Assembly: GCF_014636865.1 (NCBI RefSeq) | Contig: NZ_BMER01000001.1 | Coordinates: 2,344,718-2,408,717 of the forward strand | Origin: Parapedobacter pyrenivorans | GTDB lineage: Bacteria; Bacteroidota; Bacteroidia; Sphingobacteriales; Sphingobacteriaceae | Direction: 5' to 3' | DNA length: 64,000 bases | In this document: piece by piece, positions 1-64,000 of the stretch | How positions within the stretch are numbered: position 1 is the first letter of the stretch | Layout of the letters: each line of letters opens with the position of its first letter | Program-made: the position numbers and the translations under genes | The notes under the pieces: model-generated | The model's database searches: none | Told to the model about the DNA's origin: nothing | What the model saw: the letters and a program-made list of their open reading frames with translations, nothing else

Positions 1-221
1 ACATAGAGTCCATCGAATACCACTGATGAAAATGGCTTGAAGTACAGGCCTTTCAACGATACTGTAGTGTGTAGTTCGTTGGAAAGGTAAGTAGCAGCCC
101 TTTTTGCGAAGTAAGTTTGGACCGACCGGAATTGGAGTCCATAAACCAACCCAGCTAGCAAAAGCAAGAATACAACAACTGCCCAGAGCGATATTTTTAA
201 TATTTTTTTGATATTTTTGCC
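1..221 (-). CDS. TamB-like translocation/assembly protein, N-terminal fragment
   Basis: Seen: read leftward, an open frame encodes a short basic start, one hydrophobic membrane segment (about residues 10-30, LWAVVVFLLLLAGLVYGLQ) and then a segment ending SSVVFDGLYV at the window edge. Family knowledge: this layout, one N-terminal anchor followed by a VQ..FA...AT.LS.EL..TV stretch, is typical of the TamB/DUF490 proteins that span the periplasm and help build the outer membrane, and in Bacteroidota a TamB-like gene is often divergent from tsaD. Odd: no ATG, GTG or TTG lies between the in-frame stop at 222-224 and the membrane segment. A rare ATT/ATA/ATC start or a one-base error in the A7 tract near 203-209 would explain it. 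The 3' part lies outside the window. Confidence 0.6.
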
Positions 222-250
222 TTAATTTAACTGCTCAACATTAACTATCC

Positions 251-1252
251 ATGTCCATTGTTCTCGGCATCGAGTCTTCATGTGATGAAACATCCGCCGC
301 CGTCTGTATCGACGGAAGCATCCGTTCAAATATTATTGCGAACCAAACCATCCACGAGAAATTCGGGGGTGTGGTGCCCGAGTTGGCATCGCGCGCTCAC
401 CAACAGCATATCATACCTGCTGTCGAGCAAGCGATTCGCGAGGCAAAAGTACATAAAAATGACATAGATGCGGTAGCCTTTACGCGGGGCCCGGGACTAT
501 TGGGGTCACTATTGGTAGGAACCTCGTTTGCGAAAGCATTTGCACTTGCCAGACACATCCCGCTTATTGAAGTGAATCACATGCACGCCCACATACTTGC
601 ACATTTTATCGACGAGCCAATGCCCCGGTTTCCATTTTTATGCCTTACAGTTTCCGGCGGACATACACAGCTGGTATTGGTGAAAGACTACTTCGAGATG
701 GAACTGCTCGGACAGACACTCGATGATGCCGCAGGTGAGGCATTTGATAAAACGGCGAAAATTCTCGGTCTCCCTTATCCAGGTGGTCCGTTGATCGATC
801 GATATGCCCAAGAAGGAAACGGCGAAGCGTTTCCATTTCCCGAACCGCAAGTTCCTGGGCTCAACTTCAGCTTTAGCGGATTGAAAACAGCTATTCTATA
901 TTTTGTGCAACAAAAGCAGCGTGAACAACCCGATTTCCTGCAGGTGCATATCAACGACATCTGTGCGTCGGTCCAATCGCGCATTATTTCCATCCTGCTC
1001 AATAAACTCAAACGCGCCGCTAGCGAAACGAAAGTCACACAGATCGCAATAGCCGGCGGAGTATCTGCCAATTCGGGGTTACGTGCCGAGCTGATGGCAT
1101 TGGGCGAGAAACAGGGCTGGCGCGTGTTTATTCCACGTTTCGAATATTGTACAGACAACGCGGCGATGATTGCTATCGCGGGGTATTTCAAATACCTATC
1201 CAAAGATTTCGTTGGCCAGGATGTGGTACCAATGGCGAGATATGGTATATGA
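251..1252 (+). CDS. tsaD: tRNA N6-threonylcarbamoyladenosine synthesis protein TsaD
   Basis: TsaD transfers the threonylcarbamoyl group from TC-AMP to A37 of ANN-decoding tRNAs in the cytoplasm, working with TsaB, TsaC and TsaE. Seen: 333 residues, the usual length. The N-terminal GIESSCDETSAA motif, the HMHAH metal-binding motif (H110 and H114), LTVSGGHTQL, and the late GGVSANSGLR and EYCTDNAAMIA motifs are all present. The ATG at 251 gives the standard N-terminus MSIVLGIESS. It is divergent from the TamB-like gene. TsaB is encoded about 31 kb away at 32510, so the complex subunits are not co-transcribed. Confidence 0.97.
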   Translation: MSIVLGIESSCDETSAAVCIDGSIRSNIIANQTIHEKFGGVVPELASRAHQQHIIPAVEQAIREAKVHKNDIDAVAFTRGPGLLGSLLVGTSFAKAFALARHIPLIEVNHMHAHILAHFIDEPMPRFPFLCLTVSGGHTQLVLVKDYFEMELLGQTLDDAAGEAFDKTAKILGLPYPGGPLIDRYAQEGNGEAFPFPEPQVPGLNFSFSGLKTAILYFVQQKQREQPDFLQVHINDICASVQSRIISILLNKLKRAASETKVTQIAIAGGVSANSGLRAELMALGEKQGWRVFIPRFEYCTDNAAMIAIAGYFKYLSKDFVGQDVVPMARYGI

Positions 1253-1332
1253 CGTTGAGATATTAAGGTGTCAATGGAAAACAAATGAGTCCGATTGGCC
1301 AAAGTTAAATGCGACAGATAAATGACAACACG

Positions 1333-2364
1333 ATGAACTGGAAACCCAATCCCGATCGTTACAAAAACATGGTTTACAACCGCTGCGGCCGTAGTGGCCT
1401 GAGACTTCCTGCAATATCCCTTGGCCTTTGGAATAATTTTGGTGACGATATGCCGCACCATACCAAGCAATTGATTTGCAGACAGGCGTTCGACCTCGGC
1501 ATTACCCACTTCGACCTGGCTAACAATTATGGCCCGCCCCCGGGAAGTGCCGAATTGGCTTTCGGCCGCATACTAAAAGCAGATTTTGCCGGTCATCGCG
1601 ACGAATTGGTGATTTCGTCGAAAGCGGGTTATGAAATGTGGCCTGGGCCTTATGGCGAATGGGGTAGCCGCAAGTACCTAATTGCGAGTTGCGATCAAAG
1701 CTTAAAAAGAATGGGTGTCGACTATGTGGATATTTTCTATTCTCACCGATTTGACCCCGCTACGCCTCTTGAAGAAACCATGATGGCATTAGATCATATC
1801 GTGCGATCCGGACGGGCACTTTATGTTGGTATTTCATCTTACAATACCAAGCGCACAAAGGAAGCGGTGGCCATTCTCGAAAAATTAGGGACACCTTGCC
1901 TGATTCATCAACCGAGCTATTCGTTACTTAATCGTTGGGTTGAAACCGATGGTCTGCTCGACACATTGGATGAGTCTGGCATTGGATCGATTGTCTTTTC
2001 GCCGCTTGCACAAGGCATGCTCACCGATAAATACTTGGATGGCATTCCCGCCGATAGCCGAGCAAACACGAGAGGATCTTTTCGCGCCGAATTTCTGAAT
2101 GAAAAGAACATGGCAAATATACGTGCACTCCATACGATTGCGCAGCAACGGGGGCAAACACTTGCTCAAATGGCCATAGCGTGGGTACTACGGGGCGGAC
2201 GGGTTACTTCAGCATTAATTGGTGCCAGTAAGCCGGAGCAGGTGACGGATTGCGTAGGGGCGCTCAATAAGTTGGATTTTTCGGAAGCGGAGCTGGCTGA
2301 AATCGACAACTATGCCAAGGAAGCGGCGATCAATATTTGGGCGAAATCGGCTGAACTGGAATAA
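1333..2364 (+). CDS. Aldo/keto reductase, YghZ/L-glyceraldehyde 3-phosphate reductase-like
   Basis: A cytoplasmic NADPH-dependent aldo/keto reductase, 343 residues. The sequence follows the E. coli YghZ subgroup closely: NPDRYKNMVYNRCGRSGLRLP at the start, the catalytic tetrad region with FDLANNYGPPPGSAE (Tyr), SSKAGYEMWPGPYG (Lys) and YSHRFD (His), and the NADP-binding ALIGASKPEQ near the end. YghZ acts on L-glyceraldehyde 3-phosphate and methylglyoxal; the substrate here is inferred by similarity only. I take the ATG at 1333 because the aligned family start is MNWKPNPDRY; an in-frame ATG at 1309 would add eight poorly conserved residues. It converges on lutB with only four bases between the stop codons. 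Confidence 0.88.
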   Translation: MNWKPNPDRYKNMVYNRCGRSGLRLPAISLGLWNNFGDDMPHHTKQLICRQAFDLGITHFDLANNYGPPPGSAELAFGRILKADFAGHRDELVISSKAGYEMWPGPYGEWGSRKYLIASCDQSLKRMGVDYVDIFYSHRFDPATPLEETMMALDHIVRSGRALYVGISSYNTKRTKEAVAILEKLGTPCLIHQPSYSLLNRWVETDGLLDTLDESGIGSIVFSPLAQGMLTDKYLDGIPADSRANTRGSFRAEFLNEKNMANIRALHTIAQQRGQTLAQMAIAWVLRGGRVTSALIGASKPEQVTDCVGALNKLDFSEAELAEIDNYAKEAAINIWAKSAELE

Positions 2365-2368
2365 ATAC

Positions 2369-3745
2369 TTACTTGTGTTGTTCTTTCCACTGTTGGCTGA
2401 ATGATTTCTGGGCAATTTGGGGTAGGTTGCGATGTTTACCCCAGGCTTTCCTGAAAAGGCCTTTCAGTAGGAAATTTTTGAGTTTACCGCCAAAAAAATC
2501 GATAACACGACGCCTTGTAATTGCAAAGGTAAAGCCTTTCCATACCAGTTTTTCGGTTTGGGTGACAATCTTGTTGTTTACCGCATCCCGCCGATTGAGC
2601 AGTAACATTTTGTGGATATCGATCTTTACCGGACATACTTCCGAGCATTTACCACAGAGGCTGGAAGCATAGCTCAGGTGCTTGAATTCCTCCATGCCTT
2701 GCAAGTGAGGCGTAATCAGCGATCCGATTGGGCCGCTATAGGTGGTATTGTAGGTGTGTCCGCCGATATTCTTGTAGATGGGGCATGCGTTGAGGCATGC
2801 GCCGCAGCGGATGCAATACAAGCCCTGACGCTGATCTTTTTGGGCCAACAGGTCAGTACGGCCATTGTCTAGCAATACCACGTACATTTCTTCCGGACCG
2901 TCAGTCTCGTGGTCTTGTTTGGGGCCGATGATGCTATTGTACACGGTAAGGCGCTGCCCTGTACCGTGGGTAGACAACAATGGCCAAAACAGGTCGAGGT
3001 CACCAAGCGAGGGAACGATTTTTTCAATGCCGACGATGGCAATATGTATTTTTGGGAACGTGGTTGTTAGCCGTGCGTTGCCTTCATTTTCGGTTATTGC
3101 AACGCTCCCGGTGTCGGCGATAAGGAAATTGCCGCCGGTAATGCCAACATCCGCTGCCGTATATTGATCGCGTAGGAGCTCGCGGGCCTTCAAGGTCAGC
3201 TCCTCGGCCGTAGCATCCGGAGAGGTGCCGAAATGCTGGTGGAAAAGCGCGGCGATATCCGCAAGGCTCAGGTGCATAGCCGGTGTCACGATGTGATAAG
3301 GTTTTTGCCCCAGCAGCTGCACGATATACTCACCCAAGTCTGTTTCTACGGTCTTTACGCCCTTTCCTTCGAGAAACTCGTTTAACTCGATTTCCTCGGT
3401 CGTCATCGATTTGGATTTGACCACCGTTCTCGCATCTGCGTGCTCGATAATCTTCCAGATTTCTTGTCGGGCCTCTTCTGCATCGTTCGCCCAGATGACT
3501 TTGCCGCCTTTCCGTAGGAAATTGGATTCGAATTCAGGCAGCAATTTATCGAGGTTTTCCATTACCCGCCACTTGATAATGTGGGCCTTGCGTTTGGCAT
3601 TTTCAAGATGTTGGAAGCGGGGTAGCCCCGCTTGAACGGCTGTATCGTACTTATCGATATTATAGTTAATGATCTGCCGATGACGCGGTTCAAACGCCTT
3701 TTCGGCGCTGTCCTTCAGAAAAGTGGCTTCTTGTGTAGACGGCAT
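2369..3745 (-). CDS. lutB: LutB/LldF-type L-lactate utilisation iron-sulfur protein
   Basis: Component of the LutABC lactate oxidation system, in which LutB carries iron-sulfur clusters. Seen: 458 residues, with an N-terminal LUD domain (about 60-300) and two ferredoxin-type cysteine motifs, CxxCxxC...C at C311, C314, C317 and C321 (CIRCGACLNACP) and C364, C367 and C371 (CGKCSEVCP), followed by a basic C-terminal tail. The length and both clusters are normal. Context: lutA (cysteine-rich CCG protein) and lutC normally sit in the same operon, but neither is adjacent here. They must lie elsewhere or the protein has been recruited to another electron-transfer job. aspS lies upstream on the same strand with a 52-bp gap. 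Confidence 0.9.
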   Translation of the reverse strand: MPSTQEATFLKDSAEKAFEPRHRQIINYNIDKYDTAVQAGLPRFQHLENAKRKAHIIKWRVMENLDKLLPEFESNFLRKGGKVIWANDAEEARQEIWKIIEHADARTVVKSKSMTTEEIELNEFLEGKGVKTVETDLGEYIVQLLGQKPYHIVTPAMHLSLADIAALFHQHFGTSPDATAEELTLKARELLRDQYTAADVGITGGNFLIADTGSVAITENEGNARLTTTFPKIHIAIVGIEKIVPSLGDLDLFWPLLSTHGTGQRLTVYNSIIGPKQDHETDGPEEMYVVLLDNGRTDLLAQKDQRQGLYCIRCGACLNACPIYKNIGGHTYNTTYSGPIGSLITPHLQGMEEFKHLSYASSLCGKCSEVCPVKIDIHKMLLLNRRDAVNNKIVTQTEKLVWKGFTFAITRRRVIDFFGGKLKNFLLKGLFRKAWGKHRNLPQIAQKSFSQQWKEQHK

Positions 3746-3797
3746 ATACAGCTTGTTATGCTATAATAACGCAAAAATGGTCGAACTGTTGTGGCGT

Positions 3798-5540
3798 TCA
3801 GCGTATAGCTATGCCCAGCTCCGCTAATTGCTCATCAGCGATCAGCGATGGTGAATCAATCATTACATCTCTCCCCGCATTGTTTTTAGGAAACGCAATC
3901 ACATCCCGAATGCTTTCCAGCCCTGCAAAAATAGCAGCCAGCCGATCGAAACCGAATGCAATACCGCCGTGGGGGGGAGCCCCATAGGTGAAGGCTTCGA
4001 GCAGAAAACCGAATTGCTTTTGTGCTTCCTCCGGAGTGAATCCAAGGTGCTTGAACATCAACGACTGCAATTCGCGATCGTGTATCCGTATCGAACCACC
4101 ACCGACTTCCGTGCCGTTGATCACCAAATCATAAGCATTAGCGCGTACACGGGCCGGTTGCTCATCCAGCAAGGGAATGTCTTCGGTTTTCGGCGAAGTG
4201 AAGGGGTGGTGCATGGCATGGTAGCGGCCCGACTCATCATCCCATTCCAGTAGCGGAAAATCGGTCACCCACAGTGGTGCATAGGTGTTCTTATCCCGCA
4301 AACCCAGTTGCGATGCGACTTCAAGCCTAAGTTCATTGAGTTGTTTACGTACCTTGTCCGTATCACCTGCCATCACCAACAGCAAGTCGCCCGGCTGGGC
4401 GCCAAATGCTTGCGCCCATTGGCTAAGCTGTTCGGCACTATAGAATTTGTCGACCGATGATTTGAGTGACCCGTCTTCGTTATAGCGAAGGTATACGAGT
4501 CCCGAAGCCCCGATTTGGGGCCGCCTCACATAGTCCGTCAAGGCATCCAACTGTTTTCGCGTATAAGGAGCACACGCTTTTGCATTGAAGCCTACCACCA
4601 GTTCGGCATTGTCAAATACAGGAAATCCGGCCCCCTTAAGCACGTCATTAAGCTCCACGAACGACATGCCGAAGCGGATGTCGGGCTTGTCTGAGCCATA
4701 CAGGCGCATGGCTTGGTCGTAAGACATGCGGGGGAATGCACCGAAATCAACACCCTTTATCACCTTAAACAGGTGCGTGATCAGCCCTTCAAAGAGGAGG
4801 ATGATGTCTTCTTGCTCAACAAAAGCCATTTCACAGTCTATCTGTGTGAATTCGGGCTGACGGTCGGCCCGTAAATCCTCATCGCGAAAGCACTTGACAA
4901 TTTGGAAATAGCGGTCGAATCCCGATACCATCAGCAGTTGCTTGAAAGTCTGCGGTGATTGTGGCAACGCATAGAACTCGCCGGAATTCATGCGGCTCGG
5001 CACGACGAAATCACGGGCGCCTTCGGGCGTCGATTTGATCAATACCGGGGTTTCCACTTCTAGGAAATGATGGGCATCTAGGTATTTGCGGGTTTCTTGC
5101 GCCAGTCGGTGCCGCAATACCAGGTTGTTGCGTACCGGGTTACGTCGTAGATCCAGGTAACGGTACTTCATCCGCAGTTCATCACCGCCATCCGTATCAT
5201 CTTCGATGGTAAATGGCGGTAGCTTCGCTGCATTGAGTACGTCGAGCGACGAGACCTTGATTTCGATATCCCCGGTGCTCAATTTGGTATTCTTGCTTTC
5301 TCGTTCGATAACCCGTCCGGTCACTTTAATGACGTATTCCCGGCCAAGCGCTCGGGCCTGAAGCCGCAATGTTTCATCGTCAGCAGGATCGAAAACCAAC
5401 TGGGTTACACCGTACCGGTCGCGTACATCGATGAATGTCATTCCCCCCAGATCACGGGATTTCTGAACCCACCCACTCAATACTACCGTTTTATCCAGAT
5501 CCGAAATAGTAAGCTCACCGCACGTATGTGTCCTATGCAT
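3798..5540 (-). CDS. aspS: Aspartyl-tRNA synthetase
   Basis: Charges tRNA-Asp with aspartate in the cytoplasm; class II synthetase. Seen: 580 residues. An N-terminal OB-fold anticodon-binding domain (about 1-110, [11 protein letters not shown]...[11 protein letters not shown]), motif 2 with [18 protein letters not shown], a bacterial-type GAD insertion in the middle (about 285-400), and motif 3 with [13 protein letters not shown] near the end. The GAD insertion marks it as a bacterial enzyme rather than an archaeal-type one. The ATG at 5540 gives the standard start. A TATTTTTG promoter box lies 21-28 bases upstream. Transcription could run on into lutB. Confidence 0.97.
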
Positions 5541-5560
5541 TTTTCTGTCGTGTTAAGCGG

Positions 5561-5568
5561 CAAAAATA
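5561..5568 (-). promoter_or_regulatory. Promoter -7 box for aspS
   Basis: On the minus strand this reads TATTTTTG, an exact match to the Bacteroidota -7 consensus TAnnTTTG, 20 bases before the aspS ATG. No good -33 TTTG is seen at the ideal spacing; the nearest TTG is about 15 bases away. The leader would be very short. Confidence 0.45.
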
Positions 5569-5629
5569 GCGGTTTTTTTGGAACAACTTACAGGCAGTGG
5601 CAGGAGAATTTTTCTGAATGGCCTAGTCC

Positions 5630-6313
5630 CTAGCATAAGGAACCAACATACGCTCGGCCCAATGGAACATTTTCGCCGTTGTTCAACAGAATGTTGGACG
5701 CACTACGGGCCCGGATGGCATCCTTGTTGATCAAATAGGATTTATGTATCCGGATAAATTTTTTGTTATTCAGTATGGTTTCGGAAACCTCCTTGAGGCA
5801 TTTGCGCAGTACGATTTTCTTGCTGGTGGTGATGAACGTGGTGTAATTGCCCTCGGCATGGGCATATATCATGTCATCTACCGCGATCTTGGTCTTGTGT
5901 TTCCCGTCGGGTAAAAATATACTTTGACTTTCCTCTTGCGTTTCTACGTGATTAAAAGCAATTTCGATAGAAGCATACACATCATTCCGATTGAACGGTT
6001 TGACGATGTATCCGGCAGGTTTTGTTGATTTGGCAGCTTCTATGGTACTGCGGTCAGCATGCGATGTGAGGAAAATGAAAGGAACGCGATACGTCTGGTT
6101 GATTTCGTGGGCAAGGTCTATGCCGGTTTTTTGGCCGGAAAGGATGATATCGATTAACACCAGATCCGGATGGCTGGCTTTGATAGCCGACACAGCGTCT
6201 TCATAGCTCGTGCAAATTCCACAGACCTCATAGCCCAATTCCTCAAGCATGTACTCCAAATCCATCGTAATGATGAGCTGATCTTCTACAATAAGTATTT
6301 TTTTCCTTTTCAT
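5630..6313 (-). CDS. LytTR-type response regulator
   Basis: Two-component transcription regulator of the LytR/AlgR class, 227 residues. Seen: a receiver domain (about 4-120) with acidic residues E10 and D11, phosphoacceptor D55 (LVLIDIILSG), the conserved FLTSH threonine/serine and GYIVKPF lysine, then a LytTR DNA-binding domain (about 135-225) with YAHAEGNYTTF and FIRIHKSYLINKDAI. Function: on phosphorylation it should bind direct repeats in target promoters; targets are unknown. Context: no histidine kinase gene is adjacent, so it is an orphan within this window. See the findings for a possible vestige of a kinase tail just upstream. The ATG at 6313 is the only sensible start. Confidence 0.9.
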   Translation of the reverse strand: MKRKKILIVEDQLIITMDLEYMLEELGYEVCGICTSYEDAVSAIKASHPDLVLIDIILSGQKTGIDLAHEINQTYRVPFIFLTSHADRSTIEAAKSTKPAGYIVKPFNRNDVYASIEIAFNHVETQEESQSIFLPDGKHKTKIAVDDMIYAHAEGNYTTFITTSKKIVLRKCLKEVSETILNNKKFIRIHKSYLINKDAIRARSASNILLNNGENVPLGRAYVGSLC

Positions 6314-6472
6314 CCGAGTGGCAACGTTATGATGGCTCCTAGTTCAAATTCAATACAATCCGCAATGATGGAGCTAAAGTAGCGCGGAGACACCGGATTC
6401 GTTGTAGGAATATATCTACATGGCGGTAATACGCTTGTAGTCAGTTGGTTGGTTTTGATATTTTTTAGTTTG

Positions 6473-6883
6473 TTATTGACAGGAACCATCTTTTGATATC
6501 CAAACCTTTGAAAAACTGCTACCAAGCGTACTGGGCGTCGGCTCACTGTCCTTGATTTCGTAGGTCAATACGATGCTGCCTTTTCCCGGGTCGCCTTTAG
6601 CGGTGAGTGCGACGGTTTCGCCTTTTTTCAGTTGGACGGTTGTACTGAAAGGGAATGATGCGTGATGCGTGGTCACCGGGCCATCACTTGTTTGGTAGGT
6701 GATCGACGATACCGATGCTTGGTCATGCGTGGATACCTGATAGGTAACTAAACTGGGCTGCGATACCCGTATTGTCTCAATATCACAATCGCACTGCTCA
6801 GGAAATAATTCCATGCTTTTATCGCATGATAACAACGGTAATAAGATGAAAGGCAGCACTTTTATGATCACAGTTAAACTCAT
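6473..6883 (-). CDS. Small predicted lipoprotein, unknown function
   Basis: Not recognised as a named family. Seen: 136 residues with a hydrophobic signal ending in a lipobox-like LPLLSC (Cys about residue 20), so the mature protein would be a membrane-anchored lipoprotein of about 116 residues. The mature part is rich in Thr, Ser and Val in an alternating pattern (VTYQVSTHDQASVSSITYQT, TTVQLKKGETVALTAKGD), which suggests a small beta-sandwich. The VxLkkGetValtAkGd stretch is common in extracellular beta domains. Upstream on this strand, a CACCTTTG near 6917-6924 resembles a -7 box. The gene has no clear functional partner. Its reality rests on the signal peptide and codon pattern. Confidence 0.6.
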   Translation of the reverse strand: MSLTVIIKVLPFILLPLLSCDKSMELFPEQCDCDIETIRVSQPSLVTYQVSTHDQASVSSITYQTSDGPVTTHHASFPFSTTVQLKKGETVALTAKGDPGKGSIVLTYEIKDSEPTPSTLGSSFSKVWISKDGSCQ

Positions 6884-7079
6884 ATTGGCATTACAGGTAA
6901 TAATTCAATACTTGCAAAGGTGCCTATAAAAGCTGCTGAAAGCGGACAAATCCTTTCGTATTTTTTGATTTTGTAGCTGTTCCACTACAAGTTCCAGTCT
7001 CGCCCCACAAGCCAGTATGCAGCAACGGGATCGGCAGCTCAGTCATCGGATCCGGTCAATAGTGAATGTGGAAAACTTT

Positions 7080-7109
7080 TTTGTGGGGGAAAGTGGGAGA
7101 AAGTGGAGT
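7080..7109 (+). promoter_or_regulatory. MraZ operator: three 10-bp direct repeats
   Basis: Three consecutive 10-bp units ending in GTGGGGG, GTGGGAG and GTGGAGT (7080-7089, 7090-7099, 7100-7109). The last two are AAAGTGGGAG and AAAGTGGAGT. Family knowledge: MraZ binds direct TGGGN repeats separated by 5 bp (enterobacteria) or AAAGTG repeats (mollicutes) upstream of its own gene. The spacing and motif match both descriptions. A weak -7 like TACTTTTA at 7117-7124 follows, 28 bases before the mraZ ATG, so the repeats would lie over or just upstream of the promoter. Confidence 0.75.
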
Positions 7110-7152
7110 AAATTCCTACTTTTACATCAGATTTATTGCGGAAAGTGTATAT

Positions 7153-7626
7153 ATGGGCCATTTGATAGGCGAATTTGATTGTAAGTTGGACACCAAGGGA
7201 AGGATGGTGTGGCCGGCTGCGCTCAAAAGGCAAATGCCTGATGTAGAGCGGTCAGGGCTTATTGTCAATCGTGGTTTCGAAAAGCATCTTGTTATTTATC
7301 CGCGGAATGAATGGGATAGGATTACACGCAAGCTGGCCAAATTGAATACCTATAAAGCACGGAACCGAAAGTTTATCCGTGATTTCACCCGTGGTGCAAC
7401 CGAATTGGCGCTGGATTCCGCTGGCCGCGTGCTGCTGCCCAAATCCTTGCTTGAATATGGGCGGATCGAAACGGAAATCGTGCTTTCTTGCCAATTTAAT
7501 AAGATTGAAGTGTGGTCTAAAGAGGCTTATAATGAATTGTGGGAAGATGATGAGGATGATGATTTTGCAGCATTAGCAGAGGAAGTGATGGGCGATGATG
7601 GGCTAGCGGATGAGGACGATGAATAA
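7153..7626 (+). CDS. mraZ: Transcriptional regulator MraZ
   Basis: MraZ forms a ring and represses the division and cell wall operon from the direct repeats just upstream. Seen: 157 residues with the two expected SpoVT/AbrB-like half domains, marked by GEFDCKLDTKGRMVWPA at the start and GATELALDSAGRVLLP in the middle. The ATG at 7153 yields MGHLIGEFD, matching the family start; a longer in-frame ATG at 7066 would begin upstream of the operator repeats and is rejected. The C-terminus is strikingly acidic, with runs of Asp and Glu (WEDDEDDDF...DEDDE), longer than in the enterobacterial protein. First gene of the dcw cluster; its end overlaps rsmH. Confidence 0.95.
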   Translation: MGHLIGEFDCKLDTKGRMVWPAALKRQMPDVERSGLIVNRGFEKHLVIYPRNEWDRITRKLAKLNTYKARNRKFIRDFTRGATELALDSAGRVLLPKSLLEYGRIETEIVLSCQFNKIEVWSKEAYNELWEDDEDDDFAALAEEVMGDDGLADEDDE

Positions 7627-8524
7627 GGTGTATCATGTACCCGTAATGCTACGCGAATGTATGGATGCGTTGGCGATAAAGCCCGAAGGTACTTATGTGG
7701 ACGTCACATTCGGAGGCGGGGGGCATTCGAAGGAAATATTGAAACAGCTGGGGGAAAGGGGCCGGCTATATGCTTTCGACCAAGATCCCGATGCGTTGCG
7801 AAACGCGATGGACGATGAGCGTTTCGTGCTCATACACCACAACTTTAGATTCCTGAAAAATAACTTGAGGCTGTATGGTGTGGCAACTGTTGATGGCATA
7901 TTGGCGGATTTAGGGGTTTCATCGCATCAGTTTGACGATGCCCAGCGTGGGTTTTCTACGCGGTTCGATGCCGAGCTGGATATGCGCATGGATCAGACGG
8001 GGCATTTGGATGCTAAGCAGGTGCTGAACACGTACCCAGAAGCGGAGTTGCATCGCATCTTTGGTATGTATGGAGAGCTTCATAATGCGCGTACATTGGC
8101 AAACATCATCGTAACCGCACGTCTTAGGCAGTCCATCCATACGGTCGATGAATTGAAGGCCATTGTCAGGAAAGCGGTGCCGCGCGGGAAGGAACATAAA
8201 TACCATGCGCAGTTGTTTCAGGCGCTTCGTATCGAGGTAAACGGAGAATTGGAAGCTTTGCAGGAATTTCTCCAGCAGGCGGCCGCGGTGCTTAAGCCCA
8301 GTGGGCGATTGGTGGTGATGTCTTACCATTCGTTGGAAGACCGGTTGGTAAAGAACTTCATGGCTAAGGGTAAATTTAGAGGTGAAATAGAGAAAGATTT
8401 CTATGGCAATGAGATTAAGCCGCTCAATGTGATCAGCCGCAAGGCGATTACCGCAACCGAAGCGGAAGTTGCCAGCAACAGTAGGGCCCGGAGTGCGAAG
8501 CTGCGGGTGGCAGAAAAAGTATAG
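7619..8524 (+). CDS. rsmH: 16S rRNA (cytosine-1402-N4)-methyltransferase RsmH
   Basis: Methylates N4 of C1402 in 16S rRNA using S-adenosylmethionine. Seen: 301 residues. HVPVMLRECMDAL start, SAM-binding DVTFGGGGHSKEIL motif, GILADLGVSSHQFDDAQRGFS, LDMRMDQ, and the C-terminal SYHSLEDRLVKNF and SRARSAKLRVAEK motifs, all expected. The ATG at 7619 overlaps the mraZ stop by eight bases; an ATG at 7610 would add three residues. Second gene of the dcw operon, translationally coupled to mraZ. Confidence 0.96.
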   Translation: MNKVYHVPVMLRECMDALAIKPEGTYVDVTFGGGGHSKEILKQLGERGRLYAFDQDPDALRNAMDDERFVLIHHNFRFLKNNLRLYGVATVDGILADLGVSSHQFDDAQRGFSTRFDAELDMRMDQTGHLDAKQVLNTYPEAELHRIFGMYGELHNARTLANIIVTARLRQSIHTVDELKAIVRKAVPRGKEHKYHAQLFQALRIEVNGELEALQEFLQQAAAVLKPSGRLVVMSYHSLEDRLVKNFMAKGKFRGEIEKDFYGNEIKPLNVISRKAITATEAEVASNSRARSAKLRVAEKV

Positions 8525-8534
8525 GTGAAAAAAC

Positions 8535-8942
8535 ATGGCAAGAAACGAGTATAAACGACAGCCATTAAGTGAGGAGCAGCAGGCCGAATTGCAGGAAACG
8601 GTTGAAGAAAAGGCCGACGCTACGCACAATTTTTTTCGGTCGTTGGTCTCTTCGGAGCATTTTTCGTCATCGGCCTTTGTGGGGTATATTCCGTTTATCG
8701 CTTTTGTTGGCTTATTGACCATCATCTATATCGCAAACCGGCATTACGCTGAGCGCACGGTGCGGCAAATCGATCACTTAGGCAAAGAAGTAAAAGAGAT
8801 GAATTGGGATTATAAATCCCTGTCGGCGGAGTTGATGAAGTTGACCACACAAAGCGAGATCGCCAAACGGGTAGATAGCATGGGGCTGAAAGAACGAACG
8901 GCACCACCCAAAAAAATAGTGGTTTTAAGAACAAAAGAATAA
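8535..8942 (+). CDS. ftsL: FtsL-like division protein
   Basis: Small bitopic divisome protein that, with DivIC/FtsB, links FtsQ to FtsWI. Seen: 135 residues, a cytoplasmic N-terminus of about 45 residues, one membrane segment (about 47-67, AFVGYIPFIAFVGLLTIIYIA) and a periplasmic heptad-like coiled coil (IDHLGKEVKEMNWDYKSLSAELM). Sequence identity to FtsL proteins is always low, so the name rests mainly on its position between rsmH and ftsI, its size and its topology. The Bacteroidota form has a longer cytoplasmic N-terminus than the E. coli protein. Confidence 0.85.
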   Translation: MARNEYKRQPLSEEQQAELQETVEEKADATHNFFRSLVSSEHFSSSAFVGYIPFIAFVGLLTIIYIANRHYAERTVRQIDHLGKEVKEMNWDYKSLSAELMKLTTQSEIAKRVDSMGLKERTAPPKKIVVLRTKE

Positions 8943-8969
8943 GTAAGGGATAATACTAAGAACATAGGC

Positions 8970-11063
8970 ATGAACATCAGAACCGACATACTGCTTAGGG
9001 TATATCTGTCTTTCGGGCTGATTGTGCTCGTGGCCATCGCCGTGCTGGTCAAACTTTTCCATTTGCAATACGTGGAAGGGGATGCCTGGCGCGCAATGGC
9101 TGACAGTCTTTCTACCCGTTATGTGGATGTAGAAGCGGTCCGCGGCAATATTTTTTCTAACGATGGTAGTTTGTTGGCGACATCTGTACCCGAGTATGAT
9201 CTTCGCATGGACTTGCTGGCCCCGGGTATCGAAGTGGATGATGTTTTCTATTCCAAGGTGGATTCATTGGCCTCGAAGCTTTCGGCGTTCTTTAAAGACA
9301 AGTCGTCGGCCCAATACTCGCGACTACTGAAGGAAGCGCGTAAAGATAAGAACAGGTATTACTTGGTTAAACGCGATGTTGGTCACCAAGAGTTGAAGAA
9401 AATCAAGCAATTTCCCATTTTCAACTTGGGCAAGTATAAAGGTGGATTGATAGCAGAACGTAAGAATAAGCGCATTCTGCCCTTTACGAATCTTGCAGCA
9501 CGAACCATCGGATATAAGATTCCTGAAGAAGATGTGCATGTGGGCTTAGAGGGGGCATATGGTGAGTACATCGATGGGAAAAGCGGTAAGCGCTTGGTGC
9601 GGCGGATAGCCGGAGGTGTATGGATGCCGGTAAATCGCGAGATCGAGGTAGCACCGGTAGATGGGTCGGATATTATTTCAACCATCGATGTAAACATGCA
9701 AGACATGGCCCAACGGGCGCTGGAAAAGCAGTTGATAGCCAGCAACGCCGACAATGGTTGTGTCATCTTGATGGAAGTTGCGACGGGCGAAATACGGGCC
9801 GTTGCCAATTTTACCCGGGATGCCGAAGGTGTTTACCGCGAAAAGTTCAATTATGCCATTGCCCAAAGCGCGGAACCGGGCTCTACGTTCAAACTGGCTT
9901 CGTATCTAGTGGCCCTCGAGGATGGGAAGGTAGATACCAACACCATGGTGGAAACGGGGAATGGAACGTATCGGGTGCATCGGCACACCATCAAAGATAC
10001 CCACGCCTATGGTACAATAACCGTGAAAAAGGCATTTGAAGTGTCGTCAAATGTTGCGGTCACCAAAATCATCAACGCGTATTATAAGAATAATCCGGCG
10101 GCATTCACCAAACGGTTGCATGCCCTGCATCTCAACGAACCGCTTGGCTTGCAGATACCCGGTGAGGGCAACCCGCTCATCAAGACACCGGATAGCAAGA
10201 GCTGGAGTGGACTTTCCTTACCGCAGATGGCTTACGGATACGAACTGAAGATGACGCCACTACAGATGCTTACCCTGTATAATGCAGTGGCAAACGATGG
10301 TACAATGGTGGCGCCGTTGTTTGTTAAGGAAATCCGGCATTTGGGCAACACCATCGAACACTTCGATACTCGTGTAATCGAGGAACGAATTGCCTCGGAA
10401 AGCACGATCGGTAAGCTACAGGCCATGTTGGAAGGGGTGATGATCGAGGGCACAGGCAAGCGAATGAGCAATCCACTGTATACCATGGCAGGCAAAACAG
10501 GTACCGCGCAAATGGCCGATGGGGCAAATGGGTATCGCGATCGCAAGTACCAATCGTCATTTGCCGGCTACTTTCCAGCAGACAACCCAAAATATTCCAT
10601 GATTGTAGTCGTCCGGAACCCTCGCAATGGGTATTATGGCGCTTCCATTGCCGGGCCGGTATTCCGTGAGCTCGCAGATATGGTCTATGCCAACGACCTC
10701 GATCTACAGGATGATTTTGAGCGGATGCGGTTTGTCGGAAATACCGAACCACCACCTTCGCTGAAGGGTTCGAAAGCGGCTACATTGAGGGTTTTCGACG
10801 CGCTGGATATCAAGACTACGTACGCGTCTGCTGAACCGATGCAGCATATAGATACCGTAAAGGGTATCGCTTTTTCAGATGAAGCCATCAGGGAAGGTAC
10901 GGTACCGGATGTGAAAGGAATGGGGCTTGTTGATGCGCTTTATGCGCTCGAAAATTCGGGATACCGGACAACGGTATCGGGCAAAGGTAAGGTGATTACG
11001 CAATCACTGGCAGCTGGGCAAAAGGTTAAGATGGGGACTTCAATACGGATTGAATTGAAATGA
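8970..11063 (+). CDS. ftsI: Division-specific transpeptidase FtsI (PBP3) with PASTA domain
   Basis: Class B penicillin-binding protein that crosslinks septal peptidoglycan with FtsW. Seen: 697 residues, an N-terminal membrane anchor (about 8-30), a pedestal domain (about 55-230), and a transpeptidase domain with the three active-site motifs: S305xxK (PGSTFKLAS), S359-S-N (EVSSNVAV) and K509-T-G (AGKTGTAQM). A C-terminal PASTA domain (about 640-697, GTVPDVKGMGLVDALYALEN) is present; this is common in Bacteroidota FtsI but absent in E. coli. Its stop overlaps the murE start by four bases (ATGA). Confidence 0.95.
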   Translation: MNIRTDILLRVYLSFGLIVLVAIAVLVKLFHLQYVEGDAWRAMADSLSTRYVDVEAVRGNIFSNDGSLLATSVPEYDLRMDLLAPGIEVDDVFYSKVDSLASKLSAFFKDKSSAQYSRLLKEARKDKNRYYLVKRDVGHQELKKIKQFPIFNLGKYKGGLIAERKNKRILPFTNLAARTIGYKIPEEDVHVGLEGAYGEYIDGKSGKRLVRRIAGGVWMPVNREIEVAPVDGSDIISTIDVNMQDMAQRALEKQLIASNADNGCVILMEVATGEIRAVANFTRDAEGVYREKFNYAIAQSAEPGSTFKLASYLVALEDGKVDTNTMVETGNGTYRVHRHTIKDTHAYGTITVKKAFEVSSNVAVTKIINAYYKNNPAAFTKRLHALHLNEPLGLQIPGEGNPLIKTPDSKSWSGLSLPQMAYGYELKMTPLQMLTLYNAVANDGTMVAPLFVKEIRHLGNTIEHFDTRVIEERIASESTIGKLQAMLEGVMIEGTGKRMSNPLYTMAGKTGTAQMADGANGYRDRKYQSSFAGYFPADNPKYSMIVVVRNPRNGYYGASIAGPVFRELADMVYANDLDLQDDFERMRFVGNTEPPPSLKGSKAATLRVFDALDIKTTYASAEPMQHIDTVKGIAFSDEAIREGTVPDVKGMGLVDALYALENSGYRTTVSGKGKVITQSLAAGQKVKMGTSIRIELK

Positions 11064-12517
11064 TGGTGCTTAAGGACATACTCCATGGTATTCCGGTACG
11101 CAAGGTTGTCGGCAACCTCAACGTGGCCGTGGCAGATCTGTGCTTTGATTCGCGCAAGGCCGCGCCAGGCAGTATGTTTGTGGCCGTAGTGGGCACCCAA
11201 ACCGATGGCCATGACTATATCGATGCCGCCTTAGCATTGGGTGTTTCCGCCGTGCTTTGCGAAAAAATGCCTGAATCGACTAATGATGACATCACCTATA
11301 TACAGGTCGACGATACGGCCTTTGCGCTAGGTATATCAGCTTCCAACTTTTTTGGAAATCCATCGAAGAAATTAAGACTTGTAGGTGTAACGGGTACCAA
11401 TGGTAAAACAACCATTGCTACGCTGCTCTATAAGCTCTTCAGGAAGCTTGGATACGAAGCTGGATTGCTTTCCACTGTACAAAACCAAGTGGGCGATCGT
11501 ACGGTGGCGGCCACCCATACCACGCCGGATCCCATCGCGTTGAATAAGCTCTTGCTGGAGATGGTCGAAGTGGGTTGCGATTATTGTTTCATGGAAGTGA
11601 GTTCCCATGCCATCGTACAGCGACGGATAGCAGGCCTGAATTTCGCCGGCGGAATTTTCTCCAACATCACACACGACCACTTGGATTTCCACAAGACGTT
11701 TGATGGGTATATCCAAGCAAAAAAGGCATTTTTTGATAACCTCAATAGGTTCGCATTTGCGCTCTCCAATGCCGATGATAAAAATGGCTCGGTGATGCTT
11801 CAGAATACATTTGCCCACAAGAAGACTTATGGCATCAGAAGCATGGCCGATTTCAAGGCGAAGGTAATTGAAAATCACTTCGATGGCATGATGCTTTTTC
11901 TCGATGGCCACGAAGTATGGGTGAAGCTCGTTGGAGGGTTCAATGCCTACAATATCCTGGCCGTGTACGGCGCAGCCATATTGCTGGAACAGGAGACCAT
12001 GAAAGTACTGACTGCCCTAAGCAATATCACGGGGGCCGAAGGACGCTTTGATACGCTAATTTCGAAGCGCGGTGTCATCGGCGTAGTGGATTACGCTCAT
12101 ACACCCGATGCGGTGCAGAACGTACTCGAGACCATTCGCGACCTTCGTAAGAATAAGGAGCAGATTATCACGGTACTCGGATGCGGAGGCGACCGCGATA
12201 AGACAAAGCGCCCCCAGATGGCTGCCGTTGCTGCTAAAAACAGCGATAAGGTAATCATCACGTCAGACAATCCGCGGACAGAAGATCCGATTCGTATTAT
12301 CCAAGATATGGAGGCAGGCATCCCCAAAGAAAAAAAGCGGAATACCTTCTCCATTGCCGATAGAAGGGAGGCCATACGTGCAGCGTGCCATCTGGCACAA
12401 CCGGGAGACATCATACTGGTAGCGGGCAAAGGACATGAAAAATACCAGGAAATTAATGGTCAACGGCACGATTTCGATGATCGGGAAGTGCTCATTAAAA
12501 CATTGGACGAACAGTAG
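11060..12517 (+). CDS. murE: UDP-MurNAc-tripeptide synthetase MurE
   Basis: Adds the third residue to UDP-MurNAc-L-Ala-D-Glu with ATP hydrolysis. Seen: 485 residues, with the ATP-binding GVTGTNGKTT (about 111-120), the carbamylated-lysine region, HDHLDFH, and D403NPRTEDP. Family knowledge: DNPR at this site selects meso-diaminopimelate, while lysine-adding enzymes carry DNPA or similar, so the peptidoglycan here should be the mDAP type. Start overlaps ftsI by four bases. Confidence 0.96.
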   Translation: MMVLKDILHGIPVRKVVGNLNVAVADLCFDSRKAAPGSMFVAVVGTQTDGHDYIDAALALGVSAVLCEKMPESTNDDITYIQVDDTAFALGISASNFFGNPSKKLRLVGVTGTNGKTTIATLLYKLFRKLGYEAGLLSTVQNQVGDRTVAATHTTPDPIALNKLLLEMVEVGCDYCFMEVSSHAIVQRRIAGLNFAGGIFSNITHDHLDFHKTFDGYIQAKKAFFDNLNRFAFALSNADDKNGSVMLQNTFAHKKTYGIRSMADFKAKVIENHFDGMMLFLDGHEVWVKLVGGFNAYNILAVYGAAILLEQETMKVLTALSNITGAEGRFDTLISKRGVIGVVDYAHTPDAVQNVLETIRDLRKNKEQIITVLGCGGDRDKTKRPQMAAVAAKNSDKVIITSDNPRTEDPIRIIQDMEAGIPKEKKRNTFSIADRREAIRAACHLAQPGDIILVAGKGHEKYQEINGQRHDFDDREVLIKTLDEQ

Positions 12518-12523
12518 CGAACT

Positions 12524-13768
12524 ATGTTATACTATTTATTCAATTGGATAGCAGACGACATCCACATCCCCGGTTCGGGCTTGTTTCAATACATCTCGTT
12601 CCGTACGGCTATGGCAGTTATTGTATCGTTGATCATTACCACCGGCTATGGAAGCCGTTTGATCCGCGTACTACGGGCCAAGCAGGTGGGGGAGACCATC
12701 AGGGATTTGGGGTTGGAAGGCGAGAAGAAAAAGCAAGGAACCCCTACCATGGGCGGGTTGATCATTATTGCCGGAATTCTAATACCCACGCTGTTATTCG
12801 CCAAACTTGAAAATATTTATGTCATCCTCATGCTGATTACCACGGTATGGATGGGTGCGATCGGTTTCCTGGACGACTACATCAAAGTATTTCGTAAAAA
12901 TAAGGAAGGGCTGGCCGGTCGGTTCAAAATCGTTGGACAGGTGGGTTTGGGAATTATCATCGCCTGCACCATGCATTTTCATCCGGATATTGTAGTTCGT
13001 GAAACCGTGGCAAACCCGGCGTCGGGTACCGATGTAGAAATGCATGTACAGGAAAATACGGGTCGAAAATACTATACGGAAGATGTAAAATCGACGAAGA
13101 CAAACATTCCGTTTTATAAGGACAATGAGTTCGACTATGCCAAGGTGCTCACCCTATTTGGTCTCAGCGGTTCTTCGCTCACATTTATGGTGTTTCTGGT
13201 TGTCGTAGTGTTCATTGTGACAGCCGTATCAAATGGTGCTAATATCACTGATGGAATTGATGGACTTGCCACAGGAACCTCGGCAACCATAGGCGGAACC
13301 CTTGGTATTCTTGCCTATGTGTCTGGTAATGTGATTTTCTCCGACTACCTGAATATCATGTATATTCCTAATTCTGGCGAGCTCGTTATTTTCGCGGGAG
13401 CGTTCGTAGGGGCGTGTACGGGTTTCCTATGGTATAATTCGTACCCTGCTCAGGTATTTATGGGTGATACGGGAAGCCTGACCATCGGTGGCATTATCGC
13501 GGCATTTGCCGTGATGATCCGTAAGGAGCTATTGATTCCAATGCTATGCGGTGTCTTCCTGGTTGAGCTTGTGTCTGTCATCACGCAAGTTTCATATTTT
13601 AAGTACACAAAACGGAAATACGGTGAAGGACGCAGGATTTTCAGGATGTCACCACTCCATCACCACTATCAGAAAAAAGGATACCACGAAGCAAAGATCG
13701 TTACGCGCTTTTGGATATTGGGCATTATACTGGCTATACTCACGATTGTGACATTGAAAGTAAGGTAA
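12524..13768 (+). CDS. mraY: Phospho-MurNAc-pentapeptide transferase MraY
   Basis: Integral membrane enzyme that makes lipid I from UDP-MurNAc-pentapeptide and undecaprenyl phosphate. Seen: 414 residues, about ten membrane segments, the [36 protein letters not shown] and MSPLHHHYQ motifs. It is about 50 residues longer than the E. coli enzyme (360). The extra length is a hydrophilic insertion at about 155-207, between membrane segments, typical of Bacteroidota MraY. Spacing to murE is six bases and to murD five bases, so it is firmly within the operon. Confidence 0.96.
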
Positions 13769-13773
13769 ATTAG

Positions 13774-15147
13774 ATGGCAGCGATACCGACATATCATTAT
13801 CCACAACAGGGCAAACTTACAGTGCTTGGCGCCGGCGAGAGTGGCATCGGTACGGCCATACTTGCTCGGAAAAAGGGTTTTGAAGTTTGGGTATCTGATG
13901 TCGGATCGATTTCCGGACCGTATAAGAAGCAGTTGCTAGATGCCGGTATTCCTTTCGAGGAAGGTATGCATACCGAATCGAGGATACTGGACTCGGCTAT
14001 CGTCGTGAAAAGCCCCGGAATACCCAATACCGTGCCCATTGTGCAGAAATTGAAGGGCCAACACACGCCGGTAATCGCAGAAATTGAATTCGCTGCGCAA
14101 TATACGAACGCCAAGCTGATATGCATCACCGGTTCCAACGGAAAGTCTACGACCACCATGTTGACCTGGCATATATTGAGCCAAGGTGGGCTCAATGTAG
14201 GCTTGGCAGGCAATATTGGAAGAAGCTTCGCGCTCCAGGTAGCCCAAGAGCAGTATGATTACTATGTGTTGGAGCTGAGTAGCTTCATGTTGGATGATAT
14301 GGAATACTTCCGGGCCGACGTAGCGGTGCTATTAAATATCACGCCCGATCACCTCGATCGATATGACCATAAGCTGGAAAACTATGTGGATTCCAAATTC
14401 CGTATCATCAGGAATCAACAGCCCGGCGACCTGTTCATCTATTGCGCGGACGATCCCAATACCGTCGCGGGATTGGGTGAACATCACGTGGCTGGAGCAA
14501 TACTGCCATTTAGCATCACCGAGAAAATAGAACCGGGTGCTTACTTGAATGACAACAACGAAATAGTGATTAACGTACCACATCAAGATACATTTACGAT
14601 GGATATCAATGAACTTTCCCTACAGGGTAAACACAACGTCTACAACAACATGGCTTCCGGATTGGTTGCCAAAGCCCAAGAGCTTCGTAATGTCTCCATG
14701 AAGGAGAGCATGGGGTCGTTCAAGAACATCCCCCACCGCCTGGAATTTGTGGCGTGCATTGCGGGAGTCAACTACATCAATGATTCCAAAGCGACCAACG
14801 TGAACGCGGTTTGGTATGCGTTGGAAAGCCTCGCTCCTCAGATTGTATTGATCATGGGCGGGGTGGATAAAGGCAACGATTATGAAATGTTACGCGATCT
14901 GGTACAGACAAAGGTTAGGGCGATCGTTTGTATCGGAAAGGACAATTCGCGGATATACGACTCTTTGGAGGAAGATGCGCGGATTATTGTAAATAGCTCG
15001 AGTATGCGGGATGCCGTAGAGATCGCTTCACACCTGGCCCAAAAGGGCGATACGGTGTTGTTGTCGCCGGCCTGCGCGAGCTTTGATTGGTTTAAGAATT
15101 TCGAAGATCGGGGCGACCAGTTTAAGGATGCCGTTATGGATCTATGA
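13774..15147 (+). CDS. murD: UDP-MurNAc-L-alanine:D-glutamate ligase MurD
   Basis: Adds D-glutamate to UDP-MurNAc-L-Ala in the cytoplasm. Seen: 457 residues; the N-terminal Rossmann motif LTVLGAGESGIGTA, the Mur-ligase P-loop CITGSNGKSTTT, ELSSFMLDD, NITPDHLDRY, NDSKATNVNA and the late LLSPACASFDWFKNFEDRGDQF, which is diagnostic for MurD. Normal length and start. Followed by a 69-bp gap to ftsW, the largest inside the upper part of the cluster, which contains a short direct repeat. Confidence 0.96.
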   Translation: MAAIPTYHYPQQGKLTVLGAGESGIGTAILARKKGFEVWVSDVGSISGPYKKQLLDAGIPFEEGMHTESRILDSAIVVKSPGIPNTVPIVQKLKGQHTPVIAEIEFAAQYTNAKLICITGSNGKSTTTMLTWHILSQGGLNVGLAGNIGRSFALQVAQEQYDYYVLELSSFMLDDMEYFRADVAVLLNITPDHLDRYDHKLENYVDSKFRIIRNQQPGDLFIYCADDPNTVAGLGEHHVAGAILPFSITEKIEPGAYLNDNNEIVINVPHQDTFTMDINELSLQGKHNVYNNMASGLVAKAQELRNVSMKESMGSFKNIPHRLEFVACIAGVNYINDSKATNVNAVWYALESLAPQIVLIMGGVDKGNDYEMLRDLVQTKVRAIVCIGKDNSRIYDSLEEDARIIVNSSSMRDAVEIASHLAQKGDTVLLSPACASFDWFKNFEDRGDQFKDAVMDL

Positions 15148-15173
15148 GTCGGTAACTGAAGAAGTATTGACAA

Positions 15174-15205
15174 GGAAGCTGAAAGCCGATTGCTGGAAGC
15201 TGAAA
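15174..15205. repeat. Short direct repeat between murD and ftsW
   Basis: The 11-mer GGAAGCTGAAA occurs at 15174-15184 and again at 15195-15205, a 21-bp offset, within the murD-ftsW gap. It resembles the degenerate GCTGAAAGC-type repeats sometimes seen in Bacteroidota intergenic DNA, but I cannot check its genome copy number. Confidence 0.5.
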
Positions 15206-15216
15206 ACTAAGAAGAA

Positions 15217-16395
15217 ATGGAACGAGCGTTTTCAAAGTTGAAAGGTGACAGGTGGCTATGGATTATTATCATCGTGCTATCGGTATGGTCATTGCTTGCC
15301 GTGTACAGTTCGGTAGGGACCTTGGCTTATAAGGAAGGAAAAGGTACGGAAGTGTACCTTATCAAGCACACGCTGCTCATATTCGGAGGTTTCGCGTTGA
15401 TGTACTTTTCACATTTGCTCGACTATCGTTGGTATGCGGGAATATCCAAGATCCTGATGGCGATAACGATTCCGTTGTTGTTTTACACGTTGATATTCGG
15501 GAATACCATCAACGACGCCAGCCGATGGGTAACCATTCCTGTTATTAATCAAACGTTTCAGACATCCGATTTGGCGAAGCTGGCATTGATTACCTTCCTG
15601 GCTCGAACATTAACACGTAAACAGGAGAACATCAAGGATGTAAAAAAGGCATTTCTGCCCATAATGGGATCGGTGTGCATCATATTTGTGCTCATCGCAC
15701 CAGCCAACCTGTCTACCGCCCTACTGATGTTCGGCGTGAGTGTGCTCCTGCTGATCATCGGTCGTATTAGCATCAAACAGATCGCTTACGTTTGCTTAGG
15801 GGTGTTCGTGCTGCTGGTTTTGGTCGTTTCGTTGGGCCCGCGGCGGCAGACGTATATGTCGCGCGTGGAAACATACCTAAGCGGCGAAGAAGGCGATTCG
15901 GAGAAGGCATACCAGTCAAATCACGCCAAGATCGCTATTGCGTCTGGTGGACTGTTTGGCAAAGGCCCCGGTAATAGTACGCAACGGAATGTGCTCCCCC
16001 ACCCGTATTCGGATTTTATTTTTGCGATCATCGTCGAAGAATACGGCGCGATAGGGGGCGCGGTACTGGTGTGCTTGTATGTCGCGCTCATGTTTCGATG
16101 CATACGGATTGTGACACTGAGCCCCAAAGCCTTCGGGGCACTGCTGGCAGCAGGATTGGGATTCAGTCTCACCTTGCAGGCGCTTGGAAACATGGCCGTG
16201 GCGGTGGGGCTTGGACCGGTCACCGGTATCCCTTTGCCCCTAGTCAGTATGGGTGGAACGTCTATATTATTTACCAGTGTTGCCTTCGGTATTATCCTGA
16301 GTGTAAGTCGCAACATCGACGAGCTAAAGGAAATAGGTGGCTCATCAGAGCGAAATAAGAAAGTAGTGGTAGGTGAAATCCCAGCGATGGGGTAA
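15217..16395 (+). CDS. ftsW: Septal peptidoglycan polymerase FtsW
   Basis: SEDS-family glycosyltransferase that polymerises lipid II at the septum, partnered with FtsI. Seen: 392 residues, about ten membrane segments starting at WLWIIIIVLSVWSLLAVYSSV, the loop SRWVTIPVINQTFQTSDLAKL, and the HPYSDFIFAIIVEEYG segment containing the conserved Asp needed for polymerase activity. Also LVSMGGTSILFTSVAFGIILSVSR near the end. RodA and SpoVE belong to the same family; position in the dcw cluster makes FtsW the clear choice. Confidence 0.94.
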   Translation: MERAFSKLKGDRWLWIIIIVLSVWSLLAVYSSVGTLAYKEGKGTEVYLIKHTLLIFGGFALMYFSHLLDYRWYAGISKILMAITIPLLFYTLIFGNTINDASRWVTIPVINQTFQTSDLAKLALITFLARTLTRKQENIKDVKKAFLPIMGSVCIIFVLIAPANLSTALLMFGVSVLLLIIGRISIKQIAYVCLGVFVLLVLVVSLGPRRQTYMSRVETYLSGEEGDSEKAYQSNHAKIAIASGGLFGKGPGNSTQRNVLPHPYSDFIFAIIVEEYGAIGGAVLVCLYVALMFRCIRIVTLSPKAFGALLAAGLGFSLTLQALGNMAVAVGLGPVTGIPLPLVSMGGTSILFTSVAFGIILSVSRNIDELKEIGGSSERNKKVVVGEIPAMG

Positions 16396-16406
16396 TTTTT
16401 GGGACC

Positions 16407-17513
16407 ATGGGAAAGCGAATCATCATTAGCGGCGGCGGTACGGGAGGACATATCTTCCCGGCGATAGCGATTGCCAATGCGGTGAAGCGGCTCGCACCGG
16501 ATGCGGAACTGTTATTCGTGGGGGCAAATGGCAAGATGGAAATGGAAAAAGTGCCCGCTGCCGGTTATGAGATTGTCGGCCTCGATATCCAGGGGATTAA
16601 CAGGAAATCACTGTGGAAAAATCTCACGTTGCCTTTCAAACTGTATAATAGCATCAGTAAGGCCCGACAGTTAGTCCGCGATTTCAAGCCGGATGTCGCA
16701 GTAGGGGTGGGTGGCTATGCGTCGGGGCCGTTGCTTTATACCGCTGCCCAGATGGGGATACCATGCCTTATCCAAGAGCAAAATTCGTATGCGGGTATCA
16801 CCAACAAGCGGCTGGCACGAAAGGTGGATCGGATCTGCGTCGCTTTTGGGGGAATGGACCGGTTTTTCCCCAAGGAAAAGATCATGTTCACCGGAAATCC
16901 CATTCGACGCGATTCGGTAGATATTCAAAACAAGCGGTTTGAAGCATCGCAATTGCTCGGTATCTCACCGCACAAGAAAACCATCTTGTTGACCGGCGGG
17001 AGTTTGGGTGCCCGTACGTTAAACGAATGCATGCTGGAAGGCTTGGATAAACTCGTTGCTGCAGATGTGCAGCTAATTTGGCAGTGTGGCGCCTATTACC
17101 ATCAGGCGCTTCGCGAATCGATCGGTGAAAAGTATAAGGACCATGTGAAATTGACCGCCTTTCTCCATCGAATGGACCTTGCTTACGCGGCTGCGGATAT
17201 CATCATTGCAAGAGCGGGTGCAGGCACCATTGCCGAGCTTTGCGCAGTAGGTAAGCCCGTCGTATTGGTCCCATCCCCAAATGTGGCGGAAGACCATCAG
17301 ACGAAAAATGCCCAAGCGCTGGTGGACAAAGCAGCAGCAGCCGTGGTGAGCGATGCCGAGGCACCAGCGCGATTGGTCGCTGAGACATTGGAATTGCTGC
17401 ATGATCGGAGACGGTCGGAGTTGCTGATGGGAAATATTAAGGCGTTGGCGATCTTGGATGCCGATGAAGTGATTGCGCGCGAGGTGCTAAGGCTGGCAGG
17501 AACTAAAGTATAA
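16407..17513 (+). CDS. murG: Lipid II synthase MurG
   Basis: Transfers GlcNAc from UDP-GlcNAc to lipid I at the inner face of the membrane. Seen: 368 residues; GGGTGGHIFPAIAIANA near the start (acceptor/lipid I loop), VGVGGYASGP, LIQEQNSYAGITNK, the second-domain GGSLGARTLNE, and the UDP-sugar-binding RAGAGTIAEL and VPSPNVAEDHQTKNA. GT28 fold, normal length. ATG at 16407 lies 11 bases after the ftsW stop. Confidence 0.96.
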   Translation: MGKRIIISGGGTGGHIFPAIAIANAVKRLAPDAELLFVGANGKMEMEKVPAAGYEIVGLDIQGINRKSLWKNLTLPFKLYNSISKARQLVRDFKPDVAVGVGGYASGPLLYTAAQMGIPCLIQEQNSYAGITNKRLARKVDRICVAFGGMDRFFPKEKIMFTGNPIRRDSVDIQNKRFEASQLLGISPHKKTILLTGGSLGARTLNECMLEGLDKLVAADVQLIWQCGAYYHQALRESIGEKYKDHVKLTAFLHRMDLAYAAADIIIARAGAGTIAELCAVGKPVVLVPSPNVAEDHQTKNAQALVDKAAAAVVSDAEAPARLVAETLELLHDRRRSELLMGNIKALAILDADEVIAREVLRLAGTKV

Positions 17514-17556
17514 AATCGCGCTGAGGCACGAAGGCCGACAGCAGAACATAAAGAAA

Positions 17557-18912
17557 ATGAACATAAACAACATCAGACAAGTATACCTTATCGGAATCGG
17601 CGGCATCGGCATGAGTGCCCTGGCACGCTATTTCCGTCACCTGGGTTGTCTGGTGGGTGGATACGATAAAACGGAGACGGAGCTGACCCGACGGTTGGTG
17701 GCCGAGGGTATTTCAGTAAACTATACGGATGATTTCACCATCATCCATGATGCCTTTAAATCGACAGATGAGCATACATTGATCATCTACACACCGGCCG
17801 TGCCCAGTGAACTGGCCATCCTTAACGAGTTTCAGCAGCTGGGCCATGCCCTGTTCAAACGTTCGCAAGTATTGGGGTTGATCAGCCAGAACAAGTTTAC
17901 CATAGCAGTTGCCGGCACCCACGGCAAAACAACGACATCGACATTGATCGCCCACATCCTCACCGATAGTGGGTACGGCTGTTCCGCTTTCCTGGGCGGA
18001 ATCAGTACAAACTATAACAGTAACGTGCTGTTCTCGGACAACCATGTGATGGTGGTGGAGGCCGATGAATATGATCGGTCTTTTCTGACATTGTATCCCG
18101 ATATCGCTGTGGTGACTTCGGCCGATGCAGACCATTTGGATATCTATGGGGATAAGGATCATCTCCACGAATCGTTCCTGTTGTTCTTGAACCAGGTGCA
18201 TGAGGAAGGAAAGCGTATCGTGAAGACGGGTTTGCCTTTCGATGCGGATATCGGCTACTCGGCCACGGGGCCAGCGGATGCCTATGCAGACAATATCCAT
18301 GTCAAACATGGAGCGTTTTATTTTGATTACGTCTGGGATGAGGGAAGCATAGCTGATGTGCACCTCGGCATTCCGGGAAAACACAATGTGGAAAATGCTG
18401 TGGCGGCTATCACTGTTGCCCGGCAATTGGAAATTCCGACAGCGAAGATCGTGAAGGCGTTGTCCTCGTTTGCAGGTGTAAGACGCCGTTTTGAGTATAT
18501 TATAAAGACGGACGAAACGATTTTTATCGATGACTACGCCCATCATCCAGAAGAATTGAAGGCTTTTTTATCTGCTGTAAGGCAACTTTACCCTACGAAA
18601 AAGCTTACCGCCATCTTCCAGCCGCATCTGTTTAGCCGAACGCGGGACTTTGCGGATGGCTTTGCGGAGGCATTGTCCAGTGTAGATACCCTATTGCTGA
18701 TGGAAATCTATCCGGCCCGCGAAATGCCAATTAAAGGTGTCGATTCGCGGATGCTACTGGATAAGGTCACCATCGGCGACAAACATATTGCGGGAGCAGA
18801 CAATATAAAGGAGTACGTGCGCCAAACCCGGCCGGAATTGCTCGTAACGGTTGGGGCGGGTGATATTGATTTATTGGTGAAACCACTTAAAGCAATTTTG
18901 GAACATGTTTAA
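17557..18912 (+). CDS. murC: UDP-MurNAc:L-alanine ligase MurC
   Basis: First of the Mur peptide ligases; joins L-alanine to UDP-MurNAc. Seen: 451 residues; N-terminal LIGIGGIGMSALARYF, P-loop VAGTHGKTTTSTLI, EADEYDRSFL, SADADHLDIY, and DYAHHPEELKA, all standard for MurC. The order murG-murC-ftsQ-ftsA-ftsZ is the usual dcw arrangement. Its end overlaps ftsQ by eight bases. Confidence 0.96.
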   Translation: MNINNIRQVYLIGIGGIGMSALARYFRHLGCLVGGYDKTETELTRRLVAEGISVNYTDDFTIIHDAFKSTDEHTLIIYTPAVPSELAILNEFQQLGHALFKRSQVLGLISQNKFTIAVAGTHGKTTTSTLIAHILTDSGYGCSAFLGGISTNYNSNVLFSDNHVMVVEADEYDRSFLTLYPDIAVVTSADADHLDIYGDKDHLHESFLLFLNQVHEEGKRIVKTGLPFDADIGYSATGPADAYADNIHVKHGAFYFDYVWDEGSIADVHLGIPGKHNVENAVAAITVARQLEIPTAKIVKALSSFAGVRRRFEYIIKTDETIFIDDYAHHPEELKAFLSAVRQLYPTKKLTAIFQPHLFSRTRDFADGFAEALSSVDTLLLMEIYPAREMPIKGVDSRMLLDKVTIGDKHIAGADNIKEYVRQTRPELLVTVGAGDIDLLVKPLKAILEHV

Positions 18913-19765
18913 GCGGTTGTCATATCGATTCAATTGGCGCAACCTACTGTATAGTGTAGCAGGGCTGGCGCTGTCTGCTGCACTGGTGTTGTTGATGGGC
19001 TTTATTGGCAAGAAAAGTGGCGAACAAGCTTGCTCAGCGGTCGAGGTTATTGTGCTCGGGGATGAATCATTCATCGAACAGAAAGACATCACCGCTATGT
19101 TGACGGAAAGCTATGGAGAGCTCGTAGGCCGTACCTTGGAAAGTATCCCTATCCATAAGATAGAACAAGATTTGCGTCAAATACCTTATGTGTTTTCTGC
19201 CATCGTTACCATAGATATGGATGGTCAGCTGATTATCCGTGTCAAACAGCGGGAAGCAGTAGTCCGGATCATAAACAAGGAAGGGGTCGATTTCTACATC
19301 GACCGGCAAGGGCATAAAATGCCAGTGTCGCTAAAGTATGTGCCGCGTGTGCCCGTCGTGAATGGATACATATCCGAACCCTATGACGGTACGCTCGATA
19401 GTACGAAAAGCCAGCTGATGAACGATATTTTTAAGACAGCTCAATTTGTCAGCGGCGACAGCGTGTGGAATAGTCAGGTGGTGCAGTTATATGTAAACGA
19501 ATATCAGGATATCGAATTGGTGCCCCGCGTGGGTACACAGCGGATCATATTGGGCAATGCCGACTCGCTGGAGCGTAAATTCGAAAAACTGCTGCTATTT
19601 TATCGCAAGATCGTTCCCAGAACGGGCATTAATGCCTACAAGACTGTAAACTTGAAATTTGCCGGGCAAATCGTATGCGAAAGGGATGAGCGCTTTAAAC
19701 TGGAGGATATCATGATACCGGATTCAACTTATAATAGTATAACAAACAGCATCAATACACAATAG
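18905..19765 (+). CDS. ftsQ: Division protein FtsQ
   Basis: Bitopic divisome protein that scaffolds FtsL/FtsB and FtsWI. Seen: 286 residues, one membrane segment (about 13-33, LLYSVAGLALSAALVLLMGFI), followed by a POTRA-like periplasmic part (about 44-115, VEVIVLGDESFIEQKDITAML...ESIPIHKIEQDLRQIPYVFSAIVTI) and a beta domain. The pattern of a short cytoplasmic N-terminus and POTRA fits FtsQ/DivIB. Sequence similarity among distant FtsQ proteins is weak, so the call leans on gene order and topology. Start ATG at 18905 sits inside the murC 3' end. Confidence 0.9.
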   Translation: MFKRLSYRFNWRNLLYSVAGLALSAALVLLMGFIGKKSGEQACSAVEVIVLGDESFIEQKDITAMLTESYGELVGRTLESIPIHKIEQDLRQIPYVFSAIVTIDMDGQLIIRVKQREAVVRIINKEGVDFYIDRQGHKMPVSLKYVPRVPVVNGYISEPYDGTLDSTKSQLMNDIFKTAQFVSGDSVWNSQVVQLYVNEYQDIELVPRVGTQRIILGNADSLERKFEKLLLFYRKIVPRTGINAYKTVNLKFAGQIVCERDERFKLEDIMIPDSTYNSITNSINTQ

Positions 19766-19767
19766 TT

Positions 19768-21111
19768 ATGAAAACAAAAGCAACAACCGAAAAGGACTCG
19801 CCAATCGTTGTGGGGCTTGATATTGGTACGACGAAGATATGCGTTACCGTAGGCCGGCGTAATGGTGCCAAAATCGAGATCTTAGGAGTCGGTAAAGCGG
19901 AATCGTCTGGTGTTAGCAGGGGAGTGGTGGCTAATATCCAAAAGACGGTAAATAGCATTGCCCAGGCTGTGGAAGAAGCCGCAGGCCAATCCAATGTGGA
20001 TATCAAGGTGGTGAATGTGGGCATAGCCGGCCAACATATCAAAAGCATCCAGCATCGGGGCATTTTGACACGCAAGGATGACAATGAAATCAGCCGTATA
20101 GATATCGAGCGGCTTATCGAAGACATGTATAAATTGGTGCTTCCCCCGGGAGAGGAAATCATTCATGTCCTTCCACAGGAATTTACAATCGATAACGAAC
20201 CGGGAATAAAGGATCCCATCGGAATGGCCGGTCGGCGGATGGAGGCTAACTTCCACATTATCTCGGGGCATGTGAGCGCGGTAAAGAACATCAAAAAGTG
20301 TATCGACAATGCATCTTTAGAGGTGCAAGACCTTATCCTCGAACCATTGGCTTCTTCCGAAGCGGTGCTGGACGAAGCCGACAAGGATGCCGGGGTGGTA
20401 CTGGTGGATATCGGCGGCGGGACAACTGATGTGGCGATATTCCACGAGGGCATTATCCGGCATACGGCCGTGATTCCGCTGGGGGGCAATATCGTTACGG
20501 AGGACATCAAGCAAGGATGCTCCGTGTTGCGCAATCAAGCGGAATTGCTAAAGATTCGTTTTGGTTCGGCGCTTGCGGATGAAAACAAGGAAAACGAGGT
20601 CATCTGCGTGCCCGGTTTGAGGGGGCGCGACGCAAAGGAGATTTCGGTCAAAAATCTCGCATACATCATCCAAGCGAGGATGGAGGAGATCATCGAGCAT
20701 GTCTATTACGAAATCAAATCTTCCGGTTACGAAAACAAGCTTATCGGGGGTATTGTGATCACTGGGGGAGGCGCGCAGTTGAAACATTTAGTCCAATTGG
20801 TCGAATACATTACCGGCATCGATTGTCGCGTAGGATTTCCCAACGAACACCTGGCTAAAAATGAGGTGCTACCCAAGAGTATCTACGACGAATTGAAAAG
20901 CCCATTGTATGCCACCGGTATAGGCCTGCTGATTAAAGGGATCCAGGCAGAGGAAGAACAGGAGGTCATCGAAGTGAAAAAGGGAGAGAAGGTTTCTGTA
21001 AAACAGCTCACGGAACAAGGGTATAAGGAAAAAGGGCTTTTCAAATGGTTCAAGGATATCATTAAGGATGGCAATGAAATCGATGACGAATCCTATTTGG
21101 GAAAGAAATAG
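19768..21111 (+). CDS. ftsA: Division protein FtsA
   Basis: Actin-like ATPase that tethers FtsZ filaments to the membrane. Seen: 447 residues; phosphate-1 motif VGLDIGTTKICVTVG, the 1C domain (GIAGQHIKSIQHRG), phosphate-2 VLVDIGGGTTDVAIF, adenosine motif GGIVITGGGAQLKHLV, and a C-terminal amphipathic stretch GLFKWFKDIIKD (about 427-438) that fits the membrane-targeting helix. Between it and ftsZ is a 139-bp gap with DnaA-box-like sequences. Confidence 0.96.
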   Translation: MKTKATTEKDSPIVVGLDIGTTKICVTVGRRNGAKIEILGVGKAESSGVSRGVVANIQKTVNSIAQAVEEAAGQSNVDIKVVNVGIAGQHIKSIQHRGILTRKDDNEISRIDIERLIEDMYKLVLPPGEEIIHVLPQEFTIDNEPGIKDPIGMAGRRMEANFHIISGHVSAVKNIKKCIDNASLEVQDLILEPLASSEAVLDEADKDAGVVLVDIGGGTTDVAIFHEGIIRHTAVIPLGGNIVTEDIKQGCSVLRNQAELLKIRFGSALADENKENEVICVPGLRGRDAKEISVKNLAYIIQARMEEIIEHVYYEIKSSGYENKLIGGIVITGGGAQLKHLVQLVEYITGIDCRVGFPNEHLAKNEVLPKSIYDELKSPLYATGIGLLIKGIQAEEEQEVIEVKKGEKVSVKQLTEQGYKEKGLFKWFKDIIKDGNEIDDESYLGKK

Positions 21112-21119
21112 TTTTCAAC

Positions 21120-21129
21120 AACAGCTGTT
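21120..21129. promoter_or_regulatory. 10-bp palindrome after ftsA
   Basis: AACAGCTGTT is a perfect palindrome nine bases after the ftsA stop, followed directly by four T residues and the DnaA-box-like cluster. It could form only a tiny stem, so a weak attenuator or a protein-binding site are both possible. Confidence 0.35.
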
Positions 21130-21158
21130 TTTTCCACATTATCAACAGTTGTGGAAAA
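21130..21158. promoter_or_regulatory. DnaA-box-like cluster upstream of ftsZ
   Basis: Three 9-mers in 29 bp: TTTTCCACA (21130-21138, exact match to the relaxed consensus TTWTNCACA), immediately adjacent TTATCAACA (21139-21147, one mismatch), and TGTGGAAAA (21150-21158, an exact box on the other strand). The outer two also form an inverted repeat. The cluster lies about 93-121 bases before the ftsZ ATG. Binding is inferred from motif only; single TTTTCCACA 9-mers also occur elsewhere in the window. Confidence 0.45.
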
Positions 21159-21250
21159 CTATTGTGCAAAAAGTGCTATTATTACGCTACGGTTATAGAG
21201 TCGGAGCGAGTTTTGTATCACGCTCTGTTGGAGCAAAATACGATTGAGAT

Positions 21251-22948
21251 ATGTCTTTTAAGTTTGAAATGTTAAAGGAACAATCGGCAATTATCAAGGT
21301 AATTGGCGTGGGTGGTGGCGGCGGAAACGCAGTCAACCACATGTACAAGCAAGGGATTAGCGGTGTGGATTTCATCGTTTGCAACACGGATGCACAGGCG
21401 CTTGAATTGAGTTCAATACCCAATAAAGTGCAGTTGGGCGCAAGTCTTACCGAAGGGATGGGAGCCGGGGCTGACCCCAGCGTGGGTGAAAATTCGGCCA
21501 TCGAGAGTATCGAGGATATCAAACGCATGTTGGGATCCAATACCAAGATGTTGTTTATCACGGCTGGAATGGGCGGCGGTACGGGTACAGGTGCTAGTCC
21601 GGTGCTAGCCAAGGCGGCCAAGGAGATGGGTATCCTTACGGTTGCCATTATTACAACCCCTTTTGCATTTGAAGGCAAAAGGCGTCGTTCGCAGGCCGAA
21701 GATGGATTGAGCGAATTGAAAAAGTACGTCGATTCGTATTTGGTCATCTCAAACGACCGGCTGCGCGACATCTTTGGGAACCTCACGATGACCGCTGCTT
21801 TCGCAAAGGCAGATGACATCCTCACCACTGCGGCAAAAGGTATCGCCGAGATTATCACCATACCGGGTTATGTAAACGTCGACTTCAAAGATGTGCGCAC
21901 GGTCATGAATGACAGTGGGGTGGCCATCATGGGGAGTGCGGTGGCCGAAGGCGAAGATCGTGCCTTACGTGCCGTCGAAGGCGCACTTGCCTCGCCGTTG
22001 CTCAAGGACAATGAGATCGAAGGTGCCCGGTTTATTTTGCTCAATATCACTTCCGGAAAGCAAGAAGTAACCATGGACGAGGTGACAATCGTCACCGATT
22101 ATATTCAGGATAAAGCCGGACTGTCAGCCGATTTGATTTGGGGCAATTGTATCAGTGAATCGTTTGAGAATGAATTATCCGTAACCATCATTGCTACGGG
22201 ATTCCAGACATCTGAAGAGCGGATAAAAGAAAGAGAAAATGAACGGATTGAAATCCCGCTTACACCCGAGGAGCCCAAGGCACCTTATGTGAAACCCATC
22301 AATCAGTTTGTGCAAAAAGCTGCAGGTGCTCCCGATACACAATCGGTAGTCGGGTCCGTTGACAATCGGGATGCCGTGCGTCCTGCTGCTCAACAGGCCG
22401 ATTTGTTCAGTACATCCTCATCCCGGCCTCAGTTGCGGAATAATACGCCTGATAAAGACGGCATCATCCGCCATACGTTGGCTCCTGACAATGCACAGCC
22501 CAACGAAGAACCGGCAGATACCAGCGATGGGTATGAGGTAAAGACCACGCCGTCGGCGTTCCATTTTGAAATGCCGCCTGCTGCACCGGAGGAGGCACCT
22601 AGCGAACAGGCTTCGGCACATGGACGCGATACCTACGCAGAGCAGCCCTCGAAAGCCGTAGATCCGGTATATGGCGCCGATGAACACAAGACGCCGGAGT
22701 ACGTGGAAACCGAGTTATTGAAGACGAAAGAACGTATACTTCGCCTTAAGGAGCTGAGCATGAAACTAAAGTCGGCAAACGGCCTTCAGGAACTGGAAAC
22801 CGAACCGGCGTACAGGCGGAAGCAAATGGCGTTGGATGATGTGCCCCATTCATCGGAGTCGCAGGTGTCGAGGTTTACCTTATCCACGGAGGAAGGCATT
22901 ACTGAAATCAGGCCAAACAATTCATTTTTGCATGATAATGTAGATTAG
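21251..22948 (+). CDS. ftsZ: Tubulin-like division protein FtsZ
   Basis: GTPase that assembles the Z-ring. Seen: 565 residues. GTPase domain (about 12-320) with GVGGGGGNAVNHM, the tubulin signature GMGGGTGTGASPV, and the synergy loop NVDFKDVRTVM. A long, low-complexity linker rich in Pro, Glu and Ala (about 335-500) and a predicted helix KTKERILRLKELSMKLKS follow. The C-terminal tail is RPNNSFLHDNVD rather than the DIPAFLR-type peptide of E. coli and many others; tails like this are expected in Sphingobacteria. E. coli FtsZ has 383 residues, so this protein is unusually long. The last gene of the dcw cluster, ahead of a terminator. Confidence 0.97.
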   Translation: MSFKFEMLKEQSAIIKVIGVGGGGGNAVNHMYKQGISGVDFIVCNTDAQALELSSIPNKVQLGASLTEGMGAGADPSVGENSAIESIEDIKRMLGSNTKMLFITAGMGGGTGTGASPVLAKAAKEMGILTVAIITTPFAFEGKRRRSQAEDGLSELKKYVDSYLVISNDRLRDIFGNLTMTAAFAKADDILTTAAKGIAEIITIPGYVNVDFKDVRTVMNDSGVAIMGSAVAEGEDRALRAVEGALASPLLKDNEIEGARFILLNITSGKQEVTMDEVTIVTDYIQDKAGLSADLIWGNCISESFENELSVTIIATGFQTSEERIKERENERIEIPLTPEEPKAPYVKPINQFVQKAAGAPDTQSVVGSVDNRDAVRPAAQQADLFSTSSSRPQLRNNTPDKDGIIRHTLAPDNAQPNEEPADTSDGYEVKTTPSAFHFEMPPAAPEEAPSEQASAHGRDTYAEQPSKAVDPVYGADEHKTPEYVETELLKTKERILRLKELSMKLKSANGLQELETEPAYRRKQMALDDVPHSSESQVSRFTLSTEEGITEIRPNNSFLHDNVD

Positions 22949-22979
22949 TGTATTTCCGTCTACCTAATTTAACAATAAG

Positions 22980-23026
22980 AACTGTTTGGCAAGGGATCGG
23001 TGGTATCCTGATCCAAGCAGTTTTTT
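22980..23026 (+). terminator. Rho-independent terminator after ftsZ
   Basis: Imperfect hairpin with outer arms AACTG (22980-22984) and CAGTT (23018-23022), inner pairs TTGG/CCAA and GGATC/GATCC, then T6 (23021-23026). It begins 32 bases after the ftsZ stop and should end the dcw transcript. Confidence 0.7.
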
Positions 23027-23102
23027 GTTTAGTAAACAGCTATAAAATGTAAACTTTGTGTAAACAATAGGTGCCGATGGTAGCAGTAACGGCCGCTGTG
23101 TG

Positions 23103-23133
23103 TTGGTAGCATTTGATTTAAAGTTTATCTTTG
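23103..23133 (+). promoter_or_regulatory. Promoter of the alpha-oxoamine synthase gene
   Basis: -33-like GTTG (TTG at 23103-23105), a 20-bp spacer, then TATCTTTG (23126-23133), an exact TAnnTTTG. It lies 37 bases before the proposed TTG start at 23171. Confidence 0.7.
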
Positions 23134-23170
23134 CAACAATTTTTGTACAAACTAATATTTCGAAAAGATA

Positions 23171-24415
23171 TTGGACTTATTTGATAAAATCGCAAAAAAT
23201 CTTGGACCGATAGGTCAGCATTACGAGTGGTCGCACGGCTATTTTTCTTTTCCAAAATTGGAAGGTGAAATCGCGCCACGTATGCTATTCAATGGGAAGG
23301 AACATTTAGTCTGGAGCCTCAATAACTATTTGGGCCTCGCCAATCACCCAGAAGTGAGAGCGGTGGATGCCCAAGCGGCCGCCGAGTTTGGCATGGCTTA
23401 TCCCATGGGGGCGCGGATGATGTCCGGAAATAGTGTGCATCATGAAGAAATTGAGCAGGACCTCGCCGCTTTTGTAGGCAAAGATGATGCCTTTCTGCTC
23501 AATTACGGTTACCAAGGGATGGTGTCTATCATCGATGCCTTGGTAGATCGCAACGATGTCGTGGTTTACGACGCGGAGTCGCACGCGTGTATTGTAGACG
23601 GCGTGCGATTGCATATGGGAAAGCGATTTGTTTATCAACATAATGATATCGAAAGTTGTAAAAAGCAACTGAGCAGAGCGGCCAAATTAGCCCGTATCAG
23701 TGGCGGTTCGATATTACTGATTACCGAGGGGGTGTTCGGCATGTCCGGAATCCAGGGACAACTGAGGGAGATTGCGGCATTGAAAAAGCAATATGGTTTC
23801 AGGATGCTGGTCGATGATGCACATGGCTTCGGTACCATGGGGCCTACCGGGGCGGGTACGCACGAGGCGCAAGATTGCATCGCTGATGTCGATATTTACT
23901 TTGGAACATTCGCTAAATCGATGGCTGGGATAGGTGCATTTGTTGCTTCAACCAAGGAGATGATTACCTATTTGCGTTATAATATGCGTTCGCAGACGTT
24001 TGCCAAATCCCTGCCCATGCCCATGGTATTGGGATTGAAAAAGCGTTTTGAACTGCTCCGAAATAGTCCTGAACTTCGGGAACGGTTGTGGAACATCGCG
24101 AGGACGCTACAGTATGGGTTGAGGGCACGTGGATTTGATATCGGATCGACCAATACCATGGTAACTCCCGTATTCCTTAAGGGTGATTTAAATGAGGCTA
24201 CGGCACTGACCCGCGATCTTCGGGAAACACATGGCATATTCTGTTCCATCGTGGTATATCCCGTCATTCCGAAAGGGCTGATTGAATTGCGGCTAATCCC
24301 CACCGCGGTACATACTGAAGAAGACGTGGAATATACGCTGGATGCATTCACCGTAATCAGTGAAAAGCTGCAGGCGGGCGCATATAAGCAGGCGGTTTCT
24401 TTACAATCGGAGTAA
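23171..24415 (+). CDS. Alpha-oxoamine synthase family PLP enzyme, serine palmitoyltransferase-like
   Basis: PLP-dependent enzyme of the fold that includes serine palmitoyltransferase, 8-amino-7-oxononanoate synthase and 2-amino-3-ketobutyrate CoA ligase. Seen: 414 residues; SLNNYLGLANHPEV, GARMMSGNSVHHEEIEQDLAAF, the cofactor-binding LVDDAHGFGTMGPTGAG, and the Schiff-base lysine in TFAKSMAGIGAF. Bacteroidota make sphingolipids, and this form resembles their SPT-like proteins, but substrate is not settled by sequence. Start: no ATG fits; the in-frame TTG at 23171, after an in-frame stop at 23153, gives LDLFDKIAKNLGPI. It has its own promoter. Confidence 0.85.
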   Translation: MDLFDKIAKNLGPIGQHYEWSHGYFSFPKLEGEIAPRMLFNGKEHLVWSLNNYLGLANHPEVRAVDAQAAAEFGMAYPMGARMMSGNSVHHEEIEQDLAAFVGKDDAFLLNYGYQGMVSIIDALVDRNDVVVYDAESHACIVDGVRLHMGKRFVYQHNDIESCKKQLSRAAKLARISGGSILLITEGVFGMSGIQGQLREIAALKKQYGFRMLVDDAHGFGTMGPTGAGTHEAQDCIADVDIYFGTFAKSMAGIGAFVASTKEMITYLRYNMRSQTFAKSLPMPMVLGLKKRFELLRNSPELRERLWNIARTLQYGLRARGFDIGSTNTMVTPVFLKGDLNEATALTRDLRETHGIFCSIVVYPVIPKGLIELRLIPTAVHTEEDVEYTLDAFTVISEKLQAGAYKQAVSLQSE

Positions 24416-24700
24416 TTAGCGCGATTTTTATATCCAAAGGGCAAAAAAAAAGCAACCGCCAGCACATCAAAGGTGTAGGAATTTAGGCGGGTTGGTTTCT
24501 GATTATAGCACTGATTACTAGGTGAGTACGTTTCGAATGTAAGTGGTGACTGTTTGAGCTCGCAGTCAAATGTGGAAAAAAAAGCGCGTTTATAGCCTGT
24601 TTTGGGTGTTTTAAAGTTTTTTTTTCCGAAAAAAGATTCTACTTTTAACCCACTGTAGATTATTAACTTAATTAAATTAAAAACTAAAAGAGTATTTATT

Positions 24701-24886
24701 ATGGCAAGTATTCAAAAATTTAATGAGCTTAAGAGCTTGATCGAAGGATTAGATGGTGATGCGGACAAATTCTTCAATAAGGGTAACAATGCGGCCGGAA
24801 CACGCGTAAGAAAAGGTCTGCAAGACGTTAAGAACTTGGCTCAAGCAATCCGCTTGGAGATACAAGAATCGAAAAATGCAAAATAG
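24701..24886 (+). CDS. Histone H1-like protein (Hc1 type)
   Basis: A small basic protein, 61 residues, of the Hc1/histone H1-like family found in many Bacteroidota. Seen: MASIQKFNELKSLIEGL start and the conserved core FFNKGNNAAGTRVRKGLQDVKNLAQAIR with many Lys and Arg. Family knowledge: likely DNA-associated, possibly compacting the nucleoid; role in this clade is poorly known. Upstream is a long AT-rich leader with a TACTTTTA (-7 like) at 24640-24647. It is followed by a strong terminator, so it is probably a single-gene, highly expressed unit. Confidence 0.9.
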   Translation: MASIQKFNELKSLIEGLDGDADKFFNKGNNAAGTRVRKGLQDVKNLAQAIRLEIQESKNAK

Positions 24887-24920
24887 GCATACTGATTGAC
24901 AGAAAAGTCAAACAGCTGTG

Positions 24921-24950
24921 AAGCCCTGAGGAGTTCAGGGCTTTTTTTTT
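24921..24950 (+). terminator. Terminator after the histone H1-like gene
   Basis: Perfect 9-bp stem AAGCCCTGA (24921-24929) with TCAGGGCTT (24935-24943), a 5-nt loop and T9 (24942-24950). A textbook intrinsic terminator, 35 bases after the stop codon. Confidence 0.92.
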
Positions 24951-24992
24951 GCCGGTAAATTACTTAACTTGGGGTCCCAATTAGTTAATGCC

Positions 24993-25928
24993 GTGACGAA
25001 TTATGGTAAAGTGTTATTGCTCTATATGGCGTGCTTACCCGCGGTGGCGGTAGCCCAACAGCAACCGCACTATACCATGTACATGGCCAATAACTTTGTG
25101 CTTAACCCCGCGCTGGCGGGAATCGAACCTTACATTGACCTAAAGCTTGCGGCACGTTCACAGTGGACAGGTATTACCGATGCACCCAAGACGTTATATG
25201 CTACCTTAAATTCCCCTGTGAATAGGAGAGATGGACGAAAAAGCAGGGTCGGGATCGGTGGTAAGGTTTTCGTGGATCAGACTGGGCCGATTTTGATGTC
25301 GTCGGCTGAGTTGAACGGTGCCTATCACCTGCCACTGAATGACACCTATCGCCTGGCATTCGGGGTGGGGGCTGGTATGAATTATCATCGCCTTGATCTG
25401 AACAAGGTTCAGCTAAGGGATCCGAACGATCCCATCTACGCCAGGAATGATTTTACACGTGTGACACCGACCGTAAGCGCCGGGTTGTGGTTTTATGCAG
25501 ATGCGGTATATGTGGGTGCATCGGCTCAGAACCTGCTGGAAAGTAATCGCGGCTTTCCGGCGGATGGCGAACTGGCGATGACGCTGCAACGGCATTATTT
25601 TGCGACCGCTGGTTATCGGTTCAGATTCGGTGATTTTTATCTTACGCCATCGGCGATGCTCAAATTCGTACATCCGGCACCCGTGGCTTTCGACATTAAC
25701 CTGAAGGGGCAGGTTTCCGACACGTTTTGGACAGGTTTTACTTGGCGGCATCGCGACGGTGTAGCCGCAATGGCGGGCTTTTTCATTAGTCCGACCCTCA
25801 ATGTAGCATATGCTTATGATTTCATCAATTCCGATCTCCGTCGGCATTCATTGGGCTCGCACGAAATCATACTCGGTATCAACCTCAATAACGAAAAGGG
25901 GCCGAAATGCCCAACCATTATATGGTAG
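24993..25928 (+). CDS. PorP/SprF-type T9SS-associated outer membrane protein
   Basis: Predicted beta-barrel-like outer membrane protein of the PorP/SprF family, which assists type IX secretion or cell-surface anchoring. Seen: 311 residues from the GTG at 24993, a signal peptide (KVLLLYMACLPAVAVAQQ), the family mark HYTMYMANNFVLNPALAGIEPYIDLKLAARSQWTG, and repeated amphipathic strands to the end. An in-frame TTG at 24969 would add eight residues; GTG gives a better signal peptide, and TAACTTGG around 24966-24973 could serve as -7 box. The downstream protein ends in a type B sorting tail, the kind of cargo SprF proteins are linked to. Confidence 0.85.
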   Translation: MTNYGKVLLLYMACLPAVAVAQQQPHYTMYMANNFVLNPALAGIEPYIDLKLAARSQWTGITDAPKTLYATLNSPVNRRDGRKSRVGIGGKVFVDQTGPILMSSAELNGAYHLPLNDTYRLAFGVGAGMNYHRLDLNKVQLRDPNDPIYARNDFTRVTPTVSAGLWFYADAVYVGASAQNLLESNRGFPADGELAMTLQRHYFATAGYRFRFGDFYLTPSAMLKFVHPAPVAFDINLKGQVSDTFWTGFTWRHRDGVAAMAGFFISPTLNVAYAYDFINSDLRRHSLGSHEIILGINLNNEKGPKCPTIIW

Positions 25929-25969
25929 GCCGATAACAACATGGATAATGAAGACCAAGAATACGTTCA

Positions 25970-27985
25970 ATGACACGAGTGCGATACAAATTGTCGAATT
26001 ACCTTAGCTGGCTAGGTGCGCTGTCATTAGCTTTGCTGACAGTCGGTGATAGTCTGGCCCAATGCGGATCGTTAGGTGACCCGATTGTGAACATTACCTT
26101 TGGGCAGGACGAAGCGGATTTTGGTGAAGGAACTACTACCTACAGGCCTGTTTTGCCCGGACAGAGCCCGCAGGGAGAGGGATGGTATACACTCGTCACC
26201 AACGTTAATTTGGCGCTCGCCTCTTGGCATAATCTGCGAGACCATACTGGTGATACTGGCGGTATGATGGTTGTTTTCAATGCCGACGATTATCCGGGCG
26301 AATTTTATCGCATCCGGGTGTCAGGATTGTGTCAAAACACGCGTTTCCGTTTTAGTGCGTGGATCGCAAACGCTAATCGTGCAGAAGAATGCGGGGGAAA
26401 TCCCATACCTCCGAATGTACGTTTCGTAATTGAAGATTTGGATGGGAATTTGGTAAGCGATCCCTATTCCACGGGCAATATATACGCTACTACGTCACCT
26501 CAATGGCGGGAATACGGTTTTGAATTCGATACCGGCAATCAGACGGAGTTCGATCTGGTGCTCATTAACGACAATCCCGGCGGCTGCGGCAACGACCTTG
26601 CCATCGACGACATCCAGTTCAGACCCTGCGGTCCGCTGATTACCTTGGCGATGGATGAGGCGTTGAAGCAGGCGGATACCTTGTTTTTTTGTGACGGCGC
26701 CACGGCGCCCATTTTGCTCAGCGGCAGCATCGTTGATGATGATAGCTATGCGGCGGGTGCGGCATACCAATGGCAGATCAGCCAAAACGGGCAATCCGGG
26801 TGGGTGGATATACGGGGTGAACAGGAGAATGAACTAGCCATTTCGACACCCGTCCATAATCAATGGTACCGGCTTACCGCAGCAGCAACTGCCGACAATC
26901 TTGACAGTTTGCTTTGCCGGATTTCGTCCGCCCCGATACGCATCGCCCGAATTGCGCCACAGGTGAATAACCCTGATATTCAAGAAACGGGGCCGATTTG
27001 CGATGACGGTTCCAAATCCTTAAATCCGCTCGAATACACCGGGGCAGGCGTTGGTCCAATCACTTACCAATGGCTGCTCGATGAGGGCGATGGCAATGTG
27101 CCGAGAGAAATACCGGGAGCCACATCAGGTAATTATGAATTTCAAGCCAACGGGATGGTGGGTATTGCCCGGTTGCAACGGCAGGCTATCAATGTGTGCG
27201 GCGACCGATTCGTCACCCATACTTTTGCCGTTGAGGTGGTGGAGACCGTTCATACCAGGTTTGCATTACCCCAACAAGCCGTCTGTGCCGATGACCAACC
27301 CCTACTGCTTTCCGGAGGGGTTATTGACAACGGCGATGCCGGTATGCAAGGCGTCTACAGCGGAAACGGGGTTTCAAATGGCTACTTTTATCCCGATATG
27401 GCCGGGATAGGTTCGCATATGATTACTTTTTCGCCCCCATCCGGCACATTATGCTTTGAATCATCACAGGCGATCATTACGGTATATGATACGATATACC
27501 TGGAGCAGATGCTGCCCATGGTCATGCTGCCGGGCCAAAGCGTTACGTTGCGCCCGCAAACCAATGCCTCCCAATTCAGTTGGAGCAATCAACCAGGTCT
27601 TGATAGTTACAGCAGCCAGTATACCATCGCATCACCGGATGAAACCACAACGTATACGCTTACCGCAAGTAATGCAGCGGGATGTGAAAAGCCAGTCTCC
27701 GTAACCGTTACCGTGCTTCAAAACCTCGTTGTGCCCAATAGTTTTACACCCAACGGCGATGGCGTCAATGATGTCTGGGAGATCGACGGTCTGGAGGAAT
27801 ATCCCAATAACTTTATACAGGTATTCAATCGATGGGGCACATTGGTGTTCTCGGCCAAAGGATATTCGGCGCCATGGGATGGACAGTTCAATGGCACACA
27901 ATTGCCGGTCGGGACCTACTATTATACGCTGTCATCCGATATATTGATGCAGCCGCTTTCCGGATCGGTATCCATTTTAAGATAG
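25970..27985 (+). CDS. Secreted multi-domain protein with type B T9SS sorting domain (gliding-motility-associated C-terminal, CHU_C)
   Basis: Exported by T9SS. Seen: 671 residues. A signal peptide (about 1-30, ending LAQC). A jelly-roll-like domain (about 35-220) with FRFSAWIANANRAEECGG and NDLAIDDIQFRPCGP, similar to carbohydrate- or adhesion-type domains. Two Ig/PKD-like parts (about 255-420) with YQWQIS and YQWLLDEGDGN. A C-terminal tail (about 585-671) with VPNSFTPNGDGVNDVWEI, VFNRWGTLVFSAKGY, PWDGQFNG and LPVGTYYYTL, diagnostic of the type B CTD. Its likely function is as an adhesin or glycan-binding surface protein. It sits 41 bases after its PorP/SprF neighbour, probably one operon. 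Confidence 0.9.
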   Translation: MTRVRYKLSNYLSWLGALSLALLTVGDSLAQCGSLGDPIVNITFGQDEADFGEGTTTYRPVLPGQSPQGEGWYTLVTNVNLALASWHNLRDHTGDTGGMMVVFNADDYPGEFYRIRVSGLCQNTRFRFSAWIANANRAEECGGNPIPPNVRFVIEDLDGNLVSDPYSTGNIYATTSPQWREYGFEFDTGNQTEFDLVLINDNPGGCGNDLAIDDIQFRPCGPLITLAMDEALKQADTLFFCDGATAPILLSGSIVDDDSYAAGAAYQWQISQNGQSGWVDIRGEQENELAISTPVHNQWYRLTAAATADNLDSLLCRISSAPIRIARIAPQVNNPDIQETGPICDDGSKSLNPLEYTGAGVGPITYQWLLDEGDGNVPREIPGATSGNYEFQANGMVGIARLQRQAINVCGDRFVTHTFAVEVVETVHTRFALPQQAVCADDQPLLLSGGVIDNGDAGMQGVYSGNGVSNGYFYPDMAGIGSHMITFSPPSGTLCFESSQAIITVYDTIYLEQMLPMVMLPGQSVTLRPQTNASQFSWSNQPGLDSYSSQYTIASPDETTTYTLTASNAAGCEKPVSVTVTVLQNLVVPNSFTPNGDGVNDVWEIDGLEEYPNNFIQVFNRWGTLVFSAKGYSAPWDGQFNGTQLPVGTYYYTLSSDILMQPLSGSVSILR

Positions 27986-28038
27986 CGGAAAGCGTATTAT
28001 CCAGGTATTTTTTGTATTATCGCTGCAAACACATAGTT

Positions 28039-29181
28039 ATGATGACCGATAAAAGAAATAATCCGATATGGGTGATGAGTTCTGCGTTTGACAGGCTTGC
28101 ATTACCGGAGCTCATCGATGTAACACAGCATATTGGCGCGCAGGGTATCGATTTGTGTGTTTTCCGCCGGGATGGAACGCGACAGGACCACACCGCCACA
28201 CATTTGGACTATGAGCAGTTTACACCGGACATGGCAAAACGGATAGTGGACGATTTCAATGCAGCCCAATTGCGGCTTTCGCTGGGTGCTTTCGAAAACA
28301 TGATTGGCGGACAACCAGCGGAGCGGATAAAAAATCAAAACCACTTATTGAAATTGATCCGGATCGCACATCTGCTTGGTGGCGACGGTAACGATGTGAA
28401 AGTAGGTACTTTTGTCGGTTACAATCATGAACTCGGTGTTCAGGAGGGCGGTTTTCAGAAGAACCTGGAGGAATACAAGCGGGTATTTGCACCGATTATC
28501 CGATATGCAGAAGATTTGGGTGTGACGGTACTATATGAGAACTGTCCGATGGAAGGATGGCGACCTGCCTCCTTTACATCCACATACAACAACCTGCCGG
28601 GAGTGCTCGCTGCGCGCAAACTTATGTATGCACTCATTCCCAGCAAAGCCCACGGCGAAATATATGACCCCTCGCACGATGTCTGGCAACACACTGACCC
28701 GGTGGATGTGATCGCACAGAGCGATATCTCTCGCATTCACCGTGTCCATGTCAAGGCTACCCGTAATCTACAAACTAAGGCACGGATAGATTGGGGCGGT
28801 ATGTATCCTATGCAACTGGTAAATGCGGATTTGGCCGGGCAGGCGGGCGTGGCCATACCTGCCAGTGATTGGGATCGCCATCATTATGAGGCCATGCTTC
28901 CGGGATTTGGAGGTTCCGATAGCATGGATTGGCGGGCATTTGTCGACCTGCTGACCGAAAGGGGGTTCGATGGGCCCTATGAAATTGAGAATGAGGCGAA
29001 GAATTCAAAGGATACCGGCAACGCGGTCGCGACAATACAAGGTTACCAAGCGGCAGTGAGGTTTTTGTCGCCCATGCTGTGGGATTTGGATGAAATTACG
29101 GGTTATGCGCACCGCGGTGGTCGCCCTTTGAAGCAACCCGACGGGCGTGATGTGCCGGTGATGACGATGGATCGGTTATGA
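28039..29181 (+). CDS. Sugar phosphate isomerase/epimerase-like TIM-barrel protein
   Basis: AP-endonuclease-2/xylose isomerase-like TIM barrel, 380 residues. Seen: the ordered strands LIDVTQHIGAQGIDLCVF, LRLSLGAFEN, VKVGTFVGYNHELG, VTVLYENCPMEGWR, GEIYDPSHDVWQ, IHRVHVKATRN and FDGPYEIENEAKN, with metal-ligand-like Glu, Asp, His and Glu residues. Members are isomerases, epimerases or lyases on sugars and inositols; none can be chosen from sequence. Start: ATG at 28039 (or 28042); longer in-frame starts overlap the CHU_C protein. No signal peptide, so cytoplasmic. It converges on the NarL-type regulator gene. Confidence 0.8.
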   Translation: MMTDKRNNPIWVMSSAFDRLALPELIDVTQHIGAQGIDLCVFRRDGTRQDHTATHLDYEQFTPDMAKRIVDDFNAAQLRLSLGAFENMIGGQPAERIKNQNHLLKLIRIAHLLGGDGNDVKVGTFVGYNHELGVQEGGFQKNLEEYKRVFAPIIRYAEDLGVTVLYENCPMEGWRPASFTSTYNNLPGVLAARKLMYALIPSKAHGEIYDPSHDVWQHTDPVDVIAQSDISRIHRVHVKATRNLQTKARIDWGGMYPMQLVNADLAGQAGVAIPASDWDRHHYEAMLPGFGGSDSMDWRAFVDLLTERGFDGPYEIENEAKNSKDTGNAVATIQGYQAAVRFLSPMLWDLDEITGYAHRGGRPLKQPDGRDVPVMTMDRL

Positions 29182-29186
29182 ACCGG

Positions 29187-29828
29187 TCACGCACCGGAAT
29201 GTAGGCGGAACTTTTCGATCAATTCTGCAATATTCTCGACTTGCAGCTTTTCGAAAATACGGGTTTTATAGGTGCTTACCGTAGATGTACTCAAATTAAG
29301 TGCTTTGGATACTTCCATGATACCCATGCCCTGTACGAGGTATTTCGCTACATCCACTTCACGGTTGGAAAGCTTGTTCAACGGGTTATCCGCTTTCAGG
29401 ATAGATTTACCCATCGTGAGCGTATTGTAGTATAATTCCCGCACCTCGGGACTCATGTATTTACCCCGCTGGATGACCGAAAGGATGGCCTCCTTCAGAT
29501 CGGTTTTGGATGTGTTCTTGTTGAGATAACCCGCCGCACCAGCCTGTAAATAGCGAAGTGCATATAAGGTTTCATCATAAGACGAAAACACCAGGATTTT
29601 GATATTCGGTTGTACCAGTAATACCTTTTCAACCATTTTGATGTTGTTCCCCCCCGGCATATTGATGTCGAGAAGTACGAGGTCGTACGGCTTTTCCGAT
29701 AACAACCTGATCATCTCATCAAAATCCTCAGCCTGGGTAACCTTCGCCAGCGGTAATGCTTCCTTTACCACGATTGACGTGCCCAGCCTAACGATTCCGT
29801 GATCATCTGCTATCAATATCTCTGTCAT
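29187..29828 (-). CDS. NarL/FixJ-type response regulator
   Basis: Two-component DNA-binding regulator, 213 residues. Seen: receiver domain (about 3-120) with D8, D9, phosphoacceptor D54 (VLLDINMPGG), VFSSYDE and the late lysine in AAGYLNKNTSKTDL. A LuxR-type helix-turn-helix (about 145-210) with LSNREVDVAKYLVQGMGIMEVSKALNLSTSTVSTYKTRIFEKL. No kinase gene lies beside it. The minus-strand leader holds a TATATTTG -7 box and two inverted repeats. Cognate signal and targets are unknown. Confidence 0.92.
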   Translation of the reverse strand: MTEILIADDHGIVRLGTSIVVKEALPLAKVTQAEDFDEMIRLLSEKPYDLVLLDINMPGGNNIKMVEKVLLVQPNIKILVFSSYDETLYALRYLQAGAAGYLNKNTSKTDLKEAILSVIQRGKYMSPEVRELYYNTLTMGKSILKADNPLNKLSNREVDVAKYLVQGMGIMEVSKALNLSTSTVSTYKTRIFEKLQVENIAELIEKFRLHSGA

Positions 29829-29852
29829 TTACAATAACTGTTTGTCATAGAC

Positions 29853-29870
29853 GCGCCATACTCGTGGCGC
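29853..29870 (-). promoter_or_regulatory. Hairpin in the NarL-type regulator leader
   Basis: Inverted repeat GCGCCA (29853-29858) and TGGCGC (29865-29870) with a 6-nt loop, about 25-42 bases upstream of the regulator ATG on the minus strand. If transcribed it would fold close to the ribosome-binding region. Confidence 0.5.
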
Positions 29871-29889
29871 TTGGTTATTCATAAGTATA

Positions 29890-29920
29890 TATGCCAAACC
29901 GGCATACTATTGCAAATATA
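29890..29920 (-). promoter_or_regulatory. Promoter with inverted repeat for the NarL-type regulator
   Basis: TATATTTG on the minus strand (plus 29913-29920) matches TAnnTTTG. Downstream of it in transcript order, over the expected start site, TATGCC and GGCATA form an inverted repeat (29890-29906). No ideal -33 element is seen; a TTGC at a 16-bp spacing is the nearest. Confidence 0.5.
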
Positions 29921-30114
29921 GGTTAAAATATAATTGCAATAACCTTTTGGGTTAAATTTAATGGGTTCGCAGTAAAAATAAATGCCGGGCGGTTAATTTT
30001 TGCCGTCCCGCAAGCCTAGCCACTGCACAAGTTGAAAAAAAAATTTGTTTACATGCTAAAAATGTCCAATTTAGACAGAAGAAATAATTGATTTATAAAT
30101 TAACCTTGTTGTTT
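29921..30114. other. Intergenic region between the NarL-type regulator and mscL
   Basis: Holds no gene I can see. On the plus strand, TTTG at 30044-30047 and CAATTTAG at 30067-30074 (19-bp spacer) may be a weak mscL promoter. The GC-rich imperfect hairpin near 29990-30012 (CGGGCGG paired with CCGTCCCG) is of unknown role. Confidence 0.4.
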
Positions 30115-30525
30115 ATGGGATTTTTGAAAGAATTTAGAGAGTTCGCCATGCGGGGAAGTGTGGTAGACCTCGCCGTCGGTGTAATCATCGGCGGAGCCTT
30201 TGGCAAGATTGTCACCTCACTGGTCAACGACGTGATCATGCCTCCAATCGGGTTTTTAACCGGAGGTATCGATTTTTCGGCGATGAAGTATGTCATCCAG
30301 CCCGGCGACGAAGCGAATGGAGTGGCCGAGACCGCCATCGCTTATGGCAACTTCATCAACGTCGTTATTGAGTTTCTCATCATTGCATTCTGTATTTTCC
30401 TCGTCATCAGAGGGATCAATTCGCTGAAACGGAAAGAAGAAGCAGCTCCGGCGGCACCGGCCGCTCCTTCAAACGAAGAGGTGCTGCTTACCGAAATCAG
30501 GGATTTGCTCAGGGCAAAACAATAA
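30115..30525 (+). CDS. mscL: Large-conductance mechanosensitive channel MscL
   Basis: Inner-membrane pentameric channel that releases solutes on osmotic downshock. Seen: 136 residues; the N-terminal amphipathic helix [45 protein letters not shown] (first membrane segment and pore region), a periplasmic loop, second membrane segment [22 protein letters not shown], and an Ala/Pro linker followed by a C-terminal helix. ATG at 30115 gives the family start MGFLKEF; an upstream TTG at 30088 is less likely. Followed by a long terminator. Confidence 0.96.
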
Positions 30526-30540
30526 ACAATAATAAAATAG

Positions 30541-30582
30541 ATAAGTCCCTGAACGTCTTGAACGTTCAGGGACTTATTTTTG
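30541..30582. terminator. Bidirectional terminator between mscL and the ChaN-like gene
   Basis: Perfect 15-bp stem ATAAGTCCCTGAACG (30541-30555) with its complement (30563-30577), a 7-nt loop and T-rich ends on the plus side; A-rich sequence on the left serves the minus strand. It overlaps the stop codon of the minus-strand ChaN-like gene at 30574-30576. Confidence 0.92.
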
Positions 30583-31461
30583 GTTAAACGTCTTGGACAC
30601 GCCCGGGTCTGTAAGGATGATAAAATCACCCAAATGACTGAGCGTAGTCCAATCCGGCAGTTTAATGCGTTCGTACCGGAAGCAGGAGATGTTGGCTACA
30701 GACACGCGCGGTGCGTAGTTTCGGAGATGAGCTACCGTACCGAGTTGTTCGTCACTATGGAATCGACCATTGAGATGTAAGATTTTATTGACCGATTTCT
30801 TTCTCAATAATTTGCCAATCCGATAAGCCATCGTTGCATCCCAAAGATTCTGGCTCTGATAGATCTTGAGGTTACCCATGCCCTCATGGCCACCCATGAG
30901 CCCAGCAAACTTCTCATAATAAGCACCTGTTAGCGTGTCTATGGGTAGCGGCGCAAGTAACGACTTAGCCGCCTTATCCAGTGCTTTTAAGCTTTCTAAT
31001 CCTTCGCGGGTTACCCGATTGGTATAGCGGCTGGGGGCATTTGCTGCCAGTATCGTCAATCCATGCGCTTTTGCATATTCCACCAGCGGACGGTAATCAC
31101 CGTAGTTGTTCCACAACACGGCGTCTTTGTTGAGATTACGCTCCGTAATAAGCCCGGCGAGGTACTCGTCTAGTATCAATTGGTCGTCGCTGACGAACAT
31201 CTCCATCGAAAGGGCAACGCGATCGTATCGAAGATTCATCGCTTTCAGCAACTCGTATTGCAAGATGTGCGCCACAGAATCGTTATGTTCTTCACCAAAG
31301 AATACCACGTCGATATCGTCCAGCGTGTTGGCCAATTCGTCCAATGTGATCTCTTGGTGTGCACGGGTATCAAATATCCGATACAGCGTACTATCCGTTT
31401 GGAAGGCATCGACTGTCAAAGGCGACAGCGCTGCTAGGCAGAAAAGTATCAATTTTGTCAT
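30574..31461 (-). CDS. ChaN-like (DUF399, haem-binding uptake) protein
   Basis: Exported protein of the ChaN/Tiki-like fold, 295 residues. Seen: a signal peptide (MTKLILFCLAALSPLTVDAFQ), the family motif DVVFFGEEHNDSVAH (about 50-64), LSMEMFVSDDQLILDEYL, and VNKILHLNGRFHSDEQLG near the end, with paired Glu and His residues. Family knowledge: Campylobacter ChaN binds haem; TraB/Tiki relatives are metalloproteases, so a protease role is an alternative. The signal lacks a clear lipobox, unlike lipoprotein ChaN. Its stop codon sits in the terminator shared with mscL. Confidence 0.85.
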   Translation of the reverse strand: MTKLILFCLAALSPLTVDAFQTDSTLYRIFDTRAHQEITLDELANTLDDIDVVFFGEEHNDSVAHILQYELLKAMNLRYDRVALSMEMFVSDDQLILDEYLAGLITERNLNKDAVLWNNYGDYRPLVEYAKAHGLTILAANAPSRYTNRVTREGLESLKALDKAAKSLLAPLPIDTLTGAYYEKFAGLMGGHEGMGNLKIYQSQNLWDATMAYRIGKLLRKKSVNKILHLNGRFHSDEQLGTVAHLRNYAPRVSVANISCFRYERIKLPDWTTLSHLGDFIILTDPGVSKTFNQK

Positions 31462-31521
31462 GTTTACGAATATACGGCTTTCTTCCGGCTGGCTTTATGG
31501 GAAAAAAATATGAACGATAAA

Positions 31522-31553
31522 TTTGATTGTTATCTGATTTACCCGTACATTTG
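31522..31553 (+). promoter_or_regulatory. Promoter of rpmH
   Basis: TTTG (31522-31525), 20-bp spacer, TACATTTG (31546-31553). Perfect match to the Bacteroidota housekeeping consensus TTTG-N19-21-TAnnTTTG, 42 bases before the rpmH ATG. Confidence 0.85.
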
Positions 31554-31595
31554 CACTCTCATTTTGGGGTATAACAAAAAAAGATATCAAGCGTC

Positions 31596-31754
31596 ATGAA
31601 GAGAACATTTCAGCCGTCGCTACGGAAAAGAAAGAATAAGCATGGGTTTAGGGAGCGCATGAGTAGTGCTAACGGTCGCCGCGTGCTAGCCGCGAGGCGT
31701 GCAAAGGGCCGGAGACGCCTTTCCGTATCGGACGAAGGCCGTCACAAAGCCTAA
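31596..31754 (+). CDS. rpmH: Ribosomal protein L34
   Basis: Small basic protein of the large ribosomal subunit, 52 residues. Seen: [18 protein letters not shown], then [21 protein letters not shown], the L34 signature, with a short C-terminal extension [13 protein letters not shown]. The ATG at 31596 follows a perfect promoter by 42 bases. Upstream of rnpA and yidD in the widespread order rpmH-rnpA-yidD. Confidence 0.97.
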
Positions 31755-31820
31755 TTTTCGATATTGCCGGTGACAGCTTGCATCCGGAGCCTTCAACCGG
31801 TTTCGGATACGTCATCGATA

Positions 31821-32204
31821 ATGAAAAAACATACATTTCCCAAAGAAGAACGATTGTGTAGCAAAAGGTTGATTGACGACCTTTTCCAACGTGGTTCTTC
31901 TTTTTTTATATATCCCTACCGGGTTGTTTTTATCCGGATTGAAGGGGCTGAGCCAAGCGTACAGGTACTGTTGTCCGTATCCAAGCGTCGGTTCCCACTG
32001 GCTGTACACCGAAACCTGCTCAAGCGCCGTATGCGAGAAGCCTATCGGCTGCAGAAAGGGGAGCTTCTTTATCCTGCATTATATGAACAAGATTATGGTT
32101 TGGCAGTAGCCATCCAATACGTAAGCAAAGAGCCGCTAGACTTCCCTGTGCTATATTCAAAGATGGCTACTGTATTGGAGAAACTTCGGGATGAGGTGTC
32201 ATGA
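31821..32204 (+). CDS. rnpA: Ribonuclease P protein component
   Basis: Binds RNase P RNA and helps process tRNA 5' ends. Seen: 127 residues, with [32 protein letters not shown] and the basic motif [30 protein letters not shown] at 31821 matches the family start; an upstream in-frame ATG at 31764 would add 19 unsupported residues. Stop overlaps the yidD start (ATGA). Confidence 0.95.
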
Positions 32205-32455
32205 CGCTGCTTAGCTACATTTGGGAAAAGGTAATCAAGTCTGCCGTAGGGGGTGGTTTTCTGATCTTGATTAAAGCCTATCAGTTGTTGCTGTCGCCTA
32301 TGCTTGGCGCATCATGTCGCTATACACCCACGTGTTCGCAATACGCCGTAGAAGCCATACGGAAGTACGGACCGTTCAAAGGGGGATGGCTTGCCGTGAA
32401 ACGGATTGCTCGATGTCACCCTTGGGGCGGCCATGGTCACGACCCGGTACCCTGA
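32201..32455 (+). CDS. yidD: Membrane protein insertion efficiency factor YidD
   Basis: Small membrane-associated protein that aids YidC-dependent insertion. Seen: 84 residues; [65 protein letters not shown], with the three family cysteines (C in GASCR, TC, ARCHP). Normal length. Overlaps rnpA by four bases, the usual arrangement. yidC is not adjacent here. Confidence 0.96.
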
Positions 32456-32509
32456 TTATTATCCCCGTTATTTTACAGCCCACTAAAATCACTAACTTCG
32501 TATCCGAAT

Positions 32510-33211
32510 ATGCCCATCCAATACATCTTACAGATCGAAACAGCAACCCAGGTGTGCAGCGTGGCCTTGTCGGCCAATGGTGAGACGGTTGCTTTCCGGG
32601 ATATCGATGAACCCAATGTGCATGCTGCCCAGCTTACCTTAATAGTGGATGAGCTCCTGCGTACATCCGGTTTGTCATTTAAGGACTTGGAAGCAATTGC
32701 CGTTGGTAAGGGTCCCGGCTCGTACACGGGGCTGCGTATCGGCATTTCTACCGCCAAGGGATTTTGTTATGCGACGGATTTGCCGCTTATCGGCGTTGAT
32801 ACCCTCGCAGGGATGACAGCGGGATTTATTGCCAACCACAGTCCGATTGCGGCGAATACGCAGTTATGCCCGATGGTGGATGCCCGCCGGATGGAGGTGT
32901 TTGCCGCTGTTTATGACAATCAGTTCCAACCCGTTGTGCCCCCTGCTGCTACAATCATCGATGCACAGTCGTTTGAACACCTCAATGTCGGCCAACGGAT
33001 TATCCTTTTTGGGAGCGGCGCGGATAAACTGGAAACGCTGTTTGCAGCTAATGAACAGGTCGAGGTTATATCCCATTTCAAAAATTCTGCCCGCCACATG
33101 AGCTACTTGGCGTATCGCGCATTTCAGGACGAACAGTTTGCCGATGTGGCCTATTTCGAACCTTACTACCTGAAAGATTTCGTGGCTACGACACCAAAAC
33201 CGCGCAGGTGA
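32510..33211 (+). CDS. tsaB: tRNA threonylcarbamoyladenosine biosynthesis protein TsaB
   Basis: Non-catalytic partner of TsaD. Seen: 233 residues; ILQIETATQVCSVAL, the VGKGPGSYTGLRIGISTAKGF motif, GVDTLAGM, MVDARRMEVFAAVYD, and YFEPYYLKDF at the end. Length is normal for TsaB. It follows yidD by 54 bases. Its start may have a weak TAACTTCG promoter box at about 32492. It converges on corA with three bases between the two genes. Confidence 0.93.
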   Translation: MPIQYILQIETATQVCSVALSANGETVAFRDIDEPNVHAAQLTLIVDELLRTSGLSFKDLEAIAVGKGPGSYTGLRIGISTAKGFCYATDLPLIGVDTLAGMTAGFIANHSPIAANTQLCPMVDARRMEVFAAVYDNQFQPVVPPAATIIDAQSFEHLNVGQRIILFGSGADKLETLFAANEQVEVISHFKNSARHMSYLAYRAFQDEQFADVAYFEPYYLKDFVATTPKPRR

Positions 33212-33214
33212 TCG

Positions 33215-34117
33215 TTACAGCCAGCCCTTGCGCTTAAACCAAAAATAGATACCTGTGGCAATGCCCCCCATGATGATCATCACGGCGGGGTAGCCATAGT
33301 GCCAATCCAGCTCCGGCATAAATTTGAAATTCATCCCGTAGATGCCTGCGATAAAGGTCAGCGGCATAAAGAATACTGAAAAAATGGTCAATACCCGCAT
33401 GATCTCGTTGGTACGTTGTGATGCAATTGAAAAGTAAATCGACAGCAATTGTGCCGTATTTTCCGAAAGATTGTCGAAAAGCGTCTGCGTACGGATGTAA
33501 AGATCGCGAAGGTCACGGGTATAGACATCACTATGTGCTGTCAAATCGATGTTGTCGATGATTTCGTACGACAACAGCATGAGCTTACGGATCACGTCGA
33601 TCTTTCGTTTTACAAAATAAAGGCCTCGAAGTATCGGTGATTTTCGCTGCCGCAAAAAAACACGTTCTTCATAATAATCCAACGATTCGGACAGTTTGAT
33701 TCCGGGTTGTTCGAACGTCAATATGGATTCCCTGATCAATGAGTTGAGCAAATGCAGGGTGGAATCACACTTGCCGGAATCGATCCGTTTGCCTTTAACC
33801 AGGTCTATTAAATCATTTTCGGCGCGGTGTACCGTAATGAGGTAATCGGAAGTGAAGAAGATCGAAATCTTGTTGGTCAACTCCTGTATGGTGTCAGCCT
33901 CATGGGGGTAGTTGGAGGCAAGCACCCTGAAAATAACAAAGGTGTAGTTTTCAAATAGTTCGTATTTAGGTAAATGGTCCGGCTGCATGCAATCTTTGAT
34001 AGACGCTTCATGCAAAGCATATTGCTCGGCAACCTGCCTGATTTCTTCATTGGTAGGAGCCGATAGGTCGACCCAATCGAACCCCAGGTCGGCTTTGGAT
34101 GCAAGGATTTGAATCAT
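33215..34117 (-). CDS. corA: CorA-type magnesium/cobalt transporter
   Basis: Pentameric divalent-cation channel in the inner membrane. Seen: 300 residues, a cytoplasmic N-terminal domain, a long helical stalk, then two C-terminal membrane segments (about 240-260 and 272-292) with the GIYGMNF selectivity motif at the end of the first. The C-terminal basic tail FKRKGWL fits. No other transport genes adjoin it. The start ATG at 34117 gives MIQILASKADLGFDWVDL, typical. Confidence 0.93.
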   Translation of the reverse strand: MIQILASKADLGFDWVDLSAPTNEEIRQVAEQYALHEASIKDCMQPDHLPKYELFENYTFVIFRVLASNYPHEADTIQELTNKISIFFTSDYLITVHRAENDLIDLVKGKRIDSGKCDSTLHLLNSLIRESILTFEQPGIKLSESLDYYEERVFLRQRKSPILRGLYFVKRKIDVIRKLMLLSYEIIDNIDLTAHSDVYTRDLRDLYIRTQTLFDNLSENTAQLLSIYFSIASQRTNEIMRVLTIFSVFFMPLTFIAGIYGMNFKFMPELDWHYGYPAVMIIMGGIATGIYFWFKRKGWL

Positions 34118-34257
34118 GGCTGTCAGTTACCGTTTGCCGTTATTTCCACGGCGTAAATCGAATGTCTAAAAAAAACCTGACTTTTACGATGTTTTTTATG
34201 ATAAAAACCCTTTTTTTGTTGGAATAGCAAAGAGATACCGCCGTAATATTGAAATAC

Positions 34258-35742
34258 ATGCCAGTAAAAGTAGACAGAAAAGAAAAGATTTTTGAGCCGG
34301 ATTCCAGCAGGGTAATCACTCGGTTCCTGTTTACCGGGGACGAACGCGCGAAACGATTGGTGATGGCCGTAATGGCGCTTACCGAAAAGCAACAGCAAGA
34401 GGTGCTCAACCAGGTACTCCGGAAGTATGCTAGGCGACACCGCAGCATCCAGCGAATATTTGCTAATAATTTCAAACGGCTGGCCTCGTTGATGGAGCAG
34501 ATGGAGATCGATCACATGAGATTGCCCGAAGATCTGAAACTCCTCATTGGTTCTTATTTCACGATGGAGTATTCCATCGAGGCCGCAGCGTTTTTCAATC
34601 CATCCATTATTGAACATCCCGACCAGACGTCGCTTTCAAAGGGACAGAAGCGGGTCATCATCAGCTTCCGGGCTACAGGGGAAGGACACATATCTTCTAT
34701 TGTATTCCGGCAAGGCGTGTTGGATGGCAATATGGATATCGATGTGGACTCGCCGGGCAAGATGCTCGAGGTACCGGAGCATGTAAAAAACCATACTTAT
34801 CATAAAAAGTCCTTTCTGCGTAAGCTGCGGGAAATGTGGAGCGATAGTGGCTATCGGAACGACGAAGCATATGAAATCATCGTCGCGCAATTGCAGGAAA
34901 CATTTACCTACGAAGAGCTTAAGCAGGCACTAAAGGACGTACAGGTGAAACTGGAGCCGCGGCAGGAAAACCTCGCTTTTTTGCAGGAAGTCAAATGGCT
35001 GGCCTCCTCGCACTATGAGATGACATTTTCGGTGGATACCTCGGTTTGCGAGCGGGTGATTTTTCCCATCGCCGAAACGGAAAAAAATGGTATCGAAGAT
35101 GCGCGGTTTGTCCGCTTTATCGGAGAGAAGGGCGCGGTTACCTACTACGCGACCTATACGGCCTACGATGGGATATCCATTCTGCCCAAGCTATTGATGA
35201 CGAAGGATTTCCGGCATTTCAAAGTCCTGCCATTGCACGGATACATCGCCCAGAATAAAGGAATGGCATTGTTCCCGCGCAAGGTGAACGGAAAGTATGC
35301 GATGTTATGCCGGATCGACGGCGTGAACAATTACATTGCCTATTCAGATAACGTAAATGTATGGCGCGAAGCCAAGCTTATCCAAACACCCAGCCAACCT
35401 TGGGAATTGATCCAGATGGGAAATTGCGGTTCACCACTTGAAACGGAGGCAGGCTGGCTTGTGCTTACCCATGCGGTAGGTCCGATGCGCGAATATGTGC
35501 TTGGCGCTTCCTTGCTTGATCTGGAAAACCCCGAACGGGAAATCGGGCGCCTAGCTCAACCGTTACTTGTTCCCAATCGTAAGGAGCGGGAAGGCTATGT
35601 TCCCAATGTGGTGTATTCTTGCGGAGCCTATATCCATGAAGGAAAGCTGGTTATTCCTTATGCCATGTCGGATTATGCTTCCACGTATGCGGTCGTCGAT
35701 GTGGATGATTTGTTACGCAAGCTTATCGACGGGCGCCAATAA
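34258..35742 (+). CDS. GH130-family glycoside phosphorylase-like protein
   Basis: Five-bladed beta-propeller enzyme of glycoside hydrolase family 130, where members phosphorolyse beta-1,4-mannosides (or, in a few subgroups, hydrolyse mannans). Seen: 494 residues; a helical N-terminal extension (about 1-150), then the propeller with IISFRATGEGHISSIVFRQG, ATYTAYDG, the catalytic-region motif NGIEDARFVRF (the expected Asp), FPRKVNGKYAMLCRIDG and PYAMSDYASTYAVVDVDDL. No signal peptide, so cytoplasmic. ATG at 34258 preferred; ATG at 34249 would add three residues. It faces a GT4 and an alpha-barrel protein, forming a small glycan unit. Confidence 0.82.
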   Translation: MPVKVDRKEKIFEPDSSRVITRFLFTGDERAKRLVMAVMALTEKQQQEVLNQVLRKYARRHRSIQRIFANNFKRLASLMEQMEIDHMRLPEDLKLLIGSYFTMEYSIEAAAFFNPSIIEHPDQTSLSKGQKRVIISFRATGEGHISSIVFRQGVLDGNMDIDVDSPGKMLEVPEHVKNHTYHKKSFLRKLREMWSDSGYRNDEAYEIIVAQLQETFTYEELKQALKDVQVKLEPRQENLAFLQEVKWLASSHYEMTFSVDTSVCERVIFPIAETEKNGIEDARFVRFIGEKGAVTYYATYTAYDGISILPKLLMTKDFRHFKVLPLHGYIAQNKGMALFPRKVNGKYAMLCRIDGVNNYIAYSDNVNVWREAKLIQTPSQPWELIQMGNCGSPLETEAGWLVLTHAVGPMREYVLGASLLDLENPEREIGRLAQPLLVPNRKEREGYVPNVVYSCGAYIHEGKLVIPYAMSDYASTYAVVDVDDLLRKLIDGRQ

Positions 35743-36753
35743 TCACGTAGCTAAGATCTGTCGGTAAATCTCGAGATAGCGATCCACCATCATTTCTTGA
35801 GAGAATCGTGCCGCGGCCCATTGCGAACAGTCTTTCCTAGAAAGAGCCGGAAGGCTGGCCAACGATTTTACAGCTTCATCCACATTTGCCACGAGGAATC
35901 CGGTCTTGCCATGAATCACCAATTCCGGCATCGACCCCCTGTTGATTGCAACCACGGGCGTTCCGCAGAGCATGGCCTCTGCCACACTGAGTCCGAAGGG
36001 CTCCTCAAAATCAATAAGGTGTAATAACACGGATGCGTTTCCGAGCAGGCGGTTTCGATCGGCCGGTCCTACGTTGCCTACATATTGGATTTGCTTACCA
36101 TCAATATAGGGTGATACCTGTGTGGCAAAATAGGGTTCATCTTGCACCAACCCGGCAATGACCAACTGGCTGCCCGTTCGTTTGGCCACCTCAATGGCAA
36201 GGTGCGTCCCTTTTTCGGGATGAATCCGGCCGAAATACAGCAGGTATGCGCCTGGGCGTCCAACGAAATCGAACTGGGAGGTATCGATACCGTTGTATAC
36301 TGTTGCTACGTAATCCAGGTCGGGCGATCTGTCTGCGTCACTGATGGATACATAGCTGCAGATGCTGTTGTATTTTTTGTATACCGGGATGATTTTGGGC
36401 GAGGAAAATCCATGTATTGTGGTCACCATAGGTGTATCAATTAACCTAGCGTAAGTGAGTGGCAGGAAATCAAAATGATTGTGGATGATGTCAAAATCGC
36501 TAGCTGCTTCCATCGCGTCGCTGATATGCAGACATTCCATTACTTTAGGATCTAATGTTGCGTCTTCCGCATACCCCCTTGGGGCGCTGTGCCGGAGTTT
36601 TCCTTGCGTGATTGAATCAGCGGTCGCAAATAGGGTTACGTCCTGTCCTTTCCTGACCAACCCTTCGGTGAGCGCCGAAGCCACTTGCTCCCAAGGTCCA
36701 TAGTTACGCGGTGGGGTACGCCATGCGATCGGAGCTAATATTGCGATCTTCAT
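35743..36753 (-). CDS. Glycosyltransferase family 4 protein
   Basis: Retaining GT-B glycosyltransferase, 336 residues. Seen: KIAILAPIAWRTPPRNYGPWEQVAS at the N-terminus, THGF, a central AYLLYFGRIHPEKGTHLAIEVAKRT, and the nucleotide-binding EPFGLSVAEAMLCGTPVVAINRGSMPELV (EX7E motif). Family members use GDP- or UDP-sugars; donor unknown. The stop directly abuts the GH130 stop with no gap. Its start lies 50 bases inside the upstream same-strand gene, so translation is probably coupled. Confidence 0.88.
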   Translation of the reverse strand: MKIAILAPIAWRTPPRNYGPWEQVASALTEGLVRKGQDVTLFATADSITQGKLRHSAPRGYAEDATLDPKVMECLHISDAMEAASDFDIIHNHFDFLPLTYARLIDTPMVTTIHGFSSPKIIPVYKKYNSICSYVSISDADRSPDLDYVATVYNGIDTSQFDFVGRPGAYLLYFGRIHPEKGTHLAIEVAKRTGSQLVIAGLVQDEPYFATQVSPYIDGKQIQYVGNVGPADRNRLLGNASVLLHLIDFEEPFGLSVAEAMLCGTPVVAINRGSMPELVIHGKTGFLVANVDEAVKSLASLPALSRKDCSQWAAARFSQEMMVDRYLEIYRQILAT

Positions 36754-37840
36754 CGGTTTCCTTCAACAGGGCGCAATCGAATCGCATATCAAGCGTTTGC
36801 TGCACCGCGAGGTGAGAAATAAGGTAAGCAAGCGTGCTTTCCGCACCTTGATTTCGGTTTACGCCGTTCGCCTGCAACCCATCATAGCACCCACCTGTTT
36901 CGGCGTCGTAGAGGCTCATCTGTAAATCGTTTTCACCCAAAAACCATCGATAGGCGGTATACATCGCTTGCATGTGGTCAGGGTTGCCCGTATCACGATA
37001 TACTTGTTGTAGGAGTAACACGGTTGCCATCGCATCAATGGGTTGTTGATCGAACTGTGACGGGATACTGTTGCACTTAAACCATTCAGCGTTGCCGACA
37101 ATGCTTAGGTACTCCTTTTTAAAAGTGTGCTTTTTGAGGAACGCCATGCTTTCAAAGCCCACCTCATAAAATGCCTTGTCATTAAGCAGGTTGCCTGCAC
37201 GCATCATCGAAAGGGGTAATAACGCATTGTCATAGGCAAGCAGTGATTCATACCAATGCCAATCATCATGCCGGTGTGTTTGATACTCATTGTAAAGACG
37301 GGACGAAAGTTTCCGAGTCAATACCATGAGGCCCTCATCCGCAGGCTGACCGTGAAGATAATGGCATAGCCCAAGAATTGTATTGGCAATGCTCCGGATA
37401 GACTTCAATCGCTCGAATTGAGGGATGGCCCTTATGAACAGCTCATAGGCTGCTCGTAAATAAGCATCTTTGGGCGCATAGGCTACCGTATAACCGATCG
37501 CCCAAATGGCGCGGCCAAACGCGTCTTCAGAACCAACGTCGTCTAAGAAATTACGATTGAAGGCCATGAAATTACGGAATGTACCGTCCGGATTCTGCGC
37601 ATACCGTATATAGGCCAGGTAGGTGGGGATATAGGCAAGTGCCGTTTCGTCGTTGAGCTGTCGGTAAGCCATAATTGCCATTAGCAGCGCCCTCGCATTG
37701 TCGTCCAGACAGTACCCTTCGTGGTAGTTAGGGATGCCGTATGTGGCATGTTGAAAGATACCGGTGCTATCTGTAAGCCGTGTGATGTGGTCGAGCTTAA
37801 ATGGGGGTAAGGAATTTTCAGCTATCGTTATTTTCGCCAT
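36704..37840 (-). CDS. Probable (alpha/alpha) barrel protein of a glycan cluster, unknown function
   Basis: Not confidently assigned. Seen: 378 residues from the ATG at 37840 (MAKITIAENSLPPFKLDHI); longer in-frame starts lie across or near the ompH terminator and look non-coding. Repeated helical pairs such as GYCLDDNARALLMAIMAYRQL, GRAIWAIGYTVAYAPKD, WHWYESLLAYDNALLPLSMMRAG and QQPIDAMATVLLLQQVYRDTG suggest a six- or seven-hairpin (alpha/alpha) barrel as in many glycosidases and epimerases. Similar proteins are often annotated as glycosyltransferase because they sit next to GT4 genes. Overlaps the GT4 start by 50 bases. Its gene partners argue for a carbohydrate role. Confidence 0.7.
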   Translation of the reverse strand: MAKITIAENSLPPFKLDHITRLTDSTGIFQHATYGIPNYHEGYCLDDNARALLMAIMAYRQLNDETALAYIPTYLAYIRYAQNPDGTFRNFMAFNRNFLDDVGSEDAFGRAIWAIGYTVAYAPKDAYLRAAYELFIRAIPQFERLKSIRSIANTILGLCHYLHGQPADEGLMVLTRKLSSRLYNEYQTHRHDDWHWYESLLAYDNALLPLSMMRAGNLLNDKAFYEVGFESMAFLKKHTFKKEYLSIVGNAEWFKCNSIPSQFDQQPIDAMATVLLLQQVYRDTGNPDHMQAMYTAYRWFLGENDLQMSLYDAETGGCYDGLQANGVNRNQGAESTLAYLISHLAVQQTLDMRFDCALLKETDEDRNISSDRMAYPTA

Positions 37841-37934
37841 ATTGTTTGGGTAGTTACTTGCGCTGAGGCAAGCAATCATTGCCATAAACAAATAAACACG
37901 TTGTTTGTTTGAAAATACTTCGGGTAGAAAAAAC

Positions 37935-37962
37935 AAAAAGGCTGTCGAGAAACGACAGCCTT
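37935..37962 (-). terminator. Terminator after the OmpH/Skp lipoprotein gene
   Basis: Perfect 10-bp stem AAGGCTGTCG (37938-37947) and CGACAGCCTT (37953-37962) with a 5-nt loop; on the minus strand it is followed by T5 then a T-rich tract. Lies about 43 bases beyond the OmpH-like stop. Confidence 0.88.
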
Positions 37963-38004
37963 GATGTGATGCGCAGCCGGTGCCCCTAATTTAGGGAGGC
38001 GGCG

Positions 38005-41582
<3,578 letters not shown>

Positions 41583-41835
41583 AATGCATAATTGTTGTTT
41601 TTTTCTTTCCCTGCTGAAAGAAGAAATTGGTTTTTAATACTTCCTACCCTCCCCTCGGGTAGATCGCCTCACATCGCAAGTACTAAGTTATGGAATGAAA
41701 ATCCGATATCCAAGGGAATGATAAGATTGTACAATAAGAAGGCAATAAATTCAAATAATGTCCCTTCCTTTCCGCACAACTTTGTACCGTACGGATATGT
41801 GCGTTCGGCAACGAACTTTTATAAATCAATAAGCC
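41583..41835. other. Divergent control region between the AraC regulator and the isomerase gene
   Basis: Inverted repeat CTACCC-N7-GGGTAG at 41644-41662, a -7 like CAACTTTG at 41777-41784 facing right, palindrome CCGTACGG at 41787-41794 and inverted repeat GTTCG-N4-CGAAC at 41803-41816 in the leader. No gene is seen. A regulatory role for the palindromes is inference. Confidence 0.45.
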
Positions 41836-43467
41836 ATGGATACAATCGATCAAAAAAAAGAAATATGGCTGGTGGCAAGCGGCGATTTGCGGTTGGCAGC
41901 CAACCAACTGTGTTGGAAAGCACAGGAAGTGCTGGAAGGGCAATTGGCTGCTGCTATCGGACGACAGGGATGGCACCTGAGACGGGCACATGCTTACGAT
42001 CCGGCAAAGCAGCACGGATTTATTGATTCCCAACGTATGGGTATTGAAGTATTTAAACATATACCAGCCGATGCGCCCTTGATTGTTGCCGAAAGCGTCT
42101 GGCAGTATACCCATCACGTGCTGGCAGGACTGACCACTCACCGAGGGCCTATCCTTACCGTAGCCAATTGGAGTGGCCAATGGCCGGGTTTGGTAGGTAT
42201 GCTCAATTTGAACGGTTCACTTACAAAGGCCGGCGTTACATACAGTACCTTGTGGAGCTTGGATTTTACCGACGACTTTTTCAATAATGGTCTTGCCGAA
42301 TGGTTGAGAAATGGGTTAGTCAGGCATGACCTCCGGCATGTAACGCCTTTCGATCTGGTGAAGATACCTGCCAATGAGGAAGACACAGGCCGGTCTTTCG
42401 CGCAACGGCTCCGTAGCGCAAAGGCGATCATGGGTGTTTTTGACGAAGGCTGTATGGGCATGTACAACGCCATTGTGCCCGATGATCTGCTCCATGCCAT
42501 CGGCATCTTTAAGGAGCGGCTGAGCCAGTCGGCGCTCTATGCACGGATGCGTACGGTAGGCGATGCCGAAGCGGAGGCTGTGCTGCAATGGTTGGTTGAT
42601 AGGGGGATGACGTTTGAATGGGGTGAAGATGATGAAACCGAATTGACCCGGAGGCAAACCGTGGAGCAATGTAAGATGTACATCGCCGCCGTGCGCATCG
42701 CGGCCGATTTTGGCTGCGATACCATCGGTATCCAATACCAACAAGGGCTGAAAGACCTGACGGTGGCCAGTGATCTCGTGGAAGGGCTGCTAAACAACCA
42801 AGAACGGCCGCCCGTCCTCGCTGACAGCGGGGAGGAGCTTTTTGCCGGGGAGGCGATCCCTCATTTCAATGAGGTGGATGAGTGTGCAGGTATCGATGCG
42901 CTGGTGACTCATCGGCTGTGGAAGGAACTGGGCATGGCTGGTGAGAATACCCTGCACGATATTCGCTGGGGCGAACACTATACGGGTGGTGATATCGATG
43001 ACTTTGTGTGGGTATTCCTGATATCCGGAGCGGTACCCGCCGCACATTTTGAAGGTGGGTATGCATCGGCAAGCAGCTGGCGACAGTCACCCATGTATTT
43101 CCGACTGGGAGGGGGTACGCTGCGTGGGGTGAGTAAACCTGGCTCGATTGTCTGGAGCCGTATCTATGTAAAAGACGGCCGACTTCAAGCTGATCTCGGT
43201 GTGGGAAGCGCTGTAAGCTTGCCAGAAGCGGAAACGCAACGGCGGTGGCAGTCAACGTCGCCTGAATGGCCCATCATGCACGCCGTACTCCATGGCGTTG
43301 ACCGCGATCAACTGATGGCCCGCCATCAGGCCAACCATATACATGTCGTATACGCGACCGACGACGAGGCGGCGCACAAGGCCTGCCGCATCAAGGCTGC
43401 CGCATTGGACGAACTGGGTATCAACGTATATTTCTGTGGCAACGTCATCGTGCAGGAGAATGGGTAA
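41836..43467 (+). CDS. L-fucose isomerase-like protein
   Basis: Predicted cytoplasmic sugar isomerase of the FucI/COG2407 group, 543 residues. Seen: a fucose-isomerase-like fold, with [69 protein letters not shown] and the late NHIHVVYA region expected to hold a metal His. Members interconvert aldoses and ketoses such as L-fucose/L-fuculose or D-arabinose/D-ribulose with Mn2+. Partner kinase downstream is of the ribulokinase type, so D-arabinose or L-arabinose-related substrates are possible. Its 3' end overlaps araB by eight bases. Confidence 0.75.
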
Positions 43468-45127
43468 GGCAGGCGAAAATTTAGTAATCGGACTGGACTT
43501 CGGTACCGATTCCGTGCGGGCATTGTTAGTAGACGCCGCCACAGGTGATGAACGAAACCACGCGGTTAGGATATATCCCCGTTGGAGCAACGGGCTTTAT
43601 TGTGATAACCAGCGGTCTCAGTTCCGTCAGCATCCATTGGACCACATCGAGGCGATGGAAGCGGTTATCCGCGAAGTACTTTCCGGCATTCCAGATGATG
43701 CGATAAACCGTATTCGCGGCTTGTCCGTAGATACGACCGGATCCACGCCCGTTGCGGTAGACCGGCAGGGAATACCCCTCGCGCTGCATCCCGAATTTGC
43801 AGAAAATCCGAATGCGATGTTCGTATTATGGAAGGACCACACGGCCATCGTTGAAGCGGAGGAAATCAATTACCTCGCACATCAATGGGAAACCGATTAT
43901 ACGATGTATTCCGGAGGTAGTTATTCCTCGGAATGGTTTTGGGCCAAGATGCTGCATATCTCGCGAATCGATCCAGCGGTTGCCAGATGTGCCTATTCCT
44001 GGATGGAACACTGTGATTGGATACCCAATCTGCTCTGTGGCTATGACAATGTGCTAACCATGAAGCGGAGCCGGTGTGCGGCGGGGCATAAGGCCATGTG
44101 GCACGCCGAGTTTGGTGGTCTTCCTTCGCAAGAGTTCCTTACCAAACTCGATCCAAGGCTGGAAGGCATCCGTGATCGCCTTTTTCACCAAACCTATACG
44201 TCAAACATAGCCGTCGGTACGATTTCGTCCGAATGGGCCTCACGAACAGGTTTGCCGCAACATGTAAAAGTCGGTATGGGTGCACTGGATGCTCACATGG
44301 GTGCTGTGGGGGGCGTAATTAAACCCTATGCCTTGGTGAAAGTCATTGGTACCTCTACTTGTGATATGTTGATTGCACCGGCCGACCGGCACCGTAATCA
44401 CTTGGTGAAAGGGATTTGTGGCCAGGTGGATGGATCCATTATTCCTGGGATGTTGGGTATGGAGGCAGGGCAGTCGGCTTTTGGCGATCTCTATCACTGG
44501 TTTGCCCGGTTATTGGCCTATCCAATCACGACATTATTAGCCGATACCTTTAATCAGCAGGAACAACAAACGTTAAGCAACCGTATTCTCGCTGCGCTGA
44601 GCGAACATGCCAAGGTGTTGCCAGTGAGGGCAGCAGACGAAGTGACACTGGATTGGGTAAATGGTAGACGTACACCTGATGTAAATCCGACACTCAGTGG
44701 TTGGCTGACGGGTATCCGGCTGGGTACTGATGCTCCACGGTTATTCAAGTCCTTGGTCGAATCCACGGCCTTTGGCTCGAAAGCAATCGTAGACCGCTTT
44801 GAAGCGGAAGGAATCCCTGTGCAGGAAATCATTGCCACCGGCGGTATCAGTAAAAAATCACCTTATGCGATGCAAGTGTTGGCCGATGTACTGGAGCGAC
44901 CCATCAAGACGGTAAGAACCGAGCAAGCCTGTGCATTGGGAACAGCCATGTATGCCGCGGTGGTGGCAGGAATACATCCCGATATAACGGCAGCACAAGA
45001 AGCGATGTCGTCGGGGTTTGAACAGGAATATCACCCCCGACCTGGCCGTTCGACGGTATATCGCCAACTTTATCGCCGTTACGAACAGCTAGCACATATC
45101 CAAGAGAAGCAAATATCCTACAACTAG
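43460..45127 (+). CDS. araB: Ribulokinase-like FGGY kinase
   Basis: Phosphorylates ribulose with ATP. Seen: 555 residues; N-terminal [52 protein letters not shown], the WKDHTA motif, [25 protein letters not shown], and [26 protein letters not shown], all typical of AraB. Length normal. ATG at 43460 overlaps the isomerase stop, implying translational coupling. An AraD-type epimerase or an aldolase is not present nearby, so the next step in the pathway must be elsewhere. The symbol rests on family similarity. Confidence 0.88.
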
Positions 45128-45165
45128 CGGCAAAAATAGTAGAGCAGGTTATCGGTGTAAGCCGC

Positions 45166-45173
45166 TATCTTTG
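45166..45173 (+). promoter_or_regulatory. Promoter -7 box for the symporter gene
   Basis: TATCTTTG, exact TAnnTTTG, 32 bases before the symporter ATG; lacks a clear -33 TTTG at 19-21 bp. It may give the transporter independent expression. Confidence 0.45.
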
Positions 45174-45204
45174 TTCCCATAGATCAGTAACCAAAAAGAC
45201 CTTG

Positions 45205-46755
45205 ATGAAGAATCTCCCCGTTATAGATATTGCCGTAATCGTGATCTACTTGTTGGCCATGTTGGTGGTTGGCGTATGGTTTTCACGGAAAAATAAAAGT
45301 TCCGAACAGTTCACTACAGCGTCCGGTCTGATACCGGGCTGGGCGGTGGGCCTTTCGTTGTATGCCACATTCCTGAGCAGTAATACCTTTCTTGGCGTTC
45401 CAGGAAAAGCCTTCGGTTCCAATTGGAATGCACTTGTATTTAGTCTCTCGATGCCCCTTGCGGCATGGGCCGCTGTGAAGTATTTTGTGCCTTTTTATCG
45501 TACGATAGGTGGCGTTTCTGCCTATACGCACTTGGAGCACCGGTTTGGCTCCTGGGCCCGTACGTATGCCGTAGTGTGTTTTCTGCTCACCCAACTAGCC
45601 CGGATGGGATCCATATTTTTCGGTATCGCACTGAGCCTGCAGGCGCTAACAGGATTTGATATGACTACGATTATGGTCGTTACCGGTATCTGTATTGTCA
45701 TCTACACTGTTATGGGGGGTATGGAGGCTGTGATCTGGACGGAGGTGGTGCAAGGCGTCTTGCTCACGTTTGGAGGCTTATTGGTTCTGTATTTGGTCGT
45801 TACCCACATCGATGGCGGTATTTCAAGCATGGTTAACATCGGGCTAGCCGACGGGAAATTCAGCCTTGGCAGTTTCGATATGGACTTTGTAGGGGCCTCA
45901 TTTTGGGTAATTTTGCTATACGGCTTTTTTATCAACCTCAATAATTTCGGCATGGATCAAAATTACGTGCAGCGTTATCATACTGCTACGTCCGCCAAGG
46001 AAGCGGCAAAGTCGGTGTGGTTGTGTGTAAAGATCTACATTCCGATCTCCCTGTTGTTTTTTGTCATTGGGTCAGCGCTTTATGCTTACTACGAACAAAA
46101 TCCCGCGTTGACCGAAACCATCCGGCTGCAGGCCGCGGCAGAACGATTGCCTGCTGGTGCCGCACAAGCCGAAATCAATTCCCTTGCCGGCGCCTTACAG
46201 GCCGAAGACTATGGCGACAAGGTGATGCCGCATTTTATGGTCAATAAGCTGCCGGTAGGCCTGTTGGGGTTAGTGATATCAGCTATTATGGCTGCGGCGA
46301 TGAGCACCATCAGCTCTGGCATGAACGCCTCGGCCACCGTATTCACCGAAGATATATACAAACGGTACATCCGTCCAGATAGCACCAATAAGCAATCGCT
46401 GCGGATGCTGTTTATCGCGACGGGCGTATTTGGCATGCTAGGCATGGTCGCCGGCGTGGGGATGATTGGTGTACAGAGTATATTGGATGTGTGGTGGGAG
46501 TTGTCGGGCATATTTGCGGGCGGCATGCTTGGTCTATTTCTGTTGGGACTTATTAGCAAAAAAGCAGGGAACAGCGATGCCATTATTGCCGTTATTGCTG
46601 GTGTCCTCGCGATTCTTTGGATGACTTTTTCGTATTTGATACCGGAGCAGTACGACTACCTCCGGTACCCCTTGCATGCCAACATGATCATCGTAGTGGG
46701 CACGTTGGTGATTTCGTTGGTGGGATCTGGCTTGGCAAAAATGCGTCGCGTTTGA
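45205..46755 (+). CDS. Sodium:solute symporter (SSS family), sugar transporter-like
   Basis: Sodium-driven transporter with about 13 membrane segments, 516 residues. Seen: MKNLPVIDIAVIVIYLLAMLVVGVWFSRKN, SGLIPGWAVGLSLYATFLSSNTFLGVPGKAFGSNW, GMDQNYVQRY and MAAAMSTISSGMNASATVFTEDIYKRYI, which are SSS hallmarks. Closest relatives include SGLT-type sugar carriers; sequence does not choose the sugar. Placed 77 bases after araB, so it probably brings in the substrate for the isomerase and kinase. An in-frame TTG at 45202 precedes the ATG. Confidence 0.9.
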   Translation: MKNLPVIDIAVIVIYLLAMLVVGVWFSRKNKSSEQFTTASGLIPGWAVGLSLYATFLSSNTFLGVPGKAFGSNWNALVFSLSMPLAAWAAVKYFVPFYRTIGGVSAYTHLEHRFGSWARTYAVVCFLLTQLARMGSIFFGIALSLQALTGFDMTTIMVVTGICIVIYTVMGGMEAVIWTEVVQGVLLTFGGLLVLYLVVTHIDGGISSMVNIGLADGKFSLGSFDMDFVGASFWVILLYGFFINLNNFGMDQNYVQRYHTATSAKEAAKSVWLCVKIYIPISLLFFVIGSALYAYYEQNPALTETIRLQAAAERLPAGAAQAEINSLAGALQAEDYGDKVMPHFMVNKLPVGLLGLVISAIMAAAMSTISSGMNASATVFTEDIYKRYIRPDSTNKQSLRMLFIATGVFGMLGMVAGVGMIGVQSILDVWWELSGIFAGGMLGLFLLGLISKKAGNSDAIIAVIAGVLAILWMTFSYLIPEQYDYLRYPLHANMIIVVGTLVISLVGSGLAKMRRV

Positions 46756-46765
46756 ACCTGGTCAA

Positions 46766-47641
46766 TTAGGACTTGTTCTTCTCCTTTGTCATTTTTTCCT
46801 TGAATCGCGCGATGTCTTTCAGAATTTGATTGGTGTTGTTGCCAAATTCGGATATGTAGCTGGTGGGTATAGAAAAACCTGCTTCTTTTCCAAGGGCAAC
46901 CATCTCGTCGGTCACATGGAATGCTTCCAGTATGATGGTGGGATAAAACGCTTTGTCCGTCACCTGTACCCGTCGTCCCGCCCAGTTCGTGGATAGGTAA
47001 CGCAAAGAAAATGTAACAATAACGATGGCACCTTTGGGCAGTCGTCTGCTGCTTGACCAGTCGATATTGACTTGCTGGTCAATGTTTTTAAAATCGAACA
47101 CCTTTTTGTCTATGATCCTGCTATATTCTTCACGGAAATGAAAAGCGGTGATAGCAATCAAGAAGCTGGGATGATACCTTACAATACCTGACGGATAGCG
47201 GATGTCTTCCATTACGTTAAAGCGGGGTAGGCTGAATTCGAACTGGCCATTGGGGAGTACACGGAAACTCGGCTGTACCGCAACCAGCTTTTCGAATGGG
47301 GCATCCGTGTTGAATTCAAATCCTTTCAATGGGGCGAGATCGGCGTCGTGAAGATTCCGTTCGCCGATATCTTTTTCCGATGTACGGATGCAGGTTGACA
47401 CAGCTGCGGTCAGCCTAGCTGCCATCTTGCCGTCTGCTTCCTCGTACAGGCCGCTGAAAACATCGCGGAGTACTTTGGCTTGTGTGCTCACCAGCCCAAA
47501 CTCCATGGAATTCAGCTTAGTGGCATAGGTTTGCTTTACACGGGCCGGTGCGATTTGCATGACCTGTTTATCGCCCAGTTCGCGATAAACAATGTTATTG
47601 ATTTTGCCCCGGATTTTTCCGTTTTTGTCTTGGGTAGCCAT
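46766..47641 (-). CDS. Protein of unknown function with an unusual upstream leader
   Basis: I do not recognise a domain of known function. Seen: 291 residues from the ATG at 47641 (MATQDKNGKIRGKINNIVYRELGDK). No signal peptide or membrane segments; basic near the start. Motifs QIAPARVKQTYATK, EFGLVSTQAKVLRD, ERNLHDADLAPLKGFEFN and IRYPSGIVRYHPSFLIAITAFHF suggest a compact mixed fold; related Bacteroidota proteins I recall start with the same GKIRGKI.N..Y pattern and are annotated hypothetical. A longer frame reaches 47782 but those 47 residues look non-coding. Expression probably starts far upstream (47968-47999) across a repeat-bearing leader. Confidence 0.65.
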   Translation of the reverse strand: MATQDKNGKIRGKINNIVYRELGDKQVMQIAPARVKQTYATKLNSMEFGLVSTQAKVLRDVFSGLYEEADGKMAARLTAAVSTCIRTSEKDIGERNLHDADLAPLKGFEFNTDAPFEKLVAVQPSFRVLPNGQFEFSLPRFNVMEDIRYPSGIVRYHPSFLIAITAFHFREEYSRIIDKKVFDFKNIDQQVNIDWSSSRRLPKGAIVIVTFSLRYLSTNWAGRRVQVTDKAFYPTIILEAFHVTDEMVALGKEAGFSIPTSYISEFGNNTNQILKDIARFKEKMTKEKNKS

Positions 47642-47802
47642 AAGGTAGATTGTTTTTGTTTTCTGCGTTAAAATTCTTAATTTAGCTTTTCCTTGAAACC
47701 GACTATCCTGTTTTTCATCTAGCTCCGCATCGATTTCGTACCAACAGTACACGTGGGAAATACCTTCTTTGCCATGAACCAAAGGAGAAGCCGTAGTGCA
47801 TC

Positions 47803-47817
47803 CACGGTGAGACCGTG
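47803..47817 (-). promoter_or_regulatory. Hairpin in the leftward leader
   Basis: CACGGT (47803-47808) and ACCGTG (47812-47817) are complementary with a 3-nt loop; a second palindrome TTTACGGTAAA lies at 47820-47830. In the leftward transcript these follow the tandem repeats and precede the gene by about 160 bases. Confidence 0.55.
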
Positions 47818-47833
47818 TATTTACGGTAAAAAG

Positions 47834-47877
47834 TCGGACTCACCTCGGACTCATGTCGGACTCACCTCGGACGCACT
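47834..47877. repeat. Four 11-bp tandem repeats
   Basis: Units 47834-47844, 47845-47855, 47856-47866 and 47867-47877; units 1 and 3 are identical TCGGACTCACC, unit 2 ends ATG and unit 4 reads TCGGACGCACT. The 11-bp period is close to one helical turn. Confidence 0.85.
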
Positions 47878-47958
47878 CCGAATAGGATAGTACGAAGGTA
47901 CGGATAGGGTATAGGTTGGTACGAATGCTCACTGATGATTTTTTAGTTACGTCTCTAG

Positions 47959-47970
47959 TTGGTTAACCAA
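47959..47970. promoter_or_regulatory. 12-bp perfect palindrome at the leftward start site
   Basis: TTGGTTAACCAA, overlapping the end of the -7 box and covering the expected transcription start of the leftward promoter. Placement suits a repressor operator; the binder is unknown. Confidence 0.55.
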
Positions 47971-47999
47971 ATATAGGCAACCGATTTGAGAAAAGCAAA
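47968..47999 (-). promoter_or_regulatory. Strong leftward promoter
   Basis: On the minus strand: TTTG (plus 47996-47999), exactly 20-bp spacer, TATATTTG (plus 47968-47975). Perfect match to TTTG-N19-21-TAnnTTTG. The expected start is near 47961, about 320 bases before the ATG of the unknown gene. Confidence 0.75.
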
Positions 48000-48135
48000 T
48001 TTCATTGACAAACATTCTTTTATTACCGAACCTTAGACACGCAGCTCAGTACATTCCGCTTGGTGCGGTTGAAAAAGCGCTAACATCCTATAATACCCCG
48101 CCAATTTGATATAAAAGTGGGATGGTCTAATGGGA

Positions 48136-48143
48136 TACCTTTG
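48136..48143 (+). promoter_or_regulatory. Promoter -7 box for the metallophosphatase gene
   Basis: TACCTTTG, exact TAnnTTTG, 20 bases before the ATG at 48164. A TTTG at 48105-48108 is too far (27 bp) to be an ideal -33 element. Confidence 0.45.
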
Positions 48144-48163
48144 AGTGAATCAACGATTAAAAA

Positions 48164-49462
48164 ATGATCAAATATTGTTTTACGATAATCAGCTGTCTTT
48201 TTTTTGCAGCTACCGGCAGTTTTTCACAGACGTTAGATCAAGGGTTAACGGATTCGATACCGCGGCGTATCATTTTAAATGTAACGGAGGATTTAGCTAC
48301 TTCGGTCGCAATTAACTGGCAAACGGCGTGCGATGTAAAGGAAAGCTTTGCGGAGATTGCGATCGCCGATGCAGACCCCCGGTTCGTCGAGAAAGCGATC
48401 CGGAAGAAGGCCGAAACCGAGGGGGTAAGTTTAGGAGATACCGTTTCGGCCAACTACCATTCACTGGTCTTCGATAACTTGATCCCCAACACGAAATATG
48501 CCTACCGTGTAGGCCAGGGGAACCATTGGAGTGAATGGTTTCATTTTGTTACGGCCAGCGATCAACCAACTGACTCCTTCCAATTTATCTATTTCGGAGA
48601 CGTACAGGTCAATATCCGCTCACTATGGTCGCGGGTTATACGGGAGGCCTTTGCTAAAGCGCCAAACGCCCGATTGCAGTTATATGCAGGCGATATTATC
48701 AACCGGGCCAACCGGGATGAGGAATGGGCCGACTGGTTTGCGGCAGGCGGTTTCATTCACAGCATGATTCCTGGACTTCCTTCGCCCGGCAATCACGATC
48801 ACTTTAACCTGCCGAACGGTGACAGGGCAGCATCGGTCTTTTGGCGACCCCAGTTTAACCTGCCGCTAAACGGTCCGAAAGGATTGGAAGAAACTTGTTA
48901 TTTTGTCGATGTGCAAGGGGTAAGGTTCATTTCTCTTAATTCGGACCAGGCCGAAGAATCCGATCAGTATCTGGAAGCTCAGCGTGTCTGGTTGGAACGT
49001 GTACTAGCGGATAACCCCAATACCTGGACAGTTATTACCTTTCATCATCCGATTTATTCACCCAAAGGAACGCGGGATAATCAGCGGATGCGGGAGACTT
49101 TTAAACCGCTTTTTGATCGATACGGGGTTGACCTGGTGTTGCAGGGACACGATCATACTTATGCACGGGGCATGAGCAAAATTCCGATGGATGGTAGGGG
49201 GAAAACCTCCGGGACGATGTATGTGGTCTCGGTAAGCGGCCCGAAGATGACCGGCAGCCATGTAGAGAAAAAATCTTGGATGGACCGGTCGGCGATCTAT
49301 ACCCAATTGTTTCAAATTGTCGATGTATCGCCTCAAAAACTTTCGTTTAAGGCGTATCTGGCAACAGGCGAGCTCTACGATGCATTCGATTTGATCAAGC
49401 AGGAAGGAACAATAAACAAGTTAGTTGACCGGGTACCTGATCAAGTGCCGGAACGCCAGTAA
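48164..49462 (+). CDS. Exported metallophosphatase with N-terminal Fn3-like domain, purple acid phosphatase-like
   Basis: Two-metal phosphoesterase, 432 residues. Seen: signal peptide MIKYCFTIISCLFFAATGSFSQ, an Fn3-like domain (about 35-130) with PRRIILNVTEDLATSVAINWQT and NTKYAYRVGQGNHWSEWFHF, then the catalytic domain with the ordered metal motifs YFGDVQV, YAGDIINR, SPGNHDHF, TFHHPIYS and QGHDHTYARG. The layout matches purple acid phosphatases and related ectophosphatases. Substrate unknown; it should act in the periplasm or outside. It is followed after 15 bases by a PafA-type phosphatase. Confidence 0.88.
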   Translation: MIKYCFTIISCLFFAATGSFSQTLDQGLTDSIPRRIILNVTEDLATSVAINWQTACDVKESFAEIAIADADPRFVEKAIRKKAETEGVSLGDTVSANYHSLVFDNLIPNTKYAYRVGQGNHWSEWFHFVTASDQPTDSFQFIYFGDVQVNIRSLWSRVIREAFAKAPNARLQLYAGDIINRANRDEEWADWFAAGGFIHSMIPGLPSPGNHDHFNLPNGDRAASVFWRPQFNLPLNGPKGLEETCYFVDVQGVRFISLNSDQAEESDQYLEAQRVWLERVLADNPNTWTVITFHHPIYSPKGTRDNQRMRETFKPLFDRYGVDLVLQGHDHTYARGMSKIPMDGRGKTSGTMYVVSVSGPKMTGSHVEKKSWMDRSAIYTQLFQIVDVSPQKLSFKAYLATGELYDAFDLIKQEGTINKLVDRVPDQVPERQ

Positions 49463-49477
49463 ATAATACCTATCACA

Positions 49478-51121
49478 ATGAAAAGAATCGTAAGTATTTT
49501 AGTTTGTGTCGTGTTGATGGGCGTGATAGGTGCCGTTGCGAAAGCCGCGGTGCCAAGGCCCAAGATCGTCGTGTGTTTGGTGGTGGATCAAATGCGATGG
49601 GACTACCTGTATCGCTTCCACGACCGCTATCGTGACGGTGGGTTTAAACGACTGTTGGGCGATGGTTTCAGTTGCGATCAAACCCTGATCAGCTACGCGC
49701 CTACCATAACTGGATGTGGGCATGCATCCATATTTACCGGTGCTACGCCAGCCGTCCATGGCATCGTCGGTAACGATTGGCCAGATTTTGAAAAAGGCTA
49801 TTCCGTCAATTGCGTTGGCGATGAAAACGTGTCCTCCGTAGGCTCGGAATCAAAATATGGCAAGGCCTCTCCTCGTAATCTATTGACGACCACGGTCGGC
49901 GATGAACTGAAGATCGCCACCAATTTCCGAAGTAAAGTTGTCGGTATCTCCATCAAAGACCGGGCAGCGATCCTGCCGGCAGGCCATACCGCTGATGCGG
50001 CATTCTGGTTTGACAAGACCAATAATTGTTTTGTTACCAGTACCTATTACATGAATGAGTTACCCGGGTGGGTACAGTCCTTTAACAGCCGGGGGCTTCC
50101 GAAAGAATACCTGAGTCAGGGTTGGCATACGTTATACCCGATTGATTCATACACGCAAAGTACACCGGATGACATGCCGTATGAATCCAGGTTTGCGAAC
50201 GAAAAGCGCCCGGTATTTCCGCATAACCTGGTTGACACGGTAACGGGTTTTGATGTAGGTATCAGTAATACGCCGTTCGGAAACAGTCTACTGCTTGCAT
50301 TTGCCAAGGAAACCATTGATGCGTATCAACTCGGCGGAGGAGAGGACACCGATTTGTTGACCGTTAGTCTATCGTCTCCCGATGCCATCGGTCACCGATT
50401 CGGTCCCAATTCGATTGAAATAGAAGATAATTACCTTCGTCTGGATCGGGATCTGGAAGACTTTTTTACCCACCTGGACCTAACATTCGGAAAGGGCAAC
50501 TACCTGTTTTTTATAACCGCCGATCACGGTGCATCGCAATCGCCGGGATACCTGGCCGCGAATAAACTCCCCTTTGGTTTTCTCAATGAGAAATACCTGC
50601 TCGATTCCATTCAAACCGTAATCCGATCGGAATACGGGCTCGATTCGGCGATACTTGCGAATGCGAATCAGCAGCTTTACCTAAACGACAAAGCGATTTC
50701 CAAGTTAACGGTTTCCAAGGAGGAAATCGCCGACCGCATTGCCGTGTTATTGATGGAAAGTCCGGGCATTACCGAAGCGTTTGTAACGAGCAAACTCGGC
50801 AGCGCCACCTTGGCGGAGCCGATAAAAACCATGATGATCAATGGCTATCATACCAAGCGGGGTGGAGATATCGTATACAGCGTGCGGTCCGGCTGGAAAT
50901 GGGGTTCGATATCCGGCGCATCCCATAGCCATTGGAATGCGTACGACGCACATATTCCGTTGATTTGGATGGGGTGGGGGGTACAGCCCGGCAAGACGAA
51001 CCGGCTTGTTTACAATACAGACATTGCTTCTACGCTCGCTGCGTTGCTCCATATCCAGATGCCCAGCGGGAATGTCGGCAGCGTAATTTATGAGCTGACG
51101 GACCAAAATAAACAAGAATAG
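49478..51121 (+). CDS. pafA: PafA-type alkaline phosphatase
   Basis: Periplasmic phosphomonoesterase of the alkaline phosphatase superfamily, 547 residues. Seen: signal peptide (about 1-25), D37 (VVDQMRWD), nucleophile T78 (APTITGCGH), N99 (VGNDW), and the PafA-specific pair K160 and R162 (SIKDRAAILPAGH), then D302/H306 (PDAIGHRFG), D349/H350 (TADHGAS) and H483 (GASHSHWN). These positions follow the Elizabethkingia PafA set with a one- to three-residue shift. Such enzymes release phosphate from organic esters. It probably shares an operon with the metallophosphatase before it. Confidence 0.92.
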   Translation: MKRIVSILVCVVLMGVIGAVAKAAVPRPKIVVCLVVDQMRWDYLYRFHDRYRDGGFKRLLGDGFSCDQTLISYAPTITGCGHASIFTGATPAVHGIVGNDWPDFEKGYSVNCVGDENVSSVGSESKYGKASPRNLLTTTVGDELKIATNFRSKVVGISIKDRAAILPAGHTADAAFWFDKTNNCFVTSTYYMNELPGWVQSFNSRGLPKEYLSQGWHTLYPIDSYTQSTPDDMPYESRFANEKRPVFPHNLVDTVTGFDVGISNTPFGNSLLLAFAKETIDAYQLGGGEDTDLLTVSLSSPDAIGHRFGPNSIEIEDNYLRLDRDLEDFFTHLDLTFGKGNYLFFITADHGASQSPGYLAANKLPFGFLNEKYLLDSIQTVIRSEYGLDSAILANANQQLYLNDKAISKLTVSKEEIADRIAVLLMESPGITEAFVTSKLGSATLAEPIKTMMINGYHTKRGGDIVYSVRSGWKWGSISGASHSHWNAYDAHIPLIWMGWGVQPGKTNRLVYNTDIASTLAALLHIQMPSGNVGSVIYELTDQNKQE

Positions 51122-51153
51122 AAGGGCGTCAATCGTATAGGCATCAGTTATGA

Positions 51154-51629
51154 ACGAAGAAAATCGATACGAAGCTTTTAGGAACAATTGCCGGAGATGT
51201 CCTTCGGAATACCACCATACTCGAAAAATTTAAAATCATCTACCTATGCACCTTCGGGGGCATCCTTGTAATGCTGGGCCTCATATGGGGTTTGAACTTT
51301 CCCATTAACAAACATATGTGGTCCAGCTCCTTTATTTTATTGACGGGCGGCATGGCTTTTCTGATACTGGCTTCGTTTTATGGGATTATTGATATACTTC
51401 GTTACCGGAGGTGGTGCTTCTTCTTTGAGGTCATTGGCACCAACTCGATCGTCGTATATATGGCCTATCATCTCATCGATTTCAATTATACCTCCAAGTT
51501 GTTGTTTGAAGGGATATATATGAATTTTAATGAGAAATGGCATCCTGTTTTAACGCATTAGGGTCTTTAGCGCTGGTTTGGCTACTACTCTATTTTCTAT
51601 ATCGGAACCGGATTTTCGTAAAAGTATAG
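51154..51629 (+). pseudogene. DUF5009-type membrane acyltransferase, truncated and frameshifted remnant
   Basis: The last about 155 codons of a DUF5009/heparan N-acetyltransferase-like gene. Seen: KLLGTIAGDVLRNTTILEKF, GLIWGLNFPINKHMWSSSF, YGIIDILRYRRWCFFFEVIGTNSIVVYMAYHLIDF in one frame, then, after a probable one-base loss in the T run at 51548-51551, ALGSLALVWLLLYFLYRNRIFVKV and a stop at 51627-51629. It aligns with the C-terminus of the intact gene at 58513 (IYGMNSILAYILFSIVDF and FFDRNRVYLKV). The first about 220 codons are missing. If the shift were a sequencing error the gene would still be truncated. Confidence 0.82.
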
Positions 51630-51757
51630 ACCAAAAATCCCCTTGATTTGTGACATCGGAATTAGAAGATAACTTCTGAAAAGAATCCGGCAACATCGTA
51701 TAAAAACCACCGGGTTATTAGCGGGATTTTTGTGTACCGATTTACAACATCTTAACT
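51630..51757. other. Intergenic region before the SusC-like gene
   Basis: 128 bases after the pseudogene with no gene and no convincing TAnnTTTG promoter. A regulated or non-housekeeping promoter is possible. Confidence 0.4.
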
Positions 51758-54700
51758 ATGATGACTTTTAAAAAAGCGACCCATGCGCGAAGCGGAGTCC
51801 TGCCGGGTGCCAGACTTTCGTTTGCCTGTATTTTCCTGTTGATTTTCTTGACCGCCAATGCTACTAAGCGAAGTGTTCATGAGCGCCCAACGTACGGAGA
51901 GGTTCCGGTACAGGAATATCGGGTGAGAGGTAGCGTACACAACGCTAAATCCGAACCGTTGGAAGGTGTTTCGATCAAAGTAAAAGACAGTAATGCCTCC
52001 ACGAGCAGTAATAGCAACGGAGAATTCGAACTGAACGTTTCCGCACGACCTGCCACATTGATCATATCTTACGTGGGATACGAGGTGCACGAGGTACTAT
52101 ACACAGGGCAGGACTTCCTGGCGATCGTGTTGACGGAAGCGAACCAGAACCTGGATGAGGTTGTAGTTACGGCTCTAGGCATTAAGAAAGAAGCAAAGTC
52201 ATTGGCCTATGCAGTGACTAAGGTAGCGGGAGATGAGTTTGAAAAGAACAGAAATGTAAACTTTGCCAACTCATTAAGTGGTCGGGTGGCCGGTGTTAAC
52301 GTAGTGAGCACCGGGAATGGCCCTGGGGGCTCAAGTCGGGTAACGATCCGGGGGAATACCTCCATTTCCGGCGATAATCAGCCGTTGTATATTATCAATG
52401 GCATGCCCATGGATAATTCGCAGTTTGGTAGTACGAATACCGTGTCTCCGGATTGGGGTGACAATATGTCGAGTATTAATGCGGACGATATCGAAGAGAT
52501 ATCGGTACTGAAAGGAGCAACCGCCGCCGCGTTATATGGCTCCCGGGCAAAGAACGGGGCGATCATCATTGTGACCAAGTCCGGGAAAGACCAACAAGGG
52601 ATCGGAATCAGTGTGAACTCCAATACGACCTTTGAAGTGCCCTTTTTTTTATGGGAAATCCAGGATGAGTATGGTCAGGGTTACGGCGGTTTCCGTCCGG
52701 CAAGCATGCAAGATGCGGCCAACCACGGCCAAAATCACTGGGGTGAAAAATACGATGGGAAAATGACCATACAACTGGATGGCGTGGAAAGACCCTATTC
52801 CTTTGTGAAAGACAGGGTGCTTGAAGACTTCTATCAGGTGGGGAGCACCACAAACAATAATGTTTCTTTCAGTAAGGGACATGAAAACGGTTCTTTTCGG
52901 CTCTCGTACACGAATTTAAGGAACAATGCAATTGTCGATAATTCAGGACTTCAACGGAACAACCTCAGTTTGGGGTTGCAACAAAATCTGACGAAAAAGG
53001 TCTCCATCGGTGCCAATATCGACTATGTTAAAGAAAAAGCGAACAACCGCCTGATTACGTCGGGTGGACGTGCGAGTATGACGAGTACCATCCTTTGGGT
53101 AAATAGCAATATGCCTACCGAAGCGCTATCACCGGGGTTTGATGAACACTTTCAGGAAAAAGCGCTGGGAACCGACCTGAATGCAACAAATCCCTATTTT
53201 GTGTTGAACCGGATGAAGAATAACTCCGATAAGGATCGGTACTTAACGACCGCCAACATACGCTGGGAAATATGGGATTGGCTGTATGTGCAGGGTCGGG
53301 TTGGGCAGGATTACTATGGCGTGACCAATACAAATCTTATTCCCGATGGAACGGGTTTTCTTAAAAACGGGGAAATACAGCAACGAAATATCTCGTTTTG
53401 GGAACGCAACTTCGAAGGAATTATCGGGATCGATAAGAAATGGAGTGATTATTCGCTGACCGTGAACGCCGGTGGGAACCTCATGTCGCAGAAAAGAAGT
53501 ACCACGGATGTGGATGCATTTGGCTTCGTTGTCCCGCAGTTGCACGTGATCAATAATACGTCCGATCGTCAGACAATCACGGGCCTCTATCGAAAGAAGA
53601 TCAATTCGCTGTTTGCTACCACCGAATTCGGGTACAGAGATTTTCTTTACCTGAATCTTACCGGGAGAAACGACTGGTTTTCAACCTTGAATCCGAAATC
53701 GAACAACTATTTTTATCCATCGGCAGGCGTCAGCTTTGTATTCTCCGAGGCGCTGAGAATGCCTTCTCAACTAAATTTTGGTAAATTAAGGGTGGCTTAT
53801 GCCTCCGTGGGCGGAGACACCGATCCGTACCTACTGAACCTGACCTATGGACTGCAGTCATACTCCTACGACGGCAAATCACTGGGAAAAATCAATCAGG
53901 AGAATGTGCCCAATGAAAACCTGCGGCCGCTGAGTGTGGCGGAGTTTGAAGTGGGATTGGACGTGAAAATGTTCAATAGCCGACTGGGCTTGGATGTGGC
54001 ATGGTACCACAAACGGACAACAAACGATATTGCCATCGAGACGATCTCTTCGACAAGTGGATATCAGGGGATGTCGGTGAATGTCGGCGAAATAGAAAAT
54101 AAAGGTTGGGAGCTTTTACTTACGGGCAAACCGCTGAACAAAGGAAATCTCAGATGGGATGTCGCAGCAAATTTTGCGTATAATAAAAGCAAGGTGTTGA
54201 AAATATCCAATGCTTCAAAGGAGTTGGTGCTGGAATCGGTAACCCGGGGCTGGATTAAGCATATTGAAGGAATGGAATATTCGCAGATTGTGGGGAGATC
54301 GGTACTGAAGGACGAAGATGGTAAAGATATCATTGATGCGACGGGGCTGCCTATTGTACCCGTGGATGTCGTGCCTTTTGGTTCGGGTATCCATAAATAT
54401 ACCGTGGGGCTTACCAATACGTTCAGTTATAAATCGTTTGCGCTTTCTTTCCTGATCGATTCAAAGTTTGATGCTAAAATATATTCCGGACTGAATTACG
54501 ATCTCGATCACCGGGGAATGTCTTGGGGATCGCTTTTGGGAAGGGCCGATGGCGCTACGTTGGATGGCGTTACCGAGGATGGTCAGGTGAATACGGTGCA
54601 TGTATCTGCCGATCGGGTAAACAACCGGGCGATTGTTGTCAGGCGAAGAGATGCGTTGGATGATTACTTGTACGATGCAAGTTTCATCAAGCTACGCAAT

Positions 54701-54922
54701 TTTGCGTTGACCTACAACCTGCCCCAACGCCTCTGTGATAAAATCGGATACCTCAAGGGGGCAAGCCTTTCGTTTGTCGGTAACAACGCACTCATCCTCC
54801 TGAAGCATACGCCGGGTATGGACCCCGAAACGAATTTCAGTGCAGGAAACGCACAGGGTTATGCAAATTCCGCACTGCCCCCAACCCGCAGTTTTGGTTT
54901 CAATTTAGCTGTTAAGTTTTAA
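51758..54922 (+). CDS. SusC/RagA-type TonB-linked outer membrane transporter
   Basis: Outer-membrane TonB-dependent channel that imports oligomers with its SusD partner, 1054 residues. Seen: signal region, an N-terminal carboxypeptidase-regulatory-like domain (about 50-135) with VRGSVHNAKSEPLEGVSIKVKDSNAST, the TonB-box-like LDEVVVTALG, a plug with SLSGRVAGVNVVSTGNGPGGSSRVTIRGNTSI and DIEEISVLKGATAAALYGSRAKNGAIIIVTKSG, and a beta-barrel ending in PPTRSFGFNLAVKF. Substrate is inferred from its operon. It is followed by susD after 11 bases. Confidence 0.94.
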   Translation: MMTFKKATHARSGVLPGARLSFACIFLLIFLTANATKRSVHERPTYGEVPVQEYRVRGSVHNAKSEPLEGVSIKVKDSNASTSSNSNGEFELNVSARPATLIISYVGYEVHEVLYTGQDFLAIVLTEANQNLDEVVVTALGIKKEAKSLAYAVTKVAGDEFEKNRNVNFANSLSGRVAGVNVVSTGNGPGGSSRVTIRGNTSISGDNQPLYIINGMPMDNSQFGSTNTVSPDWGDNMSSINADDIEEISVLKGATAAALYGSRAKNGAIIIVTKSGKDQQGIGISVNSNTTFEVPFFLWEIQDEYGQGYGGFRPASMQDAANHGQNHWGEKYDGKMTIQLDGVERPYSFVKDRVLEDFYQVGSTTNNNVSFSKGHENGSFRLSYTNLRNNAIVDNSGLQRNNLSLGLQQNLTKKVSIGANIDYVKEKANNRLITSGGRASMTSTILWVNSNMPTEALSPGFDEHFQEKALGTDLNATNPYFVLNRMKNNSDKDRYLTTANIRWEIWDWLYVQGRVGQDYYGVTNTNLIPDGTGFLKNGEIQQRNISFWERNFEGIIGIDKKWSDYSLTVNAGGNLMSQKRSTTDVDAFGFVVPQLHVINNTSDRQTITGLYRKKINSLFATTEFGYRDFLYLNLTGRNDWFSTLNPKSNNYFYPSAGVSFVFSEALRMPSQLNFGKLRVAYASVGGDTDPYLLNLTYGLQSYSYDGKSLGKINQENVPNENLRPLSVAEFEVGLDVKMFNSRLGLDVAWYHKRTTNDIAIETISSTSGYQGMSVNVGEIENKGWELLLTGKPLNKGNLRWDVAANFAYNKSKVLKISNASKELVLESVTRGWIKHIEGMEYSQIVGRSVLKDEDGKDIIDATGLPIVPVDVVPFGSGIHKYTVGLTNTFSYKSFALSFLIDSKFDAKIYSGLNYDLDHRGMSWGSLLGRADGATLDGVTEDGQVNTVHVSADRVNNRAIVVRRRDALDDYLYDASFIKLRNFALTYNLPQRLCDKIGYLKGASLSFVGNNALILLKHTPGMDPETNFSAGNAQGYANSALPPTRSFGFNLAVKF

Positions 54923-54933
54923 ATTAAGTGATC

Positions 54934-56505
54934 ATGAGAACATATAAAGCAGGTATCGCGACCTTATTTTTTATCACTTTATTGGCAGCCTGTGATAAAG
55001 GATTTGAAAAGTTGAATCAGGATCCGAATGCAGTAACGAGCGACCGGTTTGATCCCGCTTACCTATTAGCATCGGCACAACTTCAGACGGCGAAGTATGA
55101 AGGCGAAGTGACCGGCAGTCTCTATTATGGTGAAGGCTTTGTTCAGCATTTTGCCTCGTTGAGTAATGTGGGGATATTTAATTTCCATGGGGATAAATAT
55201 GTGTTTCACAAAGGCAATAATGAGGCCCTGTGGTTTGCGTCGTATGAAATCGTCAAGTTACTACAGGATATCATACAGCATACGCAGGAGGTAGCTGAAT
55301 ATAATAACCTTTTGCAAATGAGCAGAATATGGAGGGCAGTTGTTTTCCATCGCCTCACGGACATGTATGGGGATGTTCCCTACTCGGAAGCGGGGCTCGC
55401 TCTTTACCAGCATATTTATAAACCCAAATACGACTCTCAAAAAGCAATATATGAAGACATGCTGGTTGAACTGGATGATGCCGCGGCTAAACTGAATCCA
55501 GACATGCCGCTGTATCCCTCAGCAGATATCGTGTATAACGGCGATATCCAAAAATGGAAAAAGCTCAGTTACGCAATGATGCTGCGGTTAGGGATGCGGC
55601 TGTCGAAAGTGGAACCGGAAAACGCCAAGACCTGGGTACAGAAGGCTTTTGATGGCGGTGTGTTTGAATCAAACGACGACAACTTGTTTATCAAGGGTAC
55701 AGACCCCGATGGCACCATCGAAGCACTCAGCAACGCCGATAGCTGGATATTGAGCGTATCTTCCCGCGAAGCGGGAAAAATCAGCAAAACCTTCTTCGAT
55801 TTTCTGAAAAGCCATGACGACCCGAGACTGAAACACACGGTAGCGGTCTACACAAATCCAACAGACGTAAGAACAAAGAATACAGATCCCGCTATTCAGA
55901 AGGGGCTTCCAAATGGATTGGATCGGAACACGCTGATGGCTGATCCAAGCTACGACCCGAATGCGCCCGGGCAGGAGCATCAATATTCTGGCATTAATAG
56001 GGATGTATATGGAAAGCTGGATGGTCCACGGATGTTTATCACGCATGGGGAAGTCGCATTATTGCTGGCAGAGGCGTCCGCCAGAGGTTGGATAACCGGA
56101 AATCCAGCGCAATATTATGAGACTGGTGTACGATCTGCCATGAAAAACCTCAGCATATATGATCCGTCGGCATTTATTTCTGACACCGAAATCAATGCGT
56201 ATCTAGCACAAAATCCGTTTGTAGGAACGCAGGACCTACAAGCTGCGTTGGAGCAGATCAATACCCAATACTGGGCAGCAACATTTCTGAATGGATACGA
56301 AGCGTTTGCGAATGTAAGAAGGTCGGGTTATCCAAAATTAATTCCGGTGAATTATCCCGACAATGAAACAGGTGGATTATTTCCAAGAAGGCTGAGGTAT
56401 CCGGAAAATGAAGCGGTACTGAACACCGATCATTATAAGGAGGCAGTTGCCAGACAGGGCGCAGACAATTACATCACACGGCTTTGGTGGGATAAGGAAG
56501 ACTGA
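54934..56505 (+). CDS. SusD/RagB-type nutrient-binding lipoprotein
   Basis: Surface lipoprotein that caps the SusC channel, 523 residues. Seen: lipobox TLLAACDKGF (Cys about 20), FEKLNQDPNAVTSDRFDPAYLLASAQLQ, an alpha-helical TPR-rich body, WRAVVFHRLTDMYGDVPYSEA and LNGYEAFANVRRSGYPKLIPV. It resembles the SusD_2 subgroup. ATG at 54934 preferred over GTG at 54928. The stop overlaps the next start (TGATG), so translation is coupled. Confidence 0.92.
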   Translation: MRTYKAGIATLFFITLLAACDKGFEKLNQDPNAVTSDRFDPAYLLASAQLQTAKYEGEVTGSLYYGEGFVQHFASLSNVGIFNFHGDKYVFHKGNNEALWFASYEIVKLLQDIIQHTQEVAEYNNLLQMSRIWRAVVFHRLTDMYGDVPYSEAGLALYQHIYKPKYDSQKAIYEDMLVELDDAAAKLNPDMPLYPSADIVYNGDIQKWKKLSYAMMLRLGMRLSKVEPENAKTWVQKAFDGGVFESNDDNLFIKGTDPDGTIEALSNADSWILSVSSREAGKISKTFFDFLKSHDDPRLKHTVAVYTNPTDVRTKNTDPAIQKGLPNGLDRNTLMADPSYDPNAPGQEHQYSGINRDVYGKLDGPRMFITHGEVALLLAEASARGWITGNPAQYYETGVRSAMKNLSIYDPSAFISDTEINAYLAQNPFVGTQDLQAALEQINTQYWAATFLNGYEAFANVRRSGYPKLIPVNYPDNETGGLFPRRLRYPENEAVLNTDHYKEAVARQGADNYITRLWWDKED

Positions 56506-57554
56506 TGGAAGGTAAACTTATTAACGATACCTGTTCGAGACGGGCTTTCATAAAAGGTTCATTCACTTTGGGCATGACGGGGCTGATCGGCGTGAATACC
56601 GATTTGTTGCCGATACCCCGTACCGTTGAACCCGTGCTGATTCCGGTGATGCTTACACCCTTCCATAAGGACCTCTCCGTAGATACGTATTGCTTGGAAA
56701 AGTTAATCGAATTTTACAAGCAATCAGGTGCAGGAGGATTCTTTGCAAATTGCCTGAGCAGTGAGATGTATCAATTGAACCGGAATGAACAATTGAATAT
56801 CGCCGCGATAACCGCGAAACGTGCGGGAAATGATATTCCGGTGGTTGCTACAGGTTCTTTCGGTGAAAAATTGGAAGATAGAATCGAATGTACAAAGCAA
56901 ATGGCCGAAACCGGGGTAGATGCCGTCGTGTTGATTACCAGCCACTTTGCGGAGAAAGAACAAGATGCCCGGATTTTTCTTGACCACGTGCTCGCCCTGG
57001 TGGATCGGACACCGGGCATTCCATTGGGTACTTACGAATGTCCAACTCCGTACAAGCGGCTTCTTTCCACGTGGGCGTTCCGGACGCTTAATGAAACCCG
57101 GCGGTTCACTTACCACAAAGATACATCGGAAGATATCGAGCAGCTTACTCAAAAAATTGAGATAAGCAGGGGCGGCTCATACAACGTATTTAATGCACAT
57201 TCGGGAACGGCAGTATCGTTTATTCAAAGGGGCGGAAGCGGCTTGTCCCCGATAGCAGGCAATTTTTTTCCCGAGATATTTTCCTGGATATGTGAGCATG
57301 CCAATAAGCCTGACCAGTCTGCGCAGCTCGAATACATGCAACAGGAATTGATACGTGCGGAGAAAATCGTATCCTTAAAGTACCCGTTGAGCGCAAAGTA
57401 CTTTCTTCGAAAACGCGGGCTGCCTATCCAGCTAAATAGTAGGGTGCCACGGGAGGAACTGACTAAAACCGAAGTAGCAGCTTTGGATGGGTTGTATGGT
57501 GAATTCGAAGTGTGGTGCAACGATCTGGGGATATCCCCTGCAAGATTGATATAA
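56505..57554 (+). CDS. Exported dihydrodipicolinate synthase/N-acetylneuraminate lyase-family protein with Tat signal
   Basis: Class I aldolase-like TIM barrel, 349 residues. Seen: a twin-arginine signal (SRRAFIKGSFTLGMTGLIG, about 9-28), then VLIPVMLTPFHKDLSVD, GAGGFFANCLSSEMYQLNRNE (usually GTTGE in DHDPS, here NCLSSE), VVATGSF, GVDAVVLITSHF, PLGTYECPTPYKR with the catalytic Tyr, and FTYHKDTSED, where the Lys should form the Schiff base. Canonical DapA and NanA are cytoplasmic, so export is unusual and suggests a lyase or aldolase for sugar acids in the periplasm. Coupled to susD. Confidence 0.82.
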   Translation: MEGKLINDTCSRRAFIKGSFTLGMTGLIGVNTDLLPIPRTVEPVLIPVMLTPFHKDLSVDTYCLEKLIEFYKQSGAGGFFANCLSSEMYQLNRNEQLNIAAITAKRAGNDIPVVATGSFGEKLEDRIECTKQMAETGVDAVVLITSHFAEKEQDARIFLDHVLALVDRTPGIPLGTYECPTPYKRLLSTWAFRTLNETRRFTYHKDTSEDIEQLTQKIEISRGGSYNVFNAHSGTAVSFIQRGGSGLSPIAGNFFPEIFSWICEHANKPDQSAQLEYMQQELIRAEKIVSLKYPLSAKYFLRKRGLPIQLNSRVPREELTKTEVAALDGLYGEFEVWCNDLGISPARLI

Positions 57555-57567
57555 AAGTAATCGAGAC

Positions 57568-58503
57568 ATGTCGAACGTTAATTTGAATTGGTTTGGTCTG
57601 ATGATGGTGTTGTGTGTTTTTGCCAATTGTGGAAATCAGCAAGCTGGCGATGTAGAACAACGGTTTCCAAAGGAGATGGTGGCGTTTGCTCCTTATTCAG
57701 ATCGTTCATTGTTTTCCGGGACGGATTCTTCCACGTGGGATAAGCATATCCGGGAACGCGGATTTATCCTATACGATGATGGACTATACAAAATATGGTA
57801 TACGGGTTATAATCCTGATCGTTCTGCGCTTAAATTCCTGGGGTATGCCACCTCCGATGATGGAATACGCTGGGAGCGCTATTCAGAAAACCCCATATAT
57901 AGTGAAAGATGGACAGAGGATGTGTTTGTGCTGAAGGATCAGGGCCTATATTACCTATTTGCTGAAGGAAAGGACGATGTTGCCCATTTACTTACCTCAA
58001 CAGATGGAATTCAATGGGAATCGCGAGGAGATTTAACAATCCAATCAGTAGCGGGAGACACCATACCTGCTCCTTATGGAACACCCACGGTGTTTATCAA
58101 GGATGGTACATGGCACTTGTTTTATGAACGGGTAGATGCTGCTATTTGGGTAGCTACTTCGGTCGATAAACTGCACTGGCGTAACATCCAAGACGAACCG
58201 GTATTGATACCGGGACCGGAGGATTACGACAAAGGAGCAGTTGCCGCGAATCAAATCATTGAATTTGACGGAAAGTATTACCTGTATTACCACGCCACGT
58301 CAAATCCGGATTGGAATAAGGGAGGAAGCCCCGTCCATTGGAATTCCAATGTAGCCATGTCCGAAGATCTAATAAAGTGGAAAAAATATCCAAATAACCC
58401 ACTGGTCGAAAACAACGAGTCCAGCCCGGTTACGGTGTGGGATGGGCGGCGGCCCAAGTTGTATACGATGCACAAAAATATGCATCTTTATCTTCCTAAA
58501 TAA
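57568..58503 (+). CDS. Five-bladed beta-propeller glycosidase-like lipoprotein (GH43/GH32/GH117-like fold)
   Basis: Predicted exported glycan-active enzyme, 311 residues. Seen: a lipobox-like VFANCGN (Cys about 21), then repeated blade motifs: LYDDGLYKIWYTGYNPDRSALKFLGYATSDDGIRWERYSENPIY, VFVLKDQGLYYLFAEGKD, TVFIKDGTWHLFYERVD and IIEFDGKYYLYYHATSN, each with the W.Y/F..Y core of GH43/GH32/GH117 propellers. The catalytic acids cannot be assigned by eye. Probably acts on the imported or surface-bound sugar of this SusCD operon. Confidence 0.7.
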   Translation: MSNVNLNWFGLMMVLCVFANCGNQQAGDVEQRFPKEMVAFAPYSDRSLFSGTDSSTWDKHIRERGFILYDDGLYKIWYTGYNPDRSALKFLGYATSDDGIRWERYSENPIYSERWTEDVFVLKDQGLYYLFAEGKDDVAHLLTSTDGIQWESRGDLTIQSVAGDTIPAPYGTPTVFIKDGTWHLFYERVDAAIWVATSVDKLHWRNIQDEPVLIPGPEDYDKGAVAANQIIEFDGKYYLYYHATSNPDWNKGGSPVHWNSNVAMSEDLIKWKKYPNNPLVENNESSPVTVWDGRRPKLYTMHKNMHLYLPK

Positions 58504-58512
58504 ACTTAATGT

Positions 58513-59646
58513 ATGATGAATCGAGTGAGCAACCGTTTGGAATCATTGGATATCCTTCGAGGATTTGACTTGTTCTGTTTGGTCTTTTTTCAACCTGTAC
58601 TAGCTTCGTTGGCAAGGGAATTAGATAATGACACGCTGAATACACTGATGGTGCAGTTCAGGCATGTGCATTGGGAAGGGTTCGTTTTCTGGGATCTGAT
58701 TATGCCGTTATTTATGTTTATGGCAGGGGTTTCTATGCCGTTCGCGTTTCGTAAATACCTTAAGGACGATAGCAGGAAGAGCCTTTATAAACGAATCTTC
58801 AAACGTGTCTTGCTCCTGTGGATTTTCGGAATGATCTGCCAGGGGAACTTATTGGCATTGGATTTCAGTCGAATCTTTTTTTATTCGAATACGTTGCAAG
58901 CGATTGCGATGGGGTATCTCATTTCGGCGATCTTACTGATCCATTTGGATATCCGCGGACAACTTATTGTTACCGCGGTGTTGCTGCTCGGTTATTGGGG
59001 AATCCTGACATTCGTGGGAGTTGATGGCTATGGAAAAGGAGATTTTACACCCGATAGAAATTTTGCGGAATATATAGACAGGATCATTTTAGGACGGTTC
59101 AGAGATGGGGTCAACGTTACCGAAGGAGGATTGGATTTTGGGAATTACCGGTATACTTGGCTATTAAGTAGCCTTAATTTTGGAGTCACCGTGATGACCG
59201 GAGTTTTTGCGGGCCATATTCTAGGAAGCAGTAAAATCACAAAAGTTAACAAAGCCGTATGGCTGTTGAGTTTTGGGATTTTACAAATTGCAGTTGGATT
59301 GTTGTGGGGAATGCAGATGCCCATTATTAAGAAAATATGGACGAGCTCCATGACATTGTACAGCAGTGGTATTTGTTTTATCTTGATGGCTTTATTTTAC
59401 TATGTCGTCGACTATTGCGGTAAAGGAAAATACTTCGCCTGGCTCAAAATCTATGGGATGAATTCAATCCTGGCTTATATCCTGTTTTCAATTGTTGATT
59501 TTAGTTCCCTTATCCATTCGCTATTTTTTGGCCTTGAACAGTTTCTGGGAAATGGCTATCAACCATTTGTTAAACTATGTAGTGTCAGTCTAATCTTCGC
59601 TGTATTGTATTTTTTTGATAGAAACAGGGTGTACCTCAAAGTATGA
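58513..59646 (+). CDS. DUF5009-type integral membrane protein (heparan-alpha-glucosaminide N-acetyltransferase-like)
   Basis: Predicted acyl-transfer membrane protein, 377 residues. Seen: NRLESLDILRGFDLFCLVFF near the start, then about nine or ten hydrophobic segments, FVFWDLIMPLFMFMAGVSMPFAFRKYLK, IYGMNSILAYILFSIVDF and the ending FDRNRVYLKV. Family knowledge: COG4299/DUF5009 proteins carry acetyl groups across the membrane to glycans in some relatives; the role in PULs is unproven. A decayed copy lies at 51154-51629. Confidence 0.82.
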   Translation: MMNRVSNRLESLDILRGFDLFCLVFFQPVLASLARELDNDTLNTLMVQFRHVHWEGFVFWDLIMPLFMFMAGVSMPFAFRKYLKDDSRKSLYKRIFKRVLLLWIFGMICQGNLLALDFSRIFFYSNTLQAIAMGYLISAILLIHLDIRGQLIVTAVLLLGYWGILTFVGVDGYGKGDFTPDRNFAEYIDRIILGRFRDGVNVTEGGLDFGNYRYTWLLSSLNFGVTVMTGVFAGHILGSSKITKVNKAVWLLSFGILQIAVGLLWGMQMPIIKKIWTSSMTLYSSGICFILMALFYYVVDYCGKGKYFAWLKIYGMNSILAYILFSIVDFSSLIHSLFFGLEQFLGNGYQPFVKLCSVSLIFAVLYFFDRNRVYLKV

Positions 59647-59654
59647 CTTGCAAA

Positions 59655-59674
59655 TATCCTACAACAACAGGATA
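59655..59674. promoter_or_regulatory. Hairpin before the GMC gene
   Basis: Inverted repeat TATCCT (59655-59660) and AGGATA (59669-59674), 8-nt loop, without a T tract. It could attenuate or protect the transcript; not a standard terminator. Confidence 0.4.
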
Positions 59675-59755
59675 AAATGGAGTAAAGTTCCACTTCTTAA
59701 AATATAGAACTTCGAGCTGTCAGAAGCTAACTGATTAATAAACCATAAAATAGGA

Positions 59756-61495
59756 ATGGCATTTAACATCAATGGAGCTAAGGAAAAATACGATGTCATC
59801 ATTGTTGGGTCTGGTGCAGGCGGAGGTATGTCCGGCTATGTACTGGCACATGCGGGCTTAAAGGTATTGATGCTGGAATCCGGCCCTTTTTTCGATCCGG
59901 CTAAAGATTCGCTGCAACTGCGGTGGCCCTGGGAGTCGCCTCGCAGAGGTGCATCGACAAACCGAGCCTTTGGCGATTTTGACGGTGCTTTCGGAGGATG
60001 GGAAATCGAAGGGGAGCCTTATACCAATACCGAAGACAGTGAATTCAGGTGGTTCAGATCACGGATGTTGGGAGGGCGCACCAATCACTGGGGCCGTATT
60101 TCGCTGCGTTTTGGTCCGAAGGATTTTAAAGGGGGGAGCTTTGACGGGGCGACCGACGACTGGCCCATAACGTATGACGAAGTAAAGCCTTACTATGACA
60201 AGGTAGATGTATTGCTGGGTGTGTATGGCACGAATGAAGGATTGGAAAATGATCCCGATGGTATTTTTCTAAAACCGCCCAAACCGAGACTACACGAATT
60301 GATGCTTACTGAAGAGGCGAAGAAGAAAGGTATTCCGGTTATTGCCGGGAGATGCTCCGTGCTTACCCAACCGCTTAAGAATAATAGTCAGCGGGGGATA
60401 TGCTTCAATTGCGGCCAGTGCGGTAGATCCTGTAAGGCTTACGCAGATTTTTCTTCATCTTCTGCTTTGGTCATCCCTGCCATTAGGACCGGTAACCTGG
60501 AAGTGCTTCCAAACTCGTTGGTGCGCGAAGTGCTGGTCGATGGGGGTGGGCTCGCCAAGGGGGTTTCCTATATCAATAAGGAAGACATGCAGGAGTACCA
60601 GGTTTATGGCGAGCAGGTGATTCTTGCTGCCAGCGCCTGTGAGTCGGCCCGTATCCTGTTGAATTCAAAGTCTAGACAGCATCCGCAGGGACTGGCCAAC
60701 AGCAGCGGGGTGGTCGGCAAATACCTTCATGATTCTACGGGCGTTAGCGTGTCGGCATATCTTCCGCAACTGAAAGACCGCAAGCGGTATAACGAAGATG
60801 GCGTCGGCGCATTGCATATTTATTCGCCGTGGTGGCTTGATAATTCGAAGCTGGACTTCCCAAGAGGATATCACATCGAATACGGTGGTGGAATGAACAT
60901 GCCCTCCTATGGTTACCTCAGCGATTTACCCCGCTTCAACGGTGCGTTGGCTAAAGTCGATGGTACTGTAAAGAAAAGCGGGGGTTACGGTCGGTCACTA
61001 AAAGAAGAATACCGCAGTTACTTCGGGACAAAGGTCGTCTTGGCCGGCCGGGGGCTGGCAATGGCCAGAAAAGACAATTACTGCGAAATTGACCCTAATA
61101 CCGTCGATAGATACGGTATTCCGGTGTTGAAATTCCATTATAAGTGGCATGATGCTGAGATCAAGCAGGGGAAGCACATGCAAGATACCTTCCACGATCT
61201 TTTTACCGATATGGGGGCTGTAATTACTTCCGAATATGTGGGTATCGAGCGGAATTACGGGCTTAAGAAACCGGGCGAAATCATCCATGAGGTGGGTACA
61301 GTGAGGATGGGAGATGATCCAAAAACGTCGGCCCTGAATAAATGGTGCCAGGCGCATGACTGCAGGAATCTCTTTGTAGTTGACGGTGCGCCGTTTGTAC
61401 AACAGGGCGATAAAAACCCGACGTGGACGATATTGGCGTTGTCTATGCGGACGTCAGAATATATTTTGGAACAACGGAAAAAGCATAATCTGTAA
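59756..61495 (+). CDS. GMC-family flavoprotein dehydrogenase
   Basis: FAD-dependent glucose-methanol-choline oxidoreductase, 579 residues. Seen: FAD-binding DVIIVGSGAGGGMSGYVLAHAGLKVLMLESGP, NHWGRISLRFGPKDF, a Cys motif GICFNCGQCGRSCKAYADF (CxxCxxCxxxC), HEVGTVRMGDDPKTSALNKW with a catalytic-type His, and KNPTWTILALSMRTSEYI. Family members of this type oxidise sugars, including glycoside C3-OH, and pair with a small gluconate-2-dehydrogenase-subunit-3-like protein, which follows here. No own signal peptide; it could be carried by the Tat-signal partner. Confidence 0.85.
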   Translation: MAFNINGAKEKYDVIIVGSGAGGGMSGYVLAHAGLKVLMLESGPFFDPAKDSLQLRWPWESPRRGASTNRAFGDFDGAFGGWEIEGEPYTNTEDSEFRWFRSRMLGGRTNHWGRISLRFGPKDFKGGSFDGATDDWPITYDEVKPYYDKVDVLLGVYGTNEGLENDPDGIFLKPPKPRLHELMLTEEAKKKGIPVIAGRCSVLTQPLKNNSQRGICFNCGQCGRSCKAYADFSSSSALVIPAIRTGNLEVLPNSLVREVLVDGGGLAKGVSYINKEDMQEYQVYGEQVILAASACESARILLNSKSRQHPQGLANSSGVVGKYLHDSTGVSVSAYLPQLKDRKRYNEDGVGALHIYSPWWLDNSKLDFPRGYHIEYGGGMNMPSYGYLSDLPRFNGALAKVDGTVKKSGGYGRSLKEEYRSYFGTKVVLAGRGLAMARKDNYCEIDPNTVDRYGIPVLKFHYKWHDAEIKQGKHMQDTFHDLFTDMGAVITSEYVGIERNYGLKKPGEIIHEVGTVRMGDDPKTSALNKWCQAHDCRNLFVVDGAPFVQQGDKNPTWTILALSMRTSEYILEQRKKHNL

Positions 61496-61496
61496 G

Positions 61497-62135
61497 ATGT
61501 ACAAAATGAAACGAAGAGATGCCCTCAAAGCTATCGGCGTATCCGTAATGGCAAGTGGGCTGCTTTTTCATCGATGCAGCAGTGAAAAGGCGAACCGTGT
61601 GGTTTCTAGGATTAACCTAGATCTGAAAGATGGCAGAGAACTTTGGGAACGGGAGCGGTTTGAGGAGTTGAATTCCTATACGTTTTTTGATCAGCATGAA
61701 AAAGAGACGCTTGTCGAACTGGTCGATCTGATCTTGCCCGCGGATGAGCACTCCCTGAGTGCATCCGAGGTGGAGGTTCCGGATTTTATCGAGTTTATCG
61801 TAAAAGATCAACCGGAATTGCAGCAACCGATGCGGGAAGGGCTGAAATGGATCGATGACTACGCGAAACAGCAGTTCCAGGCTATTTTCGTAGGGATAAC
61901 GATAGGCCAAAAAACACATATCTTGGACCGAATTGCCTATCCTGAACAGGAACGCAGCGAATTGCAGCTGGGTATTTCATTTTTTACACTGCTCAGGGAG
62001 CTAACGGCCTCCGGATACTTTACTTCGAAAGCCGGCATCGACTATCTGGGATATGTGGGTAACCGGCCGAATGTTTGGGAGGGGGTTCCGACGGAGATCC
62101 TTCGGCAATTTCAACTGACGCATTTAATTACGTAA
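61497..62135 (+). CDS. Gluconate 2-dehydrogenase subunit 3-like small subunit with Tat signal
   Basis: Small partner of membrane or periplasmic GMC dehydrogenases, 212 residues. Seen: a Tat-like signal MKRRDALKAIGVSVMASGLLFHRC (start ATG at 61497, or 61506), then FFDQHEKETLVELVDLILPADEHSLSASEVEVPDFIEFIV and GIDYLGYVGNRPNVWEGVP, features of subunit 3. It lies two bases after the GMC stop, so co-translation and co-export are likely. A Cys after the signal may anchor it as a lipoprotein. Confidence 0.82.
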   Translation: MYKMKRRDALKAIGVSVMASGLLFHRCSSEKANRVVSRINLDLKDGRELWERERFEELNSYTFFDQHEKETLVELVDLILPADEHSLSASEVEVPDFIEFIVKDQPELQQPMREGLKWIDDYAKQQFQAIFVGITIGQKTHILDRIAYPEQERSELQLGISFFTLLRELTASGYFTSKAGIDYLGYVGNRPNVWEGVPTEILRQFQLTHLIT

Positions 62136-62153
62136 ACCAAAGAATCCAAAAAT

Positions 62154-63602
62154 ATGAAGCAAGACAGTAAAAAACAGTCCAGAAGGGACTTCATCAGTAC
62201 CGCCAGCCTCGCAGTTGCAGGTGTGACCATCGTGCCCCGCCATGTATTGGGTGGTAGGGGATTTATTGCGCCCAGTGATAAGCTGGTAGTCGCCGGCATT
62301 GGAGTAGGGGGCAAGGGAAGAAGCGATCTGAAGAACTTTTACGACAGCGGCAAAGCGGAAATTGCCTATCTGTGCGATGTGGATGACCGAATGGCGAAAG
62401 AATCCCGGGAACGATTCCCCAAAGCGAAGTATTACCACGATTGGAGGGAATTAATGGACAAGGAATCCAAGCATTTTGATGCAGTGTCGGTGTCCACTCC
62501 TGACCATAACCACGCTGTTATTGCTATGGGCGCCATGCAGCTCGGGAAGCACGTATATGTACAGAAACCCATGACCCACGACATCTATGAGGCCCGGAAA
62601 TTGACGGAAGCGGCAGGGAAGTACAAGGTGGTTACCCAAATGGGTAATCAAGGAGCCTCGGGGGATGGAGTCAGGCAGCTCCGGGAGTGGTTTGACGCTG
62701 GCATAATCGGCGATGTGCATACAGTCTATACGTGGACGAATCGTCCCGTATGGCCCCAGGGCATTCCTTGGCCTGCGCAATCGCCCGCTGTTCCCAAAGA
62801 ACTGGACTGGGATCTTTGGTTAGGGACAGCTCCCTACAAATCATATGTTGACGGACTCATACCGGGCAGCTGGCGGGGATGGTGGGATTACGGTACTGGT
62901 GCACTCGGCGATCTGGGCTGCCATCTACTGGAAGCGCCTTTTTCTGTGCTGGATCTGAAGTATCCCACTGACGTGCAGGCGACCGTTGGTAGCGTTTATA
63001 CCGCATTCGGAGAGCGAGGCTATTTTGAGGACAGCTGCCCGCCGTCGGGCTATGCCATATTGACCTTTCCCAAAACCAGTAAAACGCAAGGAGAGATAAA
63101 GTTGCATTGGATGGATGGCGGGATCAAGCCAATGAGGCCGGATGAATTGGAAGCAGACGAAATCATGGGCGACGGCAACAGCGGCATCCTGTTTATCGGT
63201 ACGAAAGGAAAAATGATGGCCAGTGAATACGCTGCCAATCCGAGGCTGATCCCAGTCTCGAAGACGAAGGAAGTAACCGTTCCGAAGCGGTATGAGCGGG
63301 TGAAAGACGGTGCCGATGGGCACTACGCGCAGTGGGTAGAAGGTGCTATTGCAGGCTATGGCAACGCCAAGCTGAGTGCGCCTTTCGAATTGGCAGGTCC
63401 ATTGACGGAAACCGTATTGATGGCCAACTTGGCGATCCGGGTGGCTGACATTCCCCAGCCGCGGCCCAACGGTAAGGGTTTTATTTATCCTGGAAGCAAT
63501 AAGTTGATGAAATGGGATAGCGCGAACATGCGGATTACCAATTATGAAGATGCAAATCAGTTTGTGAAGCGCGAATACAGAAAGGGTTGGGGACCATTAT
63601 AA
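62154..63602 (+). CDS. Gfo/Idh/MocA-family oxidoreductase with Tat signal
   Basis: NAD(P)-dependent sugar oxidoreductase family, 482 residues. Seen: a twin-arginine signal (QSRRDFISTASLAVAGVTIVP), Rossmann motif VVAGIGVGGKGRSDLKNF, YLCDVDDRMAKESRERFP, QKPMTHDIYEARKLTEAA (the conserved Lys-Pro), TQMGNQGASGDGVRQLREW and the C-terminal alpha/beta domain with WWDYGTGALGDLGCHLLEAPFSVLDLKYP. Family members act on sugars at various positions with a tightly bound cofactor, including glycoside 3-oxidation and NAD-dependent hydrolysis. Export before folding fits a cofactor-loaded periplasmic enzyme. Confidence 0.88.
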   Translation: MKQDSKKQSRRDFISTASLAVAGVTIVPRHVLGGRGFIAPSDKLVVAGIGVGGKGRSDLKNFYDSGKAEIAYLCDVDDRMAKESRERFPKAKYYHDWRELMDKESKHFDAVSVSTPDHNHAVIAMGAMQLGKHVYVQKPMTHDIYEARKLTEAAGKYKVVTQMGNQGASGDGVRQLREWFDAGIIGDVHTVYTWTNRPVWPQGIPWPAQSPAVPKELDWDLWLGTAPYKSYVDGLIPGSWRGWWDYGTGALGDLGCHLLEAPFSVLDLKYPTDVQATVGSVYTAFGERGYFEDSCPPSGYAILTFPKTSKTQGEIKLHWMDGGIKPMRPDELEADEIMGDGNSGILFIGTKGKMMASEYAANPRLIPVSKTKEVTVPKRYERVKDGADGHYAQWVEGAIAGYGNAKLSAPFELAGPLTETVLMANLAIRVADIPQPRPNGKGFIYPGSNKLMKWDSANMRITNYEDANQFVKREYRKGWGPL

Positions 63603-63611
63603 AATAAACAG

Positions 63612-64000
63612 ATGAAATCGAGTATACTAAGTTATGCGATCGCCTGCTGCCTGACCCTGTGGTTTACCGGTGCGGCAGCACAAACGGGCCGTTGGGTATC
63701 GCTGTTTGACGGAAAGACATTGAACGGATGGAAGGCCAGCGAAAATGAATCGTCCTTCCGTGTGGAAGATGGCTGCATCGTGCAGGAAGGACCACGGTCC
63801 CATTTGTTTTATGTGGGCAATGTAAGCGGTCATGTATTCAAGAATTTTGAATTCAAGGCTAAAGTATATACATTCGAGAACGCCAACTCCGGTTTGTACT
63901 TTCATACCCGGTTCCAGGAAACGGGATTCCCTAATTACGGATATGAAGTACAGGTCAACAACTCCCATCGAGATGCTATCCGTACGGGTAGCCTTTACAA
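63612..64000 (+). CDS. DUF1080 (3-keto-disaccharide hydrolase-like) protein, 5' part
   Basis: Secreted jelly-roll protein; at least 129 residues, cut by the window end. Seen: signal peptide MKSSILSYAIACCLTLWFTGAAAQ, then WVSLFDGKTLNGWKASENESSFRVEDGCIVQEG, the DUF1080 signature, and FKAKVYTFENANSGLYFHTRFQETGFPNYGYEVQVNNSH. Family knowledge: DUF1080 proteins include 3-keto-glycoside hydrolases. It follows the Gfo/Idh/MocA gene by nine bases and completes a plausible 3-keto sugar pathway. Confidence 0.85.
   Translation, partial: MKSSILSYAIACCLTLWFTGAAAQTGRWVSLFDGKTLNGWKASENESSFRVEDGCIVQEGPRSHLFYVGNVSGHVFKNFEFKAKVYTFENANSGLYFHTRFQETGFPNYGYEVQVNNSHRDAIRTGSLY

Follow-up and report, generated by a model that had tools for sequence, protein, structure and literature searches.

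A SusCD-headed gene run in Parapedobacter pyrenivorans with a putatively exported DHDPS-family enzyme and separable downstream blocks

Gene content of the run and its surroundings

The right-hand end of the window, by which we mean the whole 64,000-nucleotide stretch of DNA that was analysed, carries nine genes, all on the plus strand and at the positions given by the initial annotation (Table 1). Its description of a rightward run with short gaps or overlaps was borne out by the families, the common strand and the intergenic distances, which in gene order are 5, -1, 13, 9, 109, 1, 18 and 9 nt; the NagX-GMC interval is the sole wide one, since all others among the nine genes are at most 18 nt. 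SusC and SusD adjoin each other with a 5-nt gap, the arrangement by which a PUL is recognised, and the view of the run as SusCD-headed is supported. Beyond position 64000, where the same annotation had proposed to read on, the DUF1080 gene is completed and the run continues on the same strand with HUMPS, two dehydrogenases (MDR, the Zn-dehydrogenase, and SDR), a TIM-barrel isomerase-like protein, a PfkB kinase and an MBL-fold protein, separated by 11, -22, 21, 3, 16 and 1 nt. A second, cytosolic DapA follows after 119 nt, and then propeller and phosphatase genes. Export was called from signal motifs judged by eye and by pattern and is putative throughout.

Table 1. Position and best-matching families of the genes in the run and upstream of it (window coordinates)
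Feature	Position	Strand	Evidence
AraC-type regulator	40692..41582	-	HTH_18 69 bits
Fucose-isomerase-like protein	41836..43467	+	Fucose_iso_C 36.9 bits, cut-off 29.3
Ribulokinase	43343..45127	+	TIGR01234 605 bits, cut-off 583
Sodium:solute symporter	45202..46755	+	closest solved structure sialic acid symporter SiaT (5nv9), 265 bits
Purple-acid-phosphatase-like, putatively exported protein	48164..49462	+	PF16656, PF00149
PafA-type alkaline phosphatase	49478..51121	+	NF042991 701 bits, cut-off 650
NagX-family gene remnant, C-terminal part only, broken frame	51172..51626	+	tblastn 75% and 89% to G005 copy
SusC (block A)	51758..54922	+	TIGR04056 631 bits, cut-off 368
SusD (block A)	54928..56505	+	PF12771 259 bits
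DapAx, putatively exported DHDPS-family class I aldolase/dehydratase (block A)	56505..57554	+	PF00701 91 bits; twin-arginine SRRAFIK; Tyr177, Lys205 conserved
GH32/GH43-like lipoprotein, five-bladed-propeller type	57568..58503	+	PF00251 (GH32 N-terminal) 43.8 bits, cut-off 22.1
NagX-like membrane protein	58513..59646	+	NF046061 201 bits, below cut-off 480
GMC dehydrogenase (block B)	59756..61495	+	PF05199 72 bits, PF00732 41 bits
Gluconate 2-dehydrogenase subunit 3-like, twin-arginine start (block B)	61497..62135	+	PF13618 (Gluconate_2-dh3) 104 bits
Putatively exported Gfo/Idh/MocA dehydrogenase, BT2158-like, SRRDF start (block B)	62154..63602	+	NF058561 477 bits
DUF1080 / 3-keto-disaccharide hydrolase family, 5' part (block B)	63612..64000, on to window-equivalent 64259	+	PF06439 126 bits full length

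Two of the family names first proposed needed adjustment. The protein called a GH43-like lipoprotein is a lipoprotein, as stated, and of five-bladed-propeller type, but GH43 (27.0 bits, below the cut-off of 32.2) is not its best family, GH32 N-terminal scoring highest. Likewise, the DUF5009 membrane protein is a membrane protein whose label is loose, because it has no Pfam match at 1e-3 and its best NCBIfam model, the NagX transmembrane N-acetyltransferase equivalog, lies below cut-off; a NagX-like paralogue at the end of the run gives 24.9 against the DUF5009 cut-off of 25. PMC9007349 proposes that NagX is a glucosamine acetyltransferase.

A search for a c-type cytochrome of the LacB type, which covered 29 proteins encoded in the run and next to it, found no CXXCH motif. 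The window has 4 exact matches to TTTG-N18-22-TAnnTTTG, which we take to be the promoter consensus, where 1.3 are expected; none lies within 51758-64000 and none in L010, and sigma-70 and terminator scans gave results at chance level. The ribulokinase start as listed overlaps the preceding gene and is probably placed too far upstream. In many relatives a protein like the AraC-type regulator stands near a pair of symporter and cytosolic DapA genes.

The exported DapA and its SusCD neighbours

The block A enzyme was described as DapA-like and Tat-exported, and its twin-arginine start, DHDPS-family membership and retained Schiff-base lysine support that description. Tyr177 and Lys205 are invariant in 13/13 aligned exported forms, as are most of the YECPxPYKR and YHKDTSED motifs around them, and they align with the YNVP tyrosine and VKD lysine of DHDPS, which we take to be catalytic. 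A structure model (pLDDT 85.9) matches DHDPS-superfamily aldolases with Z up to 34.2; both the fold and the Schiff-base Lys and Tyr of the superfamily are present. The protein falls short of DapA proper (TIGR00674, 81.8 versus 206 bits), and in a phmmer alignment Pro182 occupies the position of the YNVPxR arginine. N-acetylneuraminate lyase nanA (TIGR00683) reaches 31 versus 382 bits, the maximum among the members scanned, PRK04147 at most 37 versus 281 bits among the DapA members scanned, and KdgD, the 5-dehydro-4-deoxyglucarate dehydratase (TIGR03249), 45.8 versus 374 bits. Because no member scanned reaches any DHDPS-superfamily equivalog cut-off, the enzyme may be either a lyase or a dehydratase. 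A catalytically dead protein that binds or senses a ligand for SusCD would also reach no equivalog model, and such a role would fit the long branch on which the tree places the window pair; the invariance of Tyr177, Lys205 and most of both motifs in all 13 forms speaks against it, and we consider it very unlikely.

Our phylogeny at first kept the signal-peptide columns, which were then removed because shared signals could group exported forms artificially; it was redone on the barrel only, and again on the barrel with five rows added. In the barrel-only tree 14 exported forms make up one clade (98/94) and a second exported group stands separately (99/97), and the tree needs two or more changes of export state. 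The exported DapA of the window sits on a long branch, and its function may have changed. The tree omits nine DapA forms that are in the 43-form cytosolic neighbour count given below, which stood at 0/34 before they were added.

A pattern-seeded scan of genome contigs with the exported DapA alone as query returned 13 loci, one of which holds a distant DapA of the ordinary kind and the other 12 exported forms. Of these 12 exported-DapA loci, which are from Cytophagales, 10 have a SusCD pair: SusC (62-65%) and SusD (65-69%) adjoin divergently and are close relatives of the window pair. Seven of those 12 genomes were examined (six with the adjacent pair and one Cyclobacterium), and SusD there matches at 66-70%, with any other match at 44% or less. 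When the 12 loci, about 21 kb each, were searched by tblastn with 29 run and upstream proteins, GMC, subunit 3, NagX and the GH-like protein were all without match; one Gfo (29%), one DUF1080 (47%) and three SDRs were found.

An immediate SusC/D neighbour is present for 14/17 exported DapA forms versus 1/43 cytosolic ones (0/29 plus 1/14), figures for which we claim no probability, since the rows are related and the loci were chosen and so are not a random sample. Neither L070, an ordinary DapA at 21%, nor L071, which is a copy of the window gene, enters these counts, and L102 is placed with the cytosolic forms because its start resembles those of L103 and L086, its twin-arginine pattern match lying in a probably over-long frame. 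The exceptions are three exported forms without SusCD neighbour (L061, L062 and L079) and one cytosolic form with SusC 107 nt away (L107 in G043). Three layouts of SusCD with exported DapA occur: divergent, co-directional with a 1-nt overlap, and co-directional with the enzyme gene 33 or 114 nt downstream of a different SusCD. A strict pairing is contradicted by window-type SusCD standing without an adjoining enzyme in G272 (SusD 60%, L076) and in the Cyclobacterium G696 (SusD 66-67%, L093), both of which have the exported DapA on another contig. No description of a SusCD and exported class I aldolase pair was found in the literature searched.

Counts in sampled genomes were taken at thresholds that differ between queries. 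In the phylum sample, with the genome of the window counted, window-type SusD is found at E 1e-120 in 5/395, with no DapA recognised beside it in G272, G289 and G408, and 9/395 match the exported-DapA profile at E 1e-60, the frames being exported forms in the window and G272 only. Family f50 gave SusD at E 1e-150 in 1/199, DapA in 8/199 and Gfo in 50/199. The relatives sample, in which the genome of the window is listed, gave Gfo in 49/120, GMC in 36/120 and HUMPS in 6/120.

Separable blocks and the candidate genes for 3-keto sugars

Comparison of gene order, a check suggested at the outset, recovered the full order of nine in genome G005 and the blocks apart elsewhere. In G006, of the same genus, PafA is followed by GMC-subunit 3-Gfo-DUF1080-HUMPS-MDR-SDR-TIM and cytosolic DapA, and SusCD, exported DapA, the GH-like protein and NagX1 are absent between PafA and the GMC block; a 19-kb stretch of G008 has HUMPS-MDR-SDR-TIM and cytosolic DapA without GMC, Gfo or DUF1080. 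The best SusD in either genome is at 30-33%. In G107, GMC and Gfo lie together, with no DUF1080 or HUMPS recognised in the stretch. Block C (HUMPS, Zn-dehydrogenase, SDR and TIM isomerase, here with PfkB and MBL-fold) is not a fixed unit, because PfkB and MBL are absent from the G006 and G008 stretches and HUMPS occurs without other run genes in G014 and G038.

The four proteins of block B form a set of the kind linked to 3-keto-glycosides, as the initial annotation had recognised. The closest solved chains to GMC are a glucose dehydrogenase (6a2u, 133 bits) and a fructose dehydrogenase (121 bits). Gfo has as its best NCBIfam model the BT_2158 glycoside 3-dehydrogenase, below its equivalog cut-off of 750, and matches 8tdf (E 4e-97) and 8tdh (E 3e-94). 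DUF1080 exceeds its Pfam cut-off of 26.8 and matches 8tda weakly (E 8e-07). Structures 8tda-8tdi presumably come from work on the Bacteroides BT2157/BT2158-type system. The 3-keto chemistry predicted for block B is of a known kind, and this core is not undescribed: for Caulobacter, PMC9007349 describes a lactose 3-dehydrogenase together with a DUF1080 protein proposed to hydrolyse 3'-ketolactose. The same paper reports dehydrogenase phenotypes for Pedobacter and none on lactose for the ten DUF1080 genes there, names BT2157 a 3-ketotrehalose hydrolase, and says that it is unknown what becomes of 3-ketogalactose once 3'-ketolactose has been cleaved.

It had also been proposed that all nine genes serve one pathway, in which an imported glycoside is oxidised at C3 in the periplasm, DUF1080 cleaves it, and the exported DapA then splits what is released. 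G000 and G005 do hold the nine genes as a single run with short gaps, and Gfo relatives (73-76%) near cytosolic DapA in G026, G272 and G671 point to a real connection of some kind between DapA-type enzymes and oxidation of the Gfo type. Against this, ten Cytophagales loci have exported DapA with SusCD in the absence of GMC, subunit 3 and NagX, G006 has the 3-keto block without SusCD or the aldolase, and enzymes of the DHDPS superfamily usually act on 2-oxo acids, which a 3-keto hexose is not. The run being composite, such a pathway is only partly supported and the place of the aldolase within it is not supported; we regard it as unlikely, with some room for it in the species of G000 and G005 because the blocks share one run there.

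HUMPS belongs to the OMPdecase/HUMPS family and has the DLKTMDGG motif; it scores 149 bits against 9lj9 and 42-49 bits against KGPDC structures, and reaches neither the HPS nor the KGPDC cut-off. The TIM isomerase-like protein has three PDB matches only, all weak. In three genomes HUMPS-MDR-SDR-TIM lies directly behind GMC-Gfo-DUF1080, and a cytosolic 3-keto sugar route through HUMPS, of which we found no description in the literature, is possible. A Thermotoga-type inositol route is kept as no more than a lead, its IolM/IolO/IolC-like best matches all being well below cut-off.

For the cytosolic DapA, a Kdo-type route with the SiaT-like symporter, fucose-isomerase-like protein and ribulokinase would turn a 3-deoxy-ulosonic acid into pyruvate and D-arabinose, then D-ribulose, which would be phosphorylated, the exported DapA performing the same cleavage in the periplasm. 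The ribulokinase lies above cut-off, the run contains BNR_2 propellers that are sialidase-like by family match, and 9/18 cytosolic-DapA loci have a homologue of the fucose-isomerase-like protein, which itself gives no PDB match at E 1. The symporter is closest to SiaT and, when aligned to it, keeps the Ser60, Thr63 and Arg135 positions but not those of Thr58 and Gln82. The low nanA and PRK04147 scores count against the route, as does G671, where a cytosolic DapA relative is accompanied by a galactarate/altronate dehydratase (PF20629, 312 bits), an aldehyde dehydrogenase, an FAA-hydrolase-type protein, a symporter and Gfo (76%); the two former enzymes fit aldarates or aldonates better, and the same neighbourhood in G272 holds genes of similar length and N-terminus. 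We find a Kdo-type route quite unlikely. For sialic acid as substrate of the DapA/symporter pair the evidence is divided: the SiaT-like symporter and, in L090, a sialidase-like BNR_2 protein 5 kb from the pair speak for it, the nanA scores and the G671 dehydratase against.

A block-wise scheme and its relation to known systems

We favour the reading of the run as a carbohydrate-utilisation locus of separable blocks and give this scheme as a whole a probability of about 0.55. The sequence shows which families the proteins belong to, the conserved Tyr and Lys, the division into blocks and how often SusCD and the exported DapA are neighbours; all reactions, the substrates, the compartments and the flow between blocks we infer. 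Block A would carry a substrate across the outer membrane, and in the periplasm its class I (Schiff-base) DHDPS-superfamily enzyme would cleave or dehydrate a 2-oxo sugar acid. In the window, block A is followed by the GH32/43-like lipoprotein and a NagX-like protein. Block B would oxidise a glycoside at C3 and then open the glycosidic bond, by analogy with the proposals for lactose 3-dehydrogenase/DUF1080 and BT2157/BT2158. Block C would be cytosolic, our best guess being that a 3-keto sugar becomes a 3-keto-aldonate 6-phosphate, which is decarboxylated to a pentulose 5-phosphate and epimerised. The cytosolic DapA and the SiaT-like symporter may import and break down a sugar acid.

In the usual view of SusCD systems, import is followed by enzymatic cleavage of glycosidic bonds. 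We tentatively propose, as a combination that may well not hold in all its parts, that SusCD here has a Tat-exported class I aldolase/dehydratase rather than a glycoside hydrolase as periplasmic partner, that this acts on an imported 2-oxo-3-deoxy sugar acid by C-C cleavage or dehydration, that on the simplest account this arrangement originated twice within Bacteroidota, and that it is joined here to a 3-keto-glycoside block, with a HUMPS-type decarboxylase using up the 3-keto half in the cytosol. A recurrent pairing of SusCD with a Schiff-base enzyme that is exported would place the start of sugar-acid catabolism in the periplasm for some Bacteroidota. HUMPS-MDR-SDR-TIM behind GMC-Gfo-DUF1080 is a concrete candidate route for 3-ketogalactose, the gap named in PMC9007349.

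LacA, LacB and LacC are presumably a GMC protein, a cytochrome and a gluconate_2-dh3 subunit, respectively, and the first and last have counterparts in block B. With LacABC and DUF1080 (PMC9007349) the run shares a dehydrogenase with a nearby DUF1080 and putative periplasmic oxidation; it differs in the lack of a LacB-type CXXCH protein among the 29 searched and in the addition of SusCD, exported DapA and the HUMPS block. The Bacteroides BT2157/BT2158 system resembles it in Gfo and, weakly, in DUF1080, and differs in the sub-cut-off Gfo score and in the other accompanying genes. 3-keto-L-gulonate 6-phosphate decarboxylase and 3-hexulose-6-phosphate synthase share the family and DLKTMDGG motif of HUMPS, whereas the protein here misses both cut-offs and stands behind 3-keto-glycoside genes. 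Finally, the exported DapA has the fold, Schiff-base lysine and tyrosine of the DHDPS superfamily (DapA, NanA, KDG aldolase and 5-keto-4-deoxyglucarate dehydratase) and is set apart from it by a twin-arginine signal, a replaced YNVPxR arginine and, often, a SusCD neighbour.

The gene run and its extent

All nine genes of the initial annotation are present in the window (C1:2344718-2408717 of a 5.9 Mb genome) and run rightward from SusC to the window edge. Their families were borne out except for two loose labels: the 'GH43-like' lipoprotein matches a GH32 N-terminal model best, and the top match of the 'DUF5009' protein is NagX, with a score under the cut-off. The series goes on past 64000, in stretch L010 (L010 position + 63282 = window position). 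There DUF1080 is completed, and behind it stand HUMPS/OMPdecase, a zinc alcohol dehydrogenase (MDR), an SDR and a TIM-barrel isomerase-like protein. A PfkB kinase and an MBL-fold protein come next, and then a second DHDPS-family protein, this one lacking a signal (DapAc). Beyond these lie two BNR-type proteins, of which the first scores under its cut-off, followed by PhoPQ_related, GDPD and purple-acid-phosphatase-like proteins and a third BNR. A 750-aa protein with no Pfam or NCBIfam hit at 1e-3 is next, and then a NagX-like one. Most of the set from the first BNR to the 750-aa protein recurs in a stretch of genome G008 and part of it in G004; it may hint at a phosphate-bearing glycan.

Upstream, a fucose-isomerase-like gene, the genes for a ribulokinase and a SiaT-like symporter, and two phosphatase genes share the strand of the run, with a single minus-strand gene among them. 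Because many relatives have similar regulators and symporters near cytosolic DapA, the segment starting with the AraC regulator and the run may form one regulon. Between PafA and SusC lies a NagX-family remnant that retains just the C-terminal part, in a broken frame; genome G005 has a full-length copy at the equivalent site.

Coordinates of the features (window positions unless a locus is named)
Feature	Position	Strand	Gap to next gene (nt)
AraC regulator, fucose-isomerase-like gene, ribulokinase, SiaT-like symporter	40692-46755		
NagX-family remnant	51172-51626		
SusC	51758-54922	+	5
SusD	54928-56505	+	-1
Exported DapA	56505-57554	+	13
GH32/GH43-like lipoprotein	57568-58503	+	9
NagX-like protein	58513-59646	+	109
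GMC	59756-61495	+	1
Subunit 3	61497-62135	+	18
Gfo/Idh/MocA	62154-63602	+	9
DUF1080	63612-64000, continues	+	
First BNR to 750-aa protein	L010 7218-18614		
Genes behind exported DapA of G671	L084 12562-17434		
GH28-like and BNR_2 proteins, Larkinella terrae	L090 13196-16026		

Exported DapA and its frequent SusCD neighbour

The locus had been read as a single periplasmic pathway, in which a glycoside is oxidised at C3, cleaved by DUF1080 and passed to the exported aldolase. The observation itself stood, but this reading was only partly right, as exported DapA and SusCD occur without GMC, subunit 3 and NagX. Within the genus, the order of the nine window genes recurs in full in G005 (SusC 92%, SusD 90%, exported DapA 77%, GMC 92%, Gfo 96%, then HUMPS 97%), where the BNR-to-NagX tail is absent from the stretch read, but not in G006, which has the 3-keto genes without SusCD and exported DapA. 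Its order is PafA, GMC (92%), subunit 3 (79%), Gfo (96%), DUF1080 (85%), HUMPS (96%), MDR, SDR, TIM, DapAc; SusC, SusD, exported DapA, the GH-like protein, the NagX-like protein, PfkB and MBL are missing between PafA and DapAc. The G008 stretch holds HUMPS-MDR-SDR-TIM-DapAc without GMC, Gfo or DUF1080. Among 120 relatives, 24 genomes (own genome included) had any exported-DapA match, and the only orthologue was that of G005; apart from it and the window's own gene, the matches stood at 36-43%, and all 23 matches outside the window's genome and G005 lack the twin-arginine start.

With exported DapA alone as query, a pattern-seeded scan across the genome collection returned 13 loci. Twelve have the twin-arginine motif, and the thirteenth, L070, at 21% and without a signal, resembles an ordinary DapA. 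In ten of the 12 (seven Larkinella, two Dyadobacter, one Rhabdobacter) a divergent SusC (62-65%) and SusD (65-69%) adjoin the gene; the two Cyclobacterium loci lack them there, and one of these genomes has a SusCD pair on a different contig. Seven of the 12 genomes have this SusD relative at 66-70%, with all other matches there at ≤44%. No homologue of GMC, subunit 3, NagX or the GH-like protein was found in the 12 loci (~21 kb each), which contain single Gfo (29%) and DUF1080 (47%) relatives 6-9 kb off. Over all relatives read, SusC/SusD is the immediate neighbour of 14/17 exported forms versus 1/43 cytosolic forms (0/29 and 1/14 in two readings of loci). The sole cytosolic exception, G043 with SusC 107 nt distant, leaves the odds of the readings unchanged.

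The exported gene is found in three architectures: divergent from SusCD (Larkinella, Dyadobacter, Rhabdobacter), co-directional with a 1-nt overlap (window), and lying behind another SusCD in the same direction (G272, G671), one at 24-32% to that of the window. The reverse pairing is not strict, as G272 and Cyclobacterium G696 have a window-type SusCD without the enzyme beside it. Titles and abstract openings on exported DHDPS-family proteins with SusD, on BT2157/BT2158 and on GMC 3-dehydrogenases of Bacteroidetes, with subscription papers thinly covered, yielded no description of a SusCD–exported DHDPS-family pairing. Behind the exported DapA of G671 lie, by eye, a 403-aa phosphodiesterase-like and an aldehyde dehydrogenase-like protein, and a zinc dehydrogenase.

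The exported enzyme and its cytosolic relatives

Exported DapA is a DHDPS-superfamily barrel (AlphaFold pLDDT 85.9; residues 1-39 low confidence), with human 4-hydroxy-2-oxoglutarate aldolase (Z 34.2) and DHDPS (Z 33.9) as top solved-structure matches, tied with many others. Lys205 and Tyr177, unchanged in 13/13 aligned exported forms, align with the catalytic pair of DHDPS, and the DHDPS arginine position is Pro182. With barrel and pair kept, the arginine replaced and the equivalog models for DapA, NanA and KdgD all out of reach, the protein looks like an active class I enzyme, its specificity unassigned.

In a midpoint-rooted tree of the barrel alone (51 rows), 14 exported forms including the window's form one clade (98/94), sister to a cytosolic pair (G260, G376) near BNR2-like proteins, adjoining a symporter in G260. 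G272, G671 and G582 supply another exported group (99/97), whose sister is made up of cytosolic enzymes of G272 and G671. The tree forces at least two changes of export state; as the root is at the midpoint, two gains are the simplest reading and not a proof.

Relatives apart from G005 gave 23 cytosolic-type matches, 18 of them read first and five later. A symporter lies within the 19-kb stretch in 16/18 and a fucose-isomerase-like gene in 9/18; in 5/5 later loci the symporter is at most two genes away. Aligned with SiaT, the symporter keeps the Ser60, Thr63 and Arg135 positions but not Thr58 and Gln82; PMC5931594 has the former three binding the sialic acid carboxylate in SiaT. Around the cytosolic DapA of G671 are a GD_AH dehydratase (312 bits), Gfo (76%), DUF1080 (51%), an FAA-hydrolase-type protein and an aldehyde dehydrogenase whose top model, 2,5-dioxovalerate dehydrogenase, stays under its cut-off; genes in the same neighbourhood of G272 resemble them in length and N-terminus. 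The gene content suggests some sugar acid as the common theme. Larkinella terrae has GH28-like (by eye) and sialidase-like BNR_2 proteins near symporter and cytosolic DapA.

HUMPS and the 3-keto genes

HUMPS is rare (6/120 relatives, own genome included) and keeps the DLKTMDGG motif. A 3-keto-aldonate 6-phosphate carries the beta-keto acid decarboxylated by KGPDC-type enzymes, and we propose this step as a possible destination for the 3-keto sugar that the 3-keto block would yield. Against this count the HUMPS block without 3-keto genes in the G008 stretch, the lack of PfkB and MBL in G008 and G006, and HUMPS standing alone in G014 and G038. Two parts merit following up: the pairing of SusCD with an exported aldolase, and the HUMPS genes that stand behind the 3-keto block.

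The 3-keto block is the part already known. Gfo and GMC homologues are common (49/120 and 36/120 relatives) and stand together in G107 as well; exported Gfo is homologous to 8tdf/8tdh. DUF1080 has 25 matches in the genome, eight forming four pairs, each within one open frame. No CXXCH protein was found in the run. Since the nearest solved relatives of GMC are glucose and fructose dehydrogenases, its C3 specificity is something we infer. The block resembles the Caulobacter lactose system in placing a 3-dehydrogenase alongside a DUF1080 protein, an arrangement proposed there, with the dehydrogenase important in Pedobacter too, according to PMC9007349.
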